A DNA stretch of 56,330 nt from the NCBI GenBank assembly GCA_009886115.1, contig VFJJ01000021.1:1-56330 (forward strand), given 5' to 3'. The stretch is from Actinomycetota bacterium. Lineage in GTDB: Bacteria; Actinomycetota; Acidimicrobiia; IMCC26256; VFJJ01. The notes under the pieces were generated by a model that worked only from the letters and a program-made list of their open reading frames with translations, was not told the origin of the DNA and did no database searches. Both the position numbers and the translations under genes were made by a program. Within the stretch, counting starts at the first letter, position 1. Each line of letters opens with the position of its first letter. Positions 1 to 56,330 of this stretch are shown piece after piece.

Positions 1-3
1 CCC

Positions 4-480
4 GTGCAATGGTCGGGGCCGGCCACCCGCTTGAACGTCTCGATCATCCTCCTCGTGCTCTTCGTGGCCGCCTTCATGGGCATCATCAAGCGCAAGCCCA
101 AGCCCGAGACCGAGGCCACCTGGGCCGGCTCGATGGCGTTGTCGGTGCTCGTGTTCGCCGGCATGATGCTGGGCTACGGCGTGGTGCCCCACGAGTGGCT
201 CACCTACGCCGACACCATCTTGGAGTGGAACGACGACAAGTTCGTCTTCCGCCACACCGACAACGTCCCCACCGACTTCACCTATCGAGCCCTGCGCGAC
301 ATCATCGCCACGGTCATCTACGTGGTCGTGCTCGGGGGCAACGTCGCCATGTTCGCCATGTGGCAGAAGCGCCCCACCGCCGCGGCTCTGGCCGCCTCCC
401 AGGCGAAGGCCGTCGAGAGCGGCGGCTCCCGTCCCGGCGGCATGTCCCGCTTCGGCCGTCCCATCACGAAGAAGGCCTGA
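4..480 (+). CDS. Membrane protein of unknown function, first gene of the b6-type cytochrome operon (possibly 5'-truncated)
   Basis: The frame reads from a GTG at position 4 and gives 158 residues. The frame is still open at the window edge, so the true start may lie upstream. Three hydrophobic stretches are visible, at about residues 10-28, 43-60 and 98-118, with basic loops (KRKPKPE) and a basic, glycine-rich C-terminus. It ends 9 bases before a ferredoxin gene and lies in the same direction as the split cytochrome b genes, so it is probably an accessory or anchor subunit of that complex. I do not recognise the family. The lack of Cys-X2-Cys-His motifs or paired histidines argues against a heme protein. 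Confidence 0.6.
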   Translation: MQWSGPATRLNVSIILLVLFVAAFMGIIKRKPKPETEATWAGSMALSVLVFAGMMLGYGVVPHEWLTYADTILEWNDDKFVFRHTDNVPTDFTYRALRDIIATVIYVVVLGGNVAMFAMWQKRPTAAALAASQAKAVESGGSRPGGMSRFGRPITKKA

Positions 481-489
481 GCCCACTCC

Positions 490-912
490 ATGGCCCGGTC
501 CGACGCGAACCCGCCGATGCCCGAGTTCTCCTCGGCGTATCACCTCCAAGAGGTCGACCCGTCGTGGTTGACCCAGGCGGTGAAGCCCAAGCAGTTCCTG
601 CACATCGATCAGCAGGAATGCATCATGTGCGAGGGCTGTGTCGACATCTGCCCCTGGAAGTGCATCCACATGCTGTCGGTCGATGCCATCGAGGGCGCGG
701 TCAACACCGACCGGCCCGGTGACGATCCGGCCGACACCGTGTTCTTCGTGGTCGACGAGGACGTCTGCACACGCTGTGCGTTGTGCGTCGACCGCTGCCC
801 CACCGGTGTGATCATCCTGGGCAAGACCGTCGCCGGTGGCGTGGGCACGGTCAAGGGTGATCCGCACCAGCGAGACAACAACCACGGCTACGCCTACGGC
901 CTGCGGTTCTAA
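490..912 (+). CDS. Ferredoxin-like protein with two [4Fe-4S] cluster motifs
   Basis: A 140-residue protein with two complete Cys-X2-Cys-X2-Cys-X3-Cys-Pro motifs: C44, C47, C50, C54 and C93, C96, C99, C103. This is the pattern of bacterial 2[4Fe-4S] ferredoxins and NuoI-like electron carriers. About 40 residues precede the first cluster and there is no signal peptide or membrane segment, so it should act on the cytoplasmic face. It lies 11 bases before the cytochrome b6-like gene, inside the operon rather than beside it, which suggests that it docks on or feeds the membrane complex. Ordinary actinobacterial bcc operons have no ferredoxin gene. Its partner is unknown; the 11-subunit complex I in this window is one candidate. 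Confidence 0.9.
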   Translation: MARSDANPPMPEFSSAYHLQEVDPSWLTQAVKPKQFLHIDQQECIMCEGCVDICPWKCIHMLSVDAIEGAVNTDRPGDDPADTVFFVVDEDVCTRCALCVDRCPTGVIILGKTVAGGVGTVKGDPHQRDNNHGYAYGLRF

Positions 913-923
913 GGGGGACCTGG

Positions 924-1697
<774 letters not shown>

Positions 1698-1745
1698 GGC
1701 CGGTGACGGTGTCTCTGTCGATGCGACCCTTCCTGGGAGCAGGCA

Positions 1746-2651
1746 ATGGCTGAAGTTCCCGAACATCTTCTCCAACGCAGTCGAGAGCGCCGCAAGGCGT
1801 TGGGCCTCGACGTCCCCGGCGACGAGGGCGGTGCGGCCCCGGCCGAAGCGCCTTCGGCCGACGCTCCGGCCGCGGAGGCCCCGGCTCCGGCTGCGGAAGC
1901 AGCCGAGGCCCCGGCTGCGGCTGCGGCCGCGTCGTCCGAGGTGACGCCGGCGGCAGCCTCGTCGGAGACACCGCCAGCCGCGTCGGCAGCCCCGGCCGAG
2001 GGCGCGAGCAAGATCCCCGCGCACCTGCTGGAGCGGTCGAAGAAGCGCAAGGTTGGCGCCACGGCGGGCGCAGCCGAGGGTGGCGGCGGCGCGGTGGCGA
2101 CTGCGGCCGCGGCCACTGCGGTGGCGGCCCCGCCGGCCACGGCCACCGGCCCGGGTGGGCACACCCAGCGCCTGCTCACGGTGGTCAAGGCCGGCTCGAT
2201 CCAACAGACCAAGGCCGACCCGGTCGACAAGGTTCACGTGTGGCCGCACCTGCTGGTCATGGAGTTCACCGCCATGTTGTTGCTCATGGCGCTGCTCACC
2301 GTGTTCTCGGCCATCGTGCGAGCACCGCTGCTGGAGCTGGCCGACTTCAACCGCACGCCGAACCCGTCCAAGGCGCCCTGGTACTTCCTCGGTCTCCAGG
2401 AGCTCCTCACGATGTTCCACCCCATGGTGGCCGGGGTGACGATCCCTGGTGTGGCGCTGGGGTTGCTCGGCGTGGCCCCGTTCGTCGACAAGACCACGTC
2501 GAACAAGCCGTCCGACCGGAAGTTCGCCATCTGCATCTTCACCCTGTTCATGATGTTCTGGGCCATCCTCGTGATCATCGGCTCGTTCTTCCGCGGCGAG
2601 GGCTTCAACTTCGTCTTCCCGTGGGAGTCGGGGCTGTTCTTCGACCTGTGA
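1746..2651 (+). CDS. Cytochrome b C-terminal half (subunit-IV-like) with long Ala/Pro-rich N-terminal extension
   Basis: 301 residues. The last 140 match subunit IV: three membrane helices at about 169-192, 229-247 and 260-282, and the Qo-site segment NPSKAPWYFLGLQE (206-219), where APWY stands in place of the classical PEWY. Ahead of it is a cytoplasmic extension of about 160 residues, mostly Ala, Pro and Glu. The extension carries a short motif twice: VPEHLLQRSRERR at residue 4 and IPAHLLERSKKRK at residue 90. A plain subunit IV has about 160 residues, so the extension doubles its size. The gene follows the b6-like gene by 48 bases and precedes the Rieske gene. The role of the extension is unknown; the repeated motif looks like a docking peptide. 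Confidence 0.88.
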   Translation: MAEVPEHLLQRSRERRKALGLDVPGDEGGAAPAEAPSADAPAAEAPAPAAEAAEAPAAAAAASSEVTPAAASSETPPAASAAPAEGASKIPAHLLERSKKRKVGATAGAAEGGGGAVATAAAATAVAAPPATATGPGGHTQRLLTVVKAGSIQQTKADPVDKVHVWPHLLVMEFTAMLLLMALLTVFSAIVRAPLLELADFNRTPNPSKAPWYFLGLQELLTMFHPMVAGVTIPGVALGLLGVAPFVDKTTSNKPSDRKFAICIFTLFMMFWAILVIIGSFFRGEGFNFVFPWESGLFFDL

Positions 2652-2761
2652 TGCCACCGACCACCGAAACGACGTGAAGGCTGTGACCGCTGTGACGATC
2701 CTGAGAGCCGTCGAGCTGACGTGCACCGGTGCACGCAGCCCGGGGCGCAGAGGAGCCTGAG

Positions 2762-3628
2762 ATGGATGCTGCTGACGTTCTGCTCATCGCCATCCCGGTG
2801 GTGATCATCCTCGCGGCCGTGGTGCTCATCGCCACGAGCCGCCGCCGCGATACCGGCGCAACGCTGCACGCCGAGGCCCGTCGCCGCGATCGGCGCAAGC
2901 CTGCGTACACGCCCGGCGCCATGAGCGAGTCCGAGCTCACGACTGCGGCACGCGACCGGTCCGACGCTTCGAGAGAGCTCGTCTCGGCCGCATCGGGCAG
3001 GCTGGCGACCCGGGGAACGGCACTGGCCCGGCGCGACCCCGACGAGGTCGCGGTGAGCCGACGCCAGTTCTTCAACCGGGGCATCGTGGGCATGATGGGC
3101 CTGGGCCTCGGCGGCTTCGGCGCCGCCTCGGTGGCGTTCCTCTGGCCGGGCGTGTCGGTGGGCGGATTCGGCTCGAAGGTGAAGACGCCGCTGTCGCTCG
3201 ACGACATCAAGGCCGAGATCACCGCCAAGAGGGCGCCGTTCTACGTGCCCGAGGCCCGCTCGTACCTTGTGCTCTACCCGCAAGACGCCGAGACGCTCGA
3301 CGCGGCCCGGGCCGTGTACAAGCCCAAGATCGTCGAGGGTATGGAGCAGCTCGGGGTCACCGCGCTCTACCAGAAGTGCGTGCACCTGGGTTGTCGGGTG
3401 CCGTGGTGCGCGTCGTCGCAGTGGTTCGAATGCCCGTGCCACGGCTCGAAGTACAACAAGGTCGGCGAGAAGCGCGGCGGACCGGCCCCCCGGGGCCTCG
3501 ACCACTGGCCCATCGAGCTCAACGAAGACGGCAGCGTCACGATCGACACCGGCGGTGCCGTCTTCAACGGTCCGGTGATCGGCGTCGACACCATCGCCCA
3601 GCAACCCGAAGGCCCGGCGTGCGTCTGA
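2762..3628 (+). CDS. Rieske [2Fe-2S] protein with an extra N-terminal membrane segment
   Basis: 288 residues from the ATG at 2762, chosen because AGGAG stands seven bases ahead; a GTG at 2729 in the same frame has no ribosome site. Both Rieske boxes are present: CVHLGC (ligands C206, H208; disulfide C211) and CPCHGS (ligands C224, H227; disulfide C226). Ahead of the cluster domain are a hydrophobic segment near the N-terminus, an arginine-rich cytoplasmic stretch, and a twin-arginine sequence SRRQFFNRG followed by a hydrophobic helix. This implies a two-span protein whose second span is Tat-exported, a variant of the Sec/Tat dual-targeted actinobacterial Rieske proteins, which have three spans. 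It passes electrons from menaquinol to the diheme cytochrome encoded next. Confidence 0.93.
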   Translation: MDAADVLLIAIPVVIILAAVVLIATSRRRDTGATLHAEARRRDRRKPAYTPGAMSESELTTAARDRSDASRELVSAASGRLATRGTALARRDPDEVAVSRRQFFNRGIVGMMGLGLGGFGAASVAFLWPGVSVGGFGSKVKTPLSLDDIKAEITAKRAPFYVPEARSYLVLYPQDAETLDAARAVYKPKIVEGMEQLGVTALYQKCVHLGCRVPWCASSQWFECPCHGSKYNKVGEKRGGPAPRGLDHWPIELNEDGSVTIDTGGAVFNGPVIGVDTIAQQPEGPACV

Positions 3629-3668
3629 TCCCCGTCGCCCGTCCCGTTCCCGTCCCCTCGAGGCCACC

Positions 3669-4727
3669 GTGCTCAAGACCACGCTGATCGTCCTGAACGT
3701 CGTCGTCGGCGTCGGCCTCCTCGGTGTGGTCGTCGGCGCGTCGGTGGCCAAGTCCAAGCGCGCCACCACCCCGGCCAACCTGGCGCCGCACTACGCCGAC
3801 GACGTGCTCGAGAACCAGCACCTCTCGCGGGTGTTGGGCTGGGCGCTGCTGATGGTGGCCATCGTCGCCATCGCGCTCCCCGCATACTGGTTGTTGATCC
3901 CCGAGATCCAGTCGCGCCACAGCGACGCCTTCGGCGAGCGGGCCGTGGCCCAGGGCGCCGCAGCCTTCCAGTCGACCAGCATCGACCCCCTGGCCCTGGG
4001 TTGTGCCGACTGCCACGGCGCCAAGGGCGAGGGTGGTGCGGCCGTCTACGTCTACAACGACCCGATCACCGAGCGGAGGTACAGCCTGAGCTGGCAGGCT
4101 CCGCCCCTCGACACCGTGCTGTTGCGCTTCCCCCGCGAACAGGTGGCCACGGTCCTCGTCTACGGCCGACCCGGATCACCCATGCCCGCCTGGGGCATCG
4201 AGGGCGGCGGTCCGCTGAACGCCCAGGGCATCGAGGATCTCGTCGCGTTCATCGAGTCGATCCAGATCACACCGGCCGAGGCCCAAGCCCGGGCTCTCAA
4301 GGACCTGAACACGGCCCGCGAGACCAACCCCGACGCCAGCGACGGTGAGCTGCTGTTCAACCTCAACTGCGCCCGGTGCCACACCCAGGGCTGGTCGATC
4401 GCCGAGTCGTATGCGCAACCGGGCCAGCCCAACGGTCGCGGCGGGGCCGGCCAGCCCTTGCCGATGATCCCCGGTGGCGGGGCCTACGGCCCGGCGTTGC
4501 TCGACGGCCGGGTCGTGCGCCAGTTCCCCGCGGCCGAGGACCACGTGAAGTTCATCGAGGCCGGCTCGGAGTTCCAGGTGGGATACGGCGTACGGGGCAT
4601 CGGCTCGGGCGGGATGCCCGGCTACGCCGAGATGCTCACTCCCGAGCAGATCGCCGCCATCGTCGAGCACGAGCGCGCGCTCACCTCGCCCGCCGAGGAA
4701 TCCTCCTCCACGGAGGACGGCGCATGA
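3669..4727 (+). CDS. Membrane-anchored diheme cytochrome c
   Basis: 352 residues from a GTG start. Two N-terminal membrane helices (about 5-26 and 56-78) are followed by two class-I cytochrome c domains. The heme motifs are CADCH (C112, C115, H116) and CARCH (C234, C237, H238), each with a plausible methionine ligand downstream (M172 in PMPAWG, M316 in GGMPGY). It sits directly after the Rieske gene and should accept electrons from it, playing the part of cytochrome c1/QcrC on the outer face. Actinobacterial QcrC is also diheme but normally has its anchor at the C-terminus; here both anchors are N-terminal. The stop codon overlaps a tiny ORF (ATGA). Confidence 0.92.
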   Translation: MLKTTLIVLNVVVGVGLLGVVVGASVAKSKRATTPANLAPHYADDVLENQHLSRVLGWALLMVAIVAIALPAYWLLIPEIQSRHSDAFGERAVAQGAAAFQSTSIDPLALGCADCHGAKGEGGAAVYVYNDPITERRYSLSWQAPPLDTVLLRFPREQVATVLVYGRPGSPMPAWGIEGGGPLNAQGIEDLVAFIESIQITPAEAQARALKDLNTARETNPDASDGELLFNLNCARCHTQGWSIAESYAQPGQPNGRGGAGQPLPMIPGGGAYGPALLDGRVVRQFPAAEDHVKFIEAGSEFQVGYGVRGIGSGGMPGYAEMLTPEQIAAIVEHERALTSPAEESSSTEDGA

Positions 4728-4783
4728 CCTCGCGCGCGTTGGTACGAGTCCCGAGCATCCTCAGCCGGACGGTGATCTTGTGA
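4724..4783 (+). CDS. Possible 19-residue translational-coupling mini-ORF
   Basis: The frame MTSRALVRVPSILSRTVIL starts in the stop codon of the cytochrome c gene (ATGA) and its own stop overlaps the GTG start of the next gene (GTGA). Overlap at both ends is what a coupling ORF would look like: ribosomes ending on the cytochrome gene could re-initiate twice. The peptide has no recognisable domain. The exact double overlap could be chance in high-GC sequence. Confidence 0.3.
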   Translation: MTSRALVRVPSILSRTVIL

Positions 4784-5589
4784 GTGTCTCCGCGATCTTG
4801 GCCCAGGTCCACGGCGGCGGAGGCGACGGCCTGTGGGATCCCAAGCTCAAGGGATACCTCACCGTCATCATGGCTGTGGGGCTGTTCTGCGGCTCCGTGT
4901 ACCTCCTGCTGTGGACCAACATGGGCTCGTCGCAGTCCTTCCTCATCGCCTCGTCGGCCATCTTCGGCATCATGATGATCCTCTCGACGCTGTGGGTCAC
5001 GGGCCAGTTCCACCAGGCGTACAAGGGCCGCCAGCCGTCGTGGGAGCTGGAGGAGATCCTTCCTGCCGGGGCGGCGTACACCGACTCGACGGTGGGCAAG
5101 ATCAGGAACCTCGACCCCGCGGCGTCACGGGCCACGACGCTCGATGCCGGCCAGATCCGGCCCGACCTCGAGTCGATCATCGCCGGTGAGGCCGCCGACG
5201 ATGCGACCAAGCTCTTCACCGAGGTCGAGGACTTCGACGTCGTCACCACCTACAAGGTGGGTGGCGAGCGCAAGATGCCCATCTGGTGGTCGAACAAGCC
5301 GGCCTTCGCCGCCATCGAGGTGTGCACGCAGACCACGGCGCCACCCGACTTCGACGTCATCAACGGGGTGTTCCTGCGCGAGTGCGACCCCACGATCCCC
5401 AACCAGGTCGTGGTGCTGTACCGTGACCTCGGGTCTGACCGGCTCTGGTCGGCGGTGGTGTTCTTCGCCTCCAGCCTCATGTTCGGTGGATCCCTGTACC
5501 TCCTGTACGTCCTCGAGATCCGCCAGCGTCAGCAGAAGGCGGCCCTGGTGCCCGTTGCAGCTGGCGCCGACGCCACCGTCAAGGTCTAG
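4780..5589 (+). CDS. Membrane protein of unknown function in the b6-type cytochrome operon
   Basis: 269 residues from a GTG at 4780. Two membrane helices near the N-terminus (about 26-45 and 53-74) are followed by a soluble region of roughly 145 residues and a third helix at about 222-247, then a basic tail. The soluble region has two cysteines (in EVCTQ and RECDP) but no heme or iron-sulfur motif. I do not recognise the family. Its tight linkage to the cytochrome genes suggests a structural or assembly subunit of the quinol oxidase complex. The soluble domain should face outward if the N-terminus is outside, or inward otherwise; the sequence does not settle this. Confidence 0.75.
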   Translation: MSVSAILAQVHGGGGDGLWDPKLKGYLTVIMAVGLFCGSVYLLLWTNMGSSQSFLIASSAIFGIMMILSTLWVTGQFHQAYKGRQPSWELEEILPAGAAYTDSTVGKIRNLDPAASRATTLDAGQIRPDLESIIAGEAADDATKLFTEVEDFDVVTTYKVGGERKMPIWWSNKPAFAAIEVCTQTTAPPDFDVINGVFLRECDPTIPNQVVVLYRDLGSDRLWSAVVFFASSLMFGGSLYLLYVLEIRQRQQKAALVPVAAGADATVKV

Positions 5590-5598
5590 GAGATCCCG

Positions 5599-5835
5599 AT
5601 GCGCAGCCGCTCCCGCACGCTCGTGACCGTGGTTGTGCTCACGATGGCCTTTGTCGTGTCGTTCGCATCGCCGGCCATGGCCGAGACCAAGCCCCAGCTC
5701 ATCGACGGCTCCGAAGACGGGGCGCTGGCGTTCGTGGCCTTCGCTGCCATGTGCATGGTCTTCTGGGGCCTGCTGTTCGCGGTCGACAAGGTCCGCCAGA
5801 AGGCCGAGGACGAACGCGACAAGTTGGACGCGTAG
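5599..5835 (+). CDS. Small membrane protein with signal peptide, last gene of the cytochrome operon
   Basis: 78 residues. A signal peptide is clear (basic RSRSR, hydrophobic core, SPAMAE cleavage site near residue 28), then a short outer segment, one membrane helix at about 44-62, and a charged cytoplasmic tail (DKVRQKAEDERDK). It starts 9 bases after the preceding gene, with GGAG ahead of the ATG. It is probably a small accessory subunit of the b6-type complex, comparable in size to the petite subunits of b6f, though no similarity to them is evident. Only 7 bases separate its stop from the stop of convergent hemL, and a short inverted repeat (GTAGC/GCTAC, 5832-5846) spans both stops. Confidence 0.7.
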   Translation: MRSRSRTLVTVVVLTMAFVVSFASPAMAETKPQLIDGSEDGALAFVAFAAMCMVFWGLLFAVDKVRQKAEDERDKLDA

Positions 5836-5842
5836 CCAGGCG

Positions 5843-7119
<1,277 letters not shown>

Positions 7120-7123
<4 letters not shown>

Positions 7124-7263
7124 CGGGTCAGTTCCTCGGCGCTCTCGGGGGTGTGGGTGTTCTCGGTGGTCTGTGCGGTTGCCGCGGGCGGAGCTGCGGG
7201 TGGAGCTGCGGGTGGAGCCGCGGGCGGAGCCGCGGGCGGAGCCGCGGGCGGAGCGGTCGTCAT
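7120..7263 (-). CDS. Possible 47-residue Ala/Pro-repeat peptide between hemB and hemL
   Basis: An ATG at 7263 opens a 47-codon frame: MTT, six APPA repeats, then a polar tail ending EELTR. Its TGA overlaps the hemL start (ATGA), so it could couple hemL translation to the upstream genes. The APPA repeats are encoded by a 12-bp tandem repeat. No Shine-Dalgarno sequence precedes the ATG, and there is no homology I can recall. Alternatives are a non-coding spacer with a repeat, or a relic of an N-terminal extension of HemL in another frame. Confidence 0.3.
7181..7252. repeat. Six tandem copies of a 12-bp unit
   Basis: Six head-to-tail copies of GCCGCGGGCGGA, two of which carry T for C at two positions (GCTGCGGGTGGA). 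The array lies between hemB and hemL and is in phase with the small minus-strand ORF, encoding APPA six times. Copy number could vary by slippage. Confidence 0.95.
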
Positions 7264-7305
7264 GAGGTGACTACCGCAGAGAAGGTCTCGGTGTCTCGGC
7301 CGTCG

Positions 7306-8286
7306 TCATCCGTTGAGCTCTTCGGCGATCTCTCGGGCCAGGTAGGTGAGGATGATGTCGGCGCCCGCCCGCTTGATCGAGACGAGGTGCTCCCAGGCGA
7401 CCTGGTGCCCGTCGATCCAGCCGTTGGCCGCGGCCGCCTTGAGCATCGAGTACTCGCCGCTCACGTGATACGCGGCCAACGGGACGTTGACGACCGAGCG
7501 CACCTCGGCGATGACGTCGAGGTACGACAGCGCGGGCTTGACCATCACCATGTCGGCGCCCTCGTCGATGTCGAGCAGCACCTCGTCGAGGGCCTCCCGG
7601 GCGTTGGCGGGGTCCATCTGATAACCCCGCCGATCACCGAACTGGGGGGCGCACTCGCCGGCGTCACGGAACGGGCCGTACTCGGCCGAGGCGTACTTGA
7701 CCGCGTACGACAGCACCAGGCGGTCGTCGAAGCCGGCGTCGTCGAGCGCTCCCCGGATCGCGCCGACCATCCCGTCCATCATGCCCGACGGGGCGATGAC
7801 GTCGGCCCCGGCCCGGGCCTGCGCCACGCAGATCGAGCGGAGCCGGTCGAGCGTGTCGTCGTTGTCGACCTCGCCGGCGGGGGTGAGGATGCCGCAGTGA
7901 CCGTGATCGGTGTATTCGTCGAGGCAGGTGTCGACCATGAGCACCAGCGAGTCGCCCACCTCGTCGCGGAGGTTGCGCAGCGCGACCTGCACGACCCCGT
8001 CAGGATCGTCGGCCGCCGAGCCCCGCCCGTCCTTGGCCGACGGGATGCCGAAGAGGATGACGGCGGGCACCCCGAGATCACGCAGCGCCCGCACCTCCGT
8101 GCGGAGGCTCTCCTGGGTGTGCTGCATCACGCCGGGCATCGAGAGGATGGGCTGGGGCCCGGTGAGGCCTTCCTTCACGAACAGCGGCGCCACGAGATCG
8201 TCGACCGTCACCGAGTGCTCTGCCACCAGGCGGCGCAGCGCCGGAGTACGTCGGAGGCGCCGGAGACGGCGGGTGGGGAAGGTCAT
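7306..8286 (-). CDS. hemB: Delta-aminolevulinic acid dehydratase (porphobilinogen synthase)
   Basis: 326 residues. It condenses two 5-aminolevulinates to porphobilinogen. The two Schiff-base lysines are visible: K197 in SYAVKYASAEYGPFRDA and K250 in VMVKPALSYLD. The metal-site segment reads DTCLDEYTDHGHCG, so C121 and C131 are present but the middle cysteine of the zinc triad is Asp (D123), as I recall for several actinobacterial enzymes. The stop overlaps nothing, and the start overlaps the end of hemD by four bases (ATG at 8286, hemD stop at 8283). Product feeds HemC, encoded upstream in the same operon. Confidence 0.97.
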   Translation of the reverse strand: MTFPTRRLRRLRRTPALRRLVAEHSVTVDDLVAPLFVKEGLTGPQPILSMPGVMQHTQESLRTEVRALRDLGVPAVILFGIPSAKDGRGSAADDPDGVVQVALRNLRDEVGDSLVLMVDTCLDEYTDHGHCGILTPAGEVDNDDTLDRLRSICVAQARAGADVIAPSGMMDGMVGAIRGALDDAGFDDRLVLSYAVKYASAEYGPFRDAGECAPQFGDRRGYQMDPANAREALDEVLLDIDEGADMVMVKPALSYLDVIAEVRSVVNVPLAAYHVSGEYSMLKAAAANGWIDGHQVAWEHLVSIKRAGADIILTYLAREIAEELNG

Positions 8287-9344
8287 CGCGTCATCCTAAC
8301 GGCCGGCCCCAACAAGCCGACCACGGCGGCGACCACCCCGGGAATCGTGTGTGGATCGGCCTCCACGGCCACGGTGAGGCCGAGCTCGCGAGCTGCCGCC
8401 GACGTGATCGGCCCGATCGACACCACCGGTGGGTGCGGGTTGGGGAGGGCGCCGCCCAGAGCCGCCGCGACCCCCTCGCACCAACCGGTGACCGTCGATG
8501 CCGAGGTGAACGTGACGGCGTCGACGGCGTCCCCGATCGCCAATGCCTCGACGATGTCGGGGGAGGGGCGGGCGGGCGACGTTTCGTACACGGGGAGCAC
8601 CTCCACCGAGTACCCGAGCCGGGCGAGGCCTTCGGGGAGCACGTCCCGGGCCGCGAGCGCCCGGGCGATGAGCACCCGCGGTGCGGAGCAGCGCGAGCCG
8701 CCCGTGCCCGTGCCGAGCGTGCCCGTGCCGGCTGTGCCCGGGTCTGAGCGCTCGGACCCGCCCCCCGAGGCGGGGGTCGTCGCAGGCGTTGCCGCGGGCG
8801 TTTCCGCGGGCCGAGCGGGGGGGAAGGACGCCAGGAGCGCCTCGGCCACGAACCGCTCGGGGACCAGATCGGCGCGGATGCCCCGCCGGGCGAGGGCGGC
8901 CGCCGTACCGGGCCCGACGGCGGCGACGAGGCAGCCGGCCAGGGCCCGGGCATCGCGGCCCTGGCGATCGAGGCCGAGTGCGAAGAACCGGTCGACGCCG
9001 TTGGGCGAGGTGAAGACGATCCAGGCGTACGCGGCCAGGTCGGCCGGAGGAGTGAAGTCGACGTCGCCGAACGAGATCGTGGGGACCGCCAACGTCGAGG
9101 CGCCCAGCATCGTCAGCGCCGACACGAGCTCGGAGGCCTGGGCGCTCGAACGGGTCACGGCGATCACCCGGCCATACAGCGGCAGGCGGGCAAGCAGCTC
9201 GCCGTCGACCGGGAGATCGTCGGGAGCGCCCCGTCCCACCACGACCGACCGACCGAGATCGTGGAGCCGCCGGGCCTGCACGGCCCACGGTCCGGGCTGG
9301 AGCGGATCGCCCGCCGCCTCGACCCTGACCGGCGACGCGCTCAC
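8283..9344 (-). CDS. hemD: Uroporphyrinogen-III synthase
   Basis: 353 residues from a GTG at 9344 that overlaps the hemC stop (GTGA). It closes hydroxymethylbilane to uroporphyrinogen III. HemD hallmarks are GRVIAVTRSSAQASEL, IVFTSPNGVDRFF, AAVGPGTAAAL and the second-domain segments DAVTFTSASTV and VVSIGPITSAAAREL. Two oddities are visible. About 55 residues precede the first HemD motif, and their position resembles the tail of a methyltransferase domain in fused CobA-HemD proteins. A Thr/Gly/Ser-rich linker of about 40 residues, encoded by short GTGCCC-type repeats around 8700-8740, is inserted between the two lobes. Frames extending further upstream would overlap hemC and were discarded. 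Confidence 0.93.
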   Translation of the reverse strand: MSASPVRVEAAGDPLQPGPWAVQARRLHDLGRSVVVGRGAPDDLPVDGELLARLPLYGRVIAVTRSSAQASELVSALTMLGASTLAVPTISFGDVDFTPPADLAAYAWIVFTSPNGVDRFFALGLDRQGRDARALAGCLVAAVGPGTAAALARRGIRADLVPERFVAEALLASFPPARPAETPAATPATTPASGGGSERSDPGTAGTGTLGTGTGGSRCSAPRVLIARALAARDVLPEGLARLGYSVEVLPVYETSPARPSPDIVEALAIGDAVDAVTFTSASTVTGWCEGVAAALGGALPNPHPPVVSIGPITSAAARELGLTVAVEADPHTIPGVVAAVVGLLGPAVRMTR

Positions 9345-10252
9345 TGCCCGGCGGCCGCCGACGCGGCCTCGGCCCCGGCCTGCACGGTCGCGGCCACTGC
9401 TCGCCCGGCTTCGCTCGGCACGAGCGCCGCCGCCCGGCGCCGCACCACCCACGACCCGTCGTGCGCCGCGAGGAGCGCCTCGATCAGGACCCGACCCGAG
9501 CCCGTGGGATCGAGAGCGGCCAGGGCTCCGCACGGGAGATCGCACCCGCCCCCCAGCTCGGCAAGGAAGGCCCGCTCGGCGGTGACCGCGGCGCGCGCAT
9601 CGGGCCGATCGATCGCTCCGCACCATTCGATCGCCTGCTCGTCGTCGCTGCGGCATTCGACGGCCACGGCGCCCTGGCCCACCTGCGGGAGCATCACCGA
9701 CGGCTCGAGCAGCTCGGTGAGGTGCTCGCTCCAGCCCAGCCGGATGAACGCCGCGGCCGCGACCACGACGGCGTCGAAGTCGGCGGCCCGAGCGAGGCGG
9801 GTCGCCATGTTGCCTCGCAGCTCGTGGAACACGATGTCGGGCCGGATCGCGGCGAGCTGAGCCCGCCGGCGGACCGAGCCCGTGGCGACCGTCCCCCCGT
9901 GGGGGATGTCGTCGAGTCGCGAGCCCACCAGCGCGTCACGCACGTCTTCGCGCTCGGGTATCGCGCCCAGCACGAGCCCGTCGGCGAGTCGAGACGGCAG
10001 GTCCTTGGCCGAGTGCACGGCCAGATCGGCTCTGCCGTCGAGCAGGGCTTCCTCCACCTCCTTGACGAACACACCGGTCCCACCGAGGGCTGAGATCGGA
10101 ACCTCGGTGCTGCGATCGCCGACGGTCGAGACCACGACGATCTCGGTCTCGACGCCGCAGGTCTCGGCCAGGCGACGGGCGACCATGTCGGCCTGCCACC
10201 GGGCCAACGGGCTCCCGCGGGTGGCGAGGCGGACCTTCGGTGCCGGGCTCAC
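9341..10252 (-). CDS. hemC: Hydroxymethylbilane synthase (porphobilinogen deaminase)
   Basis: 303 residues from a GTG at 10252 that overlaps the hemA stop (GTGA). It polymerises four porphobilinogens to hydroxymethylbilane. The dipyrromethane cofactor cysteine is C237 in LGGGCDLPCG, and the catalytic Asp is D84 in VHSAKDLPS. N-terminal RLATRGSPLARWQA and the segment VRRRAQL are typical. Length is normal for the family. Substrate comes from HemB and product goes to HemD, both encoded in the same run of overlapping genes. Confidence 0.97.
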   Translation of the reverse strand: MSPAPKVRLATRGSPLARWQADMVARRLAETCGVETEIVVVSTVGDRSTEVPISALGGTGVFVKEVEEALLDGRADLAVHSAKDLPSRLADGLVLGAIPEREDVRDALVGSRLDDIPHGGTVATGSVRRRAQLAAIRPDIVFHELRGNMATRLARAADFDAVVVAAAAFIRLGWSEHLTELLEPSVMLPQVGQGAVAVECRSDDEQAIEWCGAIDRPDARAAVTAERAFLAELGGGCDLPCGALAALDPTGSGRVLIEALLAAHDGSWVVRRRAAALVPSEAGRAVAATVQAGAEAASAAAGQ

Positions 10253-11505
10253 AGGTCGAACAGAGCCGTGAGGAGGTCGCGCCAGGCGGCGTGGTCGTCG
10301 GCGCTGGCGGCCTTGAGACGCATGGTGGGCTCGTGGAGGAGCTTGTTGACGATGCCTCTGGTCAAGGCCTCGATGGCCTCGCGAGAACGGGGGTCGAGCT
10401 CCGACAGACGGTTGGTGTACCGGTCGAGCTCGGCGATCCGGATCTCCTCGGCCCGCTCTCGCAGCGCCACCACGAGCGGGGCGGCCTCGCGGGCCAGGCG
10501 ATCCTCGCGAAAGCGCGCCAGCTCATCGCCGATGATCGCACGGGCCCGAGGCAGCTCGGCCTTCCGGGTATCGAGGACCCGATCAGCGTGGGCCTCGAGG
10601 TGGCTCATGTCGATGACGGTGACCCCGGGAACACCCGCCGCGCCCGGGTCGACGTCGCGGGGCACGGCGATGTCGATGATCAACAGCGGACGAGACGGCC
10701 GTCCGCTCATGGCCGCCACGATGTCGTCGACGGTGACCACGAAGTCGGGCGCGCCCGTGGAGGTGAGGAGCACGTCGGCTCGGCCCATCACGGATCGGAG
10801 TTGATCGAGGCCGATCCCGCGGCCGCCGATCCGGGTGGCGAGCTCGACGGCCCGCTCGGGGGAACGGTTGGCCACGATGACCTCACCCGCGGCCGCGTCG
10901 GCCAGGGCCGTCGTCATTCCCTCGCCCATGACTCCGGCCCCGACGAGCACGACGTTGGCGCCGGCGAGCGATCCGAGCAGGGATGTGGCCACCGCGACCG
11001 CGGTGGTCGAGATCGAGACCGAGCCTCGACCGATGGCCGTCTCGGTGCGGATGCGCTTGCCGACCTCGACCGCGTGCCGGAACGTGCGCGAGAGGCTCTG
11101 GAGCGCCGTCCCCTCGCGCTCGGCGACCAGCCAGGCCTCACGGACCTGACCGAGCACCTCCGACTCGCCGATGATCATCGAGTCGAGACCCGCGGCCACG
11201 GCGAAAAGGTGCGAGACCGCGGCGTCGTCGTGGTAGGTGTAAAGGTGCGACGTGAGCGTGTTGGTGTCGCACCCGGCCTGCGCCGCGAGGAACTCGACGG
11301 CGTCCTGGACCCCGGGATGGAACTTCGTGCAGCGGGCGTAGACCTCGGTTCGGTTGCACGTGGACAACACGACGGCCTCAGCCAAGTGCTCACGCTGGGC
11401 CAGGTCGTGGAGCGCCTTGGGGACCAGCGAGGGATTGATGGCCAGACGCTCGAGCAGGTTGAGCGGTGCGCTGTGGTGATTGAGACCCACGACGACGAGT
11501 GACAT
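10249..11505 (-). CDS. hemA: Glutamyl-tRNA reductase
   Basis: 418 residues. It reduces glutamyl-tRNA to glutamate-1-semialdehyde with NADPH, the committed step of C5 heme synthesis. Catalytic C50 lies in LSTCNRTEVYA; the N-terminal VVGLNHHSAPLNLLERLA, the segment IIGESEVLGQV and the nucleotide-binding GAGVMGEGM are all as expected. It begins 9 bases after rex, as in the Streptomyces rex-hemACD operon, where Rex represses heme synthesis when NADH is low. The substrate is charged tRNA-Glu. Confidence 0.98.
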   Translation of the reverse strand: MSLVVVGLNHHSAPLNLLERLAINPSLVPKALHDLAQREHLAEAVVLSTCNRTEVYARCTKFHPGVQDAVEFLAAQAGCDTNTLTSHLYTYHDDAAVSHLFAVAAGLDSMIIGESEVLGQVREAWLVAEREGTALQSLSRTFRHAVEVGKRIRTETAIGRGSVSISTTAVAVATSLLGSLAGANVVLVGAGVMGEGMTTALADAAAGEVIVANRSPERAVELATRIGGRGIGLDQLRSVMGRADVLLTSTGAPDFVVTVDDIVAAMSGRPSRPLLIIDIAVPRDVDPGAAGVPGVTVIDMSHLEAHADRVLDTRKAELPRARAIIGDELARFREDRLAREAAPLVVALRERAEEIRIAELDRYTNRLSELDPRSREAIEALTRGIVNKLLHEPTMRLKAASADDHAAWRDLLTALFDL

Positions 11506-11514
11506 GGCTGCCGC

Positions 11515-12297
11515 TCACCCCGCCGCTTCGACGCTGACGCTGACGCTGACGCTGGTGGCGGCACCGTTGGTCGTGCTGGCACCGTTGGTCGTGCTGGCAC
11601 CGTTGGTCGTGCTGGCACCGTTGTCGAGTCGACGGCGACGGTAGAACGACAGTATCTGCAGCTCGATGGCCAGATCGACGTCGCGTACCAGCACCTCGGC
11701 CGGCACGCTCAAGACGGTGGGAGCGAAGTTCAGGATCGAGGTGATCCCGGCTCGGACGAGGCGGTCGGCGACCGATTGCGATGCCGGCGCCGGAACGGCC
11801 AGGACCGCGATGGCCACGGCCCGCTCGCGAACGATCCGGTCGAGCTCGTCGAGGTGCTCGATGGGCCGGTCGGCGACGAGCTTGCCCACCTTGGCCGGAT
11901 CGCTGTCGAGCAACGCTGCGATGCGAAAGCCCCGAGCCGAGAACCCGCCGTAGTTGGCCAAGGCCTGACCGAGGTTGCCGATCCCGACGATGGCCACAGC
12001 CCAGTCGTTGGTGAGCCCCAGCTCCTGGGAGATCTGGTAGAGCAGGAACTCGACGTCGTAGCCCACCCCGCGGGTGCCGTACGAGCCGAGATAGCTGAGA
12101 TCCTTGCGGACCTTGGCGGCGTTCACGCCGGCCAGCTCAGCGAGGCGATCGGACGAGATGGTCGTCGTGTTGTGCTCGACCGAGGCCAGGAGCACGCGGA
12201 AGTAGACGGGGAGCCGGGCCACGGTGGCCTCGGGGATCTTGCGCCGGGTGCGTTCACCCGAGACCCGGCCGGCGAGACCACCCCGTCCGACGGTCAC
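11515..12297 (-). CDS. rex: Redox-sensing transcriptional repressor Rex
   Basis: 260 residues from a GTG start. The N-terminal winged helix contains IPEATVARLPVYFRVL and AAKVRKDLSYLGSYGTRGVGYDVEFL. The Rossmann domain starts AVAIVGIGNLGQALANY. Rex leaves DNA when NADH rises and binds when NAD+ dominates. After the normal end (ELQILSFYRRRR) there is an extra tail of about 36 residues made of NGASTT three times and a Ser-Val run, encoded by an 18-bp repeat. A sequence like the Rex operator overlaps the likely promoter about 82 bp upstream, which predicts autoregulation with the hem genes. The tail is not needed for known Rex functions. Confidence 0.97.
   Translation of the reverse strand: MTVGRGGLAGRVSGERTRRKIPEATVARLPVYFRVLLASVEHNTTTISSDRLAELAGVNAAKVRKDLSYLGSYGTRGVGYDVEFLLYQISQELGLTNDWAVAIVGIGNLGQALANYGGFSARGFRIAALLDSDPAKVGKLVADRPIEHLDELDRIVRERAVAIAVLAVPAPASQSVADRLVRAGITSILNFAPTVLSVPAEVLVRDVDLAIELQILSFYRRRRLDNGASTTNGASTTNGASTTNGAATSVSVSVSVEAAG
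11531..11614. repeat. Two simple-sequence arrays in the 3' end of rex
   Basis: Positions 11531-11554 hold four copies of ACGCTG; positions 11561-11614 hold three perfect copies of an 18-bp unit GCACCGTTGGTCGTGCTG, with a partial fourth copy following. Both arrays are in frame in rex and encode the Ser-Val and NGASTT repeats of its tail, so copy changes alter tail length without a frameshift. Confidence 0.95.
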
Positions 12298-12366
12298 GGA
12301 CCCACTCGGGTTCTGTCGGGGACGTTGCCGACGTGTCGCTCGGGGTAACGGCTGACCATCGACGAG

Positions 12367-12396
12367 ATATTAGTGCGCTTGTGAAACGAATCCCAA
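12367..12396 (-). promoter_or_regulatory. Predicted rex-hem promoter with overlapping Rex operator
   Basis: On the minus strand TTGGGA (12396-12391) and TAATAT (12372-12367) are separated by 18 bases and resemble -35 and -10 boxes. The plus-strand sequence TTGTGAAACGAATCCCAA (12379-12396) matches the Rex operator TTGTGAA-N4-TTCACAA at 12 of 14 defined positions, one half perfectly. Because it covers the -35 box and most of the spacer, bound Rex would block RNA polymerase. Confidence 0.65.
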
Positions 12397-12422
12397 GGCG
12401 GCTCGGGTGGCCGCAGCCGGCC

Positions 12423-12458
12423 CGGAGGCCCGGGAGACGGGTGCCTCCCGGGCCTCCG
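12423..12458 (-). terminator. Strong hairpin terminator after the cupredoxin gene
   Basis: A perfect 14-bp stem (arms 12423-12436 and 12445-12458, core GGAGGCCCGGGAG / CTCCCGGGCCTCC) closes an 8-base loop. It lies 67 bases past the stop of the minus-strand cupredoxin gene and before the rex promoter. No T-run follows on either strand, as is common for actinobacterial terminators. Confidence 0.75.
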
Positions 12459-12524
12459 ACCGAAGGCGGGCCCAGTCGGGCCCGGGCTGGCCCCACCCTC
12501 ACCGACCTGACCGCAGCCGCAATC

Positions 12525-12980
12525 TCAGGCGACGGTGAGGGTGCCCGTCATCGCCGGGTGGAAGTTGCAGTGGTAGGCGAACGTGCCCGCGGCGGCCGCC
12601 GCGTACTCGAACGTGGCTCCGCTGGCGAGGCTGCCGGAGTCGGCCGACGCATCGTCGAACGTGACGGTGTGGGCCGCTCCGTCGTCGTTCGTGAAGACGA
12701 CCGTGGCGCCGACGGCTGCGCTCAGCTCGGCCGGCGAGAACGCGAAGTCTTTGATCGACACCGCTGTTCCCGCTGCCGATACCTCGTCGGCGGGTACGGC
12801 ATCGCCTGCCGAGTCGTCGCCCGCCGGCGGGACGGTCGTGGTCTCGTCGGCCGGCGCCGCGGTGGCGTCGGTGCTCTCGGACGTCTCGGTGCCCCCGCCC
12901 GAGTCGTCGTCGTCACCGCAGGCCGACAGGGCCAGGATCGCGGTGGCCGAGATGGCCAGGAGCATTCGGTGGTGTCGCAT
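12525..12980 (-). CDS. Cupredoxin (plastocyanin-like) lipoprotein
   Basis: 151 residues from the ATG at 12980, chosen because AAGGGGAC stands eight bases ahead; a longer frame from 13004 lacks this. A signal peptide ends in a lipobox (ALSAC, lipid-bearing C21). A Thr/Asp/Pro-rich linker to about residue 70 is followed by a single cupredoxin domain. The type-1 copper ligands are all present: H104, C138, H141 and M144, in AAHTVTF and YHCNFHPAM. It is therefore a small blue copper electron carrier tethered outside the membrane, and could accept electrons from the diheme cytochrome encoded nearby. Its partner is not shown by the sequence. Confidence 0.93.
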   Translation of the reverse strand: MRHHRMLLAISATAILALSACGDDDDSGGGTETSESTDATAAPADETTTVPPAGDDSAGDAVPADEVSAAGTAVSIKDFAFSPAELSAAVGATVVFTNDDGAAHTVTFDDASADSGSLASGATFEYAAAAAGTFAYHCNFHPAMTGTLTVA

Positions 12981-13007
12981 GGTGATGTCCCCTTGACGTG
13001 TCATGGA

Positions 13008-13046
13008 TGGTGCCGTTTGATGGTGCCGTTTGATGCTGCTGGTTGA
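13008..13046. repeat. 13-bp direct repeat upstream of the cupredoxin gene
   Basis: TGGTGCCGTTTGA occurs twice head to tail (13008-13020, 13021-13033), followed by a degenerate third copy TGCTGCTGGTTGA. The array lies between the divergent cupredoxin and membrane-protein genes, so it may hold regulator sites. Confidence 0.6.
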
Positions 13047-13161
13047 TGCATGGTCAGCCCTGGCGAACGCACTGACGTGGTCGCGAGCTCGATCGCCGGG
13101 CGCCTCGACCGTAGCGCCGGAGCAGGGGGGTCGTGGTTCACCCCGCTACGCTCGTCCCACC

Positions 13162-13896
13162 ATGGTCTCGGGCCTGGCCTTTCTCGCCACCGCCATCGCC
13201 ACGTTGTTCTGGGAGGCGATGCTGGTCCGCTACACGCGGCGCCGTCGGCCCCACGAGGGGGTGTGGACGGTCGCGCTCGCCATGTTCGCGGGAGCCACGA
13301 CGGCGCTGGCGGTGGGGGCCTCGACCGGCTGGGACGCCCCGACGTTCCGGGTGTTCTACCTCCTCGGAGCGATCCTCAACGTGCCCTGGTTGGCCCTGGG
13401 AACGGTCTACCTGCTGGGCTCGGCGCGTCTGGCCCGGGCCTGCCGCACGGTGCTGCTGGTGTTCACCGGGGTGGCCATCGGGGCGGTGTTCGTGGCGCCG
13501 ATCGAAGGCGTCGTGCCCCGCACTGCGATCCCCTCGGGCCATGATCTGTTCGGTCCGTTCCCCCGAGTCCTGGCTGCGGTCGGCAGCGGCCTCGGTGCCC
13601 TCGTCATCCTGGCTGGAGCGCTCTGGTCGGTCTGGTCAGCGCTGCGGGACGCGCGTGCCGACGCTGCTCCGAGGCACGACAGCGACTCATCGTCGGCCCG
13701 GGTCGCGTGGTCGAACGGTGCCATCGCGTTGGGCACGCTCGTCCTGTCGTCGGGCGGCTTGTGGCAGGGCATCGTGGGCGACGACGAGGCCTTCGCCATC
13801 TCGCTCGTGCTCGGGATCGCGGTGATCCATCTGGGGTTCGTGCTCTCGACCCGGGGCGCCGGGCTCGCGCGCACGCTGAGCCCCGTCGGCGGCTGA
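13162..13896 (+). CDS. Multi-span membrane protein of unknown function
   Basis: 244 residues from the ATG at 13162, selected because hydrophobic coding begins there and a TACGCT -10-like box lies 9 bases upstream, giving an almost leaderless transcript. Seven hydrophobic stretches can be seen through the length, with a basic loop after the first (RYTRRRRPHEG) and a polar loop near residue 170 (ADAAPRHDSDSSS). No catalytic motif stands out. It is divergent from the cupredoxin gene, which is the only contextual hint. I do not recognise the family. Confidence 0.75.
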   Translation: MVSGLAFLATAIATLFWEAMLVRYTRRRRPHEGVWTVALAMFAGATTALAVGASTGWDAPTFRVFYLLGAILNVPWLALGTVYLLGSARLARACRTVLLVFTGVAIGAVFVAPIEGVVPRTAIPSGHDLFGPFPRVLAAVGSGLGALVILAGALWSVWSALRDARADAAPRHDSDSSSARVAWSNGAIALGTLVLSSGGLWQGIVGDDEAFAISLVLGIAVIHLGFVLSTRGAGLARTLSPVGG

Positions 13897-14273
13897 CCCC
13901 AGGGTTCGCCCCCAATTGCCCACTCTCCGTGGTCGATGGGGTTCAAGGCTCGGGCCCGGTGTCGCCGATACATCTTCTGGAACACGCAACGCCTGCCTCA
14001 CCGCAGCGGATCGGGTTCCGACAGTCCATCACCGCCGGGGTTCCGGTACGTGGGGGTGGGCGTGTTGTCCGGTCGAACCCATCCGGGGACGATCGGGCAG
14101 ACAGCCTCCCAGCCCGCCCCGACCACGCCCACCCCCTCGACAGGAACCCCGGCGAGTGACGGTCTCGTGTTCTCTCGTTCTCTGCAGCGCGCTCGTGCCG
14201 TGTGCTCTCCGGCTGAGGCCTGCTCCGGTCAGGCCGGTGGGCTCCGAGGTCTCCGCAGCGGCCGCAGCGGCGA
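13897..14273. other. 377-bp intergenic region with a long imperfect inverted repeat
   Basis: No convincing gene is seen on either strand. The middle holds a large inverted repeat (listed separately). The flanking genes converge, so transcription termination is one likely role. Confidence 0.6.
14026..14162. repeat. Long imperfect inverted repeat, potential stem-loop
   Basis: The left arm 14026-14064 and right arm 14122-14162 pair in three blocks: CC-TCAC, then CGCCGGGGTTCC (12 perfect pairs), an internal loop of 7 and 6 bases, then GGGGGTGGGCGTG (13 perfect pairs). About 57 bases lie between the arms. It could be a structured RNA, a bidirectional terminator or a small mobile-element remnant. 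Confidence 0.7.
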
Positions 14274-14363
14274 TCAGCGGCTCTGGAACACGAACTGGAT
14301 GATCGCCGCGCCGAGGATCAGGGCGAGCAGGATGGCGATGGCGATGGTGGTGCCGGGCCGCAT
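14274..14363 (-). CDS. 29-residue single-span membrane peptide
   Basis: The short frame starts MRPGTTIAIAILLALILG and ends QFVFQSR: a short basic start, one continuous hydrophobic helix of about 18 residues, and a short polar end. GAGGAG lies nine bases before the ATG, which is a good ribosome site and the main reason to believe it. It follows the SAM hydroxide adenosyltransferase gene by 83 bases in the same direction and may be co-transcribed. Similar tiny one-helix proteins are common in Actinobacteria; no function can be given. Confidence 0.55.
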   Translation of the reverse strand: MRPGTTIAIAILLALILGAAIIQFVFQSR

Positions 14364-14446
14364 GGGCGTGGCTCCTCGGGGCTCAGGGGCTCAGGGGTAG
14401 CAGGGATGCGGGGACGCGGGACGGAGCGGGGGCGGGGCTGAGAGGC

Positions 14447-15262
14447 TCAGCTGGGTGGGCTCAAGTTGACCGGGGTGTTGGCCTGGAGATGCAGGGCCTC
14501 GGCAGCCGAGGCCTGGTTGAGCGCCAGCGCGATCAGGCCGTAGCTGTCGACGAGCGCCACGAGCTCCGCCGGGCGGGCGTCGGCGAAGGTGTCGACCCAT
14601 CGGGCCAGTCGGGTCTGGTCGCGCACCTTCACCTCGATCGCGGCGCCCACGCTGAACCCGAGCTGGCTCAGCTCGTCGGGCTCCACGTTGAGTTGGGCGT
14701 TGCCGAAACGGTCGATCCACAGGACCTCGCCGCCGATGCCGTCGCCGTGGGGGCGCGTGAGCGGCAGGATCGACGGCATCAGCCCGTGCACGTCGATCGG
14801 ATCGCCCAGGTCGAACAGCTCCACTCCCGTCGCCAGGGTGGCCGCCGCCGGGGCGAAGATGTCGCGACCGGCGAACGTGGGGCCTGCGGCCTCGATGTGG
14901 TAGTCGGTGTTGGTGAGCGAGACGGCACGCGACGCCCCACCGAGCATGGCGACCGCCGGGGCGAGCAACCCGTTGTCGGGGCCGACCAGGAAACCGGTCT
15001 CGACCTCGACGGCGATGGCCCGTCGTGCGGTGCCCACCGTGGGGTCGATCACGGCGAGGATCACGCCCGGGGGCAGGTACTGCGCAGCTCGGGCCAGGGT
15101 GAGCGATCCCGCTCGCACGTCGAACGGGGCCACGTCGTGGGTGACGTCGACGATCACCACGCCGGCAGCCAGGCGCATCATCACGGCCTTGCACACGCCG
15201 ACGAACTCGTCGCGGGTTCCGTAGTCGGAGAGGAAGGAGACGACGCTCGGCGGCTCGGCCAT
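14447..15262 (-). CDS. S-adenosyl-L-methionine hydroxide adenosyltransferase (DUF62 family)
   Basis: 271 residues. Family landmarks are FLSDYGTRDEFVGVCKAVM at the N-terminus, IVDVTHDVAPFDVRAG, AVIDPTVGTARRAIAVE and FAGRDIFAPAAATLATG, with the C-terminal barrel domain starting at GEVLWIDRFGNAQLN. Enzymes of this family split SAM to adenosine and methionine using hydroxide, related in fold to SAM halogenases. No chloride or fluoride pathway genes are near. The gene reads toward the 29-residue peptide and stands alone otherwise. Its physiological role is not well defined, probably SAM turnover. Confidence 0.93.
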   Translation of the reverse strand: MAEPPSVVSFLSDYGTRDEFVGVCKAVMMRLAAGVVIVDVTHDVAPFDVRAGSLTLARAAQYLPPGVILAVIDPTVGTARRAIAVEVETGFLVGPDNGLLAPAVAMLGGASRAVSLTNTDYHIEAAGPTFAGRDIFAPAAATLATGVELFDLGDPIDVHGLMPSILPLTRPHGDGIGGEVLWIDRFGNAQLNVEPDELSQLGFSVGAAIEVKVRDQTRLARWVDTFADARPAELVALVDSYGLIALALNQASAAEALHLQANTPVNLSPPS

Positions 15263-15401
15263 GCTCCAAGGATCGGCGACGCCAACGACCGCGGACGAAC
15301 CGGGTGCTCGATTTCCTCAGCGTTGCGCGGTCGTCAGCTTTGGTCGCTCGCTTCGGTCGTCGGCTGAGGCCGACGCGCGGCCCCGGCTGACGGGAGCCGC
15401 T

Positions 15402-15596
15402 CTACGCGGTCTCGGTGTAGCGCGACTCGAGGTACGTGTCGACGTCGGTGTCGCGTACCCGGAACGACCGGCCGACGCGCACGGCCGGCAGCTCGCCGGC
15501 CTTGATGAGGCGGTAGATCGTCATCGACGACACGCGCATGAGGTCGGCGACCTCTTGGACCGTCAAGAACCGGGCCTTGGCGAAGGACTCCGTCAT
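15402..15596 (-). CDS. BldC/excisionase-like helix-turn-helix protein
   Basis: 64 residues from the ATG at 15596, with AGAGG ten bases upstream; longer frames add only arginine-rich shadow sequence. It is a winged MerR-type helix-turn-helix: FLTVQEVADLMRVSSMTIYRLIKAG followed by GELPAVRVGRSFRVRDTDVDTYLES. The same type of gene lies next to proC in mycobacteria (Rv0500A beside Rv0500). There it is followed by a tiny Lys/Arg-rich ribosomal protein gene, which I looked for here and did not find. It probably acts as a small DNA-binding regulator; targets are unknown. Confidence 0.9.
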   Translation of the reverse strand: MTESFAKARFLTVQEVADLMRVSSMTIYRLIKAGELPAVRVGRSFRVRDTDVDTYLESRYTETA

Positions 15597-15858
15597 GATG
15601 ATGCGCCTCTGTTCCCTTGGTGATCGCCGGCTGCCCGGTGGTCGGCTGTTCGGTCTCGAGCTCCGTGTCGCGGGCCGGACGTCGCCGCCCGCTGGCACGC
15701 TAGGCCGAGTGATGCGAGATGTCCACTGGGAACAGTGTGTCACATGTTGCTGGGGTGGCTGGACGTCGGGCCGACGTTGGTGCGGGTCCGAGACGACGCC
15801 GGGACGGCTCTGGGACGGGGCCCGAAGGGCCCGTTCCCCGGGCGTGCGATGCCTGGTG

Positions 15859-16668
15859 TCAGGAACCGGCGCCGAGCTGGCGCGAGCGTTCGGTGGCTGC
15901 GCTCACGGCGTCGAGGAAGGCTGCGCGAACGGCGTGGGATTCGAGGGCTCGCAGCCCGGCCGCGGTGGTGCCTCCGGGCGAGGTGACCGCCGCTCGCAGC
16001 GCCTCGGGCCCGTCGGGCCCCTGGGCCAGCAGGACGGCCGAGCCGAGCAGGGTCTCGATGGTGAGCGTGGTGGCCACGTCACGGGGCAGTCCGTTCAGCA
16101 CCCCGGCCTCGATGAGGGCCTCGGCCACCAGGAACACGTAGGCCGGTCCCGATCCGGAGAGCCCGGTCACGGCGTCGAGATAGCGCTCGGGCACCCGAAC
16201 CACCGTCCCCACCGCCTCGAGGATGGCCGCCGCTCGATCGAGGTGCTCGGTGGCCGCGTGGGTGCCCGCAGCGATGGCCGTGACGCCCTTGCGCACGAGC
16301 GCCGGGGTGTTCGGCATGGCCCGGACGACGGGTTGGCCGTCCAGGTGGGCCTCGATGCTGGCGATGGTGACGCCGGCCGCGATCGACAGCACCAGCGTGT
16401 CGGGCTCGGCCACCCCGGCCACGTCGTCGAGGGCCGCGCCCACGTCGCCGGGCTTGACCGCCACGACCACGACCGATGCGCCCCGGGCTGCGGCGCCGGT
16501 GCTCGCCTCGACGGTCAGACCCGGGAACACGGCGGCCAGCTCGGCGCGTCGCGAGGCCACCACCTCGGCGACCGCGATGTCGTCGGCCCGACGGCCGCCC
16601 TGGAGCAGACCCCCGATCAGGGCCTCGCCCATCCGTCCGCCACCCACCACCGCCAGCCGCGCCGTCAT
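15859..16668 (-). CDS. proC: Pyrroline-5-carboxylate reductase
   Basis: 269 residues. It reduces pyrroline-5-carboxylate to proline with NAD(P)H, the last step of proline synthesis. The Rossmann motif AVVGGGRMGEALIGGLL starts the protein; AMPNTPALVRKGVTAIAAG and the C-terminal signature LSGSGPAYVFLVAEALIEAGVLNGLPRD followed by TSPGGTTAAGL are diagnostic. Length is standard. It reads in the same direction as the NYN gene 27 bases upstream and may share its transcript. Confidence 0.97.
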   Translation of the reverse strand: MTARLAVVGGGRMGEALIGGLLQGGRRADDIAVAEVVASRRAELAAVFPGLTVEASTGAAARGASVVVVAVKPGDVGAALDDVAGVAEPDTLVLSIAAGVTIASIEAHLDGQPVVRAMPNTPALVRKGVTAIAAGTHAATEHLDRAAAILEAVGTVVRVPERYLDAVTGLSGSGPAYVFLVAEALIEAGVLNGLPRDVATTLTIETLLGSAVLLAQGPDGPEALRAAVTSPGGTTAAGLRALESHAVRAAFLDAVSAATERSRQLGAGS

Positions 16669-16695
16669 GGCCCAGAGGGTACGCCGCGACCCGAG

Positions 16696-17304
16696 CTAGA
16701 GGAACGACGTGGGGTCGAACAGGTCGATGTCGATGATCCGTACGCGTGGAAGCAGATGGTTGAAGCACCGCGCGTCGTCTTCGAGGTCGAAGATCTGCAG
16801 CCCGCCGGCGGTGAGCTCGTTGTACTGCGAGTTCACGAACTCACGAAACGCCAGGAGCCCCACCTGGCGGTCTCCGCCGAGCAGCGCGGCGAGCTGGGGC
16901 AGGAAATCGCCGTCGTGGCTTCCGAGGATGACGTGGCCCGGGCGCGTCGCGAGCGCCTCGAGCGTGCGTTGGATTCCGACGTCGACGACCTTGACACCGG
17001 CGGGTCCCGAGAGCGGGATCGGCCGGAGCCCCATGGCCTGGAGGGCCTGGATGAACGACGCCGGAAGGCTGCCGGAGCTGGCATTGATGAAGAACAGCGC
17101 CTTCACAGGATGACCCCACGTGCTTCGAGCGAAGTCGAGCACGCGCTCCCAGCGGGGTCGCTCCTCGGGCGCAGGGCGGCGCCCGAGGACACTGATGCCG
17201 AGGGTGGCGTCGAGGTTCTCGCCGTCGAGCAGAAGGTAGGTGACCTGCTCCGTGGGATCTTCGACGGCGACCCGTGGCGAAAGGCTCGTCTCGCTCTCGA
17301 TCAT
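16696..17304 (-). CDS. NYN-domain (LabA/DUF88-like) protein
   Basis: 202 residues from the ATG at 17304, chosen because GAGGGAG precedes it and the upstream part of the frame is shadow sequence. The NYN fold (PIN-like nuclease) is indicated by the first acidic strand LLLDGENLDATLG, the central GVQ-like segment KVVDVGIQRTLEALA and the later acidic motif GSHDGDFLPQL. Such proteins are predicted metal-dependent RNases. A C-terminal segment rich in acidic residues ends at FDPTSFL. It is upstream of and possibly co-transcribed with proC. The substrate is not known. Confidence 0.85.
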   Translation of the reverse strand: MIESETSLSPRVAVEDPTEQVTYLLLDGENLDATLGISVLGRRPAPEERPRWERVLDFARSTWGHPVKALFFINASSGSLPASFIQALQAMGLRPIPLSGPAGVKVVDVGIQRTLEALATRPGHVILGSHDGDFLPQLAALLGGDRQVGLLAFREFVNSQYNELTAGGLQIFDLEDDARCFNHLLPRVRIIDIDLFDPTSFL

Positions 17305-17639
17305 CGATCTCCCTCGGCTCGGTCGACGAGGCCGATCGTACGACGTGCGCGGTCGTCGACCCGACCGGCCGCCCGAACGCGAACGGGCCCGAGGAACCAT
17401 CGGACCGCTCCGCACTTCCCCGAACGGAGTGATCGTCCTGCACCTCGGGCCTCGTCGTTGGCTCTTCCGTCGAGGCTCGTGAGCACCCGCCGGAACAGCG
17501 GACGGGACCCTAGCCGTGACCCTCGGAGCCGACAAGGGGGCACGTGCGGTTTGCCCGAAGGGTCGCAAGCGGAGCGCTCCGGCGGCAGACGCCGAAGCGG
17601 TGTCGCCCCATGCGGACCGGCGGGGAACCAGTCGCCACA
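17305..17639. other. 335-bp divergent intergenic region between the NYN gene and the MenJ-like gene
   Basis: No gene is supported here. It should hold two divergent promoters. A perfect 12-bp palindrome CGGAGCGCTCCG is at 17570-17581, about 60 bp before the MenJ-like start, and TAGCCG at 17511 could be a -10 box. An in-frame ATG at 17610 gives an alternative, 10-residue-longer start for the reductase. Confidence 0.5.
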
Positions 17640-18905
17640 ATGGATGTCGTGGAGGCCAGCGGGCAGCGATGGGACGTGCTCGTCGTCGGCGGTGGCCCGG
17701 CCGGAGCGGCTGCGGCGTACTGGCTGGCGACGGCGGGACACCGGGTCCTCGTCGTCGAGAAGAAGCGTTTTCCCCGGGAGAAGACCTGCGGCGACGGGCT
17801 CACGCCGCGAGCCGTCCACCAGCTCGAGGAGATGGGACTGGCGGCGGGGCTGAGCGGGTTCCACCGCTACGACGGGCTCCGGGCCGTCGCCCACGGCATC
17901 ACGATCGAGCTGAAATGGCCCGAGCACCCGGTGTTCCCCTCCTACGGCTACGTGGTGCGACGACGCGATCTCGATCAGATGGTCGCCGAGCGGGCCGTCG
18001 AGGCCGGGGCGGTCTGCTGGCTCGAGGCCGAGGCCACCGAGCCGCTGCTCGAATCCGGGCTCCTCGCCGGGGCGATCGTCAAGCGGAAGGACCTGGGGAC
18101 GGTGGAGGAGGTGCGGGCCCGGTACGTGGTCGTCGCCGACGGCGCCAACTCGCGCTTCGGCCGGGCACTCGGCACCCAGCGCGACCGGCGACGGCCGCAG
18201 GGGATGGCCATTCGCGGCTACTTCGCCAGCCCCCGCCACGACGAGCCCTGGATCGAATCGGCGCTCGACGTTCGCGACCGCTCGGGCGCATCCCTTCCGG
18301 GCTACGGCTGGATCTTTCCCGTGGGTGACGGCACGGTCAACGTCGGCATCGGGCTCCTGTCGACGTTCAAGGGGTGGAAGGACGTCAACACCAGCCACCT
18401 GTTGAGCGAATTCGCGGCGACGGCGCCCGAGTACTGGGGCATAGCTCCCGAGACGGCCTGCGGAGCGCCGACCGGGGGCCGTCTCCCCATGGGGGGCTCG
18501 GTGCACCCCAAGGTCGGACCCACCCATCTCGTGGTGGGCGACGCCTCCGGAGCCATCAACCCCTTCAACGGCGAGGGCATCGACTACGCCTACGAGACGG
18601 CCCGCACCGCAGCCCGGTGCATCGACGACGCGCTCACGAGCGGCTCGGGCCTGGCGCTGCAGCAGTACCAGCGGTGGCTCGACGACGAGTACGCCATCTA
18701 CTTCAAGGTGGCCCGGGCCTTCGCCCACGTGATCGGGAACCCGGCACTCATGCGCGAACTGACCCGGGTCGGGATGCAGTCGCGCACGCTCATGGAATGG
18801 GTGCTGCGCATCATGGCCAACCTGTTGCGTCCCGACGAGCTGGGTGCTGCGGAGGCCGTCTACCGCAGCGTCGCCGCCCTGGCCCGACTCACTCCCGTCG
18901 ACTGA
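17640..18905 (+). CDS. MenJ-like geranylgeranyl/menaquinone reductase
   Basis: 421 residues. An FAD-dependent reductase of the geranylgeranyl reductase family: N-terminal dinucleotide motif DVLVVGGGPAGAAAAYWLA (G17-G22), then CGDGLTPRAV, YGWIFPVGDGTVNVGIG and the FAD segment VVGDASGAINPFNGEGIDYA. Closest known relative by motif is mycobacterial MenJ (Rv0561c), which saturates one isoprene unit of menaquinone. In Streptomyces a similar gene also stands just before nuoA, so it likely tailors the quinone that complex I reduces. The start at 17640 sits right before the conserved fold. It could alternatively act on geranylgeranyl lipids. Confidence 0.88.
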   Translation: MDVVEASGQRWDVLVVGGGPAGAAAAYWLATAGHRVLVVEKKRFPREKTCGDGLTPRAVHQLEEMGLAAGLSGFHRYDGLRAVAHGITIELKWPEHPVFPSYGYVVRRRDLDQMVAERAVEAGAVCWLEAEATEPLLESGLLAGAIVKRKDLGTVEEVRARYVVVADGANSRFGRALGTQRDRRRPQGMAIRGYFASPRHDEPWIESALDVRDRSGASLPGYGWIFPVGDGTVNVGIGLLSTFKGWKDVNTSHLLSEFAATAPEYWGIAPETACGAPTGGRLPMGGSVHPKVGPTHLVVGDASGAINPFNGEGIDYAYETARTAARCIDDALTSGSGLALQQYQRWLDDEYAIYFKVARAFAHVIGNPALMRELTRVGMQSRTLMEWVLRIMANLLRPDELGAAEAVYRSVAALARLTPVD

Positions 18906-18945
18906 TCGTCCGGCGATGGTTCTCTCGGCGGGGGTGTGACTTCGC

Positions 18946-18951
18946 TAGCGT
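18946..18951 (+). promoter_or_regulatory. Predicted -10 box placing transcription start at the nuoA ATG
   Basis: TAGCGT ends 7 bases before the nuoA ATG (18959). With normal spacing, transcription would start at or next to the start codon, giving a leaderless nuo mRNA. No ribosome site precedes the ATG, which fits. No clear -35 box is seen. Confidence 0.5.
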
Positions 18952-18958
18952 GGAACCG

Positions 18959-19438
18959 ATGGACGCATACCTACCCCTCGTGGTGATGGTGATCCTGGGT
19001 CTCCTGTTCGCGGCGGGTTCGTTCGTCGCGTCCACCTGGGCTGCGCCGTCCAAGCCGACATCGGCCAAGGCTGCGCCGTACGAATGCGGGATCGTGCCCG
19101 AGACCGAGCCCGCCGAGCGGTTCCCGGTGCGCTTCTACCTCGTGGCGATGATCTTCATCGTCATCGACATCGAGATCGTCTTCCTCTACCCCTTCGCCGT
19201 GATCCTCAGCGATCTCGGCGCGTTCGGGCTGGTCGAGATGGGGATCTTCGTGCTCGCGGTCGTCGTCGCGTTCGGGTACGTCCTGGCCTCGGGCGCTCTC
19301 GAGTGGGGCCCGGTCCGTATCGCGGAGCGCTTCGCCACGCCGGTCCTGCGGGCCCAGGGCATGCCGCGGGCCGCCGAGACCGAGGACCCGGCCGACCCGA
19401 CCGACGCATCGGCGCCGCAGCCGGGAAGGGCGGCCTGA
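18959..19438 (+). CDS. nuoA: NADH-quinone oxidoreductase subunit A (14-subunit operon)
   Basis: 159 residues. Three membrane helices; the conserved loop reads [26 protein letters not shown] and is followed by [16 protein letters not shown], both diagnostic of NuoA. The cysteine in the loop sits at the entrance of the quinone cavity. The C-terminal 40 residues are a polar Ala/Pro/Asp-rich tail absent from most NuoA. The ATG at 18959 was preferred to upstream frames because it starts the first helix and follows a -10 box. First gene of the complete nuoA-N operon; it ends 4 bases before nuoB. Confidence 0.96.
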
Positions 19439-19442
19439 GGCC

Positions 19443-19973
19443 ATGGGTCTCGAGCAGCTCGGCCAGAACTTCGTCACCGCCCGTCTGGAGAGCCTCATCA
19501 ACTGGGGCCGCAAGAGCTCGGTGTGGCCGGCCACCTTCGGTTTGGCGTGTTGCGCGATCGAGATGATGGCCTCCGGGGCTGCCCACTACGACCTCTCGCG
19601 CTTCGGAATGGAGCTGTTCCGGGCCAGCCCCCGCCAGGCCGACCTCATGATCGTCGCCGGCCGGGTGAGCCAGAAGATGGCACCGGTGCTGCGTCAGGTC
19701 TACGACCAGATGGCCGAGCCCAAGTGGGTCATCAGCATGGGCGTGTGCGCCAGCACCGGTGGGATGTTCAACAACTACGCCATCGTGCAGGGGGTCGACC
19801 AGATCGTGCCGGTCGACGTGTACGTTCCCGGATGCCCCCCCGGCCCCGAGACCCTGCTCCACGGCATCCTCACGCTGCACGACAAGATCCAAGATGGCGA
19901 GATCTTCCGTCGGCGCGAATCGTCGGTCACCGGAGGCGCGGGGTTGACCCTCGAGGGAGCCGCAAGGAACTGA
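19443..19973 (+). CDS. nuoB: NADH-quinone oxidoreductase subunit B (14-subunit operon)
   Basis: 176 residues. This subunit holds cluster N2, the final iron-sulfur centre before quinone. Its ligands are C36, C37, C102 and C131, in [14 protein letters not shown] and VPGCPPGPE. The remaining sequence ([31 protein letters not shown]) is canonical. It follows nuoA by 4 bases. A 96-bp gap without a clear gene separates it from nuoC, longer than any other gap in this operon. Confidence 0.98.
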
Positions 19974-20069
19974 CGGGCTCCGGGCAGCGAGCGCCGGTGT
20001 GCAGCAGCAGGGCAACACCACAGCAGCAGCGAAGCACTGAAGTAGCGACCATTCATCAGGCGGGGGAAC

Positions 20070-20654
20070 GTGGCCGACGAGGCTCGTGAAGACGTGCACG
20101 AGGTCGAGAACGAGGCGCCCGCCGACGGGCTGGCGCGCCCGTCCGACGAGGTCGCGGCAGCGGTGCTCGATGCCTTTCCCGGTTCGGTCTTCGCGCTCTC
20201 GCATGGTCAGCCCGTGGTGTACGTCGACCGGGCGAGCCTGCGAGACGTCGTGGGGTTCTTGCTCCTCGAGCAGCGGTTCACCCAGGTCGTCGACATCACG
20301 GGCGTCGACCAGAGCACCAACCCCGGTCGGTTCCTGGGCGATGGTGTCCTGCCCGAGCGCTTCGAGATCGTGGCCAACTGTCTGTCGCACTGGCGCAACC
20401 GGCGTCTGCGGCTCATCGCCCAGGTACCCGAGCACGATCCGGTCGTTCCCAGCCTCGTGCCGCTGTTCCCGGGCGTCGAGCTCGCCGAGCGTGAGGTGTA
20501 CGACCTGATGGGGATCAGGTTCGACGGTCATCCCGACCTCACGCGCATCCTCCTTCCCGACGAGTGGATCGGCCATCCCCTGCGCAAGGACGACGCCACC
20601 GCGAGGGTGCCCGTGCAGTTCAAGGCCGCCGGCAAGCCCCAGCCGAAGGTGTGA
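20070..20654 (+). CDS. nuoC: NADH-quinone oxidoreductase subunit C (14-subunit operon)
   Basis: 194 residues from a GTG at 20070, preceded by GGGGGAA. The 30-kDa subunit signature is complete: LAEREVYDLMGIRFDGHPDLTRILLPDEWIGHPLRKDD. About 30 acidic residues precede the domain. It forms part of the peripheral arm that carries electrons from the NADH module to N2. The C and D subunits are separate genes, unlike the fused NuoCD of enterobacteria. Confidence 0.97.
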   Translation: MADEAREDVHEVENEAPADGLARPSDEVAAAVLDAFPGSVFALSHGQPVVYVDRASLRDVVGFLLLEQRFTQVVDITGVDQSTNPGRFLGDGVLPERFEIVANCLSHWRNRRLRLIAQVPEHDPVVPSLVPLFPGVELAEREVYDLMGIRFDGHPDLTRILLPDEWIGHPLRKDDATARVPVQFKAAGKPQPKV

Positions 20655-20662
20655 GGAAGCCC

Positions 20663-22069
20663 ATGGGACTGCTCCGCCGCAGCACGAGCACCACGGCGAC
20701 GAACGACGAGTCCGGCGCGCCCGCGTCCGGCGACGAGCTGGACCCGGGCGCACCCATCGCAGCGGTCGCATCGCACAGCGACGCCGCGCTGCATCGTCAG
20801 ACCGACGAGGGCAGCCAGCTGATGCGGCCGTCGAAGGCCGCGACCGACGCCGCGGTACGCGAGATCGTCCTCACGGGAGAGCTCTGGCCCGAGGTCGACC
20901 CCGACGACGAGACGATGATCGTCAACATGGGGCCGCAGCACCCGTCCACCCACGGGGTCTTGCGCGTGATGCTCGAGCTCGAGGGCGAGGTCGTGCTCCG
21001 GCTCAAGCCGGTCATCGGCTATCTCCACACGGGCATGGAGAAGACCGGCGAGGAGCTCACCTACGTCCAGGGCGGCACCAACGTCACCCGGATGGACTAC
21101 GCGGCGTCGCTGTTCAACGAGACGGTCTACGCCATGGCGGCCGAGCAGCTCCTCGAGCTCGAGCTGCCGCCCCGGGCGCAGTGGATCCGGATGCTCATGC
21201 ACGAGCTCAACCGGATGTCGTCGCACCTCCTGTTCCTCGCGACCAACGGCATGGACCTGGGCTCCACCTCGGCCATGATCTACGGATGGCGTGAACGTGA
21301 GGAGGTGCTGCGGTTCTTCGAGAAGGTCACCGGCTTGCGCATGAACCACAACTATTTCCGGGTCGGGGGCTCGGCTGCCGACCTGCCCGACGGCTGGCAG
21401 GACGATGTGCTCGCGGTGTGCAACTCGGTCGACTACGGCGTGGCCGAGATCGACGAGCTGCTGACCAACAACCCGATCTGGTTGGAGCGCACGGTCGGGA
21501 TCGGGGTCATCACCAGTGCCCAGGCGCTGGCGCTAGGTGCATCGGGCCCGATCCTGCGCTCGACGGGGATCCCGTGGGATCTCCGCAAGGAGCAGCCCTA
21601 CCTCCCGTACGACCAGGTCGCCTTCGACGTGATCTACGCCGAGAGCGGTGATTGCTTCGACCGCTACCGGATCAAGCTCATGGAGATCCTGGAGTCGGCC
21701 CGGATCGTGCGCCAGTGCGTCGAGAAGATGCCCGAGGGCGACTACCGGGTCCAGGACCGCAAGGTCACCCCGCCGCCCCGGGCCCGCATCGACGAGTCGA
21801 TGGAAGCGCTCATCCACCACTTCAAGTTGTTCACCGAGGGCTTCAAGGTGCCCGCCGGCGAGACCTACGCGGCCGTCGAGGGACCCCGCGGCGAGCTGGG
21901 TTGCTATCTGGTGAGCGACGGCACGGCCAAGCCGGCCCGCATGCACATCCGCGCCCCGAGCTTCTACAACCTGCAGACCGCAGGGGCCATGATGCACGGC
22001 GGCCTCGTGGCCGACGCCATCACCATCATCTCGAGCGTCGACCCCATCATGGGCGATGTCGACCGGTAA
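20663..22069 (+). CDS. nuoD: NADH-quinone oxidoreductase subunit D (14-subunit operon)
   Basis: 468 residues from the ATG at 20663, with GAGGAA upstream. The 49-kDa subunit forms the quinone site with NuoB. NMGPQHPSTHGVLR carries the conserved histidine (H97), and Y146 in TRMDYAASLFNE is the quinone-binding tyrosine. At the position of the arginine that NDUFAF7 methylates in mammals there is T123 (GYLHTGMEK). About 80 residues rich in Thr, Ala and Asp precede the domain, longer than usual. This NuoD differs at both key positions from the second NuoD encoded at 39322-40509. Confidence 0.97.
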   Translation: MGLLRRSTSTTATNDESGAPASGDELDPGAPIAAVASHSDAALHRQTDEGSQLMRPSKAATDAAVREIVLTGELWPEVDPDDETMIVNMGPQHPSTHGVLRVMLELEGEVVLRLKPVIGYLHTGMEKTGEELTYVQGGTNVTRMDYAASLFNETVYAMAAEQLLELELPPRAQWIRMLMHELNRMSSHLLFLATNGMDLGSTSAMIYGWREREEVLRFFEKVTGLRMNHNYFRVGGSAADLPDGWQDDVLAVCNSVDYGVAEIDELLTNNPIWLERTVGIGVITSAQALALGASGPILRSTGIPWDLRKEQPYLPYDQVAFDVIYAESGDCFDRYRIKLMEILESARIVRQCVEKMPEGDYRVQDRKVTPPPRARIDESMEALIHHFKLFTEGFKVPAGETYAAVEGPRGELGCYLVSDGTAKPARMHIRAPSFYNLQTAGAMMHGGLVADAITIISSVDPIMGDVDR

Positions 22070-22081
22070 GGGTCTGTAGAC

Positions 22082-22563
22082 GTGTTCAGCTCCGACAACC
22101 TCCAGCGGGCCCGCGAGATCATCTCCCGCTACCCGAGCTCGCGCTCGGCGTTGCTGCCGTTGCTGCATCTCGCCCAGGACCAGGACGGCTGGATCAACGA
22201 CGAGGCCATGACCGAGATCGCCGGGCTGCTCGAGCTCACCCGGGCCGACGTGTACGGCACCTGCTCCTTCTACACCATGTTCAAGCTCGAGCCGGTGGGC
22301 ACGTACGTCGTGTCGGTGTGCACCAACGTCACCTGTCTCGTCACCGGCGGACCAGCCATCCTGCACCACCTCGAGAAGACCTACGCCGACGATCCCGACG
22401 TGTTCGTCGAGGAGGTCGAGTGCCTGGCCGCGTGCGGCGGGGCCCCGGCGCTCCAGGTGAACTACGAGTACCACGAACGTCTGACGCCCCAGAGCGCCGA
22501 GCAGATCATCGACGCCTACCGGTCGGGCCAGCGCACCGCCCGTCGAATCTCGGGAGGCCCGCG

Positions 22564-22567
<4 letters not shown>
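22082..22567 (+). CDS. nuoE: NADH-quinone oxidoreductase subunit E (14-subunit operon)
   Basis: 161 residues from a GTG at 22082. This 24-kDa subunit binds the [2Fe-2S] cluster N1a through C80, C85, C114 and C118 (SVCTNVTC and ECLAACGG), with a thioredoxin-like fold. The helical N-terminus (YPSSRSALLPLLHLAQDQDGWI) is typical. It belongs to the NADH-oxidising module together with NuoF, whose GTG overlaps its stop codon. No second copy exists in the 11-subunit operon. Confidence 0.97.
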
Positions 22568-23906
<1,339 letters not shown>

Positions 23907-23910
<4 letters not shown>

Positions 23911-26582
23911 GCGCTGCGAACACCCCCGCCCAGCCGGAGCTCGTGGAGCTCACGATCGACGGTCATCTGGTGATGGTGCCCAAGGGCGCCAACCTGATCG
24001 ACGTGGCGCAACGCCACGGTCACTACATCCCGCGGTTTTGCTGGCACGAGCGGATGAAGCCCGTCGGCATGTGCCGCATGTGCCTCATCGAGATCGAGGG
24101 TGTTCGGGGCTTGCCGCCCGCCTGCACCACCACGGTCACGCCGGGCATGGTCGTGCACACCCAGGAGAGCTCACCCAACGCCCGCAAGGCCCAGGAGGGC
24201 GTGCTCGAGTTCCTGCTCATCAACCACCCGCTCGACTGCCCGGTGTGCGATCGCGGCGGCGAGTGCCCGCTGCAAGATCACACCATCGCCCATGGGCCGG
24301 CCGAGTCGCGCTTCGTCGAGGAGAAGCGTCACTTCGCCAAGCCCATCCCCATCTCGCACGTCGTCGACCTCGATCGGGAGCGCTGCATCCTCTGTGCGCG
24401 CTGTACCCGCTTCGCCGACGAGATCGCCGGCGATCCACTGATCTCCTTCTTCGAGCGGGGGGGCCACAGCCAGGTCCTCAACTATCCCGACGACCCGTTC
24501 TCGTCGTACTTCTCAGGCAACACCGTCCAGATCTGCCCGGTGGGGGCGCTCACCGCACGGCCCTACCGGTTCCGGGCCCGGCCTTGGGATCTCGAGAAGG
24601 CCGAGACCTCGTGCGTCACCTGTGCCGTGCAGTGCCGCGCCGAGCTGCACTCCACGACCGACCAGCTCGTACGACTCCTCGGCGTCGACTCCGACGCGGT
24701 GAACCACGGCTGGCTCTGCGACAAGGGCCGCTTCGGCTACGAGTGGGTCGAGTCGCCGTCGCGCATCACCTCGCCCATGGTGCGCAAGACCGCCAGCGAC
24801 GGCACCAGCGAGCTGGTCGAGGTGTCGTGGCCCGACGCGCTCGACGCCGCCGCCCATGGCCTGCAGGAAGTGGCTCGGCTCCACCAGGCGTCGTCGATCG
24901 GTGTGCTGGGCGGCGCCAGGGGCACCAACGAGGACGCCTACGTGTGGGCGCGTTTCGCCAAGGGCGTGCTGGGCACCGACAACGTCGACTGCCAACTCGG
25001 CGATGGGCTCCCGGCCGAGACGGTGCTCGGCCTGCCCCGGGCGACGATCGCCGACTGCGACCGGGCCCGGGTCGTGGTCCTGTTGGCTCCCGACCTGAAG
25101 GAAGAGCTCCCGGTCCTGTACCTGCGGCTCAAGCGGGCAGCGCAGGACCTCGGTGTGAAGATCGTCGAGATCGGCACCGGCGACACCGGCCTCACCCACG
25201 TTGCCGCCGCCACGCTGCGCCATCTCCCGGGCTCGGCCGGCGACGTGGCCGGTCGCCTCGTCGCCGCCATCGGGGGCACCGCCTCGGGCGACGCCGACAT
25301 CGACGCGGCCGCGTCGCTCCTCGGAGACGGATCCGATGTCGTGGTCGTGCTGGGCCGACCCAACCTGGCCGAGCCGGCCGACGCCACCGTGGCCGCCGCG
25401 GCGGCGCTCGCGACGCTCCCCGGCGTGCGGTTCCTGTCTGCGCTACGCCGGAGCAATGTGCACGGCGCGCTCGACATGGGTCTGGCCCCGGGTCTGCTGC
25501 CGGGCCGGGTGTCGCTCGAACAGGGCCGCGACTCGTTCGCCGAAGCGTGGGGCTCGGTGCCCGCGAGCATGGGCCACGACGGCACGGCGATGCTGCGGGC
25601 CGCGGCCGACGGGCAGCTGCACGGGCTGGTGCTGCTCGGCGCCGATCCCATGGCCGACTTCCCCGATCGGGCGCTGGCCGAGCGGGCCTTGGCCTCCATC
25701 GGCTTCACCGTCGTGGTCGACGGGTTCCTGAGCGAGTCGGCCAAGCGGGCCGATGTCGTGCTTCCGCCTGCGGTCTGGGGCGAGAAGTCGGGCTCGGCCA
25801 CGAACATCGAGGGCCGGGTGCAGCGCCTCACCCGCCGGGTGACCACGGCCGGTCGCTCCATGGACGACTGGCGGATCGCGGTGGAGCTCGCCGCCCGCTT
25901 CGGCGTCGACTTCGACCTCGAGACCCTCGACGAGGTGCAGGCCGAGATCTCCCGGCTGGCTCCGGCCTACCTGGGTGTCGACAGCCACATGATCAACGGT
26001 TCTCGCGACGGCGTGGTCGTTCCCCTCGTGCCGGTCACGGTCACCATCGGTCGCCGGAGCCCGACAGCGGCCGTCGAAGCCGACGTTTCCGGGGACGAAG
26101 CCGCCGGGTCCGCGGCCGGGGCTGCCGGTTCCGCCGCGGAGCTTTCCGACGAAGCTCCGGCAGCCCGACCCGCCCTGCTCACCTGGGACCGCTCGGCCCC
26201 CGCCGTCGTGCCCGTGGCCCGGGACTCCTACGCCGTGCGCCTGGTCGTGGCCCGCCGGCTCTACGACGCCGGCCGGGTCGTGGCCGAGGGGCCGTCGATC
26301 GTCGACCTGGCGCCGGGCCCGCTGCTCGAGCTCAACCCGTCCGACCTCGAGCGCCTCGGCGTGGTCGATGGGGGCGCGGTTCGGGCATCGTCGAGCCGAG
26401 GGTCGGGCGTCTTCACCGCCCGCAGGGTCACGGGGGTGCCCGCAGGGACGGCCCGGCTGGCCCACAACCAGCCCGGCGACATCTCCGATCTCGTCGACGT
26501 CGCCGAAGCGGTCACCGACCTGCGTCTCGAATCGGTGGCGACCGTCGCCACCGTGGGCTTGGCCAAGGGAGGGGCCCGATGA
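23907..26582 (+). CDS. nuoG: NADH-quinone oxidoreductase subunit G (14-subunit operon)
   Basis: 891 residues; ATG overlaps the nuoF stop. Four cluster sites are visible: N1b (C45, C56, C59, C73), N5 (H107, C111, C114, C120), N4 (C160, C163, C166, C210) and the optional N7 (C236, C239, C243, C271), which is found in E. coli and Thermus but not in mitochondria. A molybdopterin-oxidoreductase-like domain follows. Between about 715 and 755 there is an Ala/Gly/Ser/Glu-rich insertion before a C-terminal domain. Length is at the upper end for bacterial NuoG. It links the NADH module to NuoI. Confidence 0.97.
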
Positions 26583-27880
26583 TCGAGGATCCGCTCTGGG
26601 CCGACGGCGAGATCGACCTCGCCGATGTCGTCATCATCATCGGCAAGGTCATCTTCGCGTTCGCGTTCTTGATGATCACCGTGGTGCTCTTCATCTGGTT
26701 CATGCGCAAGGTCATCAGCGACATGCAGAACCGGATCGGGCCCAATCGGGCCGGCCCGTTCGGCATCCTGCAGACGCTGGCCGACGGCGTGAAGCTGTTC
26801 ATGAAGGAGCAGTCGATCCCCGAGCAGGCCGACCAGCGGATCTTCAAGCTGGCCCCGTATCTCACGCTGTTGCCGGCCTTCCTGGCGTTCTGCGTGATCC
26901 CGTGGGGAACTCAGATCACCATCGCCGGGAACACGACGAACCTCCAGGTCGCCGAGATCCCCATGGGCGTGCTGTGGATCCTGGCGATGTCGGGCATCGG
27001 GGTGTACGGCGTGATGCTCGCCGGGTGGGCCTCGGGCTCGAAGTACCCGCTGCTCGGCAGCATCCGGGCCTCGGCCCAGGTGATCTCCTACGAGGCTGCG
27101 CTGGGTTTGGCCGTCATCGGCGCGGTGATCCGCTCGGGGAGCCTCTCGATGCAGTCGTTCGTGGCCGTCCAGGCGTGGGACGGCCCGGGCTCGCTGCGCG
27201 ATTGGCTGATCGCCTCGGCGCCCCTGTCGTTCGTCATCTTCGTGATCGCCGCCTTGGCCGAGACGAACCAGCCGCCGTTCGACCTTGTCGAGGCCGAGCA
27301 GGAGCTCGTCGGCGGGTTCCACACCGAGTACACCGGTATCCGGTTCGCGATGTTCAACGTGGCCGAGTTCATGAACCTGGTCACCATGTCGGCCGTCGCC
27401 ATCACGCTGTTCCTCGGCGGTCCCAACGGTCCGGGGACCGACCGGGCCGACAATTGGGGAGCGCTCATCTCCTTCGCCTGGTTCGTGGGCAAGCTCTGGA
27501 TCTTCCTGTTCGCGGCCGTGTGGCTGCGAGCGTCGGTTCCCCGCCTGCGCTACGACCAGCTGATGGACCTCGGGTGGCGCAAGCTCATCCCCCTGGCGCT
27601 GGTGTGGACGGGCATCCTGGCGGTCATCAAGGTGGGTCGGGCCGAGGGCTGGGAGCCCGGGATCTACCTTCCGGCGTCGTTCGCGGGTGCCGGTCTGGTG
27701 GCCCTGTTCATCTACGCCTGCATGCCCAAGCGCGAGCTGGTCCCGGCTCCGAGCGGCCGCAGCGTCCCGAGTGGCCCGAGCGGTCCGAGCGGCACCGGCG
27801 ACACCAGCGGCACCAGCGGAATCGACACCAGCGGCAGCACCACGAGCGGCACGGCGCCGAAGGAGGTGGCGCACCGATGA
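26579..27880 (+). CDS. nuoH: NADH-quinone oxidoreductase subunit H (14-subunit operon)
   Basis: 433 residues; ATG overlaps the nuoG stop. Eight or so membrane helices. The quinone-channel loops are canonical: [17 protein letters not shown] with [13 protein letters not shown], and [25 protein letters not shown]. After the last helix there is a tail of about 45 residues made almost only of Ser, Gly, Pro and Thr (SGPSG, TSGTSG repeats), which is not part of the fold. It connects the peripheral arm to the proton-pumping membrane arm. Confidence 0.97.
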
Positions 27881-28617
27881 GTCGTTGGTCGGGGTTCGCG
27901 GTCACGTGGCGGCAGATGTTCAAGCCACGGGTGACGATCCAGTACCCGGAGGTCAAGCGGCCCAAGCCCGAGCGCTTCCACGGCCGGCACGTCCTCAACC
28001 GGTACGAGGACGGCATGGAGAAGTGCATCGGCTGCGAGCTGTGCGCTGGCGTGTGCCCGGCCCGCTGCATCTACGTGCGCGGCGCCGACAACTCAGCCGA
28101 CGCCCCCGTCTCGCCGGGCGAGCGGTACGGCTTCGTGTACGAGATCAACTTCCTGCGGTGCATCCATTGCGACCTGTGCGTGGAGGCCTGCCCCACCGAG
28201 GCCATCACGGAGTCGAAGCTCTTCGAGTTCTCCTTCACCAACCGGCGTGACGCCATCTACACCAAGGCCGAGTTGCTCGTCGACGACGACGGGCGGGCCC
28301 GGCGCATGCCGTGGGAGCACTGGGAGGGCCACGAGGACGACCGCACGTCGGCGTGGATGCGGGCCACGGCGTCGGCCGGTCAGGCGGCGTTCGAGGGCCG
28401 GGTGTCGTGGTCGGGCGAGCTGGGCTTCGGCGTGCGGGCCCCCGAGGCCGGCCAGACCGCGCCCACCTGGACCCCGCCTGTACCGGCGCTCGCCCGAGGA
28501 CGCGCCGACCACGGTCACGCCGACCACGGACGCGCCGACCACGGTCACGCCGACCACGGTGACCACGCCGACCACGATCACGACGACGACCACACGACCA
28601 CGGGGGGCACTGAGTGA
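27877..28617 (+). CDS. nuoI: NADH-quinone oxidoreductase subunit I (14-subunit operon) with His/Asp-rich tail
   Basis: 246 residues; ATG overlaps the nuoH stop. Two [4Fe-4S] clusters, N6a and N6b, are bound by C50, C53, C56, C60 and C95, C98, C101, C105 with their CP partners. The N-terminal amphipathic segment ([20 protein letters not shown]) is normal. The C-terminus is not: residues 210-239 repeat [10 protein letters not shown] and end in DHDHDDDH, with 10 His and 10 Asp in 30 residues, encoded by a 12-bp-type repeat. The tail could bind metal ions. The other NuoI in this window (41537-42031) has no such tail. Confidence 0.96.
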
Positions 28618-29219
28618 GCGAGGTAGCACAGTGGGTCGTCTTCATCGTCGCCTCGTCGGCCGCGATCGGGATGGCCGTCGGCGTCGTCACCCAGCGCAAC
28701 CCGGTGCACGCCGCGCTCGCGCTGGTCGGCACGCTGTTCGCCGTGGCGGTCCTGTTCGTCATGCAGGAGGCCCACTTCCTCGCGGCCGTGCAGATCATCG
28801 TGTACGCCGGCGCCATCGTGGTGCTGTTCCTGTTCGTCATCATGCTCCTCGGCATCGACAAGCACGAGGTGCTCGACGAGACGCTTCCGCTCCAGCGGAT
28901 CATCGCCGGCATCGTGGGGCTCGGTTCGCTCGTCGTCGGAGCGATCTTGCTCCTCAAGGCCGATGCCGCTCCCCCGGTGACCGACCCGGATTCGACGTCG
29001 CGCATCTCCGGCAGCGGCTTGGGCAACGTCGAGCACATCGGCCGGAGCCTGTTCAGCGACTACCTCTGGGCCTTCGAGATCACCTCGGTGCTGCTGGTGA
29101 TCGCCGTGGTCGGCGCCGTCGTGCTGGTGCGCCGTCGCTCGGGCCCCGACGCCCCCGAGGGCCGCGAAGGCCTGGGCGCTGCTGGCGACGCGGGCGGATC
29201 CGAGAAGGCCCGGGCATGA
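28614..29219 (+). CDS. nuoJ: NADH-quinone oxidoreductase subunit J (14-subunit operon)
   Basis: 201 residues from a GTG that overlaps the nuoI stop. Five membrane helices; the pi-bulge helix region reads [27 protein letters not shown], which is the NuoJ signature, after [17 protein letters not shown] polar loop of about 30 residues separates helix 4 from helix 5, and the C-terminal 25 residues form a Gly/Glu-rich tail. It lies in the membrane arm between H and K and helps couple quinone reduction to proton pumping. Confidence 0.96.
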
Positions 29220-29524
29220 CGGCCATCGACGCCAACCTCTTCCTCGCCGTCGCCGCGATCGTCTTCGTGATCGGCGCGGTGGGTCTGCTCACCCGCCGCA
29301 ACGCCCTGGTCATGTTCATGTGCGTCGAGCTGATGCTCAACGCCGTGAACCTCACGTTCGTCACGTTCTCCCGTGAGCTCGACGACATCGGTGGTCAGGT
29401 CACGGTGTTCTTCACCATGGTCGTCGCTGCCGCTGAGGTCTGTGTGGGCCTGGCGATCATCGTGGCGATCTTCCGGCGCCGTCGTGGCGCCACGGCCGAC
29501 GACCTGAACCTCATGAAAGGCTGA
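29216..29524 (+). CDS. nuoK: NADH-quinone oxidoreductase subunit K (14-subunit operon)
   Basis: 102 residues; ATG overlaps the nuoJ stop. Three membrane helices with the conserved glutamates in [14 protein letters not shown] and [14 protein letters not shown], which are part of the central proton path. The ending [12 protein letters not shown] is typical. Length is standard (about 100). It sits between J and L in the standard order. Confidence 0.97.
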
Positions 29525-29534
29525 GGAGGACACC

Positions 29535-31586
29535 ATGAACCTCCTCGAGACGTCCTGGTTGATCCCCGCGCTGCCGCTCCTGGGCGCGGTCACGCTCCTC
29601 TTCTTCGGTGGCCGATTCCTGAAGGAGCCCTTGGCTGGGATGCTGGCGACGGCCTGCATGGCCGGCTCGTTCGGCTGGACGGCCGTCCTGTTCTTCAAGA
29701 TGTGGTCGCTCGATCCCGAGCAGCGCACCGTGGGCAAGCATCTCTTCGACTGGATGCCTGCCGGGGGCCTGAAGATCTCGGCCAGCCTCCTGCTCGATCC
29801 GCTCTCGATCACGTTCTTGTTGTTCATCACCGGTGTGGCGACGCTCATCCACGTGTACGCCATCGGGTACATGCACGGCGATCCCCGGTTCAGCCGCTTC
29901 TTCTGCTACCTGAACCTGTTCGCCTTCTCGATGATCATCCTCGTACTCGGGGGCAACTTCCTCGTGACCTTCCTCGGATGGGAAGGGGTCGGCACGTGCT
30001 CGTACCTGTTGATCTCGTTCTGGTTCGAGCGCCCGTCGGCCGCAACGGCGGGCAAGAAGGCGTTCATCACCAACCGGGTCGGCGACTTCGGGTTCATGAT
30101 CGCCGTGTTCTTGATCATCTCCCACCTCGGCACGCTCGAGTACTGGGGTCCGGGCAACGCCCTCGAGGGGGCGAGCACGCTCACCAACGGCGCGGCAACC
30201 GGTATCGCCCTGATGCTGTTCCTCGCCTGCACGGGCAAGAGCGCCCAGTTCCCCCTGCACGTCTGGCTGCCCGACGCCATGGAGGGCCCCACGCCCGTCT
30301 CGGCGCTGATCCACGCCGCCACCATGGTCACGAGCGGGATCTTCCTCATCGCCCGGGCCCATCCCTTCTTCGAAGCCAGCGGCCAGGCCAGTCACGTCGT
30401 GGCCTGGGTCGGCGTGGGCACCGCGCTGCTCGCCGCCACCATCGCCATGGTGAAGAACGACATCAAGCGGGTTCTGGCCTACTCCACGCTGAGCCAGCTC
30501 GGCTACATGTTCATGGCGCTGGGTATCCACGCCTACTCCACGGCGATCTTCCACGTCGTCACCCACGCGTTCTTCAAGGCCTGCCTGTTCCTCGGGGCCG
30601 GCTCGGTGATCCACGGCATGCACGACGAGCAGGACATGCGCCGGATGGGCAACCTGCGCAAGTACATGCCGATCACCTACGCGACCTTCATGGTGGCCTG
30701 GCTGGCGATCGCCGGGGTCCCGCCGTTCTCCGGGTTCTGGTCGAAAGACGACATCCTCGCCAAGGCCTGGTTCCAGGGCACCACCGAGGGCAAGGCCTTG
30801 TGGGCCATCGGGTTGCTGACGGCCATGCTCACGGCCTTCTACATGACACGCCAAGTCGTCATGGTGTTCTTCGGCCACGAGCGCTTCGACCTCCCGGTCA
30901 TCGCCGGCGGCTCCGACGACGGTCCGTCCGGCGCCCGGGCCCACGGCGCCGACGGGACCAGCGCTGGCGCCGAGCCCCAAGACGACCACGGCCCCACCGG
31001 GTCGGGGCACGGCCGCAGAAAGCTCCCCCACGAGTCACCGTGGATCATGACCGTGCCCCTGGTGCTGCTCGCCGGGCTCTCGCTCGTCGGTGGCGTCATC
31101 AACTTGCCGTTCAAGGACAAGGGCTGGGGCGAGGCGCTCACGCACTGGTTGGAGCCCGTCTTCGAGGGCGTGACCCATCCCGAGGAGAAGGGCAGCACGC
31201 TCGTGGGTCTCGCCGCGGTCACCGTCGTGCTGTGTGCGGTGCTCGTGGGCGCAGCCTTCGCGGTCTACCGGCACATGACGACCACCCGCGACCCGTTCGT
31301 GACCAAGCTGGGGCCCGCCGCCGCGGTGCTCGACTCGGGCTACGGCGTCGATGCCGCCTACGCCGCACTCACCGTCGGCGCCGGTGGACGGGCGGCCGAG
31401 GTGCTCGCCGGTCCGGTCGACCAGGGCAGCATCGACGGAGCCGTCAACGGCATCGGGGAGCTCCTGCGGTCGGGGCTCGGTACGGGCGGCTCGCGACTCC
31501 AGTCCGGCTACGTCAGGCGGTACGCCGTCGGGATCCTCACCGGTTCGGTGGGCCTGGTCGTCTTCGCGGTGATCAAGGCCTGGTGA
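29535..31586 (+). CDS. nuoL: NADH-quinone oxidoreductase subunit L (14-subunit operon)
   Basis: 683 residues, ATG with GAGGAGG upstream. An antiporter-like proton-pumping subunit with about 15-16 helices. Conserved features are the glutamate in FLGWEGVGTCSYLLISFWFE, the lysine/histidine helix in KSAQFPLHVWLPDAMEGPTPVSALIHAATMV, and the C-terminal lateral helix. A hydrophilic insert of about 40 residues (455-495; GSDDGPSGARAHGADG...) breaks the membrane domain near helix 13, rich in Gly, Asp and His. The GTG of nuoM overlaps its stop. Confidence 0.97.
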   Translation: MNLLETSWLIPALPLLGAVTLLFFGGRFLKEPLAGMLATACMAGSFGWTAVLFFKMWSLDPEQRTVGKHLFDWMPAGGLKISASLLLDPLSITFLLFITGVATLIHVYAIGYMHGDPRFSRFFCYLNLFAFSMIILVLGGNFLVTFLGWEGVGTCSYLLISFWFERPSAATAGKKAFITNRVGDFGFMIAVFLIISHLGTLEYWGPGNALEGASTLTNGAATGIALMLFLACTGKSAQFPLHVWLPDAMEGPTPVSALIHAATMVTSGIFLIARAHPFFEASGQASHVVAWVGVGTALLAATIAMVKNDIKRVLAYSTLSQLGYMFMALGIHAYSTAIFHVVTHAFFKACLFLGAGSVIHGMHDEQDMRRMGNLRKYMPITYATFMVAWLAIAGVPPFSGFWSKDDILAKAWFQGTTEGKALWAIGLLTAMLTAFYMTRQVVMVFFGHERFDLPVIAGGSDDGPSGARAHGADGTSAGAEPQDDHGPTGSGHGRRKLPHESPWIMTVPLVLLAGLSLVGGVINLPFKDKGWGEALTHWLEPVFEGVTHPEEKGSTLVGLAAVTVVLCAVLVGAAFAVYRHMTTTRDPFVTKLGPAAAVLDSGYGVDAAYAALTVGAGGRAAEVLAGPVDQGSIDGAVNGIGELLRSGLGTGGSRLQSGYVRRYAVGILTGSVGLVVFAVIKAW

Positions 31587-33253
31587 CGACGATGACCGAC
31601 TTCCCCCTCCTGACCGCACTGGTGATCGTCCCGGCTCTCGGGTCGCTCATCGTCACCCTCTTGCCCAAGCAGCGCCCCGAGATCGTGCGGGCCTTCGGGT
31701 TCATCGCCATGATGGCCACGGCCGCCCTTGCCGGCTATCTCGTCTACGCCTTCGAGATCCAACAGCCCGAGTCGTTGCGCGACAGCTTCCAGTTCGTCGA
31801 AGACCACAGCTGGATCAACAACCTCGGGGTCCGGTACATCCTCGGTGTCGACGGCATCAGCTTGTTCATGGTGGCGCTCACCGGGTTGCTCTTCCCGTTG
31901 AGTCTCTTCGCTTCGGCCAAGGTCGAGCATCGGCTCAAGAGCTACATCGCATCGATGCTCCTCCTCGAAGCGGGGATCATGGGCGTGTTCCTCGCCCTCG
32001 ACCTGATCCTGTTCTTCGCGTTCTGGGAGGTGATGCTCGTCCCGATGTACTTCATCATCGTGGGCTGGGGTCACGAGCGTCGCGTGTACGCCGCGGTGAA
32101 GTTCTTCCTCTACACGATGGCCGGATCGGCCGTGATGTTCGTGGGCATCCTCGCGGTTGCGCTCTTGCACAACTCGTCGGTGGGCTCGCTCACGTTCGAC
32201 CTGCGTGTCCTGCAGGAGTGGAACGGACTCGCCGAAGGGACGGCCCGCTGGCTGTTCCTGGCGTTCTTCATCTCCTTTGCCATCAAGGTCCCCCTGTTTC
32301 CCTTCCACACCTGGCTCCCCGACGCCCACGTCGAAGCGCCTACGGCAGGCTCGGTGATCCTGGCCGGCGTGCTCTTGAAGATGGGCACGTACGGGTTCTT
32401 GCGTTTCTCGCTCACCCTGTTCCCCCAGGCTTCGGTCGACCTGGCGTGGGTGATGCTCGTCCTGGCGACGATCGGGATCATCTACGGGGCGATCGTGGCG
32501 ACGGTCCAAAAGGACATGAAGAAGCTCGTCGCCTACTCCTCGGTGGCTCACCTCGGTTTCGTCATCCTCGGGATCTTCGCCCTCACCAGCCAAGGCATCC
32601 AGGGCGGCATCTTCACCATGATCAGCCACGGGCTCACCACGGGAGCGCTGTTCCTGATCATCGGGATGATGTACGAACGCCGCCACACCCGTGACATCGC
32701 CGCGTTCGGCGGCGTATGGAAGGTCGCCCCGCGCTTGGGCGGGTTCATGCTCGTGGCGGCCTTGGCCTCGGTCGGCCTCCCCGGCTTCTCGGGTTTCGTC
32801 GGCGAGTTCCTCGCGCTGGTCGGCGCCTTCTTGTCGAACCGCCCATACGCCATCGTGAGCGCGGTGGGCGTGATCCTCGCGTCGGTCTATCTGTTGTGGA
32901 TGTACCAGCGGGTGTTCACGGGTGAGCCCGAAGGCGAGAACCGCACCATCGCCGACCTGACCTGGCGCGAGATGGCGACGCTGGTGCCCCTGCTCGGGCT
33001 GAGCCTGTTCCTCGGCGTGTACCCCAAGCCGGTGCTGGAGCGCGTCGAGCCGTCGGTCAAGGCGCTCATCACCCATGTGGAGCAACGCTCCGACTGGTGC
33101 GAGAGCGACAAGGTCGACCCCGACGATCCCGAGGCGTGCGTCCCCGGCGATCGCTTCGAGACGGCGCCCGAGACCTCCCCTGAGGCTGAGGGTGAGGGCG
33201 GGTCCGAGTCTGAAGAGAACGAACCGGTCGGCGCCGAAGAAGGAGGCGGGTGA
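31583..33253 (+). CDS. nuoM: NADH-quinone oxidoreductase subunit M (14-subunit operon)
   Basis: 556 residues from a GTG that overlaps the nuoL stop; an ATG three codons on (31592) is an alternative. Antiporter-like subunit with the glutamate in FFAFWEVMLVPMYFIIVGWG and the lysine in FAIKVPLFPFHTWLPDAHVEAPTAGSVILAGVLLK. The last 55 residues leave the membrane and are strongly acidic (EAEGEGGSESEENEPVGAEEG), a tail absent from the second NuoM. It pumps one proton in current models of complex I. Confidence 0.96.
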   Translation: MTTMTDFPLLTALVIVPALGSLIVTLLPKQRPEIVRAFGFIAMMATAALAGYLVYAFEIQQPESLRDSFQFVEDHSWINNLGVRYILGVDGISLFMVALTGLLFPLSLFASAKVEHRLKSYIASMLLLEAGIMGVFLALDLILFFAFWEVMLVPMYFIIVGWGHERRVYAAVKFFLYTMAGSAVMFVGILAVALLHNSSVGSLTFDLRVLQEWNGLAEGTARWLFLAFFISFAIKVPLFPFHTWLPDAHVEAPTAGSVILAGVLLKMGTYGFLRFSLTLFPQASVDLAWVMLVLATIGIIYGAIVATVQKDMKKLVAYSSVAHLGFVILGIFALTSQGIQGGIFTMISHGLTTGALFLIIGMMYERRHTRDIAAFGGVWKVAPRLGGFMLVAALASVGLPGFSGFVGEFLALVGAFLSNRPYAIVSAVGVILASVYLLWMYQRVFTGEPEGENRTIADLTWREMATLVPLLGLSLFLGVYPKPVLERVEPSVKALITHVEQRSDWCESDKVDPDDPEACVPGDRFETAPETSPEAEGEGGSESEENEPVGAEEGGG

Positions 33254-34821
33254 TGCCGTTCGTCCGTCCGTCCGTCGACTGGTACGCCATCGCACCCGAG
33301 ATCGCCATCTTCGGTGCCGGGCTGCTCATCGTGGCCTTCGCCGCCGTCACGCACCGCGCACCGATCCTGGCCCGCCTCCACCTGTGGGTCGCGCTCACCG
33401 GGGTGGCCGTCGCCGGGGCGTTCATCTTCCCCATCTGGCATCGCTGGAACGAGGGGCTCGAGGCAGTCGAACGCGTCCCCAGCTACACGACGCTCAACGG
33501 GGCGGTCTCCATCGACGGGGCCTCGATCTTCCTGAAGGTCGTGGTGCTCGTCGCCGTGGTGCTCGGGATCCTCGTCTCGTGGAGCTATCTGAAGCGCGAG
33601 AACCTCGAGAAGCCCGAGTACCTGGCGCTGTTGCTGTTCTCGGCGTCGGGCATGCTGATGATGACCTCGGCCAACGACCTGGTCGTGGTGTTCGTTTCGC
33701 TGGAGATCCTCTCGATCTCGTTGTACGTGCTGGCGGCTTTCCAGCGGGCCAAGGCCACGTCGCAGGAGGCGGCCATCAAGTACTTCGTGCTCGGGGCCTT
33801 CTCATCGGCGATCTTCCTGTACGGGGTGGCGCTCGTCTACGGCGCCACGGGCAGCACGAACCTCGCCCGGATCTCGGCCGTCATCAACCAGAGCCAGCTC
33901 CAGGGCTCCACGTACGACACGAAGCTGATCCTGGTCGGGATCATGTTGTTGCTCGTCGGGTTGGGGTTCAAGGTCGCGGCCGTCCCCTTCCACATGTGGA
34001 CGCCCGACGTGTACCAGGGGGCACCCACGCCGGTCACCGGGTTCATGGCGGCCGGGGCCAAGATCGCCGCGTTCGCCGCGCTGCTGCGGGCGTTCTCGGT
34101 CAGCTTCCAGGGAAACCAGGACGACTGGCGGCCCGCTCTGTGGGCTGTGACCGTGCTGACACTCGTGGTTGCCAGCGCCGTCGCGCTCGTGCAGAGCAAC
34201 GTGAAGCGGATGCTCGCCTACTCGTCGATCAGCCACGCCGGCTACATGCTCGTGGGCGTGCAGGTGGCCACGGTCAAAGGCACGGCGGCGGTCCTCACGT
34301 ACCTGTTCGTCTACACCTTCCTCACGCTCGGCACCTTCACCGTCGTGACGCTCATGGCCCGTGAGGGCGACGAAGGCCACGAGCTCACCGACTACCGCGG
34401 CCTGGCGGCTCGCGAGCCGCTGCTCGCGAAGTTGCTCACCCTGTTCTTGTTGGCGCAGGCCGGCATTCCGCTCACGTCGGGGTTCATCGCCAAGCTCAAG
34501 ATCTTCGAGGCCGCCGTCGATCGTGAGGTCTACTCGCTGGCGATCATCGGCATGCTGGCATCGGTGGTGGCGGCGTTCGTCTACCTCCGTCTCATCGTGA
34601 CCATGTTCACCGGGTCCGGGATCGACGAGCACCCCGACCCCGCCGACGATGCGGCCCGCGGCACCCACGGCGGGGGCACCGCAGTGGCGATCGCGGCGCC
34701 CCCTCGGGTGAAGGTCGACCTGGCCAGCGGCATCGTCCTGGCGCTGGCCGCGGCCGTCACGATCTTCGTCGGCATCCTCCCCAACGAGCTGCTGGAGTTC
34801 GCCGAACGAGCCGTCTTCTAG
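33253..34821 (+). CDS. nuoN: NADH-quinone oxidoreductase subunit N (14-subunit operon)
   Basis: 522 residues from the ATG at 33253, which shares its first base with the nuoM stop and has AGGAGG five bases upstream; the GTG at 33250 is too close to the ribosome site. Antiporter-like subunit with FVSLEILSISLYVLAAFQR, GFKVAAVPFHMWTPDVYQGAPTPVTGF and VKRMLAYSSISHAGYMLVG. Last gene of the operon. Only 19 bases separate its stop from that of the convergent hipA remnant, and no terminator hairpin is visible there. Confidence 0.97.
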   Translation: MPFVRPSVDWYAIAPEIAIFGAGLLIVAFAAVTHRAPILARLHLWVALTGVAVAGAFIFPIWHRWNEGLEAVERVPSYTTLNGAVSIDGASIFLKVVVLVAVVLGILVSWSYLKRENLEKPEYLALLLFSASGMLMMTSANDLVVVFVSLEILSISLYVLAAFQRAKATSQEAAIKYFVLGAFSSAIFLYGVALVYGATGSTNLARISAVINQSQLQGSTYDTKLILVGIMLLLVGLGFKVAAVPFHMWTPDVYQGAPTPVTGFMAAGAKIAAFAALLRAFSVSFQGNQDDWRPALWAVTVLTLVVASAVALVQSNVKRMLAYSSISHAGYMLVGVQVATVKGTAAVLTYLFVYTFLTLGTFTVVTLMAREGDEGHELTDYRGLAAREPLLAKLLTLFLLAQAGIPLTSGFIAKLKIFEAAVDREVYSLAIIGMLASVVAAFVYLRLIVTMFTGSGIDEHPDPADDAARGTHGGGTAVAIAAPPRVKVDLASGIVLALAAAVTIFVGILPNELLEFAERAVF

Positions 34822-34840
34822 GTCTCGGACCCTGCCTCTG

Positions 34841-35817
34841 TCAGCGGATGGTCATCGCCTGGTGGCAGCTCAGGGTCCAGGTCGCCACGGCGTCGAGGAG
34901 CTGGCGCGCCGCCGCGTGTTGGGCCTCTCCCAGATCGGTGTCATCGATCACCGCCGACAGAGCCTCGGGCAGGCGTGCGGCCATGTCGACGACGGCGGCG
35001 ATCAGCGGTTCGGGGTCGGCACCCACGGCAGCGGCCAGTCGTTCCCAGTGCCTGCGTGTGATCGCCGTCGGCCGGTACTCGCCCCCGATCTTCTGGGCCA
35101 TCTTCAGCTTCTTCGTATGGTTGTACGGCGCGACCGACGCGATGTCGTAGAGGGGTGCCAGGCGGACCTGCCGGCCCGACAGTAGGAGCGAGGAGTTCTT
35201 GGCGTGCGCATCCGTGCCGAGGATGAGCCAGTTCAGCGCGGCCGCGCGCAGGAGCGCATCGATGTCGGCTCTTGCCGATCGGATCTCGACCTCGTCGAGC
35301 AGCGACGCGATCGCCTCGATGCCCGGTCCCCCGTCGACCTGGTACTTCTGGTCGGGATGAACGGCGAGGGCCTGGCAGCAGTCCTCCTGGTGGATGCGAA
35401 CGACCACGCCGTCTCGAAGCACCCGGTCGTAGCGGCGGACCACGAGCGCCGGCTCGCCCGCGAAGCGCTGGAGCCTCCGTGTGGGCCACGCGCAGCCCGA
35501 GTTGCCCAGCGGCGCTCAGACAGAGGTGCTCGTTCGGGTCGTGATGATCGAGACCGGCGATGGCGGGCTTGAGGATGTGGGTCGTGGGACTGCGCCCCTC
35601 GGGAATCCCCCAGACGCCGGTCCGCTCGTCGTGGGCCAGGGCGATCTTGGCCTGGGCCCCGGCCAGGCTCCAGCGCCCGCGGCCCGCAAGGTGCCACGCC
35701 GACCCGTCGATGCGGACCGCTCGGAGACGCTCGGCGATGTCGTCCTCGGTGAGAGGCTCGATGTGGTCGTGGGAACGATCCTGGGGATCAGCCCATCCAG
35801 ATGTGGAGCTCAGCCAC
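34841..35817 (-). pseudogene. hipA: Decayed HipA-type toxin kinase gene
   Basis: Pieces of a HipA kinase can be read in three consecutive frames. A GTG at 35817, overlapping hipB as in intact hipBA pairs, gives VAELHIWMG and then TGA. The next frame gives ADPQDRSHDHIEPLTEDDIAERL, the Gly-rich WSLAGAQAKIAL and the ATP-site THILKPAI, up to VAHTE. One extra base at about 35474-35475 then shifts to the third frame, which runs from LQRFAGEPALVVRRYDRV through the catalytic GTDAHAKNSSLL and metal-site LYDIAS to a normal C-terminus. Intact relatives have about 430 residues; roughly 100 are missing near the N-terminus. The two lesions should abolish the full-length toxin. Confidence 0.85.
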
Positions 35818-36094
35818 CAGTGTCACCGAGCAGCTCGTCGAGATCGATCCGGCCGTGCGCGACCGGAGCCGGCACGACATCGGCCACGAGGTCCAGCGCG
35901 GCGAGGGCCCGCAGCGCCAGACCCAGGTTGGCGCTCGACTTGCCCGCCTCGATGGCGATCACCCAGGCGCGCGTGGCCCCCATCTCCTGGGCCAGCTGGG
36001 CCTGGGTCCACCCCCGGGCCCGTCTTCCGCCCCGGATGACAGCGCCGAGGTCGCGAGGGTTCCGTACCTGCATGATGTCATCGTACGCGTACAT
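35810..36094 (-). CDS. hipB: HipB-like antitoxin, XRE-family DNA-binding protein
   Basis: 94 residues. A helix-turn-helix of the Cro/CI type is clear: DLGAVIRGGRRARGWTQAQLAQEMGATRAWVIAIEAGKSSANLGLALRALAALDL. The C-terminal DELLGDTGG overlaps the GTG of the decayed hipA by eight bases, the usual arrangement of hipBA toxin-antitoxin modules. Neither the ATG at 36094 nor the internal one at 36073 has a ribosome site, so the start is uncertain. With its toxin broken, the gene may persist as a stand-alone repressor or antitoxin. A 7-bp inverted repeat upstream is a candidate operator. Confidence 0.85.
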   Translation of the reverse strand: MYAYDDIMQVRNPRDLGAVIRGGRRARGWTQAQLAQEMGATRAWVIAIEAGKSSANLGLALRALAALDLVADVVPAPVAHGRIDLDELLGDTGG

Positions 36095-36120
36095 CTACGG
36101 AATGGCAACGCTCGCTGACA

Positions 36121-36155
36121 TTCTCGGGTCGTCAACGAACGATGACATCCGAGAA
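36121..36155. promoter_or_regulatory. Inverted repeat upstream of hipB, candidate operator
   Basis: TTCTCGG (36121-36127) is repeated inverted as CCGAGAA (36149-36155) with 21 bases between, about 27 bp upstream of the hipB start. HipB proteins repress their own operon through inverted sites, so this is a plausible binding site. The arms do not match the E. coli HipB operator. Confidence 0.4.
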
Positions 36156-36273
36156 TTCCCAGCACCTGTCGCTCAACCGTGAAAGGCGCCCTTCAGCGAC
36201 ATGTGCTCGACGGAGTGGTGCTCGCTCGCGTGGGGCCGTAACGCGCGCGCGACGAGCGCGTGACGAGCGCGGC

Positions 36274-37269
36274 TCAGCGGGGGCGGCGGATGCGGGACGG
36301 TCGACGCTGCTCGTCGGATTCCACGGGATGCTCGTCGAGGAAGCGGGCTGCATCGCGGTACGCGGTCTCGCCGATGTCGTCAGCGCCGGAGAAGTCGAAG
36401 ATCGTCCTGTCGTCGGCGGGGTGGGGGAGCTCGATCACCTCGATGTGCGCCGGGACGGAGCCGCGCTCGATCTCCCAGCGCTGCTTGCGGGCGATGGCGA
36501 ACGCCTGCAGGAGCGCGTCGCCGGGGTGACGGAGCTCGCGGGGCTTGATGACGCCCGACACGTTGAGCACGTACACGCGCACCGGCGCCGCCGATGATGC
36601 TCGGCCCGGCGCGATCGAGTGGGCGAAGGCGTGGGCGACGGGGACGTTGTTGACCACGGCTCCGTCGATGAAGCGTCGCCCGCCGTACTCCACGGGCGGC
36701 AGGAGACCGGGCAGGGCCGTCGATGCCATGAGCGCCGGCCGCAACAGGCCGGCGGCGAACACCGCCTCCTCGCCCGTCGCCAGATCGGTGGCGACGACCC
36801 GCAGCGGCACGGTGAGGTCATGGAACGAGCCGGCCGCGAACCGCTCGACGAGCGCGGCGATCCCGGTGTCGCGAATGAGATGGGTGTCCTTGCGCACCAC
36901 CTTCCACGTACGCGACCACCGTCCGCCCGGGAAGATGTCCTCGGCGGTGAGCGACGACCACACCTCGGCCAGGCGCGCGACGCTCGCCAGGGTCGGGTCG
37001 GCAGCCAGGGCCGAGCCGTTGAGCGCGCCCACCGACGTCCCCACGATCACGTCGGGCACGATCTCGCGCTCGAGCAGCGCGCGGAGCATGCCGACCTGGG
37101 CGACACCGTGGTTCCCCCCGCCCGACATGACGAACGCCACGGTGGGCCGCCCGGCCATCCGGCGCAGGCGCGCCTGGTCGGCTCGATGCCGCAGCCGTCT
37201 GAACGCCAGGGTGTGCATCGTGGAACGGTCCTCCGCGCGCATCGCGCGATCACGCTTGTCGTGCTGCAT
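36274..37269 (-). CDS. Patatin-like phospholipase
   Basis: 331 residues from the ATG at 37269, preceded by GAGGGA; a shorter version from 37218 is also possible. The patatin catalytic pair is present: nucleophile S79 in VGTSVGALNG and D202 in RFIDGAVVNNVP, with the oxyanion loop MSGGGNHGVAQVG (residues 48-60). About 40 basic residues precede the domain and an Arg-rich tail ends the protein. There is no signal peptide or membrane helix, so it is probably a cytoplasmic or membrane-face lipid acyl hydrolase. It is divergent from the second complex I operon, with the Rex-like palindrome between them. Confidence 0.9.
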   Translation of the reverse strand: MQHDKRDRAMRAEDRSTMHTLAFRRLRHRADQARLRRMAGRPTVAFVMSGGGNHGVAQVGMLRALLEREIVPDVIVGTSVGALNGSALAADPTLASVARLAEVWSSLTAEDIFPGGRWSRTWKVVRKDTHLIRDTGIAALVERFAAGSFHDLTVPLRVVATDLATGEEAVFAAGLLRPALMASTALPGLLPPVEYGGRRFIDGAVVNNVPVAHAFAHSIAPGRASSAAPVRVYVLNVSGVIKPRELRHPGDALLQAFAIARKQRWEIERGSVPAHIEVIELPHPADDRTIFDFSGADDIGETAYRDAARFLDEHPVESDEQRRPSRIRRPR

Positions 37270-37403
37270 GGGTCCCTCGGTGAACATGTCGGCCCCGAAG
37301 TGCGACGGGCAAGGGGCGGGGGCAAGGTGCCTGCTCATCATGACTGAACATCGGTAGATCGGGGGGTCGGTCCCCATCGCGGCGCTTCCGTACGCGTCGT
37401 CGG

Positions 37404-37435
37404 TTGCCCGTCTCGTGAAGGCATTCACGTATACT
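37404..37435 (+). promoter_or_regulatory. Predicted promoter of the 11-subunit nuo operon with Rex-like palindrome
   Basis: TATACT (37430-37435) is a strong -10 box; TTGCCC at 37404-37409 is a weak -35 with a 20-base spacer. Between them lies TCGTGAAGGCATTCACGT (37413-37430), containing the perfect inverted repeat CGTGAA-N4-TTCACG. It fits the Rex operator TTGTGAA-N4-TTCACAA at 11 of 14 positions and would block the promoter when occupied. Confidence 0.55.
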
Positions 37436-37617
37436 CGGCCGGCGTTGGCGAGGGGTTCGGGGGGTAACCGAGCCGAGAGGTGGTCGTACTACGATTCGCC
37501 CGGTGAGGCGGTCGGGGGCCGTCTCCCGGAACCCTGGGTTCTTGCCCAGCAGCGCACTGTTTCACGCCAGTTCGTGGCGGTCGACCGGGAGTCGGAGGGC
37601 AGCGTGATCGGAGGGCC
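37436..37617 (+). promoter_or_regulatory. About 175-base leader of the 11-subunit nuo operon
   Basis: No ORF is convincing. Two hairpins can be drawn: GGTTCGG/CCGAGCC (37454-37460 with 37468-37474, one G-U pair, 7-base loop) directly after the predicted transcription start, and CTGGG/CCCAG (37534-37538 with 37545-37549). GGAGGG precedes the nuoA start. The leader is unlike the leaderless start predicted for the first nuo operon. Confidence 0.4.
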
Positions 37618-38010
37618 ATGGCGATCCGGGCACTGACGGGGTCGGTGTACACCGACCACACGCAGGCGTACTTCGCCGTGTTCGTGTTCGCCCTCGCGGC
37701 CTTCGGCATGGTCGCCGCGATGCTCGGCCTCGGACGGCTGATCCGACCGAGCCGGCCTCAGGCCCAGAAGTACATCTCCTACGAGTCCGGTGCCGACCCG
37801 ATCGGTGGCTTCGGGCAGATGCACGTGCGCTACTACATCTACGCGCTGCTGTTCGTGATCTTCGACGTCGAGGCGGTCTTCATCTTCCCCTGGGCCGTCG
37901 AACTCGAGGCCCTCGGCGCCTTCGGTCTGGTCGAGATGGTCATCTTCGTCGGCATCCTCGTGTTCGGGCTGGCCTACGCGTGGCGCAAGGGAGTGCTCCG
38001 ATGGGCCTGA
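37618..38010 (+). CDS. nuoA: Complex I-like subunit A (11-subunit operon)
   Basis: 130 residues, ATG with CGGAGGG upstream. Three helices; the NuoA loop reads [43 protein letters not shown]. The conserved cysteine of the usual ECG loop is serine here (YESG). It has no C-terminal tail, unlike the first NuoA. First gene of an 11-gene operon lacking nuoE, nuoF and nuoG. Its stop overlaps nuoB by ten bases. Confidence 0.95.
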
Positions 38011-38528
38011 TCGAGTCGGGTCTGCTCCAGAAGAAGCCGCTCAAGCCGGTCTCGTGGCTGCTCAACTACAGCCGCAAGTACTCCCTGTGGACGTTCCAGT
38101 GGGGCCTGGCGTGTTGTGCCATCGAGATGGGCGCGGCCCTGGCCGGACCCCGTTACGACGTGATGCGTCTGGGCGTCATCCCCTTCCCCGCAAGTCCCCG
38201 CCAGGCCGACCTGGTCGTGGTCTCGGGGACGGTCACCGACAAGATGGCCCCGTCGGTGCTGCGGCTCTACGAGCAGATGCCCGACCCCAAGTACGTGATC
38301 TCGATGGGCTCGTGCGCCAACTGCGGCGGTCCCTACTGGGACTCCTACTCGGTGACCAAGGGGATCGACCAGATCATCCCGGTCGACGTCTACGTTCCCG
38401 GGTGCCCGCCGAGGCCCGAGGCGTTGATGGAAGCCATCGTGATCCTCCAGCAGCGCATCCAGAACGAGGGTGTCGGCAACGACGAGCTCCGCCAACGATG
38501 GCGGGGAGAGCACATTCTCGTCGACTAG
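38001..38528 (+). CDS. nuoB: Complex I-like subunit B (11-subunit operon)
   Basis: 175 residues from the ATG at 38001, overlapping the end of nuoA. All four N2 ligands are kept: C38, C39, C105 and C135 ([26 protein letters not shown]). An extra cysteine (C108) follows the third ligand. The sequence is clearly divergent from the first NuoB, so this is not a recent duplication. It should pass electrons from NuoI to quinone without an NADH module. Confidence 0.97.
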
Positions 38529-38612
38529 GCGTGAAGGTCGGTGGCGCTCACCGGGCAGTGGATGGGCGCGTGTCGCAGCAGCTTTCGCAGCAGGATTCCC
38601 GGGGGACTCCAG

Positions 38613-39317
38613 GTGGCAGACGAGCAGACGGTCGACGAGGCCGCGACAACCGAGGGCTCCACGAGCGTGGCGACGATCGACGCGGGGCCCGTCGCTGCCG
38701 TCGACAGCGCCATCGAAGCGCTGCGCGCTCGCGTCGTCGCCGAGCTGGGCTCGGCGGTGGTGGCCCACGAGATCAACCATGGGGTCGTGACCGTTCGGGT
38801 CACCACCGAGTCGTGGCGTCGTACCGCCGAGATCGTCCGGTCGAAGCTTGGCTTCGATTACCTCTCGTTCATCGCCGGCATCGACTGGATGCCCGCCCCC
38901 AAGGTGGGCGGCGAGGAGCTCGCCGGCGACACGTCGACGCCGGCCCAGCCGATGGAGCAGACCTACGGCGTCTGCGGCTCGGCCGGGCGCTTCCAGGTCT
39001 TCGCCGCCGTCACCTCGCTGTCTCGCAAGACGACGCTGGTGCTCAAGACCGACGTGTCCGAGACCGAGCCCATCGTGGCGTCGTGGGTCCCCGTCTATCC
39101 GGGCGCCGACTGGCACGAGCGTGAAACCTGGGAGATGTACGGGTTCCGTTTCGACGGCCATCCGGGGCTGCGGCACCTCTACCTTCCGGGTGAGTTCGAG
39201 GGGTTCCCGCTGCGCAAGGACTTCCCGCTGCTGGCCCGCGAGGTCAAGCCCTGGCCGGGCCTGGTCGACGTCGAGCCGATGCCGGGCGTCGCCGACGGCG
39301 ACGAAGGTGAGGAGTGA
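38613..39317 (+). CDS. nuoC: Complex I-like subunit C (11-subunit operon)
   Basis: 234 residues from the GTG at 38613, preceded by GGGGGAC; a GTG at 38541 would add 24 residues. The 30-kDa signature is present: WHERETWEMYGFRFDGHPGLRHLYLPGEFEGFPLRKDFPL. It is longer than the first NuoC, with an insert around GEELAGDTSTPAQPMEQ before the central strand. It stays separate from nuoD, which begins 4 bases after its stop. Confidence 0.94.
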   Translation: MADEQTVDEAATTEGSTSVATIDAGPVAAVDSAIEALRARVVAELGSAVVAHEINHGVVTVRVTTESWRRTAEIVRSKLGFDYLSFIAGIDWMPAPKVGGEELAGDTSTPAQPMEQTYGVCGSAGRFQVFAAVTSLSRKTTLVLKTDVSETEPIVASWVPVYPGADWHERETWEMYGFRFDGHPGLRHLYLPGEFEGFPLRKDFPLLAREVKPWPGLVDVEPMPGVADGDEGEE

Positions 39318-39321
39318 GCTC

Positions 39322-40509
39322 GTGACGACCACCGAGATTCCCGGATCGCCCGACTTCGAGATCGACCCGCGGGCGTTGACCCCGCTGGCCGATCAGCGCC
39401 TCGACATCGAGCTCCAGTCCGAAGACATGGTCCTCAACATCGGCCCGCAGCATCCGGCGACGCACGGCACGTTGCGGGTCGTCGTGCGGCTCGACGGTGA
39501 ACGTGTCGTCTCGGCCGACCCGGTCATCGGCTACATGCACCGCGGCTACGAGAAGCTCACCGAGTACCGCACCTACCCCCAGGTGACGACGCTCATCAAC
39601 CGGATCGACTGGTTGTCGTCGTTCGCCAACGAGGTGCCGTTCATCCACGCCGCAGAGCGCATCATGGGCGTCGAGGCCCCGCCTCGGGCGGAGTGGATCC
39701 GCACGGCGCTCACCGAGCTCTCCCGCATCGCCACGTTCATCCTCTTCCTCGGCGAGATGGGCCTCCAGGTCGGGGCCATCACCCCGGCGTTCTACGGCTT
39801 CCGCGACCGCGAGCACGTCCTCAACCTCATCGAGGCCGTCACCGGCGGGCGCTTCCACCCCAACTTCAACCGCATCGGCGGCATCAAGGACGACCTGCCG
39901 GCGGGGTGGATCAACGAGACCCGCCGGGTCATGGGCCTGATGCTCGAGTCGTGCGACCAGTTCGAGGATCTGGTGGCGGGCAACGAGATCTTCCAGGCCC
40001 GCACCCGCGGCTGCGGCATCATCCCGGCCGACGTGGGTGCCGCCTACGGGGTCTCGGGCTCGAACCTGCGGGCTTCAGGCGTCGACTGGGACCTGCGCCG
40101 CGACGGTCAGCCGTACCTCGCCTACCGCGAGCTCGACTGGAAGGTTTTCACCCATCCCGACGGTGACACCTTCGCCCGCTACTGGGTGCGGCTGCAGGAG
40201 ACCCGCGAAGCGATCCGCATGGTGCTGCAGATCCTCGACGGCCTCCCGGCGGGCCCGGTCATGGCCAAGGTCCCCCGCATCATCAAGGTGCCGGCCGGTG
40301 AAGCCTGGGTGAACACCGAGAACCCGCTCGGCGAGATGGGGTACTACGTCATCTCGAAGGGGGCGACGGGCCCGTTCCGCGTGAAGATCCGCACGGCGTC
40401 GTTCAGCAACGTCTCGATCCTGCCCTGGTTGCTCAAGGGCGTGTACGTTCCCGATGTCGTGACCATCCTCGCCGGGCTCTACTTCATTCTCGGAGACATC
40501 GACCGATGA
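39322..40509 (+). CDS. nuoD: Complex I-like subunit D (11-subunit operon)
   Basis: 395 residues from a GTG at 39322 with AGGAG upstream. The 49-kDa fold is complete (IGPQHPATHGTLR, APPRAEWIRTALTELSRI, C-terminal LADxx-like end YFILGDIDR). Two positions matter. R74 in GYMHRGYEK matches the arginine dimethylated by NDUFAF7 in mammalian NDUFS2, and the first NuoD has Thr there. W97 in NRIDWLSSFANE stands where the quinone-binding tyrosine is found in nearly all complexes I; the first NuoD keeps Tyr. The histidine of the quinone site is kept. This suggests a modified quinone site and a maturation step by the adjacent methyltransferase. Confidence 0.96.
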   Translation: MTTTEIPGSPDFEIDPRALTPLADQRLDIELQSEDMVLNIGPQHPATHGTLRVVVRLDGERVVSADPVIGYMHRGYEKLTEYRTYPQVTTLINRIDWLSSFANEVPFIHAAERIMGVEAPPRAEWIRTALTELSRIATFILFLGEMGLQVGAITPAFYGFRDREHVLNLIEAVTGGRFHPNFNRIGGIKDDLPAGWINETRRVMGLMLESCDQFEDLVAGNEIFQARTRGCGIIPADVGAAYGVSGSNLRASGVDWDLRRDGQPYLAYRELDWKVFTHPDGDTFARYWVRLQETREAIRMVLQILDGLPAGPVMAKVPRIIKVPAGEAWVNTENPLGEMGYYVISKGATGPFRVKIRTASFSNVSILPWLLKGVYVPDVVTILAGLYFILGDIDR

Positions 40510-41537
40510 TTGAGACTCTCGCGGTCGACTTGGCCTGGGGCTGGATCCTGGCCATCAAGACCGCCGTCGTCTTGAGCATCATCCCGTTCGGGGCGTTGCT
40601 GCTCGGGTACGTCTTCCTGCTCAAGATGATGAGCCACATGCAGAGCCGGCTCGGGCCCATGGACCCGGGTGGGTTCCACGGCTGGTTCCAGCTCATCGGT
40701 GACGGCATCAAGTTCCTCCAGAAGGAGGACATCACCCCCGAAGGTGCCGATCGACGGGTCTTCGCCCTGGCTCCGGCCATCATCTTGGTCTCGACGTTCC
40801 TCGTCTACATCGTGATTCCCGTCGGACCTCGCCTGATCGTGCGCGACCTCGACGTCGGCATCTTCTTCGCCTTGGCGGTGTCGTCGTTGTCGGTCATCGG
40901 TGTGCTCATGGCCGGCTGGGCCTCGGCCAACAAGTACGCCCTGATCGGGGCCTTGCGGGCCGCCGGTCAGCTCATCGCCTACGAGCTCCCGCTCGTGCTG
41001 GCCACCGTCGGCGTCGTCATCCAGGCCGGCACGATGAGCCTCCAGGGGATCGTGTACGCCCAGCAGAACGGCGAGATCTTCGGCTGGGGCGGCATCGGCA
41101 ACCCCTTCATCCTCACCCAGATCGTGGGTTTCCTCCTCTTCCTCACCGCGGCGCAGGCCGAGCTCACCCAGACGCCCTTCGACATGCCCGTCGCCGAGTC
41201 CGAGATCGTCGGCGGGTACTACGTCGAGTACACGGGCTTTCGCTTCCTCTTCTTCTTCATGGGCGAGTTCGGGACGGCGTTCGCCTTCGCCGGCATCGCG
41301 GCCACGCTGTTCCTGGGCGGCTGGTCGGTCCCCTGGGTCGACGGTACCGCCGCCGACGTGCTGGGCCCGATCGTGATGCTCACCAAGGTGATGCTCGTCT
41401 CGTTCCTCATCTTCTGGGTGCGGTTCACGTATCCGCGGTTCCGAGAAGACCAGCTGCAGTCGATCGCCTGGAAGTACCTCATCCCGCTCTCGCTCGTGAA
41501 CATCCTCGTCACCGGCATCCTGAAGGTGGCCATCTGA
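40506..41537 (+). CDS. nuoH: Complex I-like subunit H (11-subunit operon)
   Basis: 343 residues; ATG overlaps the nuoD stop. Eight membrane helices. The first quinone loop reads [34 protein letters not shown], where the usual GPNRxGPxG has become [10 protein letters not shown]. The second loop is [27 protein letters not shown]. The differences agree with a remodelled quinone cavity, like the Tyr-to-Trp change in NuoD. It lacks the Ser/Gly tail of the first NuoH. Confidence 0.95.
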
Positions 41538-42031
41538 TGCCGAAGTTCCCCAAGCCCAAGCTTCCCGGCGTCATCAGCGGTCTCGGCATCACGTTCCGTA
41601 CGATGCTCAAGCCGGCGGTGACCGTCCAGTATCCGCACGAGAAGGAAGAGCCCGTCACCCGGGCTCGGGGCGTCATCGCGCTGAAGGAAGAGAACTGCAC
41701 GGCGTGCATGCTGTGTGGGCGATCGTGTCCCGACTGGTGCATCTACATCGAGGGGCACAAGGAGAAGCGCCCGCCGCGCCGAGCCGGGGGCAAGCCCCGC
41801 ACGGTGAACATCCTCGATCGCTTCGACATCGACTACGCGTTGTGCATGTATTGCGGGATCTGCGTCGAGGTCTGCCCGTTCGACGCCCTGTTCTGGACCC
41901 CTGAGTTCGAGTACTCAGAGAACCGCATCGCCGATCTCCTGCACGACATGGACCGGCTGGGCGAGTGGATGGCCACCGTCCCCACCCCACCGCCGCTCGA
42001 GGTCGGTGCGCTCGTGAAGGCGAAGAAGTAG
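41537..42031 (+). CDS. nuoI: Complex I-like subunit I (11-subunit operon)
   Basis: 164 residues; the ATG at 41537 shares a base with the nuoH stop. Two [4Fe-4S] clusters: C54, C57, C60, C64 and C103, C106, C109, C113. With NuoE, F and G absent, this is the most exposed electron entry point, the place where ferredoxin docks in the chloroplast and cyanobacterial NDH complexes. A basic loop ([15 protein letters not shown]) between the two clusters could form an acceptor surface for an acidic donor such as ferredoxin; that is an inference. Confidence 0.95.
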
Positions 42032-42525
42032 TGGGGCCCGAGAACGTCGTCTTCGCCGTCATCGCGGCGGCCATGGTCTTCTCGGCCATCCGGGTGGTCA
42101 CGACCCGCAACATCGTGCACGCCGCGCTGTACCTCGTGATCGTGCTGGCCGGGATCGCCGCGCAGTACATCCTCTTGGCCTCCGAGTTCTTGGCCTGGGT
42201 CCAGGTGCTCATCTACATCGGCGCGGTGCTGGTGCTGTTCCTGTTCGGGATCATGCTCACCAAGGCCCCCATGCGCGGCGACAACGACCTCGACAACGAC
42301 CAGCGCTGGCCGGCGGCGGTGGCGTCGCTGTTCCTCGCCGGGGTGTTGGGGACGATCCTCATCGACGGCTACGGCGACGTCGAGATCGCCGAGCCCGAGA
42401 AGATCGTGCGCACGGGTGATCTGGGCCGGTCGATCTTCCACGACTGGGTCATCCCCTTCGAGGTGGTCTCCATGCTCTTGTTGGGTGCGCTGATCGGCGC
42501 CATCGTGATCGCCCGGAGGGACTGA
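42031..42525 (+). CDS. nuoJ: Complex I-like subunit J (11-subunit operon)
   Basis: 164 residues from a GTG sharing a base with the nuoI TAG. Five helices; VVTTRNIVHAALYLVIVLAG and FLAWVQVLIYIGAVLVLFLFGIML are the NuoJ signatures. Shorter than the first NuoJ, with no C-terminal tail. The stop is followed by nuoK after 6 bases. Neighbouring subunits H, K and L are all present, so a full membrane arm can be built. Confidence 0.94.
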   Translation: MGPENVVFAVIAAAMVFSAIRVVTTRNIVHAALYLVIVLAGIAAQYILLASEFLAWVQVLIYIGAVLVLFLFGIMLTKAPMRGDNDLDNDQRWPAAVASLFLAGVLGTILIDGYGDVEIAEPEKIVRTGDLGRSIFHDWVIPFEVVSMLLLGALIGAIVIARRD

Positions 42526-42531
42526 CGCACG

Positions 42532-42834
42532 ATGGTGCTCAACCAGTTCCTCCTCCTCAGCCTCTTCTTGTTCTGCACCGGCGTCTACGGCGCGCTCGTG
42601 CGGCGCAACGGGGTGCTCGTGCTGATGAGCATCGAGTTGATGCTCAACGCCGCCAACCTCAACCTGGTGGCCTTCTCGGCGTTCTACAAGACCGAGATCT
42701 CCGGTCAGGTCTTCGCGCTGTTCGTCATCGCCATCGCGGCCGCCGAGGTGGGCGTGGGTCTGGCCATCGTCCTGCTCTTGTATCGCAACCTGTCGTCGGC
42801 CGATCTCGATCGTGCCGACTCGATGAAGGGCTGA
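42532..42834 (+). CDS. nuoK: Complex I-like subunit K (11-subunit operon)
   Basis: 100 residues, ATG at 42532. Three helices with the essential glutamates in [15 protein letters not shown] and [14 protein letters not shown]. Ends [12 protein letters not shown], close to the usual NuoK ending. Length is normal. It keeps the proton-path residues, which argues that this complex pumps. Confidence 0.95.
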
Positions 42835-42844
42835 GGGAACTCGA

Positions 42845-45052
<2,208 letters not shown>

Positions 45053-45113
45053 CACGGCCCGCGAACGTCGCCCGTCCCACACCTGAACGCATGAACCGAG
45101 AAGGATTCCCGGA

Positions 45114-46673
45114 ATGAACTGGTTCGACGACTGGGGCATCACGCTGACGGTGTTCATCCCCATCGTGGGAGCGATCATCGTCTTGCTCATCCCGAAGGGC
45201 GAGGAGGAGACGATCAAGGGCGTCGCTCTCCTCACGTCGCTCGTCACGCTGGGTTTCGCCATCGGGCTCATGGCCGAGTTCGACTACGACGACACGGCGA
45301 AGCTGCAGTTCGACGTGAACACGTCGTGGATCGACGTCATCAACAGCCGCTACCACGTGGCCATCGACGGCATCAGCCTGCCTCTGGTTCTGCTCTCGGC
45401 GCTCATCATCGTGCTGTGCATCGTCTACTCGTGGAACCACTTCCCCGAGCCCCACAATCCCAAGGCGCTCCTGGCGTTGATGCTCGTGCTCGAGACCGGG
45501 ATGATCGGCACGTTCGTGGCCCAGGACCTCATCCTCTTCTTCATCTTCTTCGAGGTGGTCCTGCTCCCGATGTACTTCATGATCGGCGTGTGGGGCGGCA
45601 AGAACCGCGAGTACGCCTCGATCAAGTTCTTCCTGTTCACGCTGTTCGGCTCGGCGCTCATGCTCTTGAGCTTCCTGGCCGTGTACTTCAGCTCGAAGGA
45701 CCCGCTCACAGGTCAGCACACGTTCGATATCGTCACCCTGTCGACCGCGGGGGTCCTCGATGTCTCCAAGACCGCTGCGGTGGTGATGTTCGGCGGCATG
45801 TTCCTGGGCTTCGGGATCAAGGTGCCGATGTTCCCGTTCCACACCTGGCTGCCCGACGCCCACACCGAGGCGCCCACCGTGGGCTCGGTGATCCTGGCCG
45901 CCGTGCTGTTGAAGCTCGGCACCTACGGCTTCATCCGCGTCGCCCTGCCGATCCTGCCCGAAGGAGCCCAGGAGTGGGCGCCCTACATCGGGCTCCTCGC
46001 CGTGATCGGCATCATCTACGGCGCGCTCAACTGCCTCGCCCAAAAGGACGTGAAGCGGCTCATCGCCTTCTCGTCGGTGGCGCACATGGGTTTCGTGATG
46101 CTCGGTATCGCCACGCTCACGAGTGCCGGCATCAACGCCGCCGTGTTCGGCATGGTGGCCCACGGTCTCATCACCGGCCTGTTGTTCTTCATCGCCGGCT
46201 CGATGCAAGAGCGCTACCACACCCGCGAGATGTCACGCTTGGGGGGTCTGCTCATCTCGGCCCCCAAGATGGGCTGGATCCTGGGCTTCACGGCCATGGC
46301 ATCGCTCGGGCTCCCCGGCCTCGCCGGCTTCTGGGGCGAGTTCCCTGCGATCCTGGCGGCCTACGAGCCGCTGAGCGTGCTCTCCGAGGAGACCTTCCGA
46401 ACGTACATGGTGATCGCCGCGGTCGGCACCGTGCTCGCTGCGGCCTACCTGCTCGTGATGTACCAGCGGGTCGCCATGGGCGAGGTGCCCGAGGAGTTCA
46501 AGGACGAGCACATCCACGATGTGCACGGCCCCGAATGGATCGCCTGGGCTCCGATGCTGATCCTCATCTTGGCCTTGGGGGTCTTCCCGAAGTTGCTCTT
46601 CGGTATCACCGACGACGCCGTCAAGCACGTGACCGACGGCATCGCCACCGCGCTCAACGCGACCTCGAAGTAG
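45114..46673 (+). CDS. nuoM: Complex I-like subunit M (11-subunit operon)
   Basis: 519 residues, ATG preceded by AGAAGGA after a 61-bp gap. Antiporter-type features: FFIFFEVVLLPMYFMIGVWGG, where the conserved glutamate is kept, and FGIKVPMFPFHTWLPDAHTEAPTVGSVILAAVLLK. It lacks the acidic C-terminal tail of the first NuoM. The gap before it is the largest inside this operon, but I see no separate promoter. Confidence 0.95.
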   Translation: MNWFDDWGITLTVFIPIVGAIIVLLIPKGEEETIKGVALLTSLVTLGFAIGLMAEFDYDDTAKLQFDVNTSWIDVINSRYHVAIDGISLPLVLLSALIIVLCIVYSWNHFPEPHNPKALLALMLVLETGMIGTFVAQDLILFFIFFEVVLLPMYFMIGVWGGKNREYASIKFFLFTLFGSALMLLSFLAVYFSSKDPLTGQHTFDIVTLSTAGVLDVSKTAAVVMFGGMFLGFGIKVPMFPFHTWLPDAHTEAPTVGSVILAAVLLKLGTYGFIRVALPILPEGAQEWAPYIGLLAVIGIIYGALNCLAQKDVKRLIAFSSVAHMGFVMLGIATLTSAGINAAVFGMVAHGLITGLLFFIAGSMQERYHTREMSRLGGLLISAPKMGWILGFTAMASLGLPGLAGFWGEFPAILAAYEPLSVLSEETFRTYMVIAAVGTVLAAAYLLVMYQRVAMGEVPEEFKDEHIHDVHGPEWIAWAPMLILILALGVFPKLLFGITDDAVKHVTDGIATALNATSK

Positions 46674-46679
46674 CGGCAG

Positions 46680-48173
46680 ATGCTGAGCGTGGGCATCCCT
46701 GCACCCGACATCGACTACCACGCGCTCGCGCCCGAGATCGTGGTCGCGGGGACGATCCTGCTGATCCTGCTCGTCGACCTGATCTTCGGCGACCGGGCGA
46801 GGGCCCACGCGTCGCGGATCGCCGCGTTCGGAGTGCTCGGGGCGCTCATCCCCGTCCTCACGTTGGGCGCCGACGGCGGCGACGTCAGCATGTTCAACGG
46901 CACCTTCGTCGTCGACAACTTCGCACTCGTCATGAAGGCGTTCTTCCTCATCGTCACCTACCTCGTGATCCTGGTGTCGGTCGACTCGATGTCCGAGAGC
47001 GACGTCGCCGAGCCCGAGTACTACCTCATGACGCTCACCGCCCTGTTGGGCATGATGGTCATGGGATCGAGCCGCGACCTCATCACGATCTTCGTCGCCC
47101 TCGAGACGATCTCCATCCCCACCTATCTGTTGGCCGGATGGAAGAAGCACGAGCACAAGTCGAACGAGGCGATGCTCAAGTACTTCGTCTTCGGCGTGCT
47201 GTCGTCGGCCGTGATGCTCTACGGCATGTCGCTCGTGTACGGCGCCACCGGCTCGACGTTGTTGTCGGTCATCGCCGAGGGTCCTCGCACCGACCTCGGA
47301 CAGGATCTCGGCACGGTGATGAACGTGGGGATCTTCCTCACCCTCGTCGGCTTCGCCTTCAAGGTCAGCGCCGTGCCGTTCCACTTCTGGACGCCCGACA
47401 CCTACGAGGGCGCGCCCACACCGGTCACAGCGTTCCTCTCGGTGGCGTCGAAGGCCGGCGGCATGGTGGCCATCTTCTCGCTCATCTACGTCGGCTTCTA
47501 CGGACGCACCGACGCCTGGCAGCCCATCATCTGGGTCATGGCGGCGTTGTCGATGACCGTCGGCAACATGATCGCGACGAAGCAGACGAACATCGTCCGC
47601 ATGCTCGCCTACTCGTCGATCGCCCAGGCCGGCTTCATGCTCGTACCGTTCGCCGTGGCGCCCGAGGACGGGCTGAACTCGTACCAGAGCGCCTTCTCGG
47701 CCACGGTCATCTACATGCTCATCTACGGCGCCATGAACATCGGGGCCTTCGCCACGCTCATGGCGATCGCCCGGCGCACGCGCTCGGGGGAGATCTCGAG
47801 CTTCGCCGGGCTCTTCAGCTACGCGCCGACGCTGGCCATGATGATGTCGATCTTCCTCATGTCGCTCGCGGGGGTCCCGATCTTCGCTGGCTGGTTCGCC
47901 AAGTTCGTCATGTTCCAGGCCACGATCGACGGCGGCACCGGGATGGCCTACGCGCTCGGCATCGTCGCCGCGGTCAACTCGGTGATCGCGTTCTTCTACT
48001 ACGGCAACGTCATCCGCTTGATGTTCTTCCGTGAGCCCACCGTCGAGGACCGCTCACCGATCCGGGTGCCCACGGCGCTGGGCGCGGCCATCGCCCTGTG
48101 CGCCATCACGACGGTGGCCGTGGGCATCTACCCCGAGCTCTTCGCCCGCCTGGGCGAGCGCACGCCGTTCTAG
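46680..48173 (+). CDS. nuoN: Complex I-like subunit N (11-subunit operon)
   Basis: 497 residues, ATG at 46680, six bases after the nuoM stop. Antiporter-type features: FVALETISIPTYLLAGWKK, AFKVSAVPFHFWTPDTYEGAPTPVTAF and IVRMLAYSSIAQAGFMLV. It completes a membrane arm with three antiporter-like subunits (L, M, N), as in standard complex I. It is followed 109 bases later by the MidA-like methyltransferase gene in the same direction. Confidence 0.95.
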   Translation: MLSVGIPAPDIDYHALAPEIVVAGTILLILLVDLIFGDRARAHASRIAAFGVLGALIPVLTLGADGGDVSMFNGTFVVDNFALVMKAFFLIVTYLVILVSVDSMSESDVAEPEYYLMTLTALLGMMVMGSSRDLITIFVALETISIPTYLLAGWKKHEHKSNEAMLKYFVFGVLSSAVMLYGMSLVYGATGSTLLSVIAEGPRTDLGQDLGTVMNVGIFLTLVGFAFKVSAVPFHFWTPDTYEGAPTPVTAFLSVASKAGGMVAIFSLIYVGFYGRTDAWQPIIWVMAALSMTVGNMIATKQTNIVRMLAYSSIAQAGFMLVPFAVAPEDGLNSYQSAFSATVIYMLIYGAMNIGAFATLMAIARRTRSGEISSFAGLFSYAPTLAMMMSIFLMSLAGVPIFAGWFAKFVMFQATIDGGTGMAYALGIVAAVNSVIAFFYYGNVIRLMFFREPTVEDRSPIRVPTALGAAIALCAITTVAVGIYPELFARLGERTPF

Positions 48174-48282
48174 TGCCGGCTCCAAGGCGCCTGGCGGCGC
48201 CGTCGCCGGCGACGTCGGGACCTCGCTGCGCTCGGCGGACCCCCTGCACCGTGCCGGGTGGCGGTCGGCGAGCGGAGCGCAT

Positions 48283-49506
48283 GTGATCGCTGATCAGCTG
48301 GCGGAGTTGATCGAAAGGCTCGGTCCGCTCAGCTTCGAGACGTTCATGGAGGCCGCGCTCTACGACGAGGGCGGCTTCTTCGCGTCGGGCCGTGGGGCGG
48401 GCCGCAGCGGCGCCGACTTCATCACCAGCGTCGAGACGGGCACCCTCTTCGGCGTGCTCGTCGCTCGTGAGATCGATCGCTGGTGGGAGCGCCTGGGCCG
48501 GCCCGACCCGTTCGTCGTGCTCGACGTGGGCGCCGGACGGGGACAGCTCGCCCGGGACGTGCTGCGCGCCGGACCGGCCTGCGCCTCCTCGTTGCGATAC
48601 GTGCTCGTCGAGCGCTCGGCCGCCCTCCGAGAGCTCCATCGTGATCATCTCCCCTGGGAGCCACCCGAAGACGTGCTGGGACCGGGGACCGAAACCGACG
48701 AGGACCGGGAGGAGCCCGAGGGGCTCGAAACGTCGGGCGGCGGGGTCGCTCCTGGGACCGGGCGAGTGACCGCCCCCCATCGTGGCCCCCTGGTCACCTC
48801 GCTGGCCGACCTGCCGGCGAGCCCGATCGCCGGGGTGATCGTCGCCAACGAGCTGCTCGACAACCTTCCGTTCGTGCTCGTCGAGCGCACGTCGACGGGT
48901 TGGTCGGAGGTGCGCGTCGGTCGTGACCGGGGCCGGTTCGCGGAGTGTGTCGTGCCGGCCGGCCCTCCCCTGGCCGACCTGATCGGTCGGCTCCTGCCGA
49001 TGGATGCCGTCCCGGTCGGAGCTCGGTTGCCGATCCCGACGGTCGCGGCACGCTGGATGCGCGAGGCCCGTCGGGCAGTCGGACGCGGCGGGTTGGTCGT
49101 CGTCGACTACGCGGCCGAGATCGACGCCCTCGTGGCTCGGGGCGCGCAGGGCTGGTTGCGAACCTACGTCGGCCACCAGCGCGGTACCGGGCCGCTCGAC
49201 GATCCCGGACTCCAGGACATCACGTGCGACCTGCCGACCCCTGTGGTGGTCGCGGCTGCGCTGAGTGCAGGATGGGTGCTCGAGGGAGCGGTTGGCGCCC
49301 AGGCCGACTGGCTCGTCGATCTGGGCATCGAGGAGCTGGCCGAGTCGGCGCGCGGCCGATGGACGCAGCGAGCCGCCATCGGCGATCTCGCAGCGCTCCG
49401 TGATCGGAGCTGGATCAGCGAAGCCGCTGCGCTCACCGCCCAACCGGGCCTCGGCGCGCATCGCGTCTTCACCTTCGTGACCCGCCGGCAGGGCTCGTCG
49501 AGGTGA
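48283..49506 (+). CDS. MidA/NDUFAF7-family SAM-dependent methyltransferase
   Basis: 407 residues from a GTG at 48283 with GGAG upstream; longer frames add shadow sequence that overlaps nuoN. The family (DUF185) is recognised by LSFETFMEAALYDEGGFFASG, GADFITSVETGTLFGVLVAREI, the SAM motif VVLDVGAGRGQLARDVL and VIVANELLDNLPFVLVER. An inserted acidic loop around residues 140-175 is unusual. In mitochondria NDUFAF7 dimethylates one arginine of the NuoD homologue NDUFS2 early in complex I assembly. The location right behind the 11-subunit operon, whose NuoD has that arginine, points to the same job here. Only the order suggests co-transcription; no terminator is seen between. Confidence 0.9.
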   Translation: MIADQLAELIERLGPLSFETFMEAALYDEGGFFASGRGAGRSGADFITSVETGTLFGVLVAREIDRWWERLGRPDPFVVLDVGAGRGQLARDVLRAGPACASSLRYVLVERSAALRELHRDHLPWEPPEDVLGPGTETDEDREEPEGLETSGGGVAPGTGRVTAPHRGPLVTSLADLPASPIAGVIVANELLDNLPFVLVERTSTGWSEVRVGRDRGRFAECVVPAGPPLADLIGRLLPMDAVPVGARLPIPTVAARWMREARRAVGRGGLVVVDYAAEIDALVARGAQGWLRTYVGHQRGTGPLDDPGLQDITCDLPTPVVVAAALSAGWVLEGAVGAQADWLVDLGIEELAESARGRWTQRAAIGDLAALRDRSWISEAAALTAQPGLGAHRVFTFVTRRQGSSR

Positions 49507-49678
49507 GCGGCTCGTAGCGCCCGTGCCAATTCTCGGCGCCGATCGTTGCCAACAGCTTCGACCTGTTCGCTGCGCGGACGAAACTCGCGTATGCGACCGC
49601 CCAACTGGTCGATCGTCACCAGCCCCGTCTTGAAGCAGCTACCGTACGAAATCGGATCGCCCCCGCTCAGGAACGGTC

Positions 49679-52291
49679 ATGAGAACCTACGACAGCGCCC
49701 GCAGGGAGCTCCACGAACGAACAGCGACCGCCAGTCGGGGCGGGCTGGTCGGGCTCGTCGGTCCCGCGGGATGGGGCAAGACGTCGCTCCTCGTCGAGGT
49801 CGAGCAGGTTGCCCGCCAACGATCGCTCCCTGTCTGGAGCGTCTGCGGGCGCCAGGGCGAGCAGGGTGTGAACGGTCTGGGGCTCGAAGGGGTGCTCGGA
49901 CGGGCGGCGGTCGCCAAATGGCGTGCGGAGACCGGGCTGCCCGCCGTCGAGCTGGGCTACGAGGTGCTCGACGTGTGCGCCGGGCCCGGGATGCTCCTCG
50001 TCGACGATGCCCAGTGGCTCGACGACCTGAGCCTCGGCGCCCTCACGTCGGTCGCGAGCCGATGGACCGGGGAAGACCGTTGGCTGGTCGTGGCGCACGG
50101 TTCCGACCCTCGCCCCGGCCTGTTCGCGCTCGACGCGGCGATCGGCCGATCTCGCCCGATGATCAACCTCGGCGTGCTCGACGAGGCTGGTGTGGCTGCG
50201 CACGTCGGGCGGGTGCTCGGGTGCGCGCTCGATCCGGTGCTCCTCGACCACCTGATGCATCTCACCGCCGGTGTCGTTCGCTATGTCGACCTGCTGGCCC
50301 AGGGTTGGCGGGCCGAGGGGATCGAGGCTCCACGCGACGGTCTACCCGGGATCCCGTCGACGGTCGTCGAGTGGATCCGGATCGCCATCGGCCGACTGTC
50401 GCCCGACGCTCAAACCCTGGTCAGAACCCTCGGGGCCGGAGCATCGCTCAACGAGCCCCTGGTCGAGCTGGCTGTCGGCCTCGACGACGAAGCGCTCACC
50501 TCGGCCGCGACCGAGCTCACGAGCGCGGGGTTCTCCGATCCCCGGGCCGAGCCCGACCTGCTCCCTGTCGTCGCGCTGGTGCTGGGGCGCCTCACACCCC
50601 CCTCGGAGGCACGTCGGATGCACCGGCGCGTCGCCGAGATGTTGCGCCAGTCGAACGGGCCGGTGTTGCTGATCGCCGAGCACTACCGGGAGGCCGGTGA
50701 TCCCGGACCGAACGTGGTGGGCGCGATGGGCGCCGCTGGTGACGCGCTCTTGCGGGAGGCACCGGAGCTCGCAGCCGAGTGGTACGGACGGGCGCTCGTC
50801 GCCGGGGGTGACCCCCGGGTGTTCGCGGCTCGTCGAGCCGAGGCCGCGGCCCTCATGGGAAACCATGCCGAAGCGATCGCACTCGCCGATCCGGCGACCG
50901 CCGATCCGAACACGCCGGAGTACGTGCGAGCCATGACGGTGCTCGCCGCTTCGGTCGCACGGGTCGGCTACTGGGTGAGGAGCTCCCGCCGCTACGAACG
51001 ACTGATCGGCGTGGTCGGCGACGAACGTCAAGCCGCCGGTTCGGCGCTGTTCGCTGCTGTCGGCGCCACGATCGTGGGCCAGCTCGACCGGGCCCACTCG
51101 TTGACGCAGACGATGCACGGTCGGCTCGATCGGCCCGCCCCTTTGCTGTTGGAGTCGTGGGTCTGCGTCCTCGAAGGACTCAACGCTGCGGTCGGAGCCC
51201 ACCCCGAGCGGGCGCTCGAGCCTTTCTGCGAGGCCGTCGAGCTCATGGGCAGCGATCGCCATCTCGAGCTCGTGCCTGATTCGCCGCACGCCATCGCCGC
51301 GTCGATCGCTCGTCAGCTGCATGAGTTCGGGCTGGCCGAGCGCCTGCTCGTGCAGGCTCTCAACGCCGGCTCCGGCGGGCCGCTTCTCGTCGACCGTCAT
51401 CGCCTGCTCCTCGGGTGGGTCGCGCTGGCCACCGGTCGGTGGGCTGCGGTCGACGCCGTGTTGGAACAGGTCCCCGACAAGGATCTGCCACTGCGAGAGG
51501 AGCTCCTCAGGGTGGCCATCGAGGCCGGCGTCGCTCGCCGGTTGGGTGACATCGACCGGCTCCATCGCATCGCCCCGAGGGTCGTCGACGTGCTGGGCCG
51601 CCATCCCGTCGACCTGTTGTCGTTCGAGATCGGCGCCGAGCTCTACACCGCGGCCATCAGGGCCGGCCGGGCCGATGCGGTCGCCGACTGGCCGGTCCGG
51701 GCCCGGACGTTGCTCCGCGATGCCGGATGGCCCCCGTTGCAGAGCTGGCTCCTCGACTGGAGCCTCTTCCGGGCCGCGATGGCTCGCGGTGACGCCACCG
51801 AGGCGCGCGTCCTGGCCGACGCCATCCGGAGCCGACCCGCGCCCACGCCGAAGCTCGCGCCGCTCGGGGCCGCGGTCGAAGCCTGGGTTGCCGTGACCGA
51901 AGGATCCGTCGACCCGGTGCGCGTGCTCGCGGTCACCCGTGACCTGCAACAGGTCGGCCTGGCCTGGGAGGCGGCTCAGTTGGCAGGGGCGGCGGCGTCC
52001 AAGGCCACCGACGAAGGGGTCTCGAGGGCGTTGCTCGGCCAGGCCCGTGAGTTGCGTGCGGCCATCCCGATCCAGGAGACGGTCGATGCGCCAACGGCTT
52101 CGCTCCTGTCGGACCGGGAGGTCGAGGTGGCGAGCAGGGTGCTGGCCGGGCTCACCTACAAGGAGATCGGCGGCGAGCTCTACATCTCGCCCAAGACCGT
52201 CGAGCACCACGTCGCCCGGATCCGCCAACGGCTGGGCGCCGAGACCCGAGCCGAGTTCCTCGCCGCGCTTCGCCAGATCCTCGAGAGGTAG
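49679..52291 (+). CDS. Large ATPase-LuxR transcriptional regulator (STAND/LAL type)
   Basis: 870 residues, ATG with AGGAAC upstream. An N-terminal ATPase domain has Walker A GPAGWGKTS (28-36) and Walker B MLLVDDAQWLDD (about 104-115). A long Ala/Arg-rich helical region, probably TPR-like repeats, forms the middle. The C-terminus is a LuxR-type helix-turn-helix: LLSDREVEVASRVLAGLTYKEIGGELYISPKTVEHHVARIRQRLG. Such proteins act as ligand-gated switches. It converges on a dynamin gene pair, as the mycobacterial regulator IniR (Rv0339c) lies beside iniBAC, so it probably controls that locus. The ligand is unknown. Confidence 0.9.
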   Translation: MRTYDSARRELHERTATASRGGLVGLVGPAGWGKTSLLVEVEQVARQRSLPVWSVCGRQGEQGVNGLGLEGVLGRAAVAKWRAETGLPAVELGYEVLDVCAGPGMLLVDDAQWLDDLSLGALTSVASRWTGEDRWLVVAHGSDPRPGLFALDAAIGRSRPMINLGVLDEAGVAAHVGRVLGCALDPVLLDHLMHLTAGVVRYVDLLAQGWRAEGIEAPRDGLPGIPSTVVEWIRIAIGRLSPDAQTLVRTLGAGASLNEPLVELAVGLDDEALTSAATELTSAGFSDPRAEPDLLPVVALVLGRLTPPSEARRMHRRVAEMLRQSNGPVLLIAEHYREAGDPGPNVVGAMGAAGDALLREAPELAAEWYGRALVAGGDPRVFAARRAEAAALMGNHAEAIALADPATADPNTPEYVRAMTVLAASVARVGYWVRSSRRYERLIGVVGDERQAAGSALFAAVGATIVGQLDRAHSLTQTMHGRLDRPAPLLLESWVCVLEGLNAAVGAHPERALEPFCEAVELMGSDRHLELVPDSPHAIAASIARQLHEFGLAERLLVQALNAGSGGPLLVDRHRLLLGWVALATGRWAAVDAVLEQVPDKDLPLREELLRVAIEAGVARRLGDIDRLHRIAPRVVDVLGRHPVDLLSFEIGAELYTAAIRAGRADAVADWPVRARTLLRDAGWPPLQSWLLDWSLFRAAMARGDATEARVLADAIRSRPAPTPKLAPLGAAVEAWVAVTEGSVDPVRVLAVTRDLQQVGLAWEAAQLAGAAASKATDEGVSRALLGQARELRAAIPIQETVDAPTASLLSDREVEVASRVLAGLTYKEIGGELYISPKTVEHHVARIRQRLGAETRAEFLAALRQILER

Positions 52292-52316
52292 CGCCCACTG
52301 AGCTCGCTGACGGCCG

Positions 52317-52339
52317 CCTCGGCTCCCGGAGGGCCGAGG
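52317..52339. terminator. Bidirectional hairpin between the LuxR-type regulator and iniC
   Basis: CCTCGGC (52317-52323) pairs with GCCGAGG (52333-52339) across a 9-base loop. It lies in the 54-bp gap between two convergent genes and could end both transcripts. No T-run is present. Confidence 0.6.
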
Positions 52340-52345
52340 GAGGGA

Positions 52346-53833
52346 TCACACCCGGCGACGGGCGAGTTGCTCGTAGAGGCCTTCGCAGGTGCGCACGAGG
52401 ACGGTCGCGGCCTCGACGACCTCCCGTGACGACAGCGGATTCTGGGCCCGGCGTTGCCAGCGGGTGAGGCACAGCCCGAGCTGGTTCGACAGCGCCGCAG
52501 CGTCGGCGTCAGGGGGCAGCCCCAGCCTGGTCGGGAGGTCGGTTCCCGTCGAGCCGAGCAGGAGATCGGCCGCGGCGAGCTCGTCGGGGCGGAGCTTCAC
52601 GGCCCCCGTCCGCAGGGCCGACACCAGATGGAGCTCGGCGAACTCGTGGGCCCCGGCCGTGATCCGCTCGGCCTCCGCCAGGAGCCGTTGTGCGGGGACG
52701 ATCGGCGCAGCGCGGATGACGGTCTCCAACGTGGCCAGGGCCGAACGGGCCTGGAGCACGTCGCGCCGGCCGGCGAACTGATGCAACAACACATGGCGCA
52801 GCTCGGAGAGCCCGCTCCGAGCGACGAGCTCCTGAGCCAGCGACAGGGCGTTGGTGACCGAGCCCCGCCGGATCAGCGCCACGCTGATGCGGACACCGAA
52901 CATGCCGAGCCGTTCGAGCAGGGCCTCGCGCTCGATGTCGAGCACGTCGAGCGGGGTTGATGCCCGGGCGAGGCGGTCGGCGGTGAGCAGCAGCTCGTCG
53001 ATCTGCTCCCTGGTCCCCGCGGCGATCCGAGCCAACGCCCGATACTCGTCCTCACGCAGCGCGGCTCCCGACGCCGCGAGCAGGCCGGCCACGGGAACCA
53101 CGGTCTGACACGCTCGCCGGATGCGATCGTCGCGGCGGTACCGTTCGGCGATCCGGGCGGCCGAGCCCAGGGCGTCGATGTTCCCCGAGCCGACCTCGTC
53201 GGCCCTCGACAACACGGCCACGGCGTTGAGGGGCGTGTCGATGCCGACGTCCTCGGCCCGGAAGGTCTCGAGGAACCGCAGGTCGGTCTGGTGCAGGTGA
53301 CGCATCAGATAGATGACGGCGTCGGCGTCGGACGGCTGGCCGGTCTCGGGCGTGAGGAACGCGTGGGCCCGAGCCGACACATCGGTCGAGATCGACGCGA
53401 TCCCAGGTGTGTCGATGAGGCTCATCTCCCGCAACGCGGCGGACGGCCATTCGACGATCAGGCGGACGACGTCTTCGGCCGACGTGCCGCCGAGGTCGGG
53501 ATCGAGCGCCCCGCGCTCGCGCTGGAACGGGATCTGTCGCGCCGGCCCCTGCTTGGGTTCGAGGATGACCTTGTAGCCGAGCCCGTTCCGGTACCAGGTG
53601 ACGATCTTCGTGCACTCGCCGGCGTCGGTCGGCGCGAGCTCTTCGCCGACGAGCGCGTTCAACAGCGTCGACTTGCCGGCCTTGACCTTGCCGGCGATGG
53701 CGACCCGGAGCGGCTCATCGAGGCGCTTGCGGGCGTCGTCGATGGTGTGCTCGGCGACGGTCCCCCGAAAGACGCCCCATGCCGCGTCGAGCAGACGACG
53801 AACCTCGAAGATGACCGGGCTGCGCTCGGTCAC
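52346..53833 (-). CDS. iniC: IniC-like dynamin-family GTPase
   Basis: 495 residues from the GTG at 53833, one base after the stop of the upstream dynamin gene; the beginning VTERSPVIFEVRRLLDAAWGVFRG lines up with mycobacterial IniC, which has nearly the same length. GTPase motifs: G1 GKVKAGKST (48-56), G3 DTPG (141-144) and a G4-like SRADEVG (209-215). Long shared segments with IniC include EPLRVAIAG, APTDAGECTKIVTWYRNG, and GMFGVRISVALI. A second partner, IniA-like, is encoded just upstream. Dynamin pairs of this type remodel or protect the cell membrane; in mycobacteria they respond to cell-wall stress. Confidence 0.9.
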   Translation of the reverse strand: MTERSPVIFEVRRLLDAAWGVFRGTVAEHTIDDARKRLDEPLRVAIAGKVKAGKSTLLNALVGEELAPTDAGECTKIVTWYRNGLGYKVILEPKQGPARQIPFQRERGALDPDLGGTSAEDVVRLIVEWPSAALREMSLIDTPGIASISTDVSARAHAFLTPETGQPSDADAVIYLMRHLHQTDLRFLETFRAEDVGIDTPLNAVAVLSRADEVGSGNIDALGSAARIAERYRRDDRIRRACQTVVPVAGLLAASGAALREDEYRALARIAAGTREQIDELLLTADRLARASTPLDVLDIEREALLERLGMFGVRISVALIRRGSVTNALSLAQELVARSGLSELRHVLLHQFAGRRDVLQARSALATLETVIRAAPIVPAQRLLAEAERITAGAHEFAELHLVSALRTGAVKLRPDELAAADLLLGSTGTDLPTRLGLPPDADAAALSNQLGLCLTRWQRRAQNPLSSREVVEAATVLVRTCEGLYEQLARRRV

Positions 53834-53834
53834 G

Positions 53835-55766
53835 TCAGCGGCTCGTGCCGGCGGGCACGTTGGTGACGGCGACGACGCCACTCGCCGCAGCCGCCGTTGC
53901 CAGATCGGGAGCGATCTGGCTGACCTGGGTCCGGATCTGCGTCAACCGGGCGATCTCGCCGTCGAGCAGCTTCAGGCGTTGCTCGCGGGTGCTCTGGTCT
54001 TGGCGGACCGCCTGCTGCGCGGCGGCCAGGGCCTCGGTGGTCGAGCGCTGCAGCTCGTCGGCTCGGCTCATGAACGCGTCGCGGAGCTGACGATGGATCA
54101 GGCGCAGCGCATCCTTGGAGTCCTTGTTCACCTGGAAGGTGAGCTCGTCGAGGTACTTGCGCATGGCGTTCTTCGCCTGGGACCGGCGCTGCAGGAGCTG
54201 GCGCTCCCGCTCGTCCTTGAGCGTCTTGCGGCCCATGAGCAGACCGACCACACCCGCTCCCGGGGCGAGCAAGGCGCCCCCGAGGCCGACCAGCCCGCCG
54301 AAGAAGCTCACCATCAAGATCCCGCCGTACGACCCGCGCAGCGCGGTTACCCCACCGGCGACCGAGCCCGGACGTTCGAGCTCGATGGCGGCGTTGGTGC
54401 GCAGCGATCCGACGAGGCTCGTGGGATCGTTGATCGCGAACTGCACCGCGATGTTCGACTCGTCCTCGGCGAAGTGCTCGCTCACCACGCTGGCGAGGGC
54501 GTTCGACCGTTGGTAGAGCTCGGTGTAGTTGGCGACCACCTCGGCCGAGCACCGCCGGTAGAGCCAGGGCTCGAACTCGTCCCAGAAGTCGGCCGGGTCG
54601 TGCCCGTCGATCGCCTCCTCGGCTTCCTTGGTGAGGATCCGCACCCGCGAGCGGAGGTCGTAGTCGATGTCGGAGGTGAGATCGCCGATGCCGTCGCCCA
54701 GGGTGAGCTGCCAGCGAGCCGCTTGGCTGCGCAGCCGATCAGCCCATTCCTTCGCTCGTTCGAGCTCGGCGACGATCTCCCTGGCCTTCTCGGGGTCGGC
54801 GAGGGTGCGGCGTTCCGCAGCGAGCGGTGACTGGAGCTGCTCGAGCACGGCCAAGGAGTCGTTGGCCGCGACCCGGGCTGAGAGGAGCTCGGATTTGCCG
54901 ACCACCTCGCTTCGCAGCCAGCTCACGAACGGCGGATAGCCCGACTCGGCGTTGAGCTCCTTGCTGTCGGCCTGGGTCGCTCGCGAGCGCAACAGCGACG
55001 ACACGGCGAAGATCGGGAGCTCGATACCGGCGCGTTGCAGGTGTCCCCGGTCGATCTCCTGAATGCGGCGCCACTCGGGGTAGAAGTCGATCTTGGTCAG
55101 CACCACCACGATGTTCGGGCAGAGTTGACGAGCCTGGCGCAGGAACTGGAGCTCGGGCTCCGAGAACTCCTGGGAGGCGTCGGTGACGAACACCACGGCG
55201 TCGGCCAGCGACAGCGCTCGGAGCGTGATCGTCGCGTGCGCCGAGTCGAGGCCGCCCGTCCCCGGCGTGTCGATGAGTGCCAGGCCCCCGGTGAGGATGG
55301 CCCGAGGGAGCCCGACGTCGGCCCTGATGAGCCTCTGCTCGTTCGCGGGGTTCGAGCCCTCGGTGACGTGCTGCGAGAGCTGGTTGATGTCGACGGTCCG
55401 GCGCACGAGCTTCGACTCCGGGGTGTCGACCGAGACCTCGCCGTCGGGGCTCGACACCAGCTCGGCGTTCGCTGTCTCGGCCCACCGCACGACCGTCGGG
55501 ACCGCGGTGGCGATGTCGTCGTCGACGGGGCACACCGTGGCCGCCACGAGCGCGTTCACGAGGGAGCTCTTTCCCTGCTTGAACTCGCCGACGATGAGGA
55601 CCTTGGCCTCCGGATCGTCGAGGCGGCTCCGGGCCCGACCGAGGCGAGCGACGAGATCCTCCCGGCCGGCGGCCTGCGCGACTTGGACCGTGAGATCGAC
55701 GAAGGTCAACGCCCGCGTCATGAACGCAGTGCGCTGATCGGTCGACGTTGGCGACGGTTCGGGCAT
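53835..55766 (-). CDS. iniA: IniA-like dynamin-family GTPase
   Basis: 643 residues, almost the length of mycobacterial IniA (640). GTPase motifs: G1 GEFKQGKSS (60-68), G3 DTPG (166-169), G4 TKID (224-227). A long helical stalk follows, with a hydrophobic paddle of about 30 residues near 487-520 (GGILMVSFFGGLVGLGGALL...) that should insert in the membrane, as in bacterial dynamins. The C-terminal coiled-coil region is rich in Arg, Gln and Leu. The iniC-like gene follows with a 1-base gap, so the two are translated from one message and probably act as a pair. The ATG at 55766 has a ribosome site (GAGGAAG) a little far upstream. Confidence 0.92.
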   Translation of the reverse strand: MPEPSPTSTDQRTAFMTRALTFVDLTVQVAQAAGREDLVARLGRARSRLDDPEAKVLIVGEFKQGKSSLVNALVAATVCPVDDDIATAVPTVVRWAETANAELVSSPDGEVSVDTPESKLVRRTVDINQLSQHVTEGSNPANEQRLIRADVGLPRAILTGGLALIDTPGTGGLDSAHATITLRALSLADAVVFVTDASQEFSEPELQFLRQARQLCPNIVVVLTKIDFYPEWRRIQEIDRGHLQRAGIELPIFAVSSLLRSRATQADSKELNAESGYPPFVSWLRSEVVGKSELLSARVAANDSLAVLEQLQSPLAAERRTLADPEKAREIVAELERAKEWADRLRSQAARWQLTLGDGIGDLTSDIDYDLRSRVRILTKEAEEAIDGHDPADFWDEFEPWLYRRCSAEVVANYTELYQRSNALASVVSEHFAEDESNIAVQFAINDPTSLVGSLRTNAAIELERPGSVAGGVTALRGSYGGILMVSFFGGLVGLGGALLAPGAGVVGLLMGRKTLKDERERQLLQRRSQAKNAMRKYLDELTFQVNKDSKDALRLIHRQLRDAFMSRADELQRSTTEALAAAQQAVRQDQSTREQRLKLLDGEIARLTQIRTQVSQIAPDLATAAAASGVVAVTNVPAGTSR

Positions 55767-55886
55767 TGTCAGAAGACTTCCTCGAGGAGCTGTCCCGCCA
55801 GGCTAATCGCCCGGCGCGCGCCATCGCCCCGCCAGCCGATCCGAGGATCGAAGAGCGGGGCGATGGGCGGGGAGTGCAACGGGGCC

Positions 55887-55920
55887 GGGCCCGAGCGAGC
55901 CGGGAGACTCGCTCGGGCCC
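55887..55920 (-). terminator. Strong hairpin terminator after the acidic repetitive gene
   Basis: A perfect 13-bp stem, GGGCCCGAGCGAG (55887-55899) with CTCGCTCGGGCCC (55908-55920), closes an 8-base loop. It starts 10 bases past the stop of the partial minus-strand gene and lies 120 bases before the iniA start. No T-run follows. Stem and loop lengths nearly match the hairpin at 12423-12458. Confidence 0.75.
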
Positions 55921-55930
55921 GGATGAAGGG

Positions 55931-56330
55931 TCAGACGTCGTAGTGCTCGGCCTCGGGCTCGACGTGCTCGGGCTCGTGGTACTCGGGCTCGGGGGCCGCG
56001 TACGGCTCGGGCTCGTGGTGCTCGGGAGCGTACGGCGCAGGCTGCTGCTCGTAGCCCTGCTCGGTGTACTCGGTGTTGAAGCTGTCGTGGACGGCGACAT
56101 CAGTCTCGACATCGGCGTTGTAGCTGTCGTTGGTGCTGTTGTCGGAGTTGTCGGTGTACTCGTGGCTCTGGTCGACCGTCGCTGTGCCGTCGTCGCCGAC
56201 TGCGGCGACGTTGGAGTTGTAGGCGTCGATGTCCTGGGCCGTGGCGTCGCCGTGGACGGTGGCGGCGCTGCCGTCCTGGGCGGTGACCTGGGTTCCGGAG
56301 CCCTGGTTGATCGGGGATCCGTCGCCGGAG
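55931..56330 (-). CDS. C-terminal part of an acidic, His/Tyr-rich repetitive protein (partial)
   Basis: An open frame runs from the window edge to a TGA at 55931-55933 and gives 132 residues. The start lies outside the window. The first half is Asp/Asn/Thr/Ser-rich with two GDDGTATV/QDGSAATVHGD-type near-repeats and DNSDNSTNDSYN; the second half is built of PEP-containing repeats such as HEPEPYAAPEPEYHEPEH. No membrane segment or catalytic motif is seen. It precedes the iniA-iniC-like pair in the same direction, the position held by iniB (a low-complexity protein) in mycobacteria, although a terminator separates them here. Function unknown; an extended surface or scaffold protein is possible. 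Confidence 0.75.
   Translation of the reverse strand, partial: SGDGSPINQGSGTQVTAQDGSAATVHGDATAQDIDAYNSNVAAVGDDGTATVDQSHEYTDNSDNSTNDSYNADVETDVAVHDSFNTEYTEQGYEQQPAPYAPEHHEPEPYAAPEPEYHEPEHVEPEAEHYDV

Follow-up and report, generated by a model that had tools for sequence, protein, structure and literature searches.

Putative Rex operators at the promoter of an 11-subunit complex I operon and inside nuoC of a coexisting 14-subunit operon in a member of the Acidimicrobiia

Results

We analysed a stretch of 56,330 nucleotides from an Acidimicrobiia genome (the window), which carries rex together with two complex I operons, one of 14 and one of 11 subunits. Comparison with related genomes, some of them incomplete, makes it more likely that Rex controls both nuo operons, at the promoter in the case of the 11-subunit operon and from inside the operon in the case of the 14-subunit one. 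We base this on the sequences of two palindromes, hereafter the nuo11 site and the nuoC14 site, on their conservation, and on the co-occurrence of the nuoC operator with rex, all of which are observed. The features concerned are the following.

7306-11505, minus strand: hemA, hemC, hemD and hemB, co-oriented with rex and downstream of it (family matches)
11515-12297, minus strand: rex (NF003992, 340 bits against a cut-off of 226)
12379-12396, TTGGGATTCGTTTCACAA read on the minus strand: putative rex operator, adjoining the rex -10 box TAATAT (motif and matrix searches)
18962-34821, plus strand: 14-subunit complex I operon nuoA-N, with NuoE, NuoF and NuoG (family matches)
20070-20654, plus strand: nuoC of the 14-subunit operon (PF00329)
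20084-20101, no strand: the nuoC14 site, a putative Rex-type operator TCGTGAA-GACG-TGCACGA (TCGTGAAGACGTGCACGA) over codons 5-11 of that nuoC (matrices, conservation, codon use)
36274-37428, minus strand: longest frame of a divergent patatin-like phospholipase gene (family match)
37401-37435, plus strand: core promoter of the 11-subunit operon, CGGTT-N24-TATACT, with the -10 box at 37430-37435 (alignment of about 50 relatives)
37413-37430, no strand: the nuo11 site, a putative Rex-like operator TCGTGAA-GGCA-TTCACGT of the 11-subunit operon (pattern, copy-number, class-wide and matrix searches)
37618-48173, plus strand: 11-subunit complex I operon nuoABCDHIJKLMN (Pfam, NCBIfam)

The 11-subunit operon encodes a complex without an NADH module, as an earlier note on this DNA had described: its genes follow the order A, B, C, D, H, I, J, K, L, M, N, and neither Pfam nor NCBIfam profiles detected NuoE, NuoF or NuoG in it. 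Patatin recurs in relatives as the divergent neighbour of nuoA(11) (window 36274-37618), and the true start of the gene here lies probably further inside the longest frame. Directly 3' of the operon is a methyltransferase gene of family PF02636 (48031-49506), to which the complex I assembly factor NDUFAF7 also belongs, and two dynamin-like GTPase genes stand side by side on the minus strand at 52346-55766. The rex gene of the window is the only Rex gene of the genome.

The nuo11 site holds a perfect 6-4-6 inverted repeat, CGTGAA-GGCA-TTCACG (37414-37429), directly followed by TATACT, and the 18-bp site ends on the first T of this hexamer (37430); the inverted repeat and its junction with the -10 box are thus as previously claimed. 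The claim that the half-sites have the spacing of Rex operators was likewise confirmed, since two inverted half-sites flank a 4-bp centre and the site agrees, with exact spacing, at 11 of the 14 scored positions of the Gram-positive Rex consensus TTGTGAA-N4-TTCACAA, which we used as the reference for counting mismatches. The three mismatches are C2, G17 and T18, and the last of them can be ascribed to the overlapping -10 box, which forces the base at this position. For the other two we considered the form that the motif takes locally. At least 11 of the 14 consensus bases are present at 44 of 47 rex promoters (this genome and its relatives), the rate in shuffled sequences being 0.2%. The order-level motif of these promoters shows no variation at T1, G3, G5, A6, C14, A15 and C16 and hardly any at A18; position 2 takes T, C or A and position 4 takes T, A or G, and at position 17 A or G predominates. 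The local motif therefore admits both C2 and G17, which counts for Rex at the nuo11 site. In some Acidimicrobiia (L257 and L258) the region upstream of rex has a different arrangement, TTGTGAA-CTC-GTGAA, with a second half-site that is direct and not inverted.

The exact sequence CGTGAA-GGCA-TTCACG occurs only once within the 56-kb window, where copies with at most two mismatches number 8 against 1.75 expected. Across the 5.4-Mb genome, which was covered by a mismatch pattern search (the weight-matrix scan covered the window), CGTGAA-N4-TTCACG has six exact copies, while the reversed control pattern does not occur. At least three of the other copies sit within long reading frames, where they look like coding coincidences, and one precedes a multicopper oxidase gene. 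Weight matrices were built from the rex promoters of the relatives, from their nuoC14 sites, or from both. With all of them the three best matches of the window are those at 12379 (rex), 20084 (nuoC14) and 37413 (nuo11), with scores of 16.7 to 23.0, followed by a next-best match at 8.0 to 13.4. Shuffled windows attain the nuo11 score 0 to 0.03 times. On the same matrices the footprinted nuoA1 site of S. avermitilis scores 16.8 to 18.6, which places the nuo11 site within the range of proven sites. Judged from the sequence, the nuo11 palindrome is not a chance match.

Two other sites in the same genome were observed. A textbook Rex-type site, TTGTGAACGGATGCACGA (L133:1501-1518, contig C13), lies upstream of the gene for cytochrome c oxidase subunit II; the idea of a conserved Rex site upstream of cox2 was rejected, the site being present here and absent in relatives. 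The second, TCGTGAAGCGCTTCACGA (L134:1501-1518, contig C30), lies 43 bp ahead of a cupredoxin/multicopper oxidase gene that is weakly similar to copper nitrite reductase.

The nuo11 site overlaps its target promoter. The core promoter, CGGTT-N24-TATACTCCGC, is kept order-wide (relatives L013-L042 and L073-L093), with its CGGTT element unusually placed, and in three genomes, G000 (this one), G005 and G014, the CGGTT-N24 spacer contains the palindrome right up to the -10 box; here the last base of the site is also the first of TATACT, a hexamer conserved among relatives. A sigma-70 scan at the site found no consensus hexamer pair, the -35 being poor (TTG, 20-bp spacer), and a terminator scan found nothing. 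In 395 Acidimicrobiia genomes the exact pattern TCGTGA-N6-TCACG-TANACT occurs four times. Three copies precede nuoA(11) and are flanked by patatin on their other side; the contig with the fourth (G025), which precedes patatin, breaks off about 25 bp beyond it, before any nuoA. Within the order the site is confined to few relatives and is lineage-specific, and a single origin of it in families f1, f6 and f15 was not supported, the NuoA-NuoB tree lacking resolution. In other families of the Acidimicrobiia, GTGA-N6-TCAC is recurrent at nuo11 promoters, where it mostly abuts a TAGNNT -10 box. The 24 nuo11 sites collected across the class have A after GTGA in 16 cases and T before TCAC in 12, a Rex-like preference, whereas T1, invariant at rex promoters, is found in 15. 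Every genome with an abutting site that was checked for rex contains it. In sets of genomes chosen regardless of the site, the nuo11 site is present in 12 of 110 rex-bearing and in none of 23 rex-less genomes, a difference that is not significant (p=0.13).

According to the earlier note, the 14-subunit operon shows no comparable site. No Rex-type site was found upstream of its nuoA. Within nuoC, however, the palindrome at 20084-20101 matches 11 of the 14 consensus positions and outscores the nuo11 site with every matrix tried, being the best or second-best match in the window, so that the statement does not hold for the operon as a whole. Of 39 rex-bearing relatives, 28 have the palindrome in an unchanged reading register, and none of the 10 rex-less ones has it (p=4e-5). 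The rex-less genomes represent three families, and in one of these families rex-bearing members do carry the site; G005 was scored as lacking it though the start of its nuoC is not covered. Counted by genus, with G005 excluded, the site is found in 22 of 29 rex-bearing and 0 of 4 rex-less genera (p=0.008). This dependence on the presence of rex indicates Rex as the protein of the nuoC14 site and, since the sites track rex, suggests that the half-sites TCGTGAA and TTCACG, which are those of nuo11, are used by Rex here.

The nuoC14 site is in frame, its register is constant, and it encodes a loose motif (for example A-R-E-x-x-H-E), as would fit a conservation acting on the protein or the RNA and not on a DNA operator. 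We hold this to be unlikely. Firstly, the codons at the site are biased towards T- and A-ending ones, although third positions in these genes are T in 8% and A in 6.7% of cases: the codon preceding CGT has T as its third base in 26 of 28 sequences, across five amino acids; Arg is CGT in 24/24 where present, against a background of 28/260; and Glu is GAA in 27/28. Secondly, an RNA hairpin was rejected for lack of covariation, as the presumed stem shows no compensatory changes and its pair 2-17 does not form in 14 of 26 sequences. Thirdly, the site is missing wherever rex is missing. Taken from the sequences, the nuoC14 palindrome looks like a DNA operator within the coding sequence rather than the trace of protein- or RNA-level conservation.

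Because the three top matrix matches of the window are the rex, nuoC14 and nuo11 sites, Rex is the best candidate regulator of the 11-subunit operon, and the nuo11 palindrome is probably an operator for it. The proposal that Rex acts at this promoter, made before, is supported by comparison in that rex and its operator lie in the window, the half-sites are those of the rex-tracking nuoC14 site, and the palindrome resembles the wblE site of S. avermitilis described below; it is less secure in that a CRP-type protein fits the same core. Also counting against Rex are the three consensus mismatches, the presence of T1 in no more than 15 of the 24 nuo11 sites, the small number of relatives in the order that carry the site, and its nonsignificant association with rex.

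The main rival, and a serious one even if we consider it rather improbable, is that a CRP/FNR-family protein reads the nuo11 site, in which case the operon would respond to cAMP or another signal and not to NADH. Actinobacterial CRP-type sites have a GTGA-N6-TCAC core, and this core is exact in all collected nuo11 sites (the search itself required it); G014 and G025 lose the inner TTCAC of Rex sites and retain the CRP core. Moreover, CRP-like proteins whose recognition helix has the form RE-x-x-x-R are encoded in the genome (L006, SRERVNR; L009, IRETASR). Set against actinobacterial CRP-type sites, the inner bases, the TTCCC variants and the association with rex seen here favour Rex: A7 and T12 are enriched as at Rex sites, TTCCC in some nuoC14 sites breaks the CRP core but has its counterpart in the TTGGGA of rex promoters, and the nuoC14 sites, whose half-sites are the same, vanish where rex is absent. 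An autoregulatory CRP motif, sought as a yardstick, was not found, no GTGA-N6-TCAC-type site being present ahead of the CRP-like genes.

It is much less probable that the nuo11 site serves the divergent patatin gene as an operator, as the earlier note had allowed, or arose by chance. Its place between divergent genes and the roughly six exact genomic copies, several of them in coding sequence, would agree with such an origin, but more than half of the relatives have patatin beside nuoA(11) and only a few of these have the site, a distribution that weakens the case for a patatin regulator. In addition, the conserved block takes in the nuo -10 box, which the site abuts wherever it is present; the four exact copies in the class are at the nuoA11/patatin junction, with nuoA seen in three; and related sites lie at nuo11 -10 boxes in other families. 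Finally, a MerR-type activator using a palindrome in a long spacer, for which the 20-bp distance between TTG and TATACT might speak, is hardly credible, since the palindrome is off-centre, reaching to the -10 end of the spacer, and the long spacing also occurs in relatives without the palindrome.

Discussion

With Rex as the preferred regulator at both sites, we propose the following mechanism, in which we infer, for nuo11 and nuoC14 alike, that Rex binds, that it represses, and in which direction NADH acts. NADH-free Rex would cover the spacer up to the nuo11 -10 box and keep RNA polymerase off, and a high NADH/NAD+ ratio would release it from this promoter. Rex, whose gene lies 25 kb from the nuo11 palindrome in the same window, would also control its own rex-hem operon, and the 11-subunit complex would then, as the earlier note expected, rise with NADH together with heme synthesis. 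At nuoC14, Rex would most likely stop the elongating polymerase or act on an internal promoter. A more specific scheme, which we put forward as possible though doubtful, is that Rex blocks initiation at nuo11 but acts as an intragenic roadblock at nuoC14, such that at low NADH nuoAB would be transcribed and nuoC-N, including the NADH module, would be cut off.

Control of both operons by Rex implies that both complexes would rise with NADH. The division of labour between the two nuo operons that the earlier note had envisaged is therefore not supported, because the 14-subunit operon carries a Rex-type site in nuoC, and this site is the better conserved of the two. If co-control by a single NADH sensor is true, it would set the 11-subunit complex I in the redox response of the NADH-oxidising complex and of heme synthesis. 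A Rex operator within a coding sequence, missing wherever rex is missing, would represent an unusual mode of Rex action, and the nuoC14 site suggests that scans restricted to promoters overlook part of a Rex regulon. In the literature searched, with the terms used, we found no report of Rex in Acidimicrobiia or of intragenic Rex operators.

In S. avermitilis, Rex operators (ROP) are found at nuoA1-N1, rex-hem, cydA1 and wblE; Rex represses nuoA1-N1 and rex-hem via spacer sites, those at nuoA1 and rex lying between -35 and -10 and that of wblE far downstream of the transcription start, and sites with three mismatches are bound more weakly (PMC5355995). The wblE site TCGTGAAAGCGTTCACAT, footprinted in that study, and the nuo11 site differ by one base outside the N4 centre. 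As in S. avermitilis, rex is found here with hem genes, an 18-bp site with a 4-bp centre lies between -35 and -10, and a complex I operon is the apparent target. The two systems differ in the operon concerned: in S. avermitilis the site is at the promoter of the 14-subunit operon and binding is proven, whereas here the sites, predicted from sequence, lie at the 11-subunit promoter, abutting the -10 box, and inside nuoC of the 14-subunit operon. Intragenic positions have a parallel in CRP of Mycobacterium tuberculosis, about half of whose palindromic sites are intragenic (PMC4117774). The 11-subunit complex I-like enzyme of Desulfitobacterium hafniense shares the order nuoABCDHIJKLMN and the lack of an NADH module (PMC11238625, where Rex is not mentioned); unlike that system, the 11-subunit operon described here coexists with a 14-subunit operon located 18 kb upstream.
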